Of a DNA stretch of 40,592 bases, positions 1 through 40,592 are shown piece after piece; position 1 is the stretch's first letter, and every line of letters begins with the position of its first letter. The translations under genes and the position numbers were made by a program. Origin of the DNA: an uncultured Desulfosoma sp. (lineage in GTDB: Bacteria > Desulfobacterota > Syntrophobacteria > Syntrophobacterales > DSM-9756); assembly GCA_937960435.1 (NCBI GenBank), contig CALGPN010000008.1, positions 1 through 40,592 of the forward strand, given 5' to 3'. The notes beneath the pieces are model-generated. The model did no database searches. It saw only the letters and a list, made by a program, of their open reading frames with translations, and was not told the DNA's origin.

Positions 1-166
1 CGAATTCCCGCGTCCGAAAAAGCACGCGTTCGATCTCCACCATGTGCCGCCAGATCTTCTCGTTGACGGCCGCCGTGCGGATGAGCCTTTCCAATTCCTG
101 GCGAAGCAGCCGGTTCTCCTCCAGAATGTCGGACGAACCCGGTCCCTCCCCCTTGCCCTCGTTCAT
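1..166 (-). CDS. DUF484-like protein, N-terminal part only
   Basis: The reading frame starts at an ATG at 166 and runs off the left edge, so only about 55 residues are visible. They form a charged amphipathic helix (ILEENRLLRQELERLI) followed by a segment around WRHMVEIERVLFRTRE. In DUF484/GAF-type proteins of sulfate reducers a similar N-terminal helix precedes a GAF-like domain. The gene begins 17 bases after pcm on the same strand and is probably co-transcribed with it. The assignment rests on the N-terminus alone and the function is unknown. Confidence 0.5.
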   Translation of the reverse strand, partial: MNEGKGEGPGSSDILEENRLLRQELERLIRTAAVNEKIWRHMVEIERVLFRTREF

Positions 167-183
167 GGCGCGTCCTTCGCGGT

Positions 184-831
184 TTATTCTTCCCAACCCC
201 ACTTGCCGATGAGATCCACAAAACGACACCCGCCGAGACTGCTCTTGCGGATGCCCTCCGGAATCCGCTCCACCAACACCAAATCCTGGCTCAGCCGGTC
301 GCCCACGGGAAGCACGAGCCGCCCCCCCATGGCCAGTTGGTCCACAAGGGGCTGGGGCACCTTTGGCGCCCCGGCCGATACCAAAATGGCATCGAAAGGG
401 GCCTCTTCCGGCCAGCCCATGGTCCCGTCGCCCGCCTTGAGAACGACGTTGCGATAGCCCAATTTTTCCAAAATGCGGCGCGCCCCATGCAACAAGCTGG
501 GAAGCCTCTCGATGCTGAAAACACGATCGGCCAGTTCCGCCAGAATCGCCGTCTGATAGCCCGATCCCGTGCCGATCTCCAAGACCTTTTCGTGTCCCTT
601 GAGCTGGAGGGCTTCCGTCATGAGCGCCACAATGTAGGGCTGGCTGATGGTTTGCTTGTCCCCGATGGGCAGGGGATGATCGGCATAGGCTTGAGACTGC
701 AAAGCTTCGCTGACAAAAAGATGCCTGGGCACCTTGCGCATGGCCGCCAACACTCGAGGGTCGTAAATGCCCCGGGTGACGAGCTGGGTGTCCACCATCT
801 TGTCACGAGCTTTTTGAAAATTGTTGTTCAT
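184..831 (-). CDS. pcm: Protein-L-isoaspartate O-methyltransferase
   Basis: This cytoplasmic enzyme transfers a methyl group from S-adenosylmethionine to isoaspartyl residues of damaged proteins so that they can revert to aspartate. Visible family features are the RHLFV segment, the substrate-loop region [14 protein letters not shown], the SAM-binding motif [16 protein letters not shown] and the later [14 protein letters not shown]. The frame is open to a GTG at 867, but the ATG at 831 is preferred: family proteins begin just before the [13 protein letters not shown] segment, and the 867 start lies almost on the predicted promoter. The resulting length of 215 residues is typical. The downstream neighbour is the DUF484-like gene. 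Confidence 0.93.
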
Positions 832-873
832 GACGCCGTACACGCTGGGTTTTCGGATCGAATTCACTGTGAC

Positions 874-903
874 GCTTAGAACTAATTGAAAATAAAGTCA
901 ATT
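874..903 (-). promoter_or_regulatory. Candidate pcm promoter with inverted repeat
   Basis: On the minus strand a TTGACT -35-like hexamer (901-896) is followed after 17 bases by a poor -10 match (TAAGCG). The -35 lies in an inverted repeat with arms AATTGA/TCAATT (884-889 and 898-903). The placement fits transcription towards pcm. The weak -10 makes this tentative. Confidence 0.35.
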
Positions 904-921
904 CCTTTTTCCGACTTACCC

Positions 922-2892
922 TTAGAGGAGGTTCGCAAACCGCGCGTAAAGTCCGATTGTCACAGGCCGACACCGTCCGTTTCCCTCGCCCTTGAGGACC
1001 CGCCGTCTGACGGCACGGCGAAAATACCAGCCCAGAGGGCGTCGGACCCCGTTCATCACCACCCAAGGGGGAATTGTTTCCGGTTCCGTCGCGATAGACG
1101 TCAGCATGGCCGCCTGAGTCCCGCTATAGAAAGCATAGGTCCCGTCTTTCCATGACGAGTCGTAGATGGAAAAAAAGTCGCGGTGGTTCATCCGGCCCTG
1201 GAGGACCGCTTCTACGGAACATGGCCGGTGCGTGTCGTCGTAAGGTCTCAGCACGTAAAGGCGGCCCGGTTCTGCCGTTCGGGTCAAAACACCTTCGGCC
1301 TCCCGCCGCGTCCATGATCCGTTCCCGAAGACCCCGAAGCCTGTAAACAGGGAGGAGGGCCAATGCCGTCCGAGGGCCACCCTTAGGGTGGGGTCGCGTT
1401 TTCGCGTGGTGTCTTCCCAAAAAAGCACAATGGGAGCAAAGCCTTCGACGCGGATCCACTCCAAAAGCGTGCGCAAATACCCCAAATCTCCTTCCCGTTT
1501 GGATGAAATGAAGAATTTGTCGATCCACGGAATGACGAGGGCCTCCGCGAGTCCTGCATCGAGGCGGCTCTGCGCTTCTTCAAGAAAAGCTTTGAGACAG
1601 CGAAAGCCCCAAAACCAGAGCCCTTTCCTTTCGCGCCGCCAGCGTTCCACGAGTCGCCAGGAAAATTGCTGATGAGGGGCCACCCATCCCGACCAGGCCA
1701 ACGGAGCTCCTTCGACCACAGTATGGACGGGCGTTTCGGGGAAGAGGTCCCGGAAAGTTTCCGCCGCCTGGGAAGGCTCATCCCCGCCACATAATTCGAA
1801 ACGCCCCGAGGCCTCCCACAGCCCGTGGAGGGCTTTCGGCTTGATCAAACGTTCCTGCCATGCCGTCCAAAGTCTCCGGACCATCGGTTCGCCCGAAGCG
1901 ACGTGGATCGAATCTTTTTGGGCAATCAGACGATCCCGGACATTCTGAACGAAAACCTCCCCCGCCCGAGGATCATCAAATTGGCGGTCCACGTCGTCGA
2001 AAGCCCAACCGCTGCACGCCGCCGACGCCGCATTGTGAAGGCTCAAAACCACACGGCGCCGTGCACGACTCACCGCCTCGGCCAAGCGTCGCACACCCCG
2101 CAATTCTTCCGCAGTGGCTTCTACGAGCTCATCCAAGAATCGCACGGCACCGGGTCCCAAAACGCCCCACGATTCCACGGAGGATCTTCGACGCCTTAGC
2201 GCCTGCTCGGGCCTCTCAGAAGATTCCGAGACATCCTCAGCCGTAAAGATCCATTGCCCCTTGGATGCCGGACATGGCGAAGAAGCGCTGAGGAGCCGAC
2301 CGATGCGTAAAAAACGGCCTGAATGGAACGGAAGGCGGCGCCTCCCACCCCGAGGCGCCCAAACCTGCGCCAAGTCGCTCAATGTCACCGGGGGATTCCG
2401 CCCCTGGTGTTCCGTCGCGAGCCCGTCCGGAGTCCGTCCCACCGGATGGTTTCCCACGAGGAGGCGCCTCAGGCTCCAAAAACGGCGCATCCACAAGGGG
2501 CGCTGCGGATGCTTTCGAAAGGACCTCGGTATGGGAACTCCAAGAGTCGCCGTTACAGCCAGAGGATAGGATCTGGTTTCCAGTTCAGGCGGTAGGTTTG
2601 AAAGGACCTTTCGCATCTTTTTCCGCAAAGGAAGCCAAAGGCCGTCCACGCTTTCGACGCCTGAAGCTCTTGAGGGCCCCGGGAAGGTTCCGTACGGCGC
2701 CATTTCGACGGAACACCAAAAAAAGAGGTCCAACAGGAATTCCACGACCTCCCGGCGTAAGGCTCTAAGAGGAACTCCGGAAAGAACCTTGAGGAAGCGC
2801 CGCACATCTCCCCAGTCGCCCTCTTGAGCCGCCTCGAAGGCCCGTTCGAGAAAAGTTCCGTGCCGGCGATCCGAGGACCCCATATGCCCCAT
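922..2892 (-). CDS. Large hypothetical protein
   Basis: This 656-residue protein matches no family I recognise. It is rich in arginine and tryptophan, mostly hydrophilic, and has no clear signal peptide, membrane segment, Walker motif or cysteine cluster. The C-terminal half (about residues 380-620) looks most globular, with segments such as LVIPWIDKFFISSKREG and LYVLRPYDDTHR. The ATG at 2892 has a purine-rich GGGGGG stretch about 9 bases upstream and is preferred to the ATG at 2883. The gene is transcribed away from the feo genes and ends about 90 bases before the pcm start. The long open frame with normal codon use makes it a believable gene. Confidence 0.6.
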   Translation of the reverse strand: MGHMGSSDRRHGTFLERAFEAAQEGDWGDVRRFLKVLSGVPLRALRREVVEFLLDLFFWCSVEMAPYGTFPGPSRASGVESVDGLWLPLRKKMRKVLSNLPPELETRSYPLAVTATLGVPIPRSFRKHPQRPLWMRRFWSLRRLLVGNHPVGRTPDGLATEHQGRNPPVTLSDLAQVWAPRGGRRRLPFHSGRFLRIGRLLSASSPCPASKGQWIFTAEDVSESSERPEQALRRRRSSVESWGVLGPGAVRFLDELVEATAEELRGVRRLAEAVSRARRRVVLSLHNAASAACSGWAFDDVDRQFDDPRAGEVFVQNVRDRLIAQKDSIHVASGEPMVRRLWTAWQERLIKPKALHGLWEASGRFELCGGDEPSQAAETFRDLFPETPVHTVVEGAPLAWSGWVAPHQQFSWRLVERWRRERKGLWFWGFRCLKAFLEEAQSRLDAGLAEALVIPWIDKFFISSKREGDLGYLRTLLEWIRVEGFAPIVLFWEDTTRKRDPTLRVALGRHWPSSLFTGFGVFGNGSWTRREAEGVLTRTAEPGRLYVLRPYDDTHRPCSVEAVLQGRMNHRDFFSIYDSSWKDGTYAFYSGTQAAMLTSIATEPETIPPWVVMNGVRRPLGWYFRRAVRRRVLKGEGNGRCRPVTIGLYARFANLL

Positions 2893-3111
2893 CGAAAAAA
2901 ATCCCCCCTTTCAATCGTCTCTTATCGTCCCTGGGCGTCTTCCTGTTTTCAAGGGATTTCTACCCCTCGCACTTGTCCGAAGAGAATGAAGCCGCCGAGG
3001 ACTCTTCGGCCGTATGCGAAGCCCCTTCCCAAGGCCAGGTATCGCGGCGTGAAAAAATATCGAAAAAAGGCCGATAACCTCTTTGTGGAGCCGATCTTCC
3101 AAGAATTGAAC

Positions 3112-3140
3112 TTGACATGGCAAAAAGTTTGCCTTACCTA
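3112..3140 (+). promoter_or_regulatory. feoA promoter with palindromic operator
   Basis: A TTGACA box (3112-3117) and TACCTA (3135-3140) are 17 bases apart. The spacer holds a perfect inverted repeat, GGCAAA-AAG-TTTGCC (3119-3133). A repressor bound there would block polymerase, as expected for an iron-responsive uptake operon. The repeat does not match the classical Fur box, so the regulator is unknown. Confidence 0.55.
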
Positions 3141-3170
3141 ATAATCGTCTCATTCCAGAGGAGCGACACG

Positions 3171-3467
3171 ATGAAGGGGTGGTCCATGTTCAAATGTTTC
3201 TCTCGATGTGGAACCGAGGGCGTAGGTCGGGATTCGGTCGTTCCTTTGTCTCAGGCACCGGCAGGGCGGAGGCTTCTCGTCCAGCGCATTGAAGGCGGCC
3301 GGAACTTGTGTGCCCGCATGGCCGCTCTCGGCATCTATCCGGGAGCCGAGCTGGAGGTTTTGTGCGCCGGGTGCAATCGTCCTTGCCTCGTGAAGGTCCA
3401 CGGAAGCACATTGAGTCTCGGGGCCGGGGTGAGCAACAAAATCCTGGTGTGCAGCCGACCCGCGTGA
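3171..3467 (+). CDS. feoA: FeoA-family ferrous iron transport protein (first copy)
   Basis: FeoA proteins are small SH3-like cytoplasmic partners of the FeoB iron transporter. The fold is visible as GRRLLVQRIEGGRNLCARMAAL, continuing into GIYPGAELEVL and VKVHGSTLSLGAGVSNKILV. The 98-residue product carries an N-terminal extension of about 25 residues with two cysteines, and a further CAGC pair mid-domain, more cysteines than usual. The ATG at 3171 follows a GAGGAG ribosome site about 8 bases upstream; upstream in-frame codons lack one. A terminator separates it from the second feoA, so its dosage may be set independently. Confidence 0.88.
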   Translation: MKGWSMFKCFSRCGTEGVGRDSVVPLSQAPAGRRLLVQRIEGGRNLCARMAALGIYPGAELEVLCAGCNRPCLVKVHGSTLSLGAGVSNKILVCSRPA

Positions 3468-3502
3468 TCGGCGAGACGCACTCGTGTGAAAGCCTCTTTG
3501 GG

Positions 3503-3527
3503 GAGCGGCCTCTGAGGCCGCTCTTTT
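3503..3527 (+). terminator. Rho-independent terminator after first feoA
   Basis: A perfect 8-bp stem, GAGCGGCC/GGCCGCTC (3503-3510 and 3516-3523), with a 5-base loop is followed by TTTT. It lies between the two feoA genes, so expression of feoA2-feoB needs either read-through or its own promoter. Confidence 0.8.
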
Positions 3528-3540
3528 AACGCCCTTAAAG

Positions 3541-3554
3541 TTAGCGAATCCTAA
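3541..3554 (+). promoter_or_regulatory. Possible metal-regulator half-sites before second feoA
   Basis: TTAG and CTAA form an inverted pair separated by 6 bases (TTAGCGAATCCTAA). The layout faintly recalls DtxR/MntR-type operators. It lies just upstream of the ribosome site (GAGG, 3560-3563) of the second feoA. The match is short and may be chance. Confidence 0.25.
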
Positions 3555-3569
3555 TTATTGAGGCGCTTT

Positions 3570-3812
3570 ATGCCCACAGTCCTTTTGCGACACATGGAAC
3601 CTAAGCAGCAAGGGGTCATCACGAAAGTGACGGCGACCGGCGAACTGGGTCGCCGTATTCGGGACATGGGGCTCGTGCCGGGCACGCCCATTCAGGTCCA
3701 GGGTCGGGCGCCCCTGAAAGATCCCGTGGCCGTCCGTGTGCGGCAATTTACGCTCACGCTCCGCAACAACGAAGCGGATCATATCTTTGTGGACGTGGAG
3801 GAGTCCCCGTGA
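3570..3812 (+). CDS. feoA: FeoA-family ferrous iron transport protein (second copy)
   Basis: This is an 80-residue FeoA with the typical pattern: an N-terminal strand, VTATGELGRRIRDMGLVPGTPIQV, split here as VTATGELGRRIRDMG then LVPGTPIQVQG, and a C-terminal TLRNNEADHIFVDV. It is expected to bind the cytoplasmic side of FeoB and support iron uptake. The ATG at 3570 has GAGG 6 bases upstream; an in-frame TTG at 3558 is less likely. Its stop overlaps the GTG start of feoB (GTGA), so the two are translationally coupled and this copy is probably the true FeoB partner. Confidence 0.9.
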   Translation: MPTVLLRHMEPKQQGVITKVTATGELGRRIRDMGLVPGTPIQVQGRAPLKDPVAVRVRQFTLTLRNNEADHIFVDVEESP

Positions 3813-6040
3813 ATCGAACATCGCGTGAAACCCAGGAGCACCTTTTCGCTCTGGCAGGCAACCCAAACTGCGGCAAAACCACCCTCTTTAACGCCATCAC
3901 GGGCGCTCGCCAGCATGTGGGCAACTATCCCGGCATCACCGTGGAAAAGAAAGAAGGGCTTTATGCGCTAAACGGGCGCCAGATCCGCTTGGTGGACTTG
4001 CCCGGGACCTATTCCCTCACGGCCTATTCTCTCGAAGAGCTCGTCGCGAGGGATTTTTTGGTCCATGAGCGGCCCGAAGTGGTGATCAACATCGTGGATG
4101 CGTCCAACCTAGACCGCAATCTGTATCTCACGTTGCAGTTATTGGAGCTCGGTGTTCCCGTGGTGGTGGCGCTCAACATGATCGATGTGGCGGAAGGCCG
4201 CGGGGTTCGCATCAACGCCGAGGAACTTTCCAAGCGTCTGGGCGTTCCCGTGGTCCCTACGGTGGCGCGGCGCGGCGAAGGCAAAGACGCCGTGATTCAA
4301 GCCGCCGTGGATGTGGCCCGCTCCGGCATTCGTTGGCAACCTTTGAGGATTTCCTACGGACCCGACGTGGACCCGGTCCTTGTGGACATGGAAAAAATCA
4401 TTGAAAGCTCGGGGTTTCTCACGGACCTTTATCCCGCCCGTTGGACGGCTTTGAAGTATTTGGAAGAAGATGAGCAGGTGAAGAAAAAAGGGCGGGAACG
4501 AAACCCTGAGGTTTCCGATAGGCTGGAAGCCATGGCCGCCAAGGTGACCGAGCACATTCAAAAGACGTTGGACAGCTATCCGGAAGCCATCATCGCCGAT
4601 CATCGCTACGGCTTTATCGCCGCCCTGCTCAAAGACGGCGTCCTCGAACAGCGCTTCAAGGGGAACCGGCTCCATCTTTCGGATCAAATCGATCGGGTGC
4701 TGACCAACCGCTTTTTCGGGCCCATTGTCATGGTGGCCGTGCTGTACGGGGTTTACGAAATCACTTTTACCTATAGCGAGCTTCCCGTGCAGTGGTTCGA
4801 AGCCGCCTTCGCCGCATTGGGTCGTTGGGCGGAAGGGATTCTTCCGGAAGGGCCCCTGCGCTCTCTTGTGGTCTCCGGCATTATCGACGGCGTCGGCGGG
4901 GTCATGGGGTTTGTCCCCCTGATTTTCTTCATGTTCTTGGCCATCGCTTTCCTGGAGGACACAGGCTACCTGGCCCGGGCCGCCTACATGTTGGACCGGG
5001 TGTTTCGCATCTTTGGGTTGCACGGCAATTCCTTCATGGCCTTTATCATCTCGGGGGGGATCGCCGGAGGGTGCGCCGTGCCGGGTGTCATGGCCACGCG
5101 GACACTGCGCACCTCCCGCGAAAGGTTGGCCACGCTGCTGACAGCTCCCTTTATGAACTGCGGCGCCAAGGTGCCCGTGCTGGCCATGCTGATCGCGGCT
5201 TTTTTTACGGAAAATCGGGCCCAAATGCTCTTCCTTCTGACCCTTCTCGCGTGGATTTTCGCTCTGGTGCTGGCCAAGGTGATTCGTCTGACGATCCTTC
5301 GAGGCCCCAGCAGTCCGTTCCTTTTGGAGCTCCCCCCGTATCGGATACCCACCTTCAAAGGGCTGATGATCCACACATGGGAGCGCATCTGGCAGTATGT
5401 GCGCAAGGCCGGGACGATCATCGTGGCCATATCCATCCTCCTGTGGGCGCTCATGACCTACCCGGGGTTGGCCCCTGAGGAGAAAAACCGTTTCGAAGCG
5501 GCGCGCCGATCCGTCATCGAGGCCCTTTCGCCGGACGATCGAGCCGTATTAGAAACGCCGGGGTCTGGGACCGCCTCTGTGCTGGAAGCGCGCCGTCGCC
5601 TGCAGGCCATTGCTCGGGAAGAGGCGACGGCGGCCCTTCGGGCATCGTTTGCCGGGAGGATCGGAACCGCGCTGGAAAAGGTCACGCGTTGGTGCGGATT
5701 CGATTGGCGCACCAACGTGGCCCTCGTGGGCGGTTTTGCCGCCAAGGAAGTCATCATCTCCACCCTGGGAACGGCTTACTCCTTGGGGGAACTCGACGGG
5801 GACGACAGCACCACGCTCAGCCAAAGGCTGCGTCAGGACCCCCACTGGAATCCTTTGGTCGCCTTTGCCGCCATGGTTTTCATCATGCTTTACTCGCCCT
5901 GTTTCGTCACCGTGACGTGCATCATCAAGGAATCGGGATCGTGGAAATGGGGTGTCTTTTCCATGGCGTTCAACACGACCGTTGCTTTTCTTGCGGCCAC
6001 CGCCGTCTACCAAGGGGGTCGGCTGTTAGGCCTGGGCTGA
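3809..6040 (+). CDS. feoB: Ferrous iron transporter FeoB
   Basis: FeoB is the inner-membrane permease for Fe(II), with an N-terminal GTPase domain. The G1 motif GNPNCGKTT is at residues 17-25, G3 DLPG at about 63-66 and NMID (G4) near 120. A spacer of about 100 residues follows, then a hydrophobic C-terminal half with the conserved Gate-type segments (GIAGGCAVPGVMATRT, MNCGAKVPVLAML and FAAKEVIISTLGT). At 743 residues it has normal length. The GTG start overlaps the feoA stop. A hydrophilic loop of about 70 residues (near 555-625) interrupts the last membrane segments. It is followed by the FeoB-associated Cys-rich gene. Confidence 0.97.
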   Translation: MNRTSRETQEHLFALAGNPNCGKTTLFNAITGARQHVGNYPGITVEKKEGLYALNGRQIRLVDLPGTYSLTAYSLEELVARDFLVHERPEVVINIVDASNLDRNLYLTLQLLELGVPVVVALNMIDVAEGRGVRINAEELSKRLGVPVVPTVARRGEGKDAVIQAAVDVARSGIRWQPLRISYGPDVDPVLVDMEKIIESSGFLTDLYPARWTALKYLEEDEQVKKKGRERNPEVSDRLEAMAAKVTEHIQKTLDSYPEAIIADHRYGFIAALLKDGVLEQRFKGNRLHLSDQIDRVLTNRFFGPIVMVAVLYGVYEITFTYSELPVQWFEAAFAALGRWAEGILPEGPLRSLVVSGIIDGVGGVMGFVPLIFFMFLAIAFLEDTGYLARAAYMLDRVFRIFGLHGNSFMAFIISGGIAGGCAVPGVMATRTLRTSRERLATLLTAPFMNCGAKVPVLAMLIAAFFTENRAQMLFLLTLLAWIFALVLAKVIRLTILRGPSSPFLLELPPYRIPTFKGLMIHTWERIWQYVRKAGTIIVAISILLWALMTYPGLAPEEKNRFEAARRSVIEALSPDDRAVLETPGSGTASVLEARRRLQAIAREEATAALRASFAGRIGTALEKVTRWCGFDWRTNVALVGGFAAKEVIISTLGTAYSLGELDGDDSTTLSQRLRQDPHWNPLVAFAAMVFIMLYSPCFVTVTCIIKESGSWKWGVFSMAFNTTVAFLAATAVYQGGRLLGLG

Positions 6041-6071
6041 AAAGGTCCCCGGTAGGAAAGGAGTGCCCCTC

Positions 6072-6275
6072 ATGTGGCAGCATCTTCTCGTCGGCCTCTG
6101 CGTGGTGTGGGGAATCCTCGCGGTCGTCCGCCACTTTCTGAAGACGTTTCGGGGACAGACCACCCACTGCTCCGGCTGTTCGGGCTGTTCGGGCCTTACG
6201 ACGGCACGGGGGCTTCGGGATCTCGAATCGTCGGAACTTCCTCCGACGTGCACGCAATCTTCTTCGCCACAGTGA
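6072..6275 (+). CDS. FeoB-associated Cys-rich membrane protein
   Basis: This 67-residue protein has one N-terminal membrane helix (LLVGLCVVWGILAVV) followed by a basic stretch and the cluster CSGCSGC. Small proteins of this type commonly follow feoB in anaerobes; a role in iron transfer or regulation of FeoB is suspected but not proven. The ATG at 6072 has AAAGGAG about 9 bases upstream; a GTG at 6063 directly abuts that site and is unlikely. The last 80 bases overlap the 3' end of the convergent trmI, so the tail beyond the Cys cluster is poorly constrained. Confidence 0.8.
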   Translation: MWQHLLVGLCVVWGILAVVRHFLKTFRGQTTHCSGCSGCSGLTTARGLRDLESSELPPTCTQSSSPQ

Positions 6276-7020
6276 TAAACCCCGTGTGACCGATCATCCG
6301 GTCCTCGGGCCGGGCTCGCCGTGGGTCGATCTTCCAGTTGCGCTTGAGCAGCTCGAAAGTGGTCACATTGGCATAGCCGTGACGTTTCAATTCCTGGCAG
6401 ACCAGCTGGACCTGCCCCACCTGAGGGCTCAGCGACACCAGGAGTCCTCCGGTTCGAAGGCAGGCCGACACGGCCTCCACGGCTTTCCACGGTTCGGGAA
6501 GGTCCAAGACCACCCGGTCCGCCTGGAGCGCCAGAGGCGACGCCGTGATGTCTCCGACCACGAGAGTGTGGTTGTTCGGGCTTTTTCCGAAAAAGACCTC
6601 GATGTTCTTCTTGGCTAACTCGGCAAATTCCGGGCGGATTTCCAGAGAAACCACGCGCCCTGTGGGCCCGACGGCCCGAAGGAGCGCCAGCGTCAAAGCC
6701 CCGGATCCCACCCCGGATTCCAAGACCACGTCTCCCGGGCGGATGTCGCCGTAAACCAGAAAGGCTCCAATGTCTTTGGGGTAGATCACCTGGGTGCGCC
6801 GTTTCAGTTTGTGGATATAATCCCCGAGGGAGGGCCGAAAGAGAAACACCTTGGCCCCTTGAGTGGTTTCCAAAAACTCGCCTTCCTCACGGCCCACCAC
6901 GTCACGAAGATCCACGGTGCCCAAGTGGGAGGAGAACGATCCGGCCCCGGCGCGTACGAGCCATGTCTTTCCCTTTTGGGATGTGAGCAGCACCAACTCT
7001 CCGGGCTGAAATTGACTCAT
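6196..7020 (-). CDS. trmI: tRNA (adenine-58-N1)-methyltransferase
   Basis: TrmI methylates A58 in the T-loop of tRNAs. The start of the family domain is clear at FQPGELVLL. A beta-barrel-like N-terminal domain (residues 1-75) precedes the Rossmann domain with the SAM motif ESGVGSGALTLALLRAVG, the acidic SLEIRPEF and the catalytic-region DLPEPW. The ATG at 7020 is preferred because homology starts there and a GGA-type site lies upstream. An ATG at 7074, overlapping the rubrerythrin stop as TGATG, would add 18 residues and allow coupled translation. The unusual C-terminal tail after VAKKIAC overlaps the opposite-strand Cys-rich gene. Confidence 0.9.
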   Translation of the reverse strand: MSQFQPGELVLLTSQKGKTWLVRAGAGSFSSHLGTVDLRDVVGREEGEFLETTQGAKVFLFRPSLGDYIHKLKRRTQVIYPKDIGAFLVYGDIRPGDVVLESGVGSGALTLALLRAVGPTGRVVSLEIRPEFAELAKKNIEVFFGKSPNNHTLVVGDITASPLALQADRVVLDLPEPWKAVEAVSACLRTGGLLVSLSPQVGQVQLVCQELKRHGYANVTTFELLKRNWKIDPRRARPEDRMIGHTGFITVAKKIACTSEEVPTIRDPEAPVPS

Positions 7021-7073
7021 GACGGTTTCCGAATTCCTTTCACGGATCACAGAAGCGGCTTTACCGGCGTCCA

Positions 7074-7571
7074 TCAGGTCACGTTCCGGAATGTTTCTCG
7101 CCCTCGTCCGCAGTTGGGGCAGTTCTGCGGCGGCTCACCCTCTTCCACCCAGCCGCAGTTGCCGCATACGGCGTATACCGTCATGCGGTCGGCCACCATG
7201 TCCTGCAGGGCCATCTTGTAAAGCTTGGCGTGGCGCTCCTCGGCGTTTCGCGCGGAAGTGAGAAACCATATGGCGGCCTTGTCTTCCAGCGCCCAGGCTT
7301 CCTTCAGGAGATTGGGGTAGGCCACCTGGTTGACAAAAGATTCCGAATGAAAGGCCGCCTGAAGGTTTTCTTCCGTTGATCCTACGGATTCCAGCAAGGA
7401 GGCGTGGTTGCGGGCATGGACCCGTTCCGCTTCAGCAATGGCCCGAAAGAGCCTCCCCATTTGGGGGTACCCTTCGGCGTCGGCCTTTTCGGCGTACAAA
7501 AGAAGCCGAAAATGAGCGCGAGCCTCCCCGAGGAAAGCTTCCAGCATCAAATCCTTGCGTTCCCGTGGCAT
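7074..7571 (-). CDS. rbr: Rubrerythrin
   Basis: Rubrerythrins are cytoplasmic non-haem di-iron peroxidases that protect anaerobes from hydrogen peroxide. The four-helix di-iron domain shows the carboxylate/histidine pattern (EARAHFRLLLYAEKA, AEAERVHARNH, NAEERHAKLY). The C-terminal rubredoxin-like domain has CGNC and CPNC pairs for one iron. At 165 residues it is slightly short but complete. The ATG at 7571 follows AGAGG. It lies in a tight minus-strand run with the BtaA-like gene (13 bases upstream) and trmI. Confidence 0.93.
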   Translation of the reverse strand: MPRERKDLMLEAFLGEARAHFRLLLYAEKADAEGYPQMGRLFRAIAEAERVHARNHASLLESVGSTEENLQAAFHSESFVNQVAYPNLLKEAWALEDKAAIWFLTSARNAEERHAKLYKMALQDMVADRMTVYAVCGNCGWVEEGEPPQNCPNCGRGRETFRNVT

Positions 7572-7584
7572 GTCGCCTCTACCC

Positions 7585-8490
7585 TCAATGGAATGTTTTC
7601 TCAAAGAAAACGACCACATGCCGCCACACAGCCCCCGGGAGCGCCTTGGGCCGCAGGGTCACCGGCATGAGGTGCCTCTTATACCTCAGGGGGCGGGGCG
7701 GGGCGAGCTCTTTAAGCATGCGCGCGAAAGGTTCCGTCTCATGCCCTTGAAAGACGTACACAGCCAACCGGCCTCCCGGTGCCAAGATGCGATGCAAGGC
7801 CACCCAGAAAGAGCGCATGAAGCCCCGGAAAGCCGAAACGGACGCCTGCAAGACGATGCGGGTGCGGAGATATTCAAAAACGTTGGACGTATAAACCAGG
7901 TCGAAACAAGAGTCCGTCGCAGGGACAAAGTCTTCCAGGGATGCGCAATGAATGGGAAAATTCAACCGCGCCCCGGAAGACCAGAGGCCGTAGGCCTCAT
8001 CACTCCTCACAGGCGGCAATAGGCTCACATGCCACATGTCCGTCGGCCGCAAGAACTCGGCGAAGGGGTGCTTTTCCTCGCTGCAGTCCATGAGCCGCTG
8101 GTCGAAGAAGGCTTGTGCCGCGGAGCTCAAATGCTGGCGCACGGATCCATAGAGCAACGATCTTTCGGGAGGATCCGGGGAGGGATCGGCCCCGGCGTCC
8201 TCAAAAAGAAGAGGCCACGAAGCCGTGCCGCCCAAGAAAAAACGGACGAACTCCCGCCGGGCATAATGCCGGTAGGCCGCTCTTTTCAGCTCGGTGAGGA
8301 AACAGGCCCCCCGCGACACATCCACCGCCTCAAGAGACGCTGGGCCGTGCGATGCCAAATACACGGGGATGTCGCCGCTTCCTGCAATGGTGAGGACTCT
8401 TCGACCGCGCAGGGAAAAACGTGCCAGGACCTCCCACGGGTGTTCGGTCGGCACGAGATACGGCGGGGAATCTTCGCAAAAGCCTTCCAC
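7585..8490 (-). CDS. BtaA-like (DUF3419) SAM-dependent transferase
   Basis: The motif RRVLTIAGSGDIPVYLASHG, then AVDVSRGACFLTELKRAA, matches the SAM-binding core of DUF3419 proteins. The best-known member, BtaA, moves the 3-amino-3-carboxypropyl group of SAM to diacylglycerol, the first step of betaine-lipid synthesis. A second BtaA-like element, LVYTSNVFEYL, is present, followed by a generic methyltransferase-like LAPGGRLAVYVF. At 301 residues it is about 100 shorter than BtaA, so a different acceptor is possible. The GTG start at 8490 has GGGAAGGG 6 bases upstream. No btaB-like partner is visible. Confidence 0.6.
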   Translation of the reverse strand: MEGFCEDSPPYLVPTEHPWEVLARFSLRGRRVLTIAGSGDIPVYLASHGPASLEAVDVSRGACFLTELKRAAYRHYARREFVRFFLGGTASWPLLFEDAGADPSPDPPERSLLYGSVRQHLSSAAQAFFDQRLMDCSEEKHPFAEFLRPTDMWHVSLLPPVRSDEAYGLWSSGARLNFPIHCASLEDFVPATDSCFDLVYTSNVFEYLRTRIVLQASVSAFRGFMRSFWVALHRILAPGGRLAVYVFQGHETEPFARMLKELAPPRPLRYKRHLMPVTLRPKALPGAVWRHVVVFFEKTFH

Positions 8491-8519
8491 TCAGGACCCT
8501 TCCCCTGAGAGGCCTACTT

Positions 8520-8852
8520 CTAGAGCTTGATCCTTAAGAGGTCCAGAATTCCGTCAGCGTAGTCGATAATGTAGTCCCGTTGTTTTTGGGTGGCGTAGCC
8601 GATGCAGGCGCAGCGCAACCTGTTTCGGCTGCGGATGAGCCACTCGAAGCCAACCTGTTTTCTCGTGAGGTTTACGGCAAAATAATAAGGCTGGCAGTGG
8701 TCGTGGGACTTTTGCAGATCGGTGTATAGGGCGTCGGGCAAGTCCACGTAATAAATGCCTTCCATGGCCGCCGATTCCGCGTGGTTCATGAGATAGTCGC
8801 GGATGCGGTCGTAGTCCGACTCCCGCAGCTGATCGATGACGTATTGCTTCAT
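8520..8852 (-). CDS. Small conserved hypothetical protein
   Basis: This is a soluble protein of 110 residues with no family I can name. It has an even spread of charged and aromatic residues and a central segment, CQPYYFAVNLTRKQVGFEWL, typical of a compact alpha/beta fold. It is the first gene of the minus-strand run 8852-6196 and lies 29 bases upstream of the BtaA-like gene. A TTGACA hexamer on the minus strand near 8886 could be its -35. Confidence 0.65.
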   Translation of the reverse strand: MKQYVIDQLRESDYDRIRDYLMNHAESAAMEGIYYVDLPDALYTDLQKSHDHCQPYYFAVNLTRKQVGFEWLIRSRNRLRCACIGYATQKQRDYIIDYADGILDLLRIKL

Positions 8853-9081
8853 GGCCGCCTCCAGATCGCGTGCCGAGAAAGTGTCAAGCCCTTGCCGGCC
8901 CGATCAAACCGGGTTTAAAAAAATAAAGCCTGACGGGACATCTCTTGTGACGGGCGACGTTTTCCACATCTTCCAGGACCTTGTCAATCTTCAAATACAG
9001 CGTGGCTTATCCCCGAGGGATGCCGCAAGCTGAATAGGCTGGAGGCGGTGAGGTAAACCTTTCACGGAAGGAGGAACCACT

Positions 9082-9375
9082 ATGAAAGCCGGAATCTTTT
9101 TTACAGGCACCGGACCCATTTTGATTCTCACGAGCTATGGGTCTTTCCAGGACCCCAAATTTATCGAAAAACTCAGCGCCAAGGGGATCAAAAAGTTTAT
9201 CGCGCGAGAACTTCCTCTGGAAACCGTGAAAAAGAAATACGGTCTTCAGTTCAACACCGTATTGGACGATCTGAATGAAACCGACGACCTGCGCGTGTTG
9301 GACTACAACGGGCACAACGTCTTCCACAACTTTTCCTTTAAAGAAATGGGGGAGCCCATCTACTACGAACCTTAA
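9082..9375 (+). CDS. Small conserved hypothetical protein
   Basis: This 97-residue soluble protein has a strong ribosome site (GGAAGGAGG) 7 bases before its ATG. The N-terminal strand FFTGTGPILILTSYG and the helix with KFIARELPLETVKKKYG suggest a small alpha/beta fold. I recall similar short cytosolic proteins in sulfate reducers but know no function. It stands alone between a divergent gene and the phn promoter region. Confidence 0.7.
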   Translation: MKAGIFFTGTGPILILTSYGSFQDPKFIEKLSAKGIKKFIARELPLETVKKKYGLQFNTVLDDLNETDDLRVLDYNGHNVFHNFSFKEMGEPIYYEP

Positions 9376-9579
9376 GAAAGTGTCTCAGAGCCCCCTGGAT
9401 ACGGGCGAAGATAAGGTTCTTTCCTGGAACCGCAGATCTTCAACGTTGAGACGGTTCCGGCGTCACCTCCTGCTCCAGGGGGATTGCCGAATACGGCATT
9501 CTCACCAAAACCTCTCTTACAAGACCCCGCAAGCCCCCCAGCCTGACATGGCAATCCCGAAAACGGCACCCCGCTATCG
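9376..9579. other. Gene-free stretch before the phn operator
   Basis: No convincing gene is seen. Short inverted repeats (GGTTC/GAACC near 9416-9432; TGCCG/CGGCA near 9485-9499) lack T-tracts, so they are not good terminators. Confidence 0.4.
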
Positions 9580-9617
9580 TCACAGGAATTTCACCACAGG
9601 GTCATGGTCACGTCACA
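9580..9617 (+). promoter_or_regulatory. Pho box-like operator of the phn operon
   Basis: Four half-sites start at 9580, 9591, 9602 and 9613: TCAC, TCAC, TCAT and TCAC, with G before three of them and T before one. The 11-bp step is exact. PhoB binds as head-to-tail dimers to 11-bp direct repeats of TGTCA type, so phosphate-starvation control of the downstream phosphonate operon is the natural reading. A possible -10 (CAATAG) lies at 9629-9634. Confidence 0.7.
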
Positions 9618-9685
9618 GAGTTCCCTTTCAATAGCCACGTCACAAACGAGGCTTTTGGAAGTGACCCTTTTTTGAAGGAATGGTT

Positions 9686-10228
9686 GTGATCCCGCAAATC
9701 ATTGGTTTACCCCACGCAACGTCCTCCCTATTTCGTGAAGCCCGTTTGGAAGATCTGGATGCGGTGGGAGATCTTTTGAAAGCATTGGGGTACAACGTGC
9801 CTCGGGATCGGCTTGAGCCCGTGTACTCTCGGCTCATGAAGGATCCGACCTACCGCTGTATTCTCGCCGTTTCTCACCCTGAAGGCCGTGCCATCGGCAT
9901 GATCACGGTGCGCCGCCTTCCCTGCCTGCGCCTGGCGGGGGAGCAGGTCAGCATCGAAGAGCTTGTCGTGCGCCCTGAATGGCGAGGCCGGGGCGTGGGC
10001 CGAGCGCTGACCGCCCAGGCCGTGGCTTATGCCGTTAGTTGCCGGGCCGTCAGGGTGGAAGTGCTGACCAGCGAAGACCGCGAAAGCACACAAAGGGGCT
10101 TTTACGAAAAAGCGGGCTTTCGTCGGGCGCGATCCCGCGTCTACCGTGTGGACCTCACAACGCAACAGGCCTCGGGCCTTGCTTTTCAACACACCGCTTT
10201 TCACACCACGGTCGAGGATCTCTCATGA
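9686..10228 (+). CDS. GNAT N-acetyltransferase, PhnO-like by position
   Basis: The GNAT fold is shown by the acetyl-CoA motif A region VRPEWRGRGVGRALTAQAVAYA read as VRPEWRGRGVGRAL plus helix, preceded by the strand VSIEELVV, and by the C-terminal FYEKAGFRR. In phn operons such enzymes (PhnO) N-acetylate aminoalkylphosphonates and protect or prepare them for C-P lyase. Substrate is inferred only from being first in this operon; general GNAT activity cannot be excluded. The GTG at 9686 has AAGGA 6 bases upstream; the ATG at 9680 directly abuts that site. The stop overlaps phnM as ATGA. Confidence 0.75.
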   Translation: MIPQIIGLPHATSSLFREARLEDLDAVGDLLKALGYNVPRDRLEPVYSRLMKDPTYRCILAVSHPEGRAIGMITVRRLPCLRLAGEQVSIEELVVRPEWRGRGVGRALTAQAVAYAVSCRAVRVEVLTSEDRESTQRGFYEKAGFRRARSRVYRVDLTTQQASGLAFQHTAFHTTVEDLS

Positions 10229-11478
10229 GAACCTGTCTTTACGGTGGTCCTTTGTTTGACGGTCGAAAGCTTTACGAGCAAGGCCGTATCGTTTTTGACG
10301 GCACAGGTGTTCATGAGGCGCACCCTGGCGAAGGTCCCGTGCCGGGCACCCTCGCCGTCGACGTCCGCGGAGGTCTCATCCTGCCCGGGCTCGTGGATCT
10401 TCACTCGGATGTCCTGGAAAAATGCATCGAAATGCGCCCCGGTGTACTCTTTGAGCCGGATTTCGCCCTGGCCGCTTTGGACCGAAGGCTTGCGGCTTCG
10501 GGCATCACTACCTTTTGTCATGCCATCAGTTTTGCGGACAACGAGCTTGGCCTCCGATCGCCTCAAAGAGCTGCAACCCTCGTCCGCTTGATCAAGGCTT
10601 TCGACAACTCCGGTCAGTCTTCGGTGCGACACAGAGTCCATGGGCGCTTCGAAGTGGGCTCCGATGAGGCTCGAGTGATTTTTGACGGCCTATTGCGCGA
10701 CGGCCTTTTCGATATGGTCTCCATCATGGATCACACACCCGGGCAAGGGCAGTTTCGGAGCTTTGAGGCCTTTCATCGTTACTATTCGGGGACGTACAAG
10801 CTCAGCCGTGAGGAAACGGCGTCCATGGCCGCCGCCAAAGTGCACAGGAGGCCTCGGGCATGGCGTGACGTGGGGCGCATCGCGGAAACCGCACGCCGAT
10901 GCGGCATCCCATTGCTGAGTCATGATGACGACAGCCGGGAAAAAGTCGCCTTCGTCTGTGATCTCGGCGCATGCGGGTCTGAATTTCCCGTCACGGCCGA
11001 GGCGGCTCAAGAAGCCAAGGATCGGTCCATGGCGGTGCTTGTGGGAGCCCCCAATGTCGTTCGTGGCACGTCCGCCAACAGCCATCTCAGTGCGCGGCAC
11101 GCCGTCGCTCAAGGGCTGACCAGCGCTCTCGTCAGCGATTATTACCCGGAATGCCTGCTTCAAGCTCCCTTCGTTCTCCATCGCCTATGCGCCGTCCCCA
11201 TGGAGACGGCTCTGGCCCACGTGACTTCAGGGCCGGCTCACCTCTTGGACCATACCATCCCCTGTGGTCTCCTCGAGCCCGGCCGACCCGCGGACATCGC
11301 CGTCATCCAAACTCAGAGTTCGTGGCCCCAGGTGGCCCAGCTGTGGGTGGGGGGCCGGCTCGTTTACGAAGCCCGGCCCAAATCGACCGAGGTGCCGTGT
11401 TTTCAGTCGGCCCCGCATATGGAAAGAAACAGCCCAACAAAGGAGTTTTCCTCATGCTCGGAACCGCATCATCCTTAA
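10225..11478 (+). CDS. phnM: RPnTP hydrolase PhnM
   Basis: PhnM is an amidohydrolase-fold enzyme that cleaves diphosphate from alpha-D-ribose-1-methylphosphonate-5-triphosphate in the C-P lyase pathway. Family features are GGLILPGLVDLHSDVLEK, read as LPGLVDLHSDVLEK, then FCHAISF, HTPGQGQF, LLSHDDDS, and the C-terminal LEPGRPADIAVI. At 417 residues it is longer than the usual 380 or so because of a low-complexity C-terminal tail after GGRLVYEA. That tail overlaps the start of phnC by 25 bases in another frame. The ATG at 10225 overlaps the upstream stop. Confidence 0.96.
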   Translation: MRTCLYGGPLFDGRKLYEQGRIVFDGTGVHEAHPGEGPVPGTLAVDVRGGLILPGLVDLHSDVLEKCIEMRPGVLFEPDFALAALDRRLAASGITTFCHAISFADNELGLRSPQRAATLVRLIKAFDNSGQSSVRHRVHGRFEVGSDEARVIFDGLLRDGLFDMVSIMDHTPGQGQFRSFEAFHRYYSGTYKLSREETASMAAAKVHRRPRAWRDVGRIAETARRCGIPLLSHDDDSREKVAFVCDLGACGSEFPVTAEAAQEAKDRSMAVLVGAPNVVRGTSANSHLSARHAVAQGLTSALVSDYYPECLLQAPFVLHRLCAVPMETALAHVTSGPAHLLDHTIPCGLLEPGRPADIAVIQTQSSWPQVAQLWVGGRLVYEARPKSTEVPCFQSAPHMERNSPTKEFSSCSEPHHP

Positions 11479-12284
11479 ATCATCTCAGGACCGAACCTGT
11501 TCTTCAGGTTCACAATCTCGTCAAACGCTACCCCACGGGAACCGTCGCCGTCGATCATGTCAGTTTCGATCTTCATGGGGATGACTTCCTCATCATCATC
11601 GGATGTTCGGGAGCCGGAAAATCCACGCTCCTGCGGTGCCTCAACAGGCTCCTGGAGCCCACCGCTGGGCGCGTGATCCTTCTTGGGGAAGACATCACCA
11701 AGGTTTCCGGCGGTTCCTTGCAGCGGGTCCGCCGGCGGGTGGGCATGGTCTTTCAACAGTTTCATTTGGTCCAACGTCTGACGGTTTTGGAAAACGTTTT
11801 GGCAGGTCGATTGCGCTTTCAAACTTCCCCAGTGGTCCACACGTTGTCGCTGGCTCGTGTTTTTCCCAAGCACGAAAAAGACTTCGCCTTGCATTGCCTC
11901 GCCGAAGTGGGCATTGCGGACTTGGCTTTTCAGCGGGCCGACCGTCTTTCGGGAGGACAGCAGCAACGTGTGGCTATCGCTCGGGTATTGGCTCAGGAAC
12001 CGGACGTCCTTCTCGCCGACGAACCCATTGCCAGTTTAGACCCCCGAAGCGCCGACATCGTGATGAGTCTCCTACAAGAGATCCACGAAAAGAGAGGCAT
12101 TCCGGTGGTCGTGAACTTGCACCATCTGGACTTTGTCAAACGCTACGCCAAAAGGGTCATGGGCATGAGCCACGGGCGCATCGTTTTCGACGGAAAGGCT
12201 TCACTTTTGGATGAGGACACGGTCGCCGGCATTTACCGGGGCCCATGTTCCGTGACCTGGGACGAGCCGGCGGCCTGCGCATAA
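11454..12284 (+). CDS. phnC: Phosphonate ABC transporter ATP-binding protein
   Basis: This is the cytoplasmic ATPase of the PhnCDE phosphonate importer. It has Walker A GCSGAGKS (residues 50-57), the Q-loop QQFHLV, signature LSGGQQQR, Walker B VLLADEP and a switch histidine in NLHHLDF. The length of 276 residues is usual. The ATG at 11454 has AAAGGAG 9 bases upstream, inside the phnM coding end. The order phnC-phnD-phnE follows directly. Confidence 0.96.
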   Translation: MLGTASSLNHLRTEPVLQVHNLVKRYPTGTVAVDHVSFDLHGDDFLIIIGCSGAGKSTLLRCLNRLLEPTAGRVILLGEDITKVSGGSLQRVRRRVGMVFQQFHLVQRLTVLENVLAGRLRFQTSPVVHTLSLARVFPKHEKDFALHCLAEVGIADLAFQRADRLSGGQQQRVAIARVLAQEPDVLLADEPIASLDPRSADIVMSLLQEIHEKRGIPVVVNLHHLDFVKRYAKRVMGMSHGRIVFDGKASLLDEDTVAGIYRGPCSVTWDEPAACA

Positions 12285-12324
12285 AGCCTCTTCAACAGAC
12301 AAAAGACAACAAAGGAGGAAGAAC

Positions 12325-13215
12325 ATGACGGTGTGGCGGAAAAGCTTGGTCTTAGGCGGCATTGTTTTGGGTTTCCTGATGATGCTGGGGACTTCCGTCT
12401 CCATGGCCGATCCCGACGTGTGGCCGAAGACGGTGCGCATCGGGTTGATTCCTACGGAAGGCGGGGCGGACATCGTGAAAAGATTCGAGCCGCTCATTCA
12501 ACATCTCGAAAAGACCCTCGGGATTAAAGTAGAAGCCCAAAGCGCGTCGGACTACGCGGGCGTCATCACGGCCATGGCGCACAAACACATCGATTTTGCT
12601 TACCTCGGACCCAAAAGTTACGTGGAAGCCTCTGAAAAGGCAGGAGCCGTGGCTTTGGCCATGGAGAAAGACACGTCAGGGGAGCCTGGATACTACGGGG
12701 TGATCATCGCCAAAAAAGGCTCCGGCATCGAGAAATTGGAGGACGCCAAGGGGAAAGTTTTCGCCTTCACAGACCCTAATTCCACGTCCGGCTACTTGGT
12801 GCCGAATTTACTTTTCTACCGAGACCTCAAAGTGGACCCCAAACAATACTTCAAAGAGGTCAAGTTCTCCGGATCCCACGGAGCCAGCATCCTTGCCGTC
12901 AAAAACGGCTCCATCGATGTGGCCGCCACGAATAATATCGACGTCAATCGCATGAGCGAAAAAGGCCAGGCCTCCTGGGACGAATTCACTGTCCTGTGGA
13001 AGTCGGAGCTCATTCCCGGCTCCCCCATGTGCGCCCGAAAAGACCTTCCGGAAAGCCTCAAGGCCGCCTTTGTTGGAGCGCTCATGATGTTCAACGCCAA
13101 CAAACCCGCTTTGGAAAAGCTTCAGATCGGGGGATACGGACCCGCCGACGACGCCGTCTACGACGTCATCCGGTACCTCAACCAGCTCAAAAAACAACTA
13201 GCCCAAGCCTCTTAA
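12325..13215 (+). CDS. phnD: Phosphonate-binding periplasmic protein
   Basis: PhnD captures phosphonates (and often phosphate or phosphite esters) in the periplasm and delivers them to PhnE. A signal peptide occupies about residues 1-28, with a hydrophobic core and a likely cut after SVSMA. The mature part has the family segments VRIGLIPTEGG, DFAYLGPKSYV, FTDPNSTSGYLVPN and FSGSHGASILAVKNG. Length is 296 residues. A strong AAAGGAGG site precedes the ATG. A large stem-loop follows the gene before phnE. Confidence 0.95.
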   Translation: MTVWRKSLVLGGIVLGFLMMLGTSVSMADPDVWPKTVRIGLIPTEGGADIVKRFEPLIQHLEKTLGIKVEAQSASDYAGVITAMAHKHIDFAYLGPKSYVEASEKAGAVALAMEKDTSGEPGYYGVIIAKKGSGIEKLEDAKGKVFAFTDPNSTSGYLVPNLLFYRDLKVDPKQYFKEVKFSGSHGASILAVKNGSIDVAATNNIDVNRMSEKGQASWDEFTVLWKSELIPGSPMCARKDLPESLKAAFVGALMMFNANKPALEKLQIGGYGPADDAVYDVIRYLNQLKKQLAQAS

Positions 13216-13221
13216 TTCTTC

Positions 13222-13280
13222 CTCGCCGAGGACGGCTCCTCTGGGCTCTTGAAGGGCCTGGATCGAGCCCCCTCGGCGAG
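13222..13280 (+). repeat. phnD-phnE intercistronic stem-loop
   Basis: Perfect 10-bp arms CTCGCCGAGG (13222-13231) and CCTCGGCGAG (13271-13280) enclose a second stem GGCTC/GAGCC (13234-13238 and 13265-13269). There is no T-tract, so it is not a standard terminator. Such hairpins after binding-protein genes often protect the upstream mRNA and give more binding protein than permease. Confidence 0.65.
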
Positions 13281-13322
13281 AAAAGCCGGGAGATGCTGCC
13301 GGTGCCCTCCGGGAAGGTTTTT

Positions 13323-14429
13323 ATGGAACACATCGAAGTGAAAACGTTTTCCAAGTTCGGATTTCGTATTCCCTTTCATCGTTTGAAACAGGTTTTGGCC
13401 GGTGGTTGTGTTTTGGTCATTCTTGTCGTCACGTATGTGCGGTGCGGAATCGATCCATTAAAGCTCTGGGAAAAACGTCACCACGCCTGGACCTATCTTT
13501 TCGGACGCCAGCTCACGGATGAAGAAGTGGAGTCGGCACGCCGACAGGCCGAGCGAATGCCGTTGATCATTCTCTCTCAGGAAATTCTCCAGGAACTTAA
13601 GGATAAGGCTCGAAGCTCTCCACAAACGTTGGACTCCTCTGCGCTTACCCTCGAGGCAAAAAATTTGGCGGAAAAGCGGCTGGCCACTATGCCGGAGGAA
13701 CAGCGGCGAGCTATTGTGGACAAGGAGTTCCATCGTCTGGTTACGGAAAAACGCGGCGGTTTCTTTCCGCCGCACACCAGCCCCTCCAGTCTCAAAGACT
13801 ATTCGAAATCCCTTCTAGAGACGGTGGCCATCGCCATTTGGGGCAGTCTCCTCGCCGTCCTTTGGGCTTTGCCCGTTTCGTTCCTTGCGGCGCAAAACAC
13901 GCTCAGAATTTTCTTTCCCGGAGACAGTCGCTCTTATCGGTGGACCCGACGAACGTGCCAATTCTTAGTCCGCCGTCTTCTGGACTTTTGCCGCGGATTC
14001 AATGAGTTCGTCATGGCTTTGGTGTTCGTGGCGGTCATCGGTTTGGGCCCCTTTGCCGGCATTATGGCACTGGCCATCCACACCTTCGGCATCCTAGGCA
14101 AGATTTTCAGCGAAGCCATCGAAGCCATCGAACCGGGGCAGGTCGAGGCGGTCACCGCAACAGGTGCCGGCCCTTTGCAAGTGTTGTCCTTTGCCGTGAT
14201 GCCGCAGGTGATGCCCTTGGTGGTCAGCTACAGCCTTTTACGGTTTGAATCCAATGTGCGCAGCGCCACCATTCTCGGTTTTTGCGGCGCCGGTGGAATC
14301 GGGTTTTTGATGTTCGACAAGATCAGCAGCTACCAGTACCGAGAGGTGGCCACCATGATGGCCATGGTCATTTTCGCCGTCACGGTGATCGATACTCTCT
14401 GCGCCAAGCTACGGCGCCGTTTTATTTGA
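13323..14429 (+). CDS. phnE: Phosphonate ABC transporter permease
   Basis: PhnE is the inner-membrane permease of the phosphonate importer. A first membrane helix (about residues 23-42, VLAGGCVLVILVVTYV) is followed by a hydrophilic stretch of about 110 residues rich in charged helices, and then by the usual permease core from SLLETVAIAIWGSLLAVLWA on. The EAA-type coupling loop is visible as EAIEPGQVEAVTATGAGPL. The 368-residue length exceeds the usual 260-290 because of the hydrophilic insert, which should face the periplasm. The ATG at 13323 has GGGAAGG upstream. Confidence 0.92.
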   Translation: MEHIEVKTFSKFGFRIPFHRLKQVLAGGCVLVILVVTYVRCGIDPLKLWEKRHHAWTYLFGRQLTDEEVESARRQAERMPLIILSQEILQELKDKARSSPQTLDSSALTLEAKNLAEKRLATMPEEQRRAIVDKEFHRLVTEKRGGFFPPHTSPSSLKDYSKSLLETVAIAIWGSLLAVLWALPVSFLAAQNTLRIFFPGDSRSYRWTRRTCQFLVRRLLDFCRGFNEFVMALVFVAVIGLGPFAGIMALAIHTFGILGKIFSEAIEAIEPGQVEAVTATGAGPLQVLSFAVMPQVMPLVVSYSLLRFESNVRSATILGFCGAGGIGFLMFDKISSYQYREVATMMAMVIFAVTVIDTLCAKLRRRFI

Positions 14430-14440
14430 GAGAAAACTTC

Positions 14441-14911
14441 ATGGCGACAAATCACTCGTCGTTGGGAAAAGAAGCTCAGGATGCCCGCCGCCGATGGATG
14501 GCGGTTCTTGCGGAGGCGGATTCCCAGGATTTGCAGTCTTTTTGGGACCGACGCGAAAACAAACCTCACTACGCCGTAATGTCCGGGCCTGAAACCGGGC
14601 TTCTCATGCTTCAAGCGCGTGTGGGCGGAGACGGAGACCGCTTTTACGTGGGAGAAGTCACGGTAACGCGATGTTCGGTATCCATCGCGGAAGGTCCTCA
14701 GGGCACGGCCATGGTTTTGGGGCGACGTCCCCGCCATGCGGAAATCGCCGCCGTTTTGGATGCCGAACTACAGGACCCCAGAAAAAGGGAACATCTGATG
14801 ACAACTTTCATTGAGCCCCTCGCCCGACGCATCCAGGAGGCCCAAAGGCGTGAAGCCGGCCGCGTTGCGGCCACACGAGTGGAATTCTTGACCATGGTCC
14901 GCGGGGAATAG
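14441..14911 (+). CDS. phnG: C-P lyase core subunit PhnG
   Basis: PhnG is part of the PhnGHIJ core complex; with PhnH and PhnI it makes the ribosyl triphosphate phosphonate. The product of 156 residues has the family-typical RRRWMAVLAEAD near the start, the segment FYVGEVTVTRCSV, the polar loop GTAMVLGRRPRHAEIAAVLDA split across that region, and a helical C-terminus. It starts 11 bases after phnE. The gene order G-H-I-J-K-L is the classic one. Confidence 0.93.
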   Translation: MATNHSSLGKEAQDARRRWMAVLAEADSQDLQSFWDRRENKPHYAVMSGPETGLLMLQARVGGDGDRFYVGEVTVTRCSVSIAEGPQGTAMVLGRRPRHAEIAAVLDAELQDPRKREHLMTTFIEPLARRIQEAQRREAGRVAATRVEFLTMVRGE

Positions 14912-14926
14912 TGGGAGGAAGGCGTC

Positions 14927-15550
14927 ATGCCGAGTTATGCCGCAATGTCCTACGCCATGGGGTTCCAAGACCCCGTTTGGGAATCCCAGGAGGCCTTCCG
15001 AGCGATCCTCAACGCCATGGCCTACCCCGGCCGCATGGCTTCTTTTCAGATCCCCCCGAAAATCCCTGGGGATCTGAACCCCGCCTCCTGGGTCGTTCTT
15101 TTGACTCTGGCGGACGATTCCGTACGGTTTTGGACCGACCTTCCCATCGATCACGAAACGCGGTGGGTGATTCAATCGGTGTGTCGCGTCCGAACGGTCC
15201 ATGAGCCTCAGGAGGCCGACCTCGCCCTCGTCACGGATCCCTCAACGACCCTTGCCGCTCCGGTGAATTTTCAGATTGGCACCGAATCGGAACCCTATCT
15301 GGGCGCCACCGTCATCGTGCACGTTTCTTCGTTCAGCACAGGGCCTGAAACGGCTCCGGGCCACGCTTTTCTTCTTTCCGGTCCGGGGATTCGCGAAAAA
15401 TTTCCACTCTTTGTGGCCGGATGCCCCAAAACCTTTTGGGACTGGAGGATAAGACTGGAAACCTTGTACCCCCGAGGGGTGGATGTGCTGCTCACTCACG
15501 AAAACAGTATGGTCGCTCTTCCCCGGTCAACCCATCTCATGTTGGTGTGA
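14927..15550 (+). CDS. phnH: C-P lyase core subunit PhnH
   Basis: PhnH is a dimeric subunit of the C-P lyase core complex. The family signature is clear: an N-terminal VWESQEAFRAILNAMAYPG region (residues about 14-32), then a central TLADDSVRFWTDLP and a C-terminal FLLSGPGI followed by RGVDVLLTHENSMVALPRST. The length of 207 residues is normal. A GGGAGG site lies upstream of the ATG. It ends 7 bases before phnI. Confidence 0.95.
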   Translation: MPSYAAMSYAMGFQDPVWESQEAFRAILNAMAYPGRMASFQIPPKIPGDLNPASWVVLLTLADDSVRFWTDLPIDHETRWVIQSVCRVRTVHEPQEADLALVTDPSTTLAAPVNFQIGTESEPYLGATVIVHVSSFSTGPETAPGHAFLLSGPGIREKFPLFVAGCPKTFWDWRIRLETLYPRGVDVLLTHENSMVALPRSTHLMLV

Positions 15551-15557
15551 GAAACAT

Positions 15558-16658
15558 ATGTACGTTGCAGTCAAAGGCGGCGAGAAAGCCATCGCCAACG
15601 CTCATCGATTTCTTTCCGAAAAACGGCGCGGGGACATTCGCGTTCCTGAGCTCGATGTGAAGCAAATCCAGGAGCAGCTCGGGCTCGCCGTGGATCGCGT
15701 TTTGGCGGAAGGTTCGCTCTACGATCGAGAACTGGCCGCGCTCGCTATAAAGCAGGCCCAAGGGGACCTCGTGGAAGCCGCTTTTCTCCTTCGCGCCTAT
15801 CGCACGACGCTTCCTCGCTTGGGAGTCTCGGAACCGCTTAACACGGGGGCCATGCGGCTTCTCCGCCGCATTTCTTCGGCCTTCAAAGATCTCCCCGGAG
15901 GTCAACTCCTCGGGCCGACCTATGACTACACGCACAGGCTTTTGGACTTCTCCCTTCTAGAACCCAAAGCCGTCCCCGAAAACGTGGTCTACTTGGCGGA
16001 TCGGTCCATCCCTTTGGTGCATCGGGCCCCGCGTGTGACAGACCTTTTGGGCGGCAGCCAACTTGTGGAAAGTTCACAACCTGATGACGCCGCGGATCCC
16101 CACGATGTGACCCAGGAACCTTTTGAGATTCCCGCACCGCGCAGTGCACGCCTTCAGGTTTTGGCTCGAGGCGATGAAGGCTTTCTTGTGGGCATGGCTT
16201 ATTCCGCCCAAAGGGGATTCGGATTTCGCGGCCATCCGTTCGTGGGGGAAATTCGCATGGGATACGTGCCGGTGGTCGTAACGATCCCCGAAACAGGCTT
16301 CAGCGTGACCATCGGCTCCCTGCTGATGACCGAATGCGTGATGCTGAGCCGCCGCGAGAAGCGCGGCCCCGACGGATCTCATTTCGTCCAAGGATATGGT
16401 CTTGTCTTCGGCGCCAACGAACGCAAAGCCATGGCCATGGCCCTTGTGGACCGAGCCTTGCGGTCGCACGAATTGGGCGAGGAGGTGCGCTATCCGGCCC
16501 AGGACCAAGAATTCGTCTTGAGACACAGCGACAATGTGGAAGCGTCCGGTTTTGTCCAGCATTTGAAGCTGCCGCATTACGTGGATTTTCAGGCCGAACT
16601 GTGTCACGTGCGCTCGAGCGACGAAAGCGCCGACTCGCAGGAGGCCGCTGAGAAATAA
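15558..16658 (+). CDS. phnI: C-P lyase core subunit PhnI
   Basis: PhnI is the nucleosidase-like subunit that, with PhnG and PhnH, displaces adenine from ATP by the phosphonate. The N-terminus MYVAVKGGEKAI is diagnostic, as are RISSAFKDLPGGQLLGPT, split RISSAFKDLPGGQ and LLGPTYDYTHRLLDF, and the later YSAQRGFGFRGHPFVGE region. The length of 366 residues is normal. The ATG at 15558 lies just after the phnH stop. Confidence 0.96.
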   Translation: MYVAVKGGEKAIANAHRFLSEKRRGDIRVPELDVKQIQEQLGLAVDRVLAEGSLYDRELAALAIKQAQGDLVEAAFLLRAYRTTLPRLGVSEPLNTGAMRLLRRISSAFKDLPGGQLLGPTYDYTHRLLDFSLLEPKAVPENVVYLADRSIPLVHRAPRVTDLLGGSQLVESSQPDDAADPHDVTQEPFEIPAPRSARLQVLARGDEGFLVGMAYSAQRGFGFRGHPFVGEIRMGYVPVVVTIPETGFSVTIGSLLMTECVMLSRREKRGPDGSHFVQGYGLVFGANERKAMAMALVDRALRSHELGEEVRYPAQDQEFVLRHSDNVEASGFVQHLKLPHYVDFQAELCHVRSSDESADSQEAAEK

Positions 16659-16667
16659 GGTGAGCCC

Positions 16668-17666
16668 ATGGAGTTCTTAACGCCGATGCCTTCTTTGTCC
16701 AAACCTATTCCCGAGCCTTCTTTGAACAAAAAGTCATGGAAAGGACTTTTGGGTTACAACCCGGCCTTTCTCGACGAAACCACCAAGCGACGCATTCGGC
16801 GCACGATTCTCAAAGCCGTGGCCATTCCCGGGCACCAGATTCCCTTCGCCGGCAGGGAAATGCCACTTCCCTACGGCTGGGGCACCGGAGGTATCCAAAT
16901 CACGGCGTCCCTTATCGGCCCCGACGACGTCCTTAAAGTGATCGACCAGGGAGCAGACGACACGACCAATGCCGTCAGTATCCGCAGCTTCTTTCGGAAA
17001 ACGGCCAACGTGAAGACCACGACCGTCACCGAAGAGGCCACGATCATCCAAACCAGACATCGAATTCCCGAAACGCCCCTTCGGGAAGGGCAAATCCTGG
17101 TTTACCAGGTCCCCATCCCCGAACCTCTTCGATTCATCGAACCTCGAGAAGAGGAATGCCGCACACTCCACGCTTTGGCCGACTATGGCCTCATGTACAT
17201 CAAACTTTATGAAGACGTCGTGCGCACGGGTCGTATCGGTGTGGCCTTCGATTACCCCGTTCTGGTAAACGGCCGCTACCTGATGAGCCCTTCCCCCATC
17301 CCCAAATTCGACACCCCCAAAATGCACCAAATGCCCGCTTTGCAGCTTTTCGGGGCGGGGAGGGAAAAGCGCATCTACGCGGTCCCCCCTTACACCGATG
17401 TGCACCCGATGGACTTCGAAGACCTTCCGTTCACGGTCGAACACTGGAGCGAGCGCTGCAACCTGTGTGGGGCGGGCGATCACTACTTGGATGAGGTGAT
17501 CGTGGACGATGCAGGAAACCGAATGTTCATCTGCTCGGATACAGACGCGTGCCGAAAACGACGAGAACAAGCATCGGCCTCCCGAATTCTCCGTGCGGAC
17601 GTCGCCGAAACCCATGCAAATCATGGAGGCGAATCGGCGGGGATCTGTGAACGGGAGACGCCATGA
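16668..17666 (+). CDS. phnJ: Carbon-phosphorus lyase PhnJ (radical SAM)
   Basis: PhnJ breaks the carbon-phosphorus bond using a 4Fe-4S cluster and SAM. The unusual family cysteine pattern CX2CX21CX5C is intact (CNLC near residue 265, then two cysteines in FICSDTDAC). Other conserved parts are YNPAFLDE near the start, RGM-like GREMPLPYGWGTGG and YPVLVNGRYLMSPSP. At 332 residues it is slightly longer than the E. coli protein at both ends. A ribosome site (AAGGTGAG) precedes the ATG. The stop overlaps phnK as ATGA. Confidence 0.97.
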   Translation: MEFLTPMPSLSKPIPEPSLNKKSWKGLLGYNPAFLDETTKRRIRRTILKAVAIPGHQIPFAGREMPLPYGWGTGGIQITASLIGPDDVLKVIDQGADDTTNAVSIRSFFRKTANVKTTTVTEEATIIQTRHRIPETPLREGQILVYQVPIPEPLRFIEPREEECRTLHALADYGLMYIKLYEDVVRTGRIGVAFDYPVLVNGRYLMSPSPIPKFDTPKMHQMPALQLFGAGREKRIYAVPPYTDVHPMDFEDLPFTVEHWSERCNLCGAGDHYLDEVIVDDAGNRMFICSDTDACRKRREQASASRILRADVAETHANHGGESAGICERETP

Positions 17667-18478
17667 CAACCTTGACCCACGAGGCGACACGGCCCCAAAC
17701 ATCTATGGACGAGACACCGCTTCTGCGCGCCCGAGGAATCACGCGTCGTTACGGCACTCGCGTTGGTTGCGCGGACGTCCATGTGGATGTTTTTCCGGGG
17801 GAAGTCGTCGCCGTCGTCGGGGAATCGGGATCGGGAAAAACGACACTTCTCCGCTGTCTTGCCGGTCTTCTCCCTCCGACGGAAGGCACGGTTCTTTTTC
17901 GAAACGGCAAAGATTTCGTCGATCTCCATTCCATTGATGCCTCTGTTCGACGACGACTGTTGCGCACGGCTATCGGTTTCGTCTTCCAGCGGCCGGAAGA
18001 GGGCCTGCGCATGCACGTCAGTGCCGGAGGAAACATTTGCGAGAGGCTCTTGGCCGAAGGCGAACGCCGCCTTCGACGGCTGCGGGAGGTCTCCTCCTTT
18101 TGGATGGAGCGGGTAGAACTGGATCTGGAGCGCCTGGACGACCTTCCGGTCACTTATTCGGGCGGCATGCTTCAACGGCTCCAGATCGCCAAAAACCTCG
18201 CCACGAACCCTCGGATCATTTTTATGGATGAACCGACCAGCGGCTTGGACGTCTCTGTTCAAGCGCGGTTCCTGGATCTCATGAGGCGCCTTGTGCGAGA
18301 ACTCGGCCTGTCGGTGGTCATGGTGACCCATGATCTCGCCGTCGCTCGGCTGCTCGCCCATCGTCTTCTCGTGATGTTCCACGGGCGCGTCGTGGAACAC
18401 GGGCTTATGGACCGCGTCCTTGACGATCCGCAACATCCGTACACTCAACTTCTTGTATCGTCCCGTCTCACAGTCTAG
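17663..18478 (+). CDS. phnK: C-P lyase ABC-type subunit PhnK
   Basis: PhnK is an ABC ATPase that binds the PhnJ face of the C-P lyase core rather than a membrane permease. It has Walker A GESGSGKTT, signature YSGGMLQRLQ, Walker B IIFMDEPTSGLD and a switch histidine in VTHDLA. The C-terminal DPQHPYTQLLVSS resembles peptide-transporter ATPases, as is usual for PhnK. An N-terminal extension of about 18 residues precedes the domain; the ATG used overlaps the phnJ stop. Confidence 0.95.
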   Translation: MTTLTHEATRPQTSMDETPLLRARGITRRYGTRVGCADVHVDVFPGEVVAVVGESGSGKTTLLRCLAGLLPPTEGTVLFRNGKDFVDLHSIDASVRRRLLRTAIGFVFQRPEEGLRMHVSAGGNICERLLAEGERRLRRLREVSSFWMERVELDLERLDDLPVTYSGGMLQRLQIAKNLATNPRIIFMDEPTSGLDVSVQARFLDLMRRLVRELGLSVVMVTHDLAVARLLAHRLLVMFHGRVVEHGLMDRVLDDPQHPYTQLLVSSRLTV

Positions 18479-18495
18479 AGGTCCGGTGCGATCCC

Positions 18496-19251
18496 ATGGC
18501 GAAAGAATGGATGCTCCGTGTGGAATCGGTGGCAAAAACCTTCACCCTTCACGGGCACGGGGGTGTGCGCCTGTGCGTCCTTCAAAACTTCGACTTGGAG
18601 CTCCTCCGGGGGGAAAGCGTGGCCCTGATCGGGCCCTCGGGAATTGGGAAGAGCTCGGTTTTGCGCATGATTTACGGCAACTACGCCGTCGATCGCGGCC
18701 GGATTCTTGTCCGCTGCGGAACCACGTTCATCGACATGGCCGCCGCAGGTCCTCAAACGGTGCTGCGAGTGCGTCGGGACACCGTCGGGTACGTCAGTCA
18801 ATTTCTTCGGGTTATCCCAAGAGTCTCGACCCTCGACGTCCTAATGGAACCCCTCCTGAACCAGGGCGTTCCTGAAGAGGACGCCCGGAAACAGGCCCAG
18901 GACATGCTCCTTCGGCTCGACATCAGCCCCAAACTTTGGGGACTGTCTCCGACCACGTTTTCCGGAGGCGAGCAGCAGCGGGTGAACATCGCTCGTGTCT
19001 TTATATGCCCTTATCCCATCCTCCTCTTAGACGAACCGACCGCTTCACTGGATCCTCGAAATCGAGACACCGTAATCACCCTCATTCGTGAAGCGTGGCG
19101 CCGGGGCGCCGCCATTCTGGGTGTTTACCACGATCCCTTGGTCCGCCGGCAGGCGGCGGATCGAGTGGTCTCTTTGGAGCCTTTTGCCTCAACTTCTCAC
19201 GCAATGGAAGGAGGATGCCGCAATGGATCCGTTCACGCGGAAGCGCTTTGA
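18496..19251 (+). CDS. phnL: C-P lyase ABC-type subunit PhnL
   Basis: PhnL is the second ABC-type subunit associated with C-P lyase. Walker A is GPSGIGKSS, the signature FSGGEQQRVN and Walker B ILLLDEPTASLD. The N-terminal MLRVESVAKTFTLH and the segment GGVRLCVLQNF match the PhnL/LolD-like group. The length of 251 residues is slightly above usual because of a C-terminal tail. The tail overlaps the DksA-type gene by 29 bases. phnF, phnN and phnP are not found nearby. Confidence 0.94.
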   Translation: MAKEWMLRVESVAKTFTLHGHGGVRLCVLQNFDLELLRGESVALIGPSGIGKSSVLRMIYGNYAVDRGRILVRCGTTFIDMAAAGPQTVLRVRRDTVGYVSQFLRVIPRVSTLDVLMEPLLNQGVPEEDARKQAQDMLLRLDISPKLWGLSPTTFSGGEQQRVNIARVFICPYPILLLDEPTASLDPRNRDTVITLIREAWRRGAAILGVYHDPLVRRQAADRVVSLEPFASTSHAMEGGCRNGSVHAEAL

Positions 19252-19678
19252 AACCATCCTTTGTTCTGCCCGAGACTCACTCATCGAGTCTCTGCGATCG
19301 CTTGAAGATCCAGAAAAGCACCATGAACGCCACGGCGAGCCCATGGACGAGGCCGATGTGGTGGTGATGGAACACCAACGGGAAACACTACGGCGACTTC
19401 AGAATCGGTATCGACAACTGTACTGGGAGATCGAAGGCGCCCTCAAAAGGCTGAAAGACGGGGATTTCGGCGTGTGTGACCGTTGCGGCGATCCCATTCA
19501 GTTGCGGCGGTTGGAAGTTCAGCCCACGGCGCGGCTCTGCATCGATTGCCAACGGGAACTGGAAAAGCACATGGGTAGTCCCCAACGGCCCGCCTCGACC
19601 GGAAGCGCTTTTGACTCCAGGGCGCCTGAAAACCTTTTGATCCCCCAATGGCGTTATCCAGAGTGTGTCAATTCCTGA
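19223..19678 (+). CDS. DksA/TraR-type C4 zinc-finger protein
   Basis: DksA-like proteins bind the RNA polymerase secondary channel and modulate the stringent response. The product has 151 residues: an N-terminal coiled-coil region (residues about 5-80), then GDFGVCDRCGDPI and a CIDC pair, giving a CX2CX17CX2C zinc finger of DksA type. The coiled-coil tip region is MDEADVVVMEHQR; the classic DxxDxA pattern is only partly present. The ATG at 19223 has GGAAGGAGG 8 bases upstream, within phnL. Co-transcription with phn genes links it to phosphate stress, but its target is unknown. Confidence 0.85.
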   Translation: MDPFTRKRFETILCSARDSLIESLRSLEDPEKHHERHGEPMDEADVVVMEHQRETLRRLQNRYRQLYWEIEGALKRLKDGDFGVCDRCGDPIQLRRLEVQPTARLCIDCQRELEKHMGSPQRPASTGSAFDSRAPENLLIPQWRYPECVNS

Positions 19679-19694
19679 AAAATCCCTCGCAAAA

Positions 19695-19737
19695 AAGGGG
19701 CGTGCCGGCGGTTCACCCGCTCCGGCACGCCCCCTTT
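19695..19737. terminator. Bidirectional terminator between phn operon and arsC
   Basis: A perfect 12-bp stem, GGGGCGTGCCGG/CCGGCACGCCCC (19697-19708 and 19722-19733), has an A-tract on its left side and CTTT on its right. It can stop transcription from both the phn operon and the convergent arsC. Confidence 0.88.
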
Positions 19738-19758
19738 CCGCCTTCCCTGTAGCGAATC

Positions 19759-20196
19759 TTAATGACTGACGTCGAGTGATTCCACCCATTGGTGGACCTT
19801 GGCTTTAATCGCGTCGCGAATGGCCCGCACCTTCGCCTTTCGTTCGTCAGGGGACGATCCTTCAACCCTGGAGGGGTCGGGAAAAGGCCAGTGTTCACGG
19901 CGTGCGATGCCGGGAAAGATGGGACAGGCCGCCTCCTCCGCATCATCGCAGACCGTGACCACGGCGTCGAACACCTTTCCTTGGCGGTAAACATCGAAGA
20001 CGCTCCTCGGAAGATGCCCGCTCACGTCAATCCCCTCTTCCCTCATCACTTCCACGATGTCGGGAAGCACGGATTTCGGCTCCAAGCCGGCGCTTTCCGC
20101 CCGCACCTTCCCCTTGCCGAACATGTTGGCATAGGCCTCGGCCATGACGCTTCGACCGCTATTGTGCACACAGATAAAAAGAACTCTCTGTTCCAT
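19759..20196 (-). CDS. arsC: Arsenate reductase, thioredoxin-coupled type
   Basis: This low-molecular-weight phosphatase-fold enzyme reduces arsenate to arsenite. The catalytic loop CVHNSGRS places the nucleophile at Cys9 in a CX5R motif, and a second redox pair is Cys83 and Cys91 (VCDDAEEAACP). That triad matches the S. aureus-type thioredoxin-coupled enzymes. At 145 residues it is full length. No arsR, acr3 or arsB is adjacent, so it is not in an ars operon; instead a three-repeat Pho box-like array lies 55 bases upstream. Arsenate enters through phosphate transporters, which would make such control sensible. A protein phosphatase role is less likely. Confidence 0.9.
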   Translation of the reverse strand: MEQRVLFICVHNSGRSVMAEAYANMFGKGKVRAESAGLEPKSVLPDIVEVMREEGIDVSGHLPRSVFDVYRQGKVFDAVVTVCDDAEEAACPIFPGIARREHWPFPDPSRVEGSSPDERKAKVRAIRDAIKAKVHQWVESLDVSH

Positions 20197-20250
20197 AACG
20201 CCCCCTTCGTTCCTGTGGATTGGTTCTTCGCCTCAGTGAAGCCGAGGCGC

Positions 20251-20277
20251 GTGACAGCCGCGTGACGTTTTGGTGAC
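20251..20277 (-). promoter_or_regulatory. Pho box-like operator of arsC
   Basis: GTGAC starts at 20251, 20262 and 20273 on the plus strand, which reads as three GTCAC half-sites with an exact 11-bp step on the minus strand, towards arsC. Two of them are TGTCAC. The first repeat unit, TGTCACCAAAA, occurs again in the array before the lipid operon. Confidence 0.7.
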
Positions 20278-20324
20278 ATCTCGGTCACGACTTCTATGGC
20301 CTAGGAGCTCAAGGAACAGGAGGA

Positions 20325-22154
20325 TCACGCACATTGCGAAATGTTCTGGGACGGAACGAGCCCGTGGACGGCAAGGAAGCGACGGGCTTCTTCACGACCC
20401 ATGGTTTTTTCCAGAAGGGAGGCGTCGGCTTGAGCCAAATCCACCACGATCAGGACGTCCAAAACATGAGAAAAATCCGGATCGACGTTGAAACCCAAAA
20501 CCTTCCCCCCGAGCTTGATGTATTGGCGCAACAGCACAGGCACCGTCCTCTCCCGCCTCTCTATGGCGGCGATCAATTCGGAAAAAAGTTCCATGTCGGT
20601 AACGCTTCGACAAAGGGTGCGGACATTCCATGGGGTGGACGGCATACGGCGCCATGGTCGACGGGCCCGAACCCAGCGGCCCCATTCTTCCGAAAAATGA
20701 TGCTGTCGCAGGTACATGAGAAGAAGATGCCGGCTCAGCACGTGATAGCTGTCGCTGATACTTACCGGACCGAGGAGATATCGGTACCGTCCATGCTGCG
20801 CCGCGTAACGGCCGATACCTTTCCAAAGGAACCACAAGGGAGCGTAATTTTTTTGGTATTCAGGCCGAACAAAAGACCGACCTAACTCCAGGCTTTTCTC
20901 AAGAAGCGGACGAATTCCACCTCCGTATTTGAAAAGTGTGTGCGTGTAAAAGCCTCCAAGCCCCATCCGATGGAAAAGCACATCCCCCCGGCCGATCCGA
21001 TACGCCCCCACAATCTCTTGGGTCTTTTCATGCCATAAAAACAGGTGATCGTAATGAAGGTCGAAGCGGTCCACATCGGCCGGACGGCCCGTTCCTTCCC
21101 CCACAGCCCGAAAAGCCGTCTCGCGAAGGCGGCCGATTTCCTGAAGGATGTTTGGAATCTGCGCCGCCTCGGCACACCAAACTTGGTAAAACCCGCTTTC
21201 CAAAAGACATTGGGCAGGGCTCAATCGCTCAAGGTCCTGATGAAGAAGATCGCCAGGAACGGCTTCCCGAATGGGTGCACTCGTATCTGCACGTTTTCGT
21301 GTCCTCGGAAGCCATCGGACAACGGGCCCCTGTTTGGAAGGCGTTTTTTCAGGAATGCCGAGAGCGTAGGTGTGCGCTCTCAAGTATTCGGTAATCCCGT
21401 CGGGCGAGCCGATTTCCGACAGCTCATCAAAAGGGAGCGTTCGCCCCAAAGTCACTCGAACCTCATGCCCGCGTTTGTTGTGCAGTTCCCTTGCCAGTAA
21501 AAGCGTTCGTAGGCGCGGGTGGAAGAGTCCTAAAAGCTGAAACAGCAAACTGTTGGCTCCGTCAAAATAAACAGGCACAACCGCGCATCGGCTCCAAAGA
21601 ATCAGCCGACCGACACTGTGGCTCCATGGGGGATCTGTAATCCGCCGCTGGCGTACATGGAAATGAGACACGGTGCCCGACGGAAACACGACCAAGGCCC
21701 CGCCCTTCTTGAGCCATGCAACGCAGCGACGCAGGGGCACGACATTCCGATCCTTGGACCCTCGAAGCCCAAAAGGATCCACGCCAATGATCAAAGGCGC
21801 CATCTCCGGAATATGCTCCAGCAAAGCGTTGGCCATGATCTTGACATCGGAGCGCACCTCCAAAAGAAGACGAGCGATCAGCAGCCCTTCCAGCCCACCG
21901 AAAGGATGATTCGCCACAACAAGCACCGGACCCGAGGGGGGAAAATCCTGCAGGCCTCCACTGACCACAGGCCGCACACTCAGGGATTTTAACGCCTCCT
22001 CCACAAACTCCGTCGGGTCTCCGGCCCAAGGGAGACTTTCATAAGTGCGTTCCAAATGACTCAAGGCCGATAATCTCTTAAAGCATTGGATCACGGGCCG
22101 CCACAACCCGGGGGCCCGGGGAAGCACACGCAGTGCGGATTTGTCCCTATCCAT
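20325..22154 (-). CDS. OlsF-like bifunctional acyltransferase (ornithine lipid type)
   Basis: The N-terminal half (about residues 75-265) is a PlsC-type acyltransferase: PVLVVANHPFGGLEG carries the active-site histidine, and VVFPSGTVS the later substrate motif. The C-terminal half (about 300-600) is a GNAT-like acyl-ACP acyltransferase with FDLHYDHLFLWHEK, EIVGAYRIG and ELGRSFVRPEYQ, as in OlsB. Fusion of the two matches OlsF, which N-acylates ornithine and then adds the second acyl chain to give phosphorus-free ornithine lipids. Acceptor specificity is inferred. The start is ATG 22154 or GTG 22160. It is the last gene of the lipid operon. Confidence 0.75.
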   Translation of the reverse strand: MDRDKSALRVLPRAPGLWRPVIQCFKRLSALSHLERTYESLPWAGDPTEFVEEALKSLSVRPVVSGGLQDFPPSGPVLVVANHPFGGLEGLLIARLLLEVRSDVKIMANALLEHIPEMAPLIIGVDPFGLRGSKDRNVVPLRRCVAWLKKGGALVVFPSGTVSHFHVRQRRITDPPWSHSVGRLILWSRCAVVPVYFDGANSLLFQLLGLFHPRLRTLLLARELHNKRGHEVRVTLGRTLPFDELSEIGSPDGITEYLRAHTYALGIPEKTPSKQGPVVRWLPRTRKRADTSAPIREAVPGDLLHQDLERLSPAQCLLESGFYQVWCAEAAQIPNILQEIGRLRETAFRAVGEGTGRPADVDRFDLHYDHLFLWHEKTQEIVGAYRIGRGDVLFHRMGLGGFYTHTLFKYGGGIRPLLEKSLELGRSFVRPEYQKNYAPLWFLWKGIGRYAAQHGRYRYLLGPVSISDSYHVLSRHLLLMYLRQHHFSEEWGRWVRARRPWRRMPSTPWNVRTLCRSVTDMELFSELIAAIERRERTVPVLLRQYIKLGGKVLGFNVDPDFSHVLDVLIVVDLAQADASLLEKTMGREEARRFLAVHGLVPSQNISQCA

Positions 22155-22195
22155 GCGCACCTGCCCTTTTCGAGTTCTTGGAAAATGATGGGAAT

Positions 22196-24658
22196 TTAGA
22201 CGGCTTCAAGGAGGCGCCGCTCTTCCTTGTCGGAGGCGGCTTCAAAGAGTTCCCACATGGTTCGAAAGGCCCTTTCGAACGATCGCCGTTCCATGCTCGC
22301 TCGAGCTTCTTTGCCCATCTCCCGGCACCTTTGCGGATTGATGCACATCCTCTCCATGCATTTCATGAGGCTTTCTTCATCCCGGCCGACAAAAACCCAT
22401 CCCGTCCGCCCTGGGATAATGTTTTCCTGAGGTCCCCCGCGGTCGCTCACAATGACCGGAAGCCCCGACGCTTGGGCTTCCAGCACCACATTGCCGAAGG
22501 TGTCCGTCGTGCTCGGAAATACCAGAAAATCGCACGACGCGAAGGCCTCCGACAGCGCTTCCCCTGAGAGATACCCCGTGAAAACCACAGAGGTTCCTGC
22601 AAGGAGCCTTTCCATTTCCTGACGGTATGGCCCATCCCCGACGACCACCAGAGCGACTTTTGGGTATTTGGCATGAAGCCTGCGAAAAGCCCGGCATAAG
22701 ACGTCCAAGTCTTTTTCTTTTGACACCCGACCCACGTATAACGCCGCCACTTTGTCGGCAATCTGATACCGAATGCGAAAGCGTGCCGAGTGCTTTTCGG
22801 GGGAAAATTTTTCGATATCCACGCCTCGCGGGTAGGTACAGATCTTTTCCGACGGCAACCCGTGGCGGATCAATTCGTCCGCTGTGGCCGCCGAGGGCGC
22901 AAAAATCTTATCCATTTGATTATAATACCATATCACATAACGCCACGTGAGAGTCTCCAGTCCTTCGTCCCCGGTCAGGCGCTGCACATATTGCGGCAGG
23001 GCCGTGTGGTAAGTGGAGACGATGGGAAGGGACAAGATGCGGGCTACCGCCAGGGCCGCCAACCCCATGGGGCCTGGGGTCGCGGCGTGAATCTGGGTGA
23101 ATTTTTCTTCGTAGCAAAAAGACAAAATTTTTAGAAACGGCGGGATATTCAAGGACAGTTCGGGGTATTCCGGCAGGGCGTACCGGCCGACGGGCTTGAA
23201 GTTCACCACTCCCAAAGGGAGATCGTTCGCGTCCTCATCCGAAGTCAAAAGGGTCAGACGGTGTCCCAGAGTTCGCGCCAGCTGGAGTTGTTGAAGCAAT
23301 GTCCGGGCTACGCCGTTCACTTCCAAGACCGTGTCGGAAAAATGGGCCACAGCCAATTCGTCGCCCTCTGCCTTGGGCGAATGACGATGGGAAAACCGGC
23401 GCCACACCTCCGCCGCCAAAAGCCGGTCTTTGGTGAAGTGAGCAAAGGCCACGAAAAAGGGGGCCATCAGGCCGTAGAGGGCCCCCGCGGAACCCAGGCT
23501 TCCGAAAACATCAAAAAGATTCGCGCTGCGCAGCTGATCCCCGATGCGCTTGGAAAGCTCGACCAAAAGGCCGTCGCATGCCTGCTCCACAAACCGGTAC
23601 CAAAGCTTTTCCGCCCCCGAAGACGACAGTTTCGTGTTCCCGCGAGCGGCCGTCAGGAACCGCCGATCCTTTTCCACTAAACTCTGGGACATCCTCCATA
23701 GAGCCTTGATGGGCGGGAGTTCCTTTTCTGAATCGCTGCGCCGAGGCCAAAAACGGCTCGATCGGGCGAGATCGTAAACACGGCTCGACCATGATCGCGA
23801 CGCGGATTCGTGATGGATATCCAGGACGCTTTGCAAGAATTGCAGAAGCACATCCTTCTGAAAATGCCGATGAAGACGGAAACGGTCTCGGTAATACTGG
23901 TACGCGATGCCGTAGAGATTATGGGCCATGGTCAACGGTGTCGCCGCGGTGCCCTCCACTTGGCTTTTGCCTTCATCGATTCCTTTGAGAAAAGACGAGA
24001 GATCCCAAGCGTCGGGAATGTTTGTCCAAGACCGTGCGATGTTCAGCGAGCTGTGATCGTCGGACCCGCCGATTATCCATTTTCGGCCCGTCTCCGCGGC
24101 AACGGGAAGGTCCTCGTGCCTGTCCGCCAGGCGCGCCAAAACGATGGCATCCATTGTCGGCAGAAGCGCCCGCAACACCTGGTTTTGGGTATCGTTGCGT
24201 GCGCCGTTGAGTTCAAATACCCGGAAGAGAAGGAGCATTTTTTCGAAATGCTTCAGTTGTAACTTATCGTTGATGCTATAGAGAGGGTGAGCCACGGCGT
24301 GAACGATTTTTTGCTCCCTGAGGTAAGTGACCAGGTCATAAATATTTTCTCGAACTTTTTGGATGTCCCCATGTTGAGCGGCGGATAGTCCGTAAGCCAA
24401 AACATGCACCTTGCAGCCATCCTCGGGGAAATAGGTGGTGATCTCCTCACTGATGAAAACCCCGGGCAGGTGGGCGATTTCGGACACCCCATCGATGGTG
24501 TTGTGGTCGGTGAGGGTCACCAGGTCCATCCCTTTTTCTCGGGCAATGCGATAGACGTCCTTCGGGCATGTAAAGCTTTCAGGGCAGCCAAGTTTTTGAA
24601 GAATCCACTGTGACGGTCTTTTGGAGAATCTTGAATGCACATGCAGGTCCGCTCTCAT
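22196..24658 (-). CDS. PHP phosphoesterase domain fused to GT4 glycosyltransferase
   Basis: Residues 1-270 form a PHP metal-dependent phosphoesterase domain with ligand motifs DLHVHSRFS, LTDHNTIDG, HAVAHPLYS and GGSDDHS. A helical linker of about 130 residues follows. The C-terminal 430 residues are a GT-B glycosyltransferase of family 4, with TYHTALPQYV, YPRGVDIEKFSP, YVGRVSKEKDLD, VVVGDGPYR and the EX7E-like region DTFGNVVLEAQASG. The ATG at 24658 has GGGAGGC upstream and starts at the PHP motif; the frame is open for 15 more codons. Activity is unproven; in lipid context the two domains could remove a phosphate head group and add sugar to diacylglycerol. Confidence 0.85.
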   Translation of the reverse strand: MRADLHVHSRFSKRPSQWILQKLGCPESFTCPKDVYRIAREKGMDLVTLTDHNTIDGVSEIAHLPGVFISEEITTYFPEDGCKVHVLAYGLSAAQHGDIQKVRENIYDLVTYLREQKIVHAVAHPLYSINDKLQLKHFEKMLLLFRVFELNGARNDTQNQVLRALLPTMDAIVLARLADRHEDLPVAAETGRKWIIGGSDDHSSLNIARSWTNIPDAWDLSSFLKGIDEGKSQVEGTAATPLTMAHNLYGIAYQYYRDRFRLHRHFQKDVLLQFLQSVLDIHHESASRSWSSRVYDLARSSRFWPRRSDSEKELPPIKALWRMSQSLVEKDRRFLTAARGNTKLSSSGAEKLWYRFVEQACDGLLVELSKRIGDQLRSANLFDVFGSLGSAGALYGLMAPFFVAFAHFTKDRLLAAEVWRRFSHRHSPKAEGDELAVAHFSDTVLEVNGVARTLLQQLQLARTLGHRLTLLTSDEDANDLPLGVVNFKPVGRYALPEYPELSLNIPPFLKILSFCYEEKFTQIHAATPGPMGLAALAVARILSLPIVSTYHTALPQYVQRLTGDEGLETLTWRYVIWYYNQMDKIFAPSAATADELIRHGLPSEKICTYPRGVDIEKFSPEKHSARFRIRYQIADKVAALYVGRVSKEKDLDVLCRAFRRLHAKYPKVALVVVGDGPYRQEMERLLAGTSVVFTGYLSGEALSEAFASCDFLVFPSTTDTFGNVVLEAQASGLPVIVSDRGGPQENIIPGRTGWVFVGRDEESLMKCMERMCINPQRCREMGKEARASMERRSFERAFRTMWELFEAASDKEERRLLEAV

Positions 24659-24785
24659 GGGTTCGCCTCCCGTTTGCGTTATCGATCGTGTCACGTTTGC
24701 CACGAGAAGGTTTCCGGCAGGCGTCGTTGAGGTGACAATTCCATGAAAACGGGGGACGTCCAGCGTTTTCTCAGCGGAAAACGGA

Positions 24786-25865
24786 TTAAAACGGCTCGCT
24801 TTTTCTTGAGCCGGAAAAAGAGTGCGTCGAGGCGCAGAGCAAACTGACGGCGCCGATGATCCAGTTCAGGTGATAGGTCAAAAAACGCCATCCCAAGACG
24901 ACCACGGCCACTCTTTCCATAGGCAGCATGGAACGAAGAAAAACCAGCGAAATGATCTCCACGCTACCGCCCCCTCCGGGAAGCACCAACACAAGAGACA
25001 GGGCCCACACGAGGGCCTGAAGGGGAACCAAAGGAAGGACAGCAACACCGGGATCAAAAGAAGAGACGAGGAGCGGCAGGATGCCGTAACGACAAAATCC
25101 TTGGACGAGAGCAAGAAAGACACATAATCCAGCAACGCCGGCATTTTTTTGAAACAGCCGAGGGGCTACGAGGCACCCGCGGCCCAACGTCTTTCCAAGG
25201 CGACCGAAAACACCCCGCCCGCTCTCCAGGTCACCAGCCTCGTTTGTGCATCTTCGGGTGCCCTTATAGCCCATTCGGCTTTTCCTCGCCCACCGGAGAC
25301 CCATCAAGAAAACCCCAAACATGACCCCAATCACGCCGAAAAGTCCTACCGGCACTCGGTGGAGCGATAAAGCCGCAACCATGTTTTGCCACCAAGGGTC
25401 ATGAAAAACGGCCCACACCCCCGCAGCTCCGGCCAGGACTAGAAAGACCCCATCGAAGAGCACATCCGTGGCAATAAGCCCCAAGGACTCGCCTATGGGC
25501 ATGCCCAATCTCCCGAGAAACGCCGCCTTTAGAGCTCCGCCGCCGACGCCGCCCGGCGTGACCGCGATGCCGAACTCCATGGCCATGGCGGTCACTATGG
25601 CATAACCCCAAGACGATCGGTAGCCCAAGGTCCTCACCATGAAGTAGACACGAAGGCTGTGGCACATCCATGCCGTAAAGACCATGAATAAAGAGAGAGC
25701 GAACAATCCCGGGGACAGCCTTCGGAAACTTTCCAAAAGCTTTGGGCCTTCCGAAAAAACTAAGACACCCGCAGGCGGTAGAACACACAGGGCCGCCCCC
25801 ATGGCCGCCGCCTTGATGAGCGTTCGCCCCGAAAAACGAGATAAACCGAAGACCTGCGGGATCAT
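24786..25865 (-). CDS. LPG synthase-type (UPF0104) integral membrane protein
   Basis: This is a polytopic membrane protein with roughly eight hydrophobic segments. The diagnostic sequence VTPGGVGGGALKAAFLGRLG and the later VLPGGGGSVEII identify the lysylphosphatidylglycerol-synthase transmembrane family, whose stand-alone members are thought to move or sense lipids. There is no C-terminal aminoacyl-transfer domain. The ATG at 25865 overlaps the stop of the upstream gene (TGATG), indicating coupling; a GTG at 25889 lacks a ribosome site. The length is 359 residues. A lipid-flipping role in the operon is inference. Confidence 0.82.
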   Translation of the reverse strand: MIPQVFGLSRFSGRTLIKAAAMGAALCVLPPAGVLVFSEGPKLLESFRRLSPGLFALSLFMVFTAWMCHSLRVYFMVRTLGYRSSWGYAIVTAMAMEFGIAVTPGGVGGGALKAAFLGRLGMPIGESLGLIATDVLFDGVFLVLAGAAGVWAVFHDPWWQNMVAALSLHRVPVGLFGVIGVMFGVFLMGLRWARKSRMGYKGTRRCTNEAGDLESGRGVFGRLGKTLGRGCLVAPRLFQKNAGVAGLCVFLALVQGFCRYGILPLLVSSFDPGVAVLPLVPLQALVWALSLVLVLPGGGGSVEIISLVFLRSMLPMERVAVVVLGWRFLTYHLNWIIGAVSLLCASTHSFSGSRKSEPF

Positions 25866-26659
25866 CAAAGACCGACGGTCGCCGCCCACGAGGACAATGT
25901 GTGCGGCTGTCTTACCCGACGCAGCCTTTCCACGACAGAATACATCAGGTGACGCACGGAAGGGTGGTCGAGGTCTGCGGGATGAATCGCCACACGCACC
26001 ACCGGAGCCTCAGCCCAAAGACGTTCCAAAGCAGGCACCACACAGCGCGAAAGAAAGACTCGCCAAGGCGCGCGAGCGCTTGCCGTAAGCACGGGGGAAT
26101 GAAAGGACCGGGGAGCGTGAAGGGCATGGATGCGCTTGTAACTCTCCGTCAGCCGAAAACCCATCTGCCCGAGAAAGCTGTGCTGATCCCGGGGGAAAAT
26201 CCACGCCGGGGCGACAAATCCCACAGGACGGATTCCGGCGTCCTCCAGAAGGCTTTTTGCCCGCCGAATTCTCTGTCTCAGGATGGTTGGCTCAAGATCC
26301 AAAAATTCACTTTCCATCGCCGTGTAAACACGGCGAATGAAAAGGCTTTTGCACGAGGCTCTCACCCCAAAGGCGGTGGACTTGTCCCACTGGTGCGTCA
26401 ACCCATGAAGGATCATATCGTCTCCGCAGGACTGCCTTCGTCGAAGCCATTGAGCGCACGCGCTCTCGGGCCTCAGCCGGATCTTCCCATGCCAGAACGG
26501 CACCACAAGCCATGTGAGGCGGGCGACACCCAAGGATTCCAAATTTTTTGCCCACGAGGCAAACGCTTCAAAGGTCAGGGGCGTCACATCGTGGAAAGAA
26601 ACGATGAGCGCCTTTTCCGGAAAGTTGCCGTCTCCCTCAATGTTCTTTCTAGGCGGCAT
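25865..26659 (-). CDS. DUF2334-type polysaccharide deacetylase-like protein
   Basis: The protein has 264 residues and the fold of the carbohydrate esterase 4 relatives grouped as DUF2334. VSFHDVTPLT supplies the Asp/His of the metal site, ILHGLTHQW the HxxxH-type pair, FVAPAWIF the conserved proline-rich strand and IHPADLDHP the C-terminal histidine. The substrate is unknown; the context suggests a glycolipid or cell-surface sugar. The ATG at 26659 overlaps the end of the upstream glycosyltransferase by 11 bases. Confidence 0.82.
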   Translation of the reverse strand: MPPRKNIEGDGNFPEKALIVSFHDVTPLTFEAFASWAKNLESLGVARLTWLVVPFWHGKIRLRPESACAQWLRRRQSCGDDMILHGLTHQWDKSTAFGVRASCKSLFIRRVYTAMESEFLDLEPTILRQRIRRAKSLLEDAGIRPVGFVAPAWIFPRDQHSFLGQMGFRLTESYKRIHALHAPRSFHSPVLTASARAPWRVFLSRCVVPALERLWAEAPVVRVAIHPADLDHPSVRHLMYSVVERLRRVRQPHTLSSWAATVGL

Positions 26660-27839
26660 GGCGCATTCGGCGATTCTCAATCATTTCCCCGTACAGGGCG
26701 ACAAGTTGTTCAAAGGTCCGGTGCCAGGGGAACAAACGGGCAATGCGTTGATGCCGCGCCCAACGCATCTCCTCCGGCTCTCTGACGCTCAAAGCCTCGG
26801 CCGCGGCGTGAGCCAGATCGTCGGCAGAGGAGGAACGTGCGCGAAAAGATGGTTCTTCACCGGCCACCGTCTCCTCGGCCCCTCCGCCGTCCACCACGAC
26901 AACCCGCGTGCCGCACGCCTGTGCCTCTACGGCGACGTAGCCGAAAGTCTCGCTCATACCGGGATACACGCATAGGTCTGCCGCCGAGTAAAGACCCGCA
27001 AGAGTCTCCATGGATCGGCAGTACGGCAGCATTCGAATATAGGGCCGCCGAGAAGCCGCCCGGTGGAGTTTCTTGCGCAGCTCGCCATCGCCCACAATGA
27101 TTAAAACCACGGGAAAACCTTGCCGGATCAACCGGTCCATCATGGGAACAAGGCGCGTCACATTCTTTTCCCTAGCCAGTCGCCCTACGTAAAGAATCAA
27201 TTGTTCCGTAGCGCAAACCCCTAAGTGTCTTCGAATTTCGTCTCGTTCCTTCCGCGGGCGGAACACTCCGAGGTCCACACCCAAAGGAATCACACGAACA
27301 TTGCGCACTCCGAGACGTCTCAAGGCTTCCCGCCCTCGCCATGAGGCCGCAATGACGGCATCCATGCGCCGATAGAGTGCGCCCAGATAGCCGTGGATAT
27401 AGAAGGACATGAGTCGAGCCGTCGTCGGGCCGAGGAATTTTTTTAGGGTGCGATCCAAGGCTCGAGGGAAATCCGAATGATAGTAGGCGACGGCCGGAAT
27501 CCCCATGCCTTCCGCGTATTGGAGCGCCACCCAGGCCGAATAGTACGGGTCTCCGATTTCCACAATGTGAGGTTTTTCCTGCCGAAGGATGTTCAGGATC
27601 TTCCATCGCGAAAGCAAAAGCCGGTAACCCACGGCCCCCACCATGGGCAAAGACCGAACGGCGTAAAACCGGGATCTGCCCAAAATCTCCAGGCGGTCCT
27701 CGGCGCCGGGAACGATCACACAATGGTCCACATCCCTTCGAGTCTCAAAAAACCTGGCCTTATCCGTAACGTAGCGTTTGATCCCCCCACTCAGCGGGCT
27801 ATGAAATTGAATGACATCGCATATTCTAATGGCGGGCAT
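26649..27839 (-). CDS. GT4 family glycosyltransferase
   Basis: This 396-residue GT-B enzyme opens the lipid operon. The N-terminal SPLSGGIKRYV is the family nucleotide/acceptor loop. The donor domain shows PLGVDLGVFRP, YVGRLAREKNV, IIVGDGELRKKL and the acidic pair region SETFGYVAVEAQACG. Family 4 includes enzymes that put sugars on diacylglycerol or phosphatidylinositol-like acceptors, which fits a glycolipid role. The ATG at 27839 with AGGGAG upstream is used; the frame is open to 27932 without a ribosome site. A Pho box-like array lies about 95 bases upstream. Confidence 0.9.
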   Translation of the reverse strand: MPAIRICDVIQFHSPLSGGIKRYVTDKARFFETRRDVDHCVIVPGAEDRLEILGRSRFYAVRSLPMVGAVGYRLLLSRWKILNILRQEKPHIVEIGDPYYSAWVALQYAEGMGIPAVAYYHSDFPRALDRTLKKFLGPTTARLMSFYIHGYLGALYRRMDAVIAASWRGREALRRLGVRNVRVIPLGVDLGVFRPRKERDEIRRHLGVCATEQLILYVGRLAREKNVTRLVPMMDRLIRQGFPVVLIIVGDGELRKKLHRAASRRPYIRMLPYCRSMETLAGLYSAADLCVYPGMSETFGYVAVEAQACGTRVVVVDGGGAEETVAGEEPSFRARSSSADDLAHAAAEALSVREPEEMRWARHQRIARLFPWHRTFEQLVALYGEMIENRRMRHAA

Positions 27840-27933
27840 AGGACTCCCTCTGTGTCCACAATATCCCTTGTCGCACGGTGCCAACACGTGTCGTTGCGTC
27901 CTTCGAACTCTTTGCCACACTACCCTCACCACC

Positions 27934-27971
27934 GTGTCGATTATGCGTCATTTTGGTGACAAGGGCGTAAC
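27934..27971 (-). promoter_or_regulatory. Pho box-like operator of the lipid operon
   Basis: On the minus strand, half-sites GTTAC, GTCAC, GACGC and GACAC occur with exact 11-bp steps (plus-strand starts 27967, 27956, 27945 and 27934). The unit TGTCACCAAAA is identical to one before arsC. A weak -10 (TAGTGT) follows towards the GT4 gene. Confidence 0.58.
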
Positions 27972-28052
27972 GGGCTCACGGGCCGCCTGGAGCATCCGTG
28001 CGGAATTGACGAGAATGAATCCGGTGTGCATCAGATGGAAAAGGCCGGCGGC
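27934..28052. repeat. Direct repeat copy A (ATPase 3' end)
   Basis: This pairs with 29460-29565 in the same orientation. The 89-base segment 27964-28052 differs from 29477-29565 at about four positions, and 27934-27950 matches 29460-29476 with one difference. Copy A carries 13 extra bases (27951-27963) between these blocks. Confidence 0.9.
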
Positions 28053-28062
28053 AGGACTGTCA
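27951..28062 (-). pseudogene. Remnant of a P-type ATPase C-terminus
   Basis: On the minus strand this reads about 35 residues (core FHLMHTGFILVNSARM, then QAAREPVTP) that match the C-terminal end of the intact ATPase at 29467-31683 almost exactly. The rest of the gene is absent. The remnant ends in LSPK and a TGA; its last codons overlap the GTCAC half-site of the lipid-operon operator. Confidence 0.85.
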
Positions 28063-28457
28063 GAGCCTAAGGGAAACCCGTCGCTTTCAATTCACTCTCG
28101 CTTGGATAACCAACGGAAAATGCCGAAAAGTTTCGGAACCCTTTATTGGGCGGTACATTCCGGTTGCGTAGAGCGCTAAAAGGACTTTGACGGGTCTTTA
28201 TCCCGATCCATATAAATCGCCGATCCAAATGGGTCGTCCGTCAAAAACACACTAATTCGCCAGGAGTGCAGTCGCCCTTGACGGAACATCGGAGGGCGTC
28301 TTAAGGGTGGAGGTGGAAAATCCGGCATCCTATGCGGAACAAACTTCCCATTGGGAGACAGGCGGGTGAAATGAAAAGCCTTTGGTTTGCCGGTGAAAGC
28401 CCATGACTGGGTTGTGGGTGGTCATTGAGTGCTTCAACCGAACAGGGAGTTAGAGGA
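28063..28457. other. Gene-free stretch upstream of the toxin-antitoxin pair
   Basis: No convincing reading frame is present. It contains a candidate promoter (28187-28216) and a G-rich leader of about 240 bases. Nothing recognisable as a known riboswitch was seen. Confidence 0.4.
28187..28216 (+). promoter_or_regulatory. Candidate promoter of the DUF433/DUF5615 pair
   Basis: TTGACG (28187-28192) and TATAAA (28211-28216) are separated by 18 bases and point to the toxin-antitoxin genes, leaving a leader of about 235 bases. Confidence 0.5.
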
Positions 28458-28706
28458 ATGACAGAGGAGCAACTTCTTGAGCGTATTATGCTCGACCCCA
28501 AAATTATGGTTGGAAAGCCGGTCATCAAAGGAACTCGGCTGACAGTGGAATACGTTCTGAATCTGTTGGCTCACGGGGCAACAATGACGGAAATTCTGGA
28601 AGAATACAAAGATTTGACGCCAGAAGATATTCAAGCGTGCTTATTGTTTGCCACAAGATTTTTGGCAAACACGTCCTTTATGCCATTGGTAGCGGAGCCG
28701 GTGTGA
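28458..28706 (+). CDS. DUF433 antitoxin
   Basis: The 82-residue protein has the DUF433 signature IMVGKPVIKGTRLTVEYVL with the helix-turn-helix-like continuation and DLTPEDIQACLLFATRF. Such proteins pair with PIN-like DUF5615 toxins and probably neutralise them and bind the promoter. GGGAG lies 8 bases before the ATG; an in-frame TTG at 28425 is unlikely. The next gene starts directly after its stop. The base composition is lower in GC than the neighbours, which suggests transfer. Confidence 0.88.
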   Translation: MTEEQLLERIMLDPKIMVGKPVIKGTRLTVEYVLNLLAHGATMTEILEEYKDLTPEDIQACLLFATRFLANTSFMPLVAEPV

Positions 28707-29063
28707 ATGCGCTTCCTTGTGGATGAATGTATCGGTCCATCAGTCGCCCGCTGGTTGCGCGAGCAGGACCATGAAGTTTTTTCGGTGTATGAAGAAGCAC
28801 GCGGTCTAAGCGACGATGCACTCATCGCCAAAGCGTTTGGGGAAAATTGGATATTGATTACAAATGATAAAGACTTTGGCGAGAAAGTTTATCGAGAACA
28901 ACGCCTTCATAAGGGGATCGTGCTTCTGCGACTCGAAGATGAAAGAGCAGCCAATAAGATCGCGGCTCTCCGACGATTATTGGACCAATACGCAGAGCGG
29001 CTGCCAAACCATTTTACAGTCGTGACGGAAAAGCAGGTTCGTTTTTCGCGAATATCACTGTAA
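28707..29063 (+). CDS. DUF5615 PIN-like toxin
   Basis: The 118-residue protein begins MRFLVDECIGPSVARWL, has the acidic PIN-like residues in LVDE and ITNDKDFGE, and the helical segment LSDDALIAKAFGE. DUF5615 proteins are predicted RNases that form toxin-antitoxin pairs with DUF433. The ATG follows the antitoxin stop with no gap. The codon use is AT-richer than in the flanking genes. The pair sits between two direct repeats of the ATPase 3' end. Confidence 0.88.
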   Translation: MRFLVDECIGPSVARWLREQDHEVFSVYEEARGLSDDALIAKAFGENWILITNDKDFGEKVYREQRLHKGIVLLRLEDERAANKIAALRRLLDQYAERLPNHFTVVTEKQVRFSRISL

Positions 29064-29459
29064 GAGTCACCCTAACCGAGGATTGAAACGAGAGGGAGCG
29101 GCCCGGAACGGTTTTTTCCAATCCCCCGCTAATCGTTTGGAACTTTCTTCAAGCAGCCCCGATCGCCTTCACCTGCCTTTGGAGCGGCATGGCCTGTGTC
29201 TTAAAGAAGCGGATGGACGCAATGTCCGATACTCAGACCTACCCTGGATCGCAAGCGGTCAGATCCCGAACAAGCAAAGGACGCCTCTATCTCGACCTCC
29301 ACCGAAACTCAAAAGGCCGTCGAAATTTCGGAGGTCGCTATTCCTTGCCGTCTTCATACCTTTTCAGCGCTCCCGTTACCCTCTCTTTGTTTCACCGCGC
29401 ACCGTGAACTCATTATGCTGGGTTCTTCGCGTCGGGTGCCAGGGCACCTCTCTATCATT
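29064..29459. other. Gene-free stretch after the toxin gene
   Basis: No believable gene is present. A short CGGAACGGTTTTTT stretch (near 29116) could be a weak stop signal for the toxin operon, and GGTGCC/GGCACC (29435-29448) is a small inverted repeat without a T-tract. Confidence 0.4.
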
Positions 29460-29565
29460 GTGTCGATTATACGTCAGGCGTAACGGGCTCACGGGCCGCC
29501 TGGTGCATCCGTGCGGAATTGACGAGAATGAATCCGGTGTGCATCACATGGAGAAGCCCGGCGGC
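29460..29565. repeat. Direct repeat copy B (intact ATPase 3' end)
   Basis: This is the intact counterpart of 27934-28052. It includes the last 33 codons of the ATPase gene and 7 bases beyond its stop. Together the copies bracket about 1.4 kb holding the DUF433/DUF5615 pair. Confidence 0.9.
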
Positions 29566-31683
29566 CCCCGGTCCGACAATTCCCGTCACGGCCGCCACGG
29601 CCCCGATGACGTTGGAGCTCATCGCCCAAAAAAAGTTCGCCCGCGCCAGCCGAAGCATTTTTTCGCCCATGTGCCGCAGCAGCAGAAACTTGCGCACATC
29701 GCCGTCCAGAAGAACCACATCAGCGGTTTCCAACGCCGCAGCAGCCCCTTGGGATCCCAGAGCTACCCCGAGGTCAGCTCGACTCAAGGCTGGCGCGTCG
29801 TTGATCCCGTCGCCGATCATCGCCACGCGATAACCTCTCTTTTGAAGGTCTTCCACCCGAGACACTTTGCCTTCGGGATCCAGATCCCCCAAGGACGCAT
29901 CAAACGGCAAGCCCTCCGCAAAGCGCCGGACGGCGGCGGAACTGTCCCCGCTCAGAAGTTCCAGGCGCTGAACCCCCTCGCTCCGAAGGGTCTGCAAAAA
30001 TTCACTCAGACCGTCCCGCACGGAAGAGCTTAAAACTACAAGACCCTGCAGGCGGTTGTTTTTGGCCACATAGACCACAAGGCGGCCCCGCCGACGATGC
30101 TCCCGAGCTTTCTTTGCAAAGTACCCTACGGACACGCCCCGTTCGCGCATGAACGATTCGCTCCCCACGAGGACGGTTTGCCCTCCGACCCGCGCCTGCA
30201 CTCCGCGCCCGGGGCAGACCTCCTGTTCCTCGGCCGACCAAATCTCTTGGCCTGCCTTTTCGGCAGCATGCCTCAAAGCAATCGCCACCGGGTGGGGGGA
30301 TTGCTTTTCCGCTGCCGCCGCCAGCGCCAGAACCTCTCCCTCTTTCATCCACGGGGCTCTCGGCTGAACCCCGTGGACGCACAGAACACCCGCCGTCAAG
30401 GTGCCGGTTTTGTCGAAACAGACGGCGTCCACAACAGGCACCATCTCTAAGGACCGCCCGCTTTTGACGATCACGGCGCGTCTCACCAAGGCCGCCACCG
30501 CGGTCGTGATCACAGAGGACGCGGCCAACACCATGGCGCAAGGGCATGCAAAGACCAGAAAAACGGAGAGCGCCCTCTGGAGATCTACGGTTACGGCGAG
30601 CGTCACGGCTGTCGCCCATAGGCCCATGCTGAGCGTCCGCCGCGAATAGACTTCGGCCCGCCGTTCCAACTCTGTGCGTGTTCGAAGCCCTTCGAGTACC
30701 AAAGATTGCATCCGGGCAAGAGCCGTTTCCTGCGCGCTTTTTTCCGTCACGATGAAAAGCGTTCCTTCAAGGACTCGAGACCCGGCGAAGACCGGACAAC
30801 TGTGACGGCACACTTTAGGGAACGCGCGCCCAGTAAGATGGGATTCATCCACGGCGGCAAGGCCGTCCTGAACGAAACCGTCTACAGGAATCACCCGGCC
30901 CGGTCCGACGACGACCACATCCCCCGCAGTGATTTCCGAAAGGCTACGCGCTCGGAGGGTATCGGCCTCCAAAACATCGATGGTCTTTGGCAAATGGGGG
31001 AAAGATTCGGCAAGATACCGAGCCGCTCTCTGCTCGCTTCGAGCCTCCATCCAAAGGCTCACGTGCCCCACAAAAAGGATCTCCACGGCCGTCAGGGCGC
31101 GGGACGAGACCACGGCCAAAAGAGCGGCTCCGTTGAGCACAGGGATGAGTCGGCGATGATGCCGACGAGGCCGTCGGGAATTTTTCCGCCACAAAAGGAC
31201 CACGGCCATAAGGCTCACAATGCCGGCTGCGGAAAAGGGGCCCTGTGCCAAACCGCTTCCCCAAAGAATTCTCTTGAAAAGGGCCACGGCAAGAACTCCC
31301 CCGAGACCAGCGAAAGTTAAGAGGGAAAGGCGTTCGGAAGACGGGTCTAATGAGGCATCAGAAAGAAAAGGGGAAGGATCGGGATAGGAGATCGTGTCCT
31401 TTGGATCAAAGCATTCTTGCAACTCGGCCATGTGCCCACGACAGTACCCTTGAAGGCTTTTCCAAAAGGCATCCGCGTTCGTGGGGTGCCGACTTAAATG
31501 AAAAATGATGGAGCCGCTGAACGAGCGCACCGTCACCTTGTGCACTCCTTCCATTCCGGTGAGAAAGGTTTGCAGGCTTTGGGCGACTCGGGCGTCCCAA
31601 GGCCGTTGGGACACCTTCACTCGAACCCTTCCGGGAATAAAATGGCGAACCCTGGCTCTGGACAAATCGAAGTGGCTCATCAT
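29467..31683 (-). CDS. P1B-type metal-transporting ATPase, FezB-like
   Basis: This is a 738-residue heavy-metal P-type ATPase. An N-terminal HMA-like domain lacks the CXXC metal site and instead has HFIPGRVRVKV. Two hydrophobic pairs follow, then the A-domain, the membrane metal motif ACPCA, the phosphorylation site DKTGTLT, the P1B hallmark SPHPVA and the hinge GDGINDAPALS. ATPases with this CXXC-less, arginine-bearing domain include the P1B-6 pumps of ferrosome (fez) loci, thought to load iron into membrane granules; Mn or Zn efflux pumps are the alternative. ATG at 31683 or 31680 follows GGAGGG. Its C-terminus is duplicated at 27951-28062. Confidence 0.82.
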   Translation of the reverse strand: MMSHFDLSRARVRHFIPGRVRVKVSQRPWDARVAQSLQTFLTGMEGVHKVTVRSFSGSIIFHLSRHPTNADAFWKSLQGYCRGHMAELQECFDPKDTISYPDPSPFLSDASLDPSSERLSLLTFAGLGGVLAVALFKRILWGSGLAQGPFSAAGIVSLMAVVLLWRKNSRRPRRHHRRLIPVLNGAALLAVVSSRALTAVEILFVGHVSLWMEARSEQRAARYLAESFPHLPKTIDVLEADTLRARSLSEITAGDVVVVGPGRVIPVDGFVQDGLAAVDESHLTGRAFPKVCRHSCPVFAGSRVLEGTLFIVTEKSAQETALARMQSLVLEGLRTRTELERRAEVYSRRTLSMGLWATAVTLAVTVDLQRALSVFLVFACPCAMVLAASSVITTAVAALVRRAVIVKSGRSLEMVPVVDAVCFDKTGTLTAGVLCVHGVQPRAPWMKEGEVLALAAAAEKQSPHPVAIALRHAAEKAGQEIWSAEEQEVCPGRGVQARVGGQTVLVGSESFMRERGVSVGYFAKKAREHRRRGRLVVYVAKNNRLQGLVVLSSSVRDGLSEFLQTLRSEGVQRLELLSGDSSAAVRRFAEGLPFDASLGDLDPEGKVSRVEDLQKRGYRVAMIGDGINDAPALSRADLGVALGSQGAAAALETADVVLLDGDVRKFLLLRHMGEKMLRLARANFFWAMSSNVIGAVAAVTGIVGPGAAGLLHVMHTGFILVNSARMHQAAREPVTPDV

Positions 31684-31700
31684 AGGACCCTCCGAAGGTG

Positions 31701-31733
31701 TGTCACAGACTTGTCATTTTATTGCCATGAAAA
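31701..31733 (+). promoter_or_regulatory. Pho box-like operator of the DUF5132 operon
   Basis: TGTCAC (31701), TGTCAT (31712) and TGCCAT (31723) step by exactly 11 bases, with T-rich spacers, very close to the canonical PhoB site. It points towards the operon at 31880; a weak -10 (CAAAAT) is at 31750-31755. The divergent ATPase may share the region. Confidence 0.72.
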
Positions 31734-31812
31734 TGAAAAAAACGGTCGACAAAATGAGAAGATTTTTGGGGATCGAATGAATTTTTCCCTTGAAGCGGCC
31801 CGGCGTTGCCGA

Positions 31813-31827
31813 TATGCATTATGCATA
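31813..31827. promoter_or_regulatory. Palindromic operator candidate
   Basis: TATGCAT-T-ATGCATA is a perfect 15-base inverted repeat 50 bases before the DUF5132 start, downstream of the Pho box. Its position suits a second, perhaps metal-responsive, regulator. Confidence 0.45.
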
Positions 31828-31879
31828 AGGTTTTGGGGTAGTCTTCGATTTTTTTCGATCCAATGACAGGAGGGAAACC

Positions 31880-32131
31880 ATGAAGCTCAGCGACATCGAT
31901 GTCCCAAAAAGTCTTCTTTTCGGTGTTGCGGCGGCCGTCGTCGCCCCGGTTCTCCTGCCGGTTGTCGGCGCGGTGGTCCGCCCGGTGCTTAAAACGGCCA
32001 TCAAGGGAGGCATCCTCTTGTACCACAAAGGGCGTGAATTGGTCGCCGAAGTCGTGGAAAGCGTAGAGGATCTCACAGCTGAGGCCAAGGCGGAAATGGA
32101 GCCGAAGCAGGCTGCTCCCGAAACCACCTGA
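31880..32131 (+). CDS. DUF5132-type small membrane protein
   Basis: This 83-residue protein has a hydrophobic, glycine/alanine-rich segment (residues 12-35, LLFGVAAAVVAPVLLPVVGA, continuing into VVRP), a basic amphipathic piece KTAIKGGILLYHKGREL, and an acidic tail. The pattern LPVVGAVVRPVLKTAIKGGI is typical of DUF5132 proteins, which occur next to HMA2 proteins and metal ATPases. Small glycine-rich membrane proteins also occur in ferrosome loci. AGGAGGG precedes the ATG. It is first in an operon with the HMA2 protein and the second ATPase. Confidence 0.82.
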   Translation: MKLSDIDVPKSLLFGVAAAVVAPVLLPVVGAVVRPVLKTAIKGGILLYHKGRELVAEVVESVEDLTAEAKAEMEPKQAAPETT

Positions 32132-32161
32132 GCCGGAAACACTCGGGGGCGAGGAAACGGT

Positions 32162-32740
32162 ATGCCTTACTATGCCGACGTGGTTCACCACACAAAGAAC
32201 CGAATTCGCATCAAACTGCGGGACAAGGTGCGGGATCCTGCTTTTTACGAGCACCTCAAGCAGAGCGCCGCTGACCTTCCGGGTGTGGAATCCGTGGCGA
32301 TCAACCCCATCACCGGTTCGATTCTCTGCACAGGAATGGATCTCGACGCCCATCAGATTGCAGCGGCGCTCGTTCAAAAATCTTTGTTGCGTTTTGAAGC
32401 CGCGCCGGCCCTTCACCCCGTTCAACGGGCGGTTCAGCCGTTTATGACACTCAGCCGCAAACTCAAGGGGATGACCGGCGGCGAGGTCGGGCTGACCGAA
32501 GCAGGCTTTCTGGCGCTTCTCACCATTGGAGTCATCCAAATTCTTCGAGGCAACATCACCGCTCCTCCATGGTACACGGCCTTCTGGTACGCTTTCGGCG
32601 TGTTCAGCAAAGCTCTTGTGGAAAAGTACGCCGCAGAACCGGAACCGCCCTTGAAAGATCATCCGATGAGCCCGCAAAACGCTGAGTCCCAGACACCATC
32701 GGAACCGGAACCGATTCAGATGGAGCCGGAGTTCGAATAG
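32162..32740 (+). CDS. HMA2-type membrane protein
   Basis: This 192-residue protein has an N-terminal ferredoxin-like HMA2 domain (residues 1-80) with VVHHTKNRIRIKLRD, no CXXC, and NPITGSILC. A helical linker and one or two hydrophobic segments (near AGFLALLTIGVIQIL and WYTAFWYAFGVF) follow, then a proline/glutamate-rich tail. It probably sits in the membrane as an accessory of the metal ATPases. It starts 30 bases after the DUF5132 stop and ends shortly before the second ATPase. Confidence 0.8.
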   Translation: MPYYADVVHHTKNRIRIKLRDKVRDPAFYEHLKQSAADLPGVESVAINPITGSILCTGMDLDAHQIAAALVQKSLLRFEAAPALHPVQRAVQPFMTLSRKLKGMTGGEVGLTEAGFLALLTIGVIQILRGNITAPPWYTAFWYAFGVFSKALVEKYAAEPEPPLKDHPMSPQNAESQTPSEPEPIQMEPEFE

Positions 32741-32768
32741 ACCCGCACCCCCAGAGGTGCCGAGCACG

Positions 32769-35700
32769 ATGAGGTTGCGGCCTATGATCCGCGTCGTTCA
32801 TTGCCGTGTACACGGGAGAGTGCGCCTTCGGCTCGGGCAACTGAAGGGGCATGCCGCGTTGGGGCGGCATCTTACGGAACGGTTACAAAACCACCAAGGT
32901 GTTCGCTCCGTACATGTCGGCCTCACCACGGGAAGCCTTCTCGTGGGCTACACCGCTCCTTTGACTCATTATCAAGACGTCGTTCGCTTGGTTGACGAGA
33001 TCGTCCGAGGCTTCCCCAAAAACGACGGCGAGATTCGGCTCTCCTCAAAGTTCTCAGCGAAGACCGTATCCGACGGAAAGCCTATTGGATCGGCTCCTCG
33101 GGAGAGTCAAGCGCCCCCTCCCGGCGATCGCCATGAACTTCGCGAAAAACTGACGGTCCTTTGGAATCACCTGCACCGGCAAAACGATGATTCCTGGCAT
33201 AATTTGACGCCCCAAGCGTGTTTGACGCGGCTCGGATCGTCATGGGAAGGGCTGTCGCAAGAGGAGGCTCTGAAAAGACTCTCCCTCTACGGGCCCAATG
33301 ACGTGTCGGAGGCTCCCCGGGTCTCTCGGTGGCGATTGTTTGCCAAACAATTCGTTTCGCTCCCCGTGGCTCTGCTCGGCGCCGTGAGCGCGGTGTCCCT
33401 GGTCACCGGGGGGCTCGCAGACGCCCTCATCATCGGGGGCGTGGTCGTGGCCAACGCCGTAATCGGCTTCATCACAGAAAAAAGCTCCGATGAAGCCATT
33501 TCGGCTCTTCGGCAACTGGAAGAACCCGATGCGCGCGTCATTCGCTCCGGGCGGGAAAGAAGCGTGCCCCGTAGGGATCTGGTTCCCGGGGACGTGGTGG
33601 TGCTTCGAGCAGGATCGAGTGTTCCCGCCGACGGGCGCCTGCTTCAAGCGGATCATCTCTTTGTGGACGAATCCTCTCTGTCCGGAGAGAGCCTCCCGGT
33701 CGGTAAAACGTCCCGAGTGTTGCTGGCCGAAAACGTCCCCCTGCATGACCGCCACAACATGGTCTTTCGAGGGACCGTGGTCACCGGCGGCTCAGGGCTC
33801 GCCGTGGTCACCGCCACAGGAGAACACACGGAAATTGGCCAATTGCAACGGCTTCTGGAAAGAACGGAGAAAGCCAAAGCCCCCATCGAACGTCAGCTGG
33901 ACGCCCTGGGAAGCCGACTGGTTCTTCTCTGTCTAGCCGTCTGCGCCTTGTGCTTTGGGATCGGCGTCCTTCGAGGGTACGGCCTTCTGGCCATGACTCG
34001 ATTGAGCCTGTCCCTGGGGGCGGCCGCCATTCCGGAAGGACTGCCCGCCGCCGCCACGACGACGTTCGCCTTGGCTGTGAGGCGAATGCGTCGGCGCGGT
34101 GTCCTCATTCGCGATCTCACCGCGGTGGAGGCTCTTGGGGCCATCCAGATTCTGTGCGTGGACAAGACGGGAACCTTGACGGAAAATCGCATGACCGTTC
34201 AGGAAATCGTGGTGGACGGGTCGCGTTACACCGCCCGAAACAATGCGGTCTTTCTCGACGGTGCCCGCATCGACCCGCTCGGTCACGACGCACTGCGCAA
34301 GATCCTCGAGATTTCCTGTCTTTGCACCGAAACCCGAATGCAGGAAGACGCCCGGGGCACGGCGTTTTGTTTGGACGGCTCCCCCACGGAAGTTGCCCTC
34401 ATTCATTTGGCCGAAAACAACGGATTGGCCTTTGAAAAGATTCGACGGAATTTTCCCGCGCAGTGGTTGCGTTTGCGATCCGAATCCCGAGCCTACATGG
34501 CGAGTTGCCATCGAAACAACGACGGAGACGCCTGGGTTGCGGTTAAAGGAAGTCCCGAAGACGTGCTGAACGCCTGTGACAAGGAGCTGAGCGGCGGTGC
34601 CGTTGTGGAGCTCACCGACCAGCGGCGTCGCGCCATCCTTGAGGAAAACGCGCGCTTATCGGCCCGGGGTTTGCGCGTCTTAGGATTCGCTTACGGGCCC
34701 GGAGACGGGGCGGAACGGGACAACTTGGGCGGCTGGATCTGGTGCGGTCTCGTGGGCATGGCCGACCCTATCAAGACAGGAGCAATTGAAACCGTTCAAG
34801 CTCTCCATCGGGCCGGCCTTCAAGTGGTCATGCTGACCGGTGATCAGGAACTGACCGCATCCTCGGTGGCCCAAGCCCTAGGGCTCTCCGGAAACAGCCC
34901 CTTGCGCATCGTCGATGCCTCACAGCTCAACGGCTCACCGGTGGAAAAGACCCATTTCATCCCCGACCAGGTGCATGTGTTTTCGCGAGTCAGCCCGGCT
35001 TTGAAGCTACGCATCGTCCAGATGCTGCGACGGTCGGGAAAGATCGTGGGCATGACCGGCGACGGCATCAACGACGCCCCGGCTCTCAAAGCCGCCGACG
35101 TGGGTGTGTGCATGGGGGAAAACGGCACCCGGGTGGCCCAGAACGTGGCCAACGTGGTCCTGGAAAACGACGATCTGACCAGTTTGGTGACCGCGCTGGA
35201 GGAAGGCCGCACCATTCAAGACAACATCAAGAAATCAGTTTATTTTTTTCTCTCCAGCAATCTGAGCGAAATTCTGGTGGTTTCCGGAGCGCTCTGCTTC
35301 GGGCTTCCCACTCCGCTCAATGCCATGCAGCTGCTGTGGATTAACCTCATTTCCGATATCTTTCCCGGCATCGCCCTGTCCATGGAACCGCCGGAACCTG
35401 ATGTGCTCCTCCGCCCTCCGAGGGAAGCTCACGCGCCCCTCTTCGGTCGGGAGGATTTCCTCCGCATGAGCCGAGAAGCGGCCGTGTTGGCGGGCGGGTC
35501 TCTCTTGGGGAGCCTCTACGGCCTTATACGTGGAGGCACGGCGGCTCATGCGTCCACCATGGCGTTTCACATCCTGTCCTGTTCCCAATTGGCCCACGCT
35601 CTCGTGTGTCGTCATGAAAAAAAAGGATCGTCGGTGTCTCTTCCTCGGGCAAACCCGGCTCTCCTTGCCGCAGTGGGCGGATCCTTTGTCGCCCAATTCT

Positions 35701-35978
35701 TGACGGGGTGGATTCCCGCCCTCAGGCGCTTCCTGCGGCTTACCCCCATGGGCCTCCTGGACTGGGTCGTCGTAGGGCTCGGTGCGGCGGCCACCGCCTG
35801 GGCCAACCTCAAAGCGAAAAAGTCCGCCCAATTGCGTCAAGATCTTCCGGCGGTCGCTTCTCTTCGCGTTGTCTCTGAAAACGTCGGAATGCAAAAAACC
35901 CACGAGGCGGCCGGGATGCCGCTCTCATGGGATTGGAGAAAAAAGGTGAGAGAGGATGTGGTGGGACGGCCGATTTAG
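32769..35978 (+). CDS. P-type ATPase with HMA2 domain on a P2-like core
   Basis: The 1069-residue protein begins with an HMA2-like domain (VVHCRVHGRVRLRLG; TTGSLLVGY). A linker of about 60 residues leads to a cation-ATPase N-terminus (LTPQACLTRLGSSWEGLS), then the A-domain SLSGESLPV, the membrane motif AAIPEGLPA, phosphorylation site DKTGTLTENRM and hinge GDGINDAPAL. The PEGLP motif and absence of CPC and of the P1B SPHP motif put the core with P2-type Ca/cation pumps rather than heavy-metal pumps. The ion is unknown. ATG 32769 (AGAGG upstream) or 32784 is possible. Its stop overlaps the convergent HMA2 gene. Confidence 0.82.
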   Translation: MRLRPMIRVVHCRVHGRVRLRLGQLKGHAALGRHLTERLQNHQGVRSVHVGLTTGSLLVGYTAPLTHYQDVVRLVDEIVRGFPKNDGEIRLSSKFSAKTVSDGKPIGSAPRESQAPPPGDRHELREKLTVLWNHLHRQNDDSWHNLTPQACLTRLGSSWEGLSQEEALKRLSLYGPNDVSEAPRVSRWRLFAKQFVSLPVALLGAVSAVSLVTGGLADALIIGGVVVANAVIGFITEKSSDEAISALRQLEEPDARVIRSGRERSVPRRDLVPGDVVVLRAGSSVPADGRLLQADHLFVDESSLSGESLPVGKTSRVLLAENVPLHDRHNMVFRGTVVTGGSGLAVVTATGEHTEIGQLQRLLERTEKAKAPIERQLDALGSRLVLLCLAVCALCFGIGVLRGYGLLAMTRLSLSLGAAAIPEGLPAAATTTFALAVRRMRRRGVLIRDLTAVEALGAIQILCVDKTGTLTENRMTVQEIVVDGSRYTARNNAVFLDGARIDPLGHDALRKILEISCLCTETRMQEDARGTAFCLDGSPTEVALIHLAENNGLAFEKIRRNFPAQWLRLRSESRAYMASCHRNNDGDAWVAVKGSPEDVLNACDKELSGGAVVELTDQRRRAILEENARLSARGLRVLGFAYGPGDGAERDNLGGWIWCGLVGMADPIKTGAIETVQALHRAGLQVVMLTGDQELTASSVAQALGLSGNSPLRIVDASQLNGSPVEKTHFIPDQVHVFSRVSPALKLRIVQMLRRSGKIVGMTGDGINDAPALKAADVGVCMGENGTRVAQNVANVVLENDDLTSLVTALEEGRTIQDNIKKSVYFFLSSNLSEILVVSGALCFGLPTPLNAMQLLWINLISDIFPGIALSMEPPEPDVLLRPPREAHAPLFGREDFLRMSREAAVLAGGSLLGSLYGLIRGGTAAHASTMAFHILSCSQLAHALVCRHEKKGSSVSLPRANPALLAAVGGSFVAQFLTGWIPALRRFLRLTPMGLLDWVVVGLGAAATAWANLKAKKSAQLRQDLPAVASLRVVSENVGMQKTHEAAGMPLSWDWRKKVREDVVGRPI

Positions 35979-36352
35979 ATGAAAATCGTCAGCAGGGAAA
36001 ACGGCGTATTTTTTAACGCGGCGTCCAAAGCCACGTTCAAAAGGGCCCTGGCCACGATCTGTCCCGCCTTGGCGGCCGTGAATCCCTCGGGGTTTTGTGC
36101 GTCGGAGCCGCCGACACGGGCCGCGTTGAGATGCCCGCGCTCCTTGAGCGCCGCAATGATTGCATCCGGCGACGTCATAGACTCATCGTAATAGACGACC
36201 ACGCTTCCGGTGACCGGGTTGCATTGGGCTTTTTCAACCCCGGGAAGGGTTTCCAAAAGATCTTGCACCACCGGGGCTCCGCCGGGGCTGTAACGGATCG
36301 TCGGAACTTTAATGCGAACTCGACCGGGGATTTTGTGTACCAGATAGCTCAT
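35975..36352 (-). CDS. HMA2-type protein
   Basis: This 125-residue protein is mostly a single HMA2 domain: LVHKIPGRVRIKVP, then LPGVEKAQCNPVTGSVVVYYD, with no CXXC. A C-terminal hydrophobic helix (ARALLNVALDAALKN and beyond) may anchor it. The RVRIKV element is shared with both ATPases and the other HMA2 protein in the cluster. The ATG overlaps the stop of the zinc-ribbon gene (ATGA), so the pair is coupled. The stop overlaps that of the second ATPase on the other strand. Confidence 0.82.
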   Translation of the reverse strand: MSYLVHKIPGRVRIKVPTIRYSPGGAPVVQDLLETLPGVEKAQCNPVTGSVVVYYDESMTSPDAIIAALKERGHLNAARVGGSDAQNPEGFTAAKAGQIVARALLNVALDAALKNTPFSLLTIFI

Positions 36353-36639
36353 CTTTCATACCACCTCTGACAATGGCTGTCTTCCTGATCGTTCTTATGG
36401 GCGACGTATCCACGGCACCGGGGGTACTCCGAACACCGGTAGGCCGTGCAGCCTTCCCTTCGATGGTGAATGTGCATCGCAGCCCCGCACAAAGGACAGT
36501 GCGGCCTTTCGGTTTGTAAAGTCTTGGAAGGGTTCATCACAAATTGATACAGGCAGATCTGGCATCGATATCGTTGCTTTCCTGCTTCCGAAAAGCCATA
36601 TTTGTAAATCGCTTCGCTTCCGCACCGCGGGCATCGCAT
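36349..36639 (-). CDS. InsA-like zinc-ribbon protein
   Basis: The 96-residue protein has two treble-clef-type cysteine sets. The first, MRCPRCGSEAIYKYG, then YRCQICLYQF, closely resembles the N-terminal zinc ribbon of IS1-type InsA proteins. The second is CPLC and CSEYPRC. There is no transposase domain and no IS end nearby, so it looks like a stand-alone regulator or metal-binding protein. ATG 36639 follows GAGG; the frame is open upstream to 36732. It is coupled to the HMA2 gene. Confidence 0.75.
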   Translation of the reverse strand: MRCPRCGSEAIYKYGFSEAGKQRYRCQICLYQFVMNPSKTLQTERPHCPLCGAAMHIHHRREGCTAYRCSEYPRCRGYVAHKNDQEDSHCQRWYER

Positions 36640-36711
36640 GATCGCCTCGCCTTCGCCTTTAGTTTTCGCTGCTTCTTTAGGCCGCTTTTGTGAACCCTTT
36701 ATGGCGCCATG

Positions 36712-36727
36712 GTGACAATTGCGTGAC
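36712..36727 (-). promoter_or_regulatory. Pho box-like operator of the zinc-ribbon/HMA2 pair
   Basis: On the minus strand TGTCACGCAATTGTCACC gives two perfect TGTCAC half-sites 11 bases apart (plus-strand GTGAC at 36712 and 36723). A -10-like CATAAA follows 8 bases further on (36703-36698). It lies downstream of phoH and 73 bases before the zinc-ribbon start. Confidence 0.68.
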
Positions 36728-36748
36728 AACACATTTGTGCCTGCCGCC

Positions 36749-38050
36749 CTACAAAAGGGCCGCGCCCATCTCGGCGACTCGAGATCGTTCCCCGTGCCTC
36801 AGGGTGACATGGCCCACCAAAGGTTCTTCCTTGAGTTTTTCCACCAAAGTGGATAGGCCGTTGGTGCCAGCGTCCAGATAGGGGTGGTCGATCTGTTCCG
36901 GGTCTCCTGTGAAGACAATCTTGGTGCCCTCGCCTACCCGAGTGATCAGGGTCTTGATCATGCTGGGCGTGAGGTTTTGGGCTTCATCGCACAAAATGAA
37001 CTGGTTGGGGATGCTTCGCCCTCGGATGTAAGTGAACGTCTCCATCTGGAGCATGCCTCGTTGGAGGAGGTGCTCGATGGGTTCCCCGGGATCTTCGGCC
37101 TCTTGGAAAAGGAACTCCAGGTTGTCGTAGATGGGTTGCATCCACGGCCGCAATTTTTCCTCACGAGATCCGGGTAGATACCCCAAATCGTCTCCCACTG
37201 GCACCACGGGCCGTGTGATGAGAAATCGATGGTAGGCCTTCTGTTCCATGACCTTTTCCAAACCGGCCGCCAACGCCAGAAGCGTCTTGCCGGTCCCCGC
37301 TCTTCCCACCAGGGTGACCACGCGAACCGTGTCGTCCAGGAGCAGTTCCAGGGCAAATTTCTGTTCTTTGTTGCGGGCTCGAACGCCCCAAATCACAGAA
37401 TCGGCATACTTAAGCGGCACAAGGCGCCCGTTGTCGTGGCGTGCCAACGCGGATTGCGAGGGATGGGCCGAGTGTTTAAGGATGACGAATTCCCGAGGAT
37501 ACAGGGGCACATCCCCTGGAACCTCCAGGCTGTGCTCCTTGTAGAATCGGTTCAAAGCTTCCCCGTCGACAAAAAGCGTGCGAAAACCACGGTAAAGCTC
37601 ATTATAGTCCACCTTGTCCGAGAAATAATCTTCAGCGCGGATCCCGACGACATCGGCTTTGATGCGAAGGTTCAGATCCTTGGTGACGAGGATGACCGGG
37701 CCGTTTCCCTCTTTTGCCAGAGCGTGAGCCAGGCCGAGGATTCTGTTATCGTACTTGTGCCCGTCGAACTCCGCTGGAAGACTTGTATCGGCCACATGAT
37801 TGACTTCCACTCGGAGAAGGCCTCCGTTGGGCAAAGGGACACCCTGGGATAACGCCCCGTGGCTTCTCAGCTCGTCCAAGAGGCGGGAAAAGAGCCTGGC
37901 GTTTCGGCCGATCTCGTCCTGGCGTTTCTTTTGGTCGTCGATTTCTTCGATGACGGCTAAGGGAATGACGATGGGATTGTCTTGAAAAGAAAAGATGGCG
38001 TTGGGGTTATGCAGGATGACGTTGGTGTCCAGCACATAAGTTTTGCTCAT
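36749..38050 (-). CDS. phoH: PIN domain-PhoH family ATPase
   Basis: This 433-residue protein is of the PhoH2 type. The N-terminal PIN RNase domain (residues 1-150) begins TYVLDTNVILHNP and has acidic residues in EEIDDQ and YDNRILG. The C-terminal PhoH domain has Walker A GRAGTGKTLLAL, Walker B ILCDEAQNLT and VFTGDPEQID. Such proteins are ATP-dependent RNA helicase/RNases; PhoH was first found as phosphate-starvation inducible. The ATG overlaps the stop of the upstream small membrane protein (ATGA). A Pho box-like array lies upstream of that gene. Confidence 0.95.
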   Translation of the reverse strand: MSKTYVLDTNVILHNPNAIFSFQDNPIVIPLAVIEEIDDQKKRQDEIGRNARLFSRLLDELRSHGALSQGVPLPNGGLLRVEVNHVADTSLPAEFDGHKYDNRILGLAHALAKEGNGPVILVTKDLNLRIKADVVGIRAEDYFSDKVDYNELYRGFRTLFVDGEALNRFYKEHSLEVPGDVPLYPREFVILKHSAHPSQSALARHDNGRLVPLKYADSVIWGVRARNKEQKFALELLLDDTVRVVTLVGRAGTGKTLLALAAGLEKVMEQKAYHRFLITRPVVPVGDDLGYLPGSREEKLRPWMQPIYDNLEFLFQEAEDPGEPIEHLLQRGMLQMETFTYIRGRSIPNQFILCDEAQNLTPSMIKTLITRVGEGTKIVFTGDPEQIDHPYLDAGTNGLSTLVEKLKEEPLVGHVTLRHGERSRVAEMGAALL

Positions 38051-38244
38051 CCTTTGTCGGCCCCTCTCGGCACCATACAGCCACGAGGAAGTCTTTCATG
38101 GCTTGCGATGCCTCCTGATAATCTGTTGAGCTGGCTGATAATGAGATCCGTTTTGGGTTGATTACGGGGAAAGATATAGATTCTCGCAAAAACCATGAAA
38201 ACAAGGGCAAGGACGATCACGCACGTGGCAATCCAGATTCCCAT
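38047..38244 (-). CDS. Small membrane protein coupled to phoH
   Basis: The 65-residue product has one N-terminal membrane helix (IATCVIVLALVFMVFA), then a basic polar tail. I do not recognise a family. AGGGAG lies 7 bases before the ATG at 38244, and the stop overlaps the phoH start as ATGA, so it is translated together with PhoH. The overlap and good ribosome site make it a likely real gene despite its size. Confidence 0.65.
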   Translation of the reverse strand: MGIWIATCVIVLALVFMVFARIYIFPRNQPKTDLIISQLNRLSGGIASHERLPRGCMVPRGADKG

Positions 38245-38284
38245 GGGACACTCCCTTTTGGGGTACGGGTTTTTAGTGTCTCTG

Positions 38285-38343
38285 AATATATTCTGGTGCC
38301 GCAATGTGTCGAAAAGGTGTCCGCCGTGTGACAGTTTTGTGGC
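38285..38343 (-). promoter_or_regulatory. Pho box-like array and -10 of the phoH operon
   Basis: On the minus strand half-sites GCCAC, GTCAC, GACAC and GACAC step by exactly 11 bases (plus-strand starts 38339, 38328, 38317 and 38306). A good -10, TATATT (38290-38285), lies 15 bases downstream. The array suits a PhoB-dependent promoter without a -35. Confidence 0.6.
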
Positions 38344-38913
38344 CGCCGCACGCCTGAAGAACGACCTGGCCTTGTAATGTTGAAGGGAAGGGATCACGCC
38401 GCGGATCCCAAAGATTTCACGCCAACCGCCGGTTCCCTTAGGTTGGGGTGAGCGCAGCGAACCCCAACGCCGGCAAACCGCCCCGCACCGACAAGACACA
38501 GGCGGACACGCGGGTCCGTTCTGATGGATTCCACCGAGCTCCCCTGGCCCGCCTGGACAAATTTCTGGCGACGTCCAAAGCTCGGACCAACGCCGCCGAA
38601 AAGCGGCAACGCGACTTTTATGAGCCTTCCCTTCGGAAAAAACGAACCGATCCCAGGCGCACCGGCGCGATTTCCGAATCTAGAGGGAAGCTGTTTGGCC
38701 AAAATATTGGCGTTCCGATTTCAAAGGATTGAGATGCAGGCAGACGTCCGAGCGATGGAGCGTCTCCCGATGGGGAAGATGGGTGTCGTGAAGGGGGCTA
38801 TCCGCAGGATCACCGGATGCCGCTCGCCGAAGGATCCCGATGTCCCCTGGTCGACATGTCAAATTGTGGAAGCCCGTCGCGTTTCGTGGCCGCCGCGCCG
38901 CCACACGAAAATT
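38344..38913. other. Gene-free stretch with REP-like hairpin
   Basis: Open frames exist on both strands but lack ribosome sites and recognisable domains, and the longest minus-strand one runs through the hairpin repeat at 38442-38468. The DNA is hairpin-rich. No RNA gene was recognised. Confidence 0.4.
38442..38468. repeat. REP-like palindrome
   Basis: GTTGGGGT and ACCCCAAC form perfect 8-bp arms around GAGCGCAGCGA. The sequence resembles short dispersed hairpins found between genes of many bacteria. Only one copy is in this window. Confidence 0.6.
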
Positions 38914-40125
38914 TCAGCAATCGCCGGCAAAGGAGAAGGCATCGAGCAGCCCCCCGTCCATGTCTTTGCCGAACAAAGCGGATTTGGCGTTGGCAACGGT
39001 TTCGGGCAAATAGCGGCCGTACATCTTGATCGGCAGCTCGGCCACCTGAACAGTGGGCGAAGCGGCCAGGGTCAGCAAATATTCGATCAGCGCGGCGGCG
39101 TTTTGGGCAATCGGTCCGGTGTAATGCTGGCGCTGGCGTAGTCGCAGGATGCGAAGCTCGTGCATAGAGCGGCCGAATTCGGATTCCATGAGTTCGTCAT
39201 AGGTGGTCAGAATGATTTCGATGCGTACCGTCCCTGCTCCCTTGGCCAGGTAATCGATGAATCCCCGCTTGGTTTCTTCCGGGTCCAAACCGCGCCGCCG
39301 GGCGAGCGACCAATCAAAGGATTGAAGTCGCGCAGCCAGCCGATCCGGCTGCGGTAACGCGATTTCCACCAGCATGTTGACGGCGTTGTAGAGACCGGTG
39401 TGTCTTTCGCTCTCCACAAGGGTCACCCCGGGCTCTTGGACCAACAGGGCCGGGACTCGGTCGAGAAACTCCGGCGCGCCGATGATCTTGAACCCAAGGA
39501 GGTCGTTCACGGTCAGGGCCTCGCGAGGGATGACGACATTTCCGCTGCGAAACCGTCCGGCCACCGTGGCTTCGGCCGCCGTAAAATCGTTTTGCATTTC
39601 TTCTTCGGAACTAATGAGATCGGTCAGCGCCACTCCAACAGCCTCCGCACGAATCGCGGCGAGGCGTCGGGCTTCGGCCTGGATTTCCCGAAACAGAGCT
39701 TCCACTAACCGAAAGGACACCTTTTCGGCCACTCGCGAAAGCCGCTTGATCCGTGCGATGGCCGCCAGTTGGGAATCGGCTGAGAAAATCAGCAAAGCGT
39801 CGATGGGCAGCCGAGGGAAAAAAGACTCGGGGTCCTTCTCAAATTGTTCGATAAGTTCTCGCGCTCGGGCTCCGGGTTGAGGCAGGTATTCGATGAGACG
39901 GCGCCGCAGGAGTTGTTTCTGCCGGATGCGTTCGAGTCTGAGCGGTCCCGGGTACAGCGCCCGTAGAAAATTGACCACCCGCTCGACCACGAACTTTGAA
40001 ATCGCGCTTTCGTAGAAAAAGATCCGGCTGATCGTGGCGCCGTCGTCCGGGGCGACATGATCGTTCAGCCAGCGAAGCGCCAGATCGAAAAGTTCGTCGC
40101 GATGAGTCAAGGTGGTCAGATACAT
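38914..40125 (-). CDS. Hypothetical protein
   Basis: The 403-residue protein is soluble and mostly helical, with no motif I can assign. Noticeable segments are ISRIFFYESAISKFVVERVV near the N-terminus, HTGLYNAVNMLVEIALP around residue 245 and LRILRLRQRQHYTGPIAQN around 340. There is no signal peptide or membrane helix. The ATG at 40125 has CGGAG upstream; an in-frame GTG at 40131 is less likely. It stands apart from the phoH operon, and a structured non-coding region lies upstream. Confidence 0.7.
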   Translation of the reverse strand: MYLTTLTHRDELFDLALRWLNDHVAPDDGATISRIFFYESAISKFVVERVVNFLRALYPGPLRLERIRQKQLLRRRLIEYLPQPGARARELIEQFEKDPESFFPRLPIDALLIFSADSQLAAIARIKRLSRVAEKVSFRLVEALFREIQAEARRLAAIRAEAVGVALTDLISSEEEMQNDFTAAEATVAGRFRSGNVVIPREALTVNDLLGFKIIGAPEFLDRVPALLVQEPGVTLVESERHTGLYNAVNMLVEIALPQPDRLAARLQSFDWSLARRRGLDPEETKRGFIDYLAKGAGTVRIEIILTTYDELMESEFGRSMHELRILRLRQRQHYTGPIAQNAAALIEYLLTLAASPTVQVAELPIKMYGRYLPETVANAKSALFGKDMDGGLLDAFSFAGDC

Positions 40126-40592
40126 GGGCACTCCGGGAAAACTCCCGCAATCAGCAAATGCGAGGCATGGGTCTTGGAACTACCGCGGATTTTTCCCTTT
40201 CCGGAGATGGTTGCGACTCCTGCAGGGCAAAGGGCCGGCGAGCCGGCCGGGGGCAACAGGGCTTTGAGGCCGTTACGCCCATGGTGCACCGAGCAGGGAT
40301 CCACCGCCACGGGCTCACCACTCCAGCCCGCTCCCCCAGACACCTTGAGTGCGTTCCATTCCCGTACGGGAAGCCCAACTCTTATGTCAGGCAGCCTTCT
40401 TGACCGGGTCACCGCGCTAGGCAAAATAGTCCGTGCAAGGCGCTTCGCGCAAGCAGGGAGGGGGGGCCCGTCGGCATTTTGTCCTTGTCCGGAATACGAC
40501 ACCGCCCAAGATCCAAAAAGCTCGGACAAATTTTGAGGAAGCAGTCAAAACTCCCATTTGCGAGGGACCAGCCCTGCGAGATGAGCGTCGGC
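40126..40592. other. Structured non-coding DNA at the right edge
   Basis: No gene with a ribosome site and sensible domain is seen. It has several hairpins: GGCCGGC-GA-GCCGGCC (40233-40248) inside an outer GTTGC/GCAAC pair (40210-40214 and 40253-40257), and a 14-base palindrome TTCCCGTACGGGAA (40359-40372). It may be a structured RNA or the end of a mobile element that continues beyond the window. Confidence 0.4.

Follow-up and report, generated by a model that had tools for sequence, protein, structure and literature searches.

The question raised by this locus, which lies in a stretch of 40,592 nucleotides from an uncultured Desulfosoma sp. (the window), is whether a cluster of P-type ATPase and HMA_2 genes set among phosphate genes is a ferrosome locus or a different kind of membrane system. 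Here, the cluster is considered to be probably a Pho-regulon membrane module around an HMA_2-P2A ATPase, and not a ferrosome locus. Families were called with a Pfam-type profile scan (cut-offs of 30 bits for HMA_2 and 25 bits for DUF5132), and the features under discussion are the following:

20251..20290, minus strand: period-11 Pho-box-like array before a low-molecular-weight phosphatase/arsenate-reductase-like gene (context; window scan)
24732..24749, minus strand: Pho box before a PHP-glycosyltransferase gene of the same island (context; genome scan)
29467..31683, minus strand: P1B-type ATPase with CPC in TM4, HxxH in TM6 and TGR replacing TGE, a CPC-HxxH clade member (profiles, motifs, tree)
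31700..31728, plus strand: triple period-11 Pho-box array of three half-sites in the divergent promoter, GTGTCACagacTTGTCATtttaTTGCCAT (genome and window scans)
31880..32131, plus strand: small DUF5132 membrane protein (38 bits), a hydrophobic segment followed by a Glu/Ala-rich stretch, PacL-like in layout
32162..32740, plus strand: HMA_2 domain protein with a hydrophobic C-terminal region (36.3 bits)
32757..35978, plus strand: P-type ATPase of the HMA_2-P2A (Ca2+/Mn2+) type (profiles, solved relatives, site residues)
35975..36352, minus strand: small HMA_2 protein (42 bits)
36349..36639, minus strand: zinc-ribbon protein (profile match, scanned as the longer frame 36349-36732)
36701..36729, minus strand: Pho box about 60-90 bp upstream of the zinc-ribbon ATG, with a perfect TTGTCACgcaaTTGTCAC at 36712-36729

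The gene content proposed in a first-pass annotation is recovered, with two corrections. The CPC ATPase, said to carry an arginine-bearing, CXXC-less HMA domain, is a P1B-ATPase (E1-E2 ATPase) whose N-terminal HMA_2 domain contains GRxR and scores 23 bits, under the cut-off; GRxR-like motifs in the absence of CXXC are common to the HMA_2 domains of the cluster. The two HMA2 proteins are likewise present, both above the cut-off. The DUF5132 assignment holds, but the protein is not glycine-rich as had been stated (5 of its 83 residues are Gly). A second ATPase exists as well, although it is a P2A pump rather than one of the heavy-metal type, and its N-terminal HMA_2 domain scores 28.1 bits, again under the cut-off. 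The zinc-ribbon partner recurs in loci L072, L073, L090, L093, and L094. An Rfam scan of the window at gathering scores gave no match.

Both Pho box-like sites that had been noticed inside the cluster were found again, at 31700-31728(+) and 36701-36729(-). At up to 3 mismatches the window holds 16 matches, whereas 100 shuffles give 6.8 on average and never more than 14, and at up to 2 mismatches the whole genome (3.0 Mb) holds 24, against 12 for a reversed control pattern. All 4 genome matches at no more than 1 mismatch fall inside the window (the reversed control being pooled over mismatch numbers): two overlap in the divergent promoter, one precedes the zinc-ribbon/HMA_2 pair, and one precedes a neighbouring gene. 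The region between phoB and pst of the same genome bears the same period-11 repeats as the cluster, and the Pho box of the cluster promoter matches these pst-phoB boxes.

The window itself is a phosphate-stress island, with phnD, an ABC permease, phnH, I and J, an OlsF-type acyltransferase, and PhoH. In other phyla, related clusters adjoin phosphate genes more often than controls do, and some of them bear Pho boxes. Core Pho genes occur in 23 of 92 module loci, compared with 0/10 ferrosome-like loci and 0/20 random windows, the latter drawn from the window's own phylum only; 6 of these 23 loci are the source of reference proteins, and without the reference-supplying loci the proportion is 17/86 (P = 0.02 when compared with the 20 random windows only). 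Of 17 genomes, 5 have pstB within 20 kb of the module, where 0.44 would be expected (P ~5e-5). A score of at least 12 bits is reached by 11/74 DUF5132 leaders (10/73 without the window) versus 1/149 control leaders, by 9/40 small-HMA_2 leaders, and by 3/12 zinc-ribbon leaders (the window's own left out). At 16 bits or more, 5/75 DUF5132 leaders, window included, remain at the 11-bp spacing and 0/75 at each of six other spacings. Some other spacings give median leader scores at least as high as the 11-bp spacing does, the leaders of the P2, amphipathic-repeat, and MetK genes show no clear difference from controls, and L094, the nearest module found within the taxonomic order, has weak boxes of 10.8 and 11.1 bits. 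The phosphate control suggested in the first-pass annotation is well supported as a prediction from sequence: the boxes agree with those at pst-phoB, the sites rank highest in the genome, some homologous genes of other phyla have boxes too, and Pho genes lie nearby.

The pump at 32757-35978 has SPCA1 (1e-141) and Listeria LMCA1 (lmo0841; 8e-138) as its best solved relatives, and scores below the NCBIfam equivalog cut-offs. At the transport-site positions, which we take from the SERCA site assignment, the P2A sequences (n=62) have TM4 E in 61, TM5 N in 60, TM5 E in 60, TM6 N in 61, and TM6 D in 60 cases; DKTGT and GDGxND are found in 62/62, and TGES in 57/62. We class the second ATPase as a P2A (Ca2+-type) pump whose calcium-site residues are conserved. 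Such residues cannot tell Ca2+ from Mn2+, and we infer both the ion and the direction of transport.

The CPC ATPase belongs to a clade (100/100) apart from the FeoA/FeoB-linked P1B6 ATPases and from the Zn/Cd/Cu pumps; its exact place inside this clade is unsure because of its long branch (1.67). The P1B6 group was labelled by best match and is not one clade, with 14/16 rows together (99/97), and L244 and the second ATPase of L074 (CPC plus HN) as outliers. TM6 contains HxxH in 21/21 members of the CPC-HxxH clade and HN in 0/21. The TGE glutamate of the actuator domain, which has a catalytic role in P-type pumps, is conserved in 16/16 P1B6-labelled and 16/16 generic ATPases versus 0/21 members of this clade (17 Arg, 2 Cys, 1 Gln, 1 Val). 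Therefore, the protein, an addition to the module in this genome, may not be a normal pump but a slow member of the module, or one with a regulatory or structural role. Among viral contigs, none of 10 pattern matches was related to it, and no match was found in plasmids at 1e-60. Among the matches listed in a literature search on altered TGE motifs, the titles and abstract openings do not describe the clade.

In a ferrosome reading, the CPC ATPase would be the FezB of a cluster that makes iron-phosphorus granules, with iron-phosphate storage tuned by phosphate control. This is quite improbable, and the likeness to fez loci put forward earlier is not supported, even though several parts point to it. 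The CPC-HxxH clade adjoins SCA/SCV/GCA + HN ATPases in 8 loci, 7 of which have FeoA or FeoB, and in L075 a CPC-HxxH ATPase stands beside FeoB. The small YtxH-like protein of these loci is a relative of DUF5132 (hhalign, 94% probability), and the window also encodes FeoB and rubrerythrin, 22-26 kb from the cluster. However, FezB is, as we assume, a P1B6-type ATPase, and none was found in this genome (95% complete). The CPC ATPase was rejected as FezB on its CPC and HxxH motifs and on its separate clade, in a tree that holds no FezB from a named species; PMC9374683 gives HN in TM6, and not CPC in TM4, as P1B6 features. The missing TGE glutamate also argues against this identity, as does the presence of the CPC ATPase in only 8/92 module loci (many of them cut by contig ends), the recurrent pump being instead of the Ca2+ type. 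FezC is a DUF4405-like cytochrome, according to PMC10979944; DUF4405 is absent from the cluster proteins at the sensitivity of a Pfam model that would miss a very distant FezC, and the only match in the genome lies on another contig (C37). In the promoters, the closest approach to a Fur consensus (9/14) is no better than in shuffles (mean 8.6), in an insensitive scan where FeoAB-linked loci reach at most 10/14.

A metal-efflux platform of the PacL/CtpC kind, in which DUF5132 would be a PacL-like scaffold and the ATPases would export toxic Zn2+, Mn2+ or Cd2+, is a doubtful alternative. CtpC, whose N-terminal domain we take to resemble HMA_2, also has CPC in TM4, and PacL1, as described in PMC9374683 and PMC13043812, is a small TM protein with a Glu/Ala-rich cytoplasmic part that is encoded with a CPC ATPase, resembling DUF5132 in layout. 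However, CtpC has HN in TM6 (PMC9374683), the genetic context is one of phosphate and not of metal stress, and a scan of two DUF5132 proteins at E up to 5 matched neither DUF1490 nor DUF6110. DUF6110 (PF19605) had no match in 15 genomes either, in a search where no positive control matched. The window DUF5132 protein has no His/Asp-rich C-terminus of the kind expected for the metal-binding motif at the C-terminus of a PacL scaffold. Placement in a Zn/Mn efflux clade, named earlier as an outcome against the ferrosome reading, was not obtained: the ATPase does not group with the sampled Zn/Cd/Cu-type pumps, in a tree without CtpC or FezB from named species. Finally, phosphate control could act on the neighbours only, with the metal cluster merely parked in a Pho island. 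In a window with so many Pho genes, nearby boxes are to be expected, and 63/74 DUF5132 leaders have no box at 12 bits, among them the pst-adjoining L088 and L181. Nevertheless, a perfect box and a triple array lie directly before the cluster genes, and in Burkholderiales, Ensifer/Sinorhizobium, and Methylococcaceae the counterpart genes have boxes as well. This is the least probable of the three.

In the Pho-regulon membrane module favoured here, the phosphate response regulator would bind both predicted Pho boxes at low phosphate, activating genes on opposite strands: those of the DUF5132 protein, the HMA_2-membrane protein, and the P2A pump on the plus strand, and those of the small HMA_2 and zinc-ribbon proteins on the minus strand. 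The pump would export Ca2+ (or Mn2+) from the cytosol, and the DUF5132 and HMA_2 proteins would cluster pumps in patches of membrane, in the manner of the mycobacterial PacL proteins. Pumping would thereby lower the free cytosolic divalent cation while its major ligands, phospholipid and polyphosphate, deplete.

The module is apparently a widespread and undescribed set of membrane proteins around a calcium-type pump that seems to be switched on when phosphate is scarce; the cluster is best read as sharing parts with ferrosome-like loci, its ion, direction of transport, and any granule being presumed. Many module relatives include a MetK paralog altered at positions that are presumably methionine-binding. 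It is conceivable, albeit unlikely, that the whole forms a phosphate-controlled ferrosome-like compartment or pump platform, a bacterial counterpart of acidocalcisomes, where Ca2+ or Mn2+ is concentrated by the HMA_2-P2A ATPase alongside phosphate or polyphosphate on a scaffold of DUF5132, HMA_2, and amphipathic-repeat proteins, together with a MetK paralog of new substrate and, in some lineages, a P1B ATPase without a complete normal cycle. Literature searches of a limited collection returned no paper on the DUF5132 family, one of them listing work on plant immune receptors instead, and none joining the Pho regulon with P-type ATPases; among the matches listed, titles and abstract openings on Pho boxes, P-type ATPases and MetK, or on acidocalcisomes, do not describe the module, and no paper listed places a DUF5132/HMA_2-P2A module in the Pho regulon. 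If the proposal is true, several bacterial phyla respond to phosphate starvation with a dedicated pump system of the calcium type, which links phosphate and calcium, two mutually precipitating ions, and the parts of ferrosome-like loci (HMA_2, DUF5132-type small proteins, CPC-HxxH ATPase) belong to a broader toolkit that serves more than one kind of pump. Independent tests are possible for the ATPase clade without TGE and for the MetK paralog with its altered positions.

Among known systems, the fez clusters of Desulfovibrio magneticus and Clostridioides difficile also combine an HMA_2-bearing P-type ATPase with small membrane proteins, and ferrosome-like FeoA/FeoB-linked loci share the CPC-HxxH clade and a small relative of DUF5132. 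The cluster differs from fez clusters, no named-species locus of which was compared, in its recurrent P2A pump, in the lack of a detected P1B6 ATPase, and in having Pho boxes and genes in place of iron-uptake genes. The mycobacterial PacL1-CtpC platform has the same pairing of a small Glu/Ala-rich TM protein with a CPC ATPase; here, however, HxxH replaces HN, TGR replaces TGE, the main partner is a P2A pump, and the likeness between DUF5132 and DUF1490 is one of layout. With the Pho regulon the cluster shares the PhoB box of period-11 TGTCAY repeats, as in the pst-phoB region of its own genome. Lastly, the Ca2+-site residues are common to the P2A Ca2+-ATPases SPCA1/PMR1 and LMCA1 but, unlike these, the pump of the cluster carries a GRxR-bearing HMA_2 domain at its N-terminus and has DUF5132/HMA_2 partners and phosphate genes as companions.

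The genome that carries the window (its contig C8) comprises 3.0 Mb in 61 contigs and is 95% complete. The cluster is laid out as follows:

Within 29467-36639, minus strand: P1B ATPase of 738 residues, divergent from the DUF5132 run
Within 29467-36639, plus strand: DUF5132 protein, then an HMA_2-membrane protein, then a 1073-residue P-type ATPase with an N-terminal HMA_2 domain (the P2 ATPase)
Within 29467-36639, minus strand: small HMA_2 protein and zinc ribbon, a converging pair after the P-type ATPase

The ATPases, the HMA_2 domains without CXXC and the DUF5132 protein named by the first-pass annotation are real. Across the whole genome four HMA_2 matches reach E 0.001, every one inside the cluster, and these domains present GRxR and lack CXXC. 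Of 62 P2 relatives, 60 retain GRxR and none has CXXC within its first 110 residues. An 89-nt direct repeat (27964-28052 and 29477-29565, 96% identical) consists of the P1B gene's 3' end and a second copy of it 1.5 kb away, with a toxin-antitoxin-like DUF433/DUF5615 pair between the two.

The cluster's second ATPase belongs to the calcium type. Among NCBIfam models it matches those of the PMR1- and SERCA-type Ca2+ pumps best, in each case under the equivalog cut-off, and among solved proteins SPCA1 and LMCA1 from Listeria are its best relatives. The residues scored, which we take to be the Ca2+-binding residues of SERCA, are near-invariant among the 62 P2 relatives (60 loci): Glu in TM4 (61/62), Asn and Glu in TM5 (60/62 each), and Asn (61/62), Ser/Thr (61/62) and Asp (60/62) in TM6.

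The pattern TTGTCAYN4TTGTCAY, searched genome-wide with up to two mismatches, gives 24 sites versus 12 for the reversed pattern used as control; the four sites with at most one mismatch (24732, 31700, 31711 and 36712, where 31700 and 31711 overlap) all lie inside the window. The pst locus of the genome was identified by PstB (TIGR00972) and by Pfam matches to PhoU, a response regulator and a phosphate permease. Its phoB-pst interval holds the same period-11 repeats as the cluster, the three top-scoring in the 14-kb pst stretch. The window also encodes phnD, an ABC permease, ABC ATPases, phnH, I and J, and PhoH, together with an OlsF-like double-domain acyltransferase, glycosyltransferases and a DUF3419 (BtaA-like) protein; additional period-11 arrays precede several of these genes. 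The phn genes (substrate-binding protein, permease, PhnH, PhnI, PhnJ and ABC ATPases) occupy 9577-19251, with Pho-box-like repeats upstream, and a four-fold period-11 Pho-box-like array sits just upstream of a low-molecular-weight phosphatase/arsenate-reductase-like gene (19759-20290). The same phosphate island includes, at 3809-8490, FeoB followed by rubrerythrin and the DUF3419 gene, a possible betaine-lipid gene.

Elsewhere, similar boxes precede a part of the homologous genes. With a matrix derived from the general Pho half-site, 11/74 DUF5132 leaders (the stretches before the gene) reach 12 bits, versus 1/149 control leaders, drawn from the window's phylum only (Fisher P 2.8e-5; 10/73 and P 7.6e-5 with the window excluded). 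The spacing test is independent of those controls: at 16 bits, spacing 11 occurs in 5/75 leaders and spacings 8, 9, 10, 12, 13 and 14 in 0/75 each, and at 12 bits spacing 11 gives 11 and the others 0 to 4. At 12 bits, boxes were also found before small HMA_2 (9/40), zinc-ribbon (3/12, the window's own left out because a longer frame was used), P2 (3/36), amphipathic-repeat (1/21) and CPC P1B genes (1/7, the window's), and before none of eight MetK genes. Boxes close to perfect were seen in Burkholderiales and a proteobacterial MAG (loci L192, L193), in Ensifer/Sinorhizobium (L228, L223) and in L093. The majority of DUF5132 leaders stay below 12 bits, and L094, which among the modules found in the order is the nearest, reaches only 10.8 and 11.1 bits.

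Phosphate genes are also commoner beside the module, the DUF5132/HMA_2/P2 ATPase gene set, than in control loci. The search for PstB covered 17 of the 18 genomes known at that point to carry the module, G149 (a 3.3-kb contig) being excluded. In five of the 17 a pstB is no more than 20 kb from the module, where 0.44 are expected (P ~5e-5), at 2.7 kb (G261), 3.3 kb (G358), 5.3 kb (G219), 5.5 kb (G046) and 16.7 kb (G099). Pst, PhoU, PhnI/J, alkaline phosphatase or PsiE genes were found in 23/92 module loci (1366 kb) and in 0/20 random windows (20 kb each, set at round coordinates of ten genomes that carry the module), 0/10 ferrosome-like loci and 0/3 other loci. The reference proteins came from six of the 23 loci; leaving these six out gives 17/86 (P 0.02 versus random windows, 0.002 versus all 33 controls). 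In a label-free clustering of neighbour proteins, PstB ranks first after the module parts, with 15 loci, a cluster that may take in other ABC ATPases. The phosphate control proposed at first pass is supported by Pho boxes, pst-phoB repeats and neighbouring Pho genes. Most likely, low phosphate would lead to Pho induction of a scaffolded P2A pump, which would export or sequester Ca2+ or Mn2+; the ion, the direction of transport and any organelle are what we infer for this pump.

DUF5132 was found in 16/247 genomes, own counted. Full-length relatives of the CPC ATPase, 36-40% identical, turned up in 3/39 other close genomes; at 1e-95 they were found in 18/395 genomes across the phylum, own counted. 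When named genomes were scanned with a single peptide pattern from DUF5132, 107 relatives emerged, the best 80 of which (79 loci) come from Thermodesulfobacteriota, Nitrospirota, Cyanobacteria, Burkholderiales, Nitrosospira, Methylococcaceae, Ensifer/Sinorhizobium and others. In the 92 module loci left after removal of five duplicate records, the part counts are lower bounds, since contig ends cut many loci: HMA_2-membrane protein at least 81, P2 ATPase at least 68, MetK paralog and small HMA_2 at least 49 each, amphipathic-repeat (Senescence-like) protein at least 41, zinc ribbon at least 18, and CPC P1B and P1B6-labelled ATPases at least 8 each, 7 of the latter cyanobacterial. From these counts, the P2-DUF5132-HMA_2 set seems to be the core, to which the CPC ATPase would be an addition.

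The amphipathic-looking repeat protein, with a weak Senescence-domain match (L035:1210-1899 and 40 other module loci), is encoded next to the HMA_2 and P2 ATPase genes and could coat a membrane or granule. In many relatives a second MetK adjoins the P2 ATPase (e.g., L080:7674-8867, one of 47 aligned); the paralog is absent from the window's genome and was found in 6/8 genomes examined, all six with a normal MetK as well. Numbered by the MetK of the window's genome, 47/47 paralogs have His in place of Asp241 and Arg in place of Lys272, and 40/47 have Arg in place of Glu56, positions at which E. coli MetK binds methionine. His15, Asp17, Glu43, Lys248, Lys268 and Asp274 are kept in 47/47 and Lys168 in 33/47, positions assumed to bind ATP, metal and triphosphate in the E. 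coli enzyme. This combination suggests that the paralog acts on a different substrate; it may have a new enzyme activity.

In a P1B tree of 53 sequences, P1B6-labelled and generic pumps included, the window P1B ATPase (on a long branch, 1.67) and 20 others form one clade (100/100), apart from both kinds. CPC and a TM6 HxxH are common to all 21, and HN is found in none of them. Among the P1B6-labelled sequences, 8/16 combine SCA, SCV or GCA with HN, seven of these eight loci having FeoA or FeoB nearby. The entire clade (29467-31683 and its 20 relatives) lacks the actuator TGE glutamate, the aligned position being Arg in 17, Cys in 2, Gln in 1 and Val in 1, versus Glu in 16/16 P1B6-labelled and 16/16 generic pumps; DKTG (19 DKTGT/S, 2 DKTGA) and GDGxND are retained in 21/21. 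FezB is a P1B6 ATPase, and a FezB-like identity of the window pump was rejected on its separate 100/100 clade and its HxxH rather than HN; that of a Zn, Cd or Cu pump was rejected on its place outside the sampled kinds. Passages of PMC9374683 give HN as a P1B6 feature and call CtpC P1B6-like because HN and CPC are both present. The window's genome yielded a single further P1B ATPase, a CopA-like pump on contig C18. Seven cyanobacterial DUF5132 loci (L211, L212, L215, L239, L243, L245 and L249) hold P1B ATPases of another subgroup, and the five whose motifs were read (L212, L215, L243, L245 and L249) have DFATG or DFVTG in TM4 and NN or HN in TM6.

The cluster's pumps, the one P2A Ca2+-type and the other a CPC ATPase that is not FezB-like, give no support to the iron-granule reading of the first-pass annotation. 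Ferrosomes are treated in PMC12574912, PMC10979944 and PMC12748827. In the FeoAB-linked loci, which we infer to be ferrosome-like, a small YtxH-like protein aligns with DUF5132 as profiles (94% probability), and the CPC-HxxH ATPase is common to these loci and to module loci; the two systems therefore share parts.
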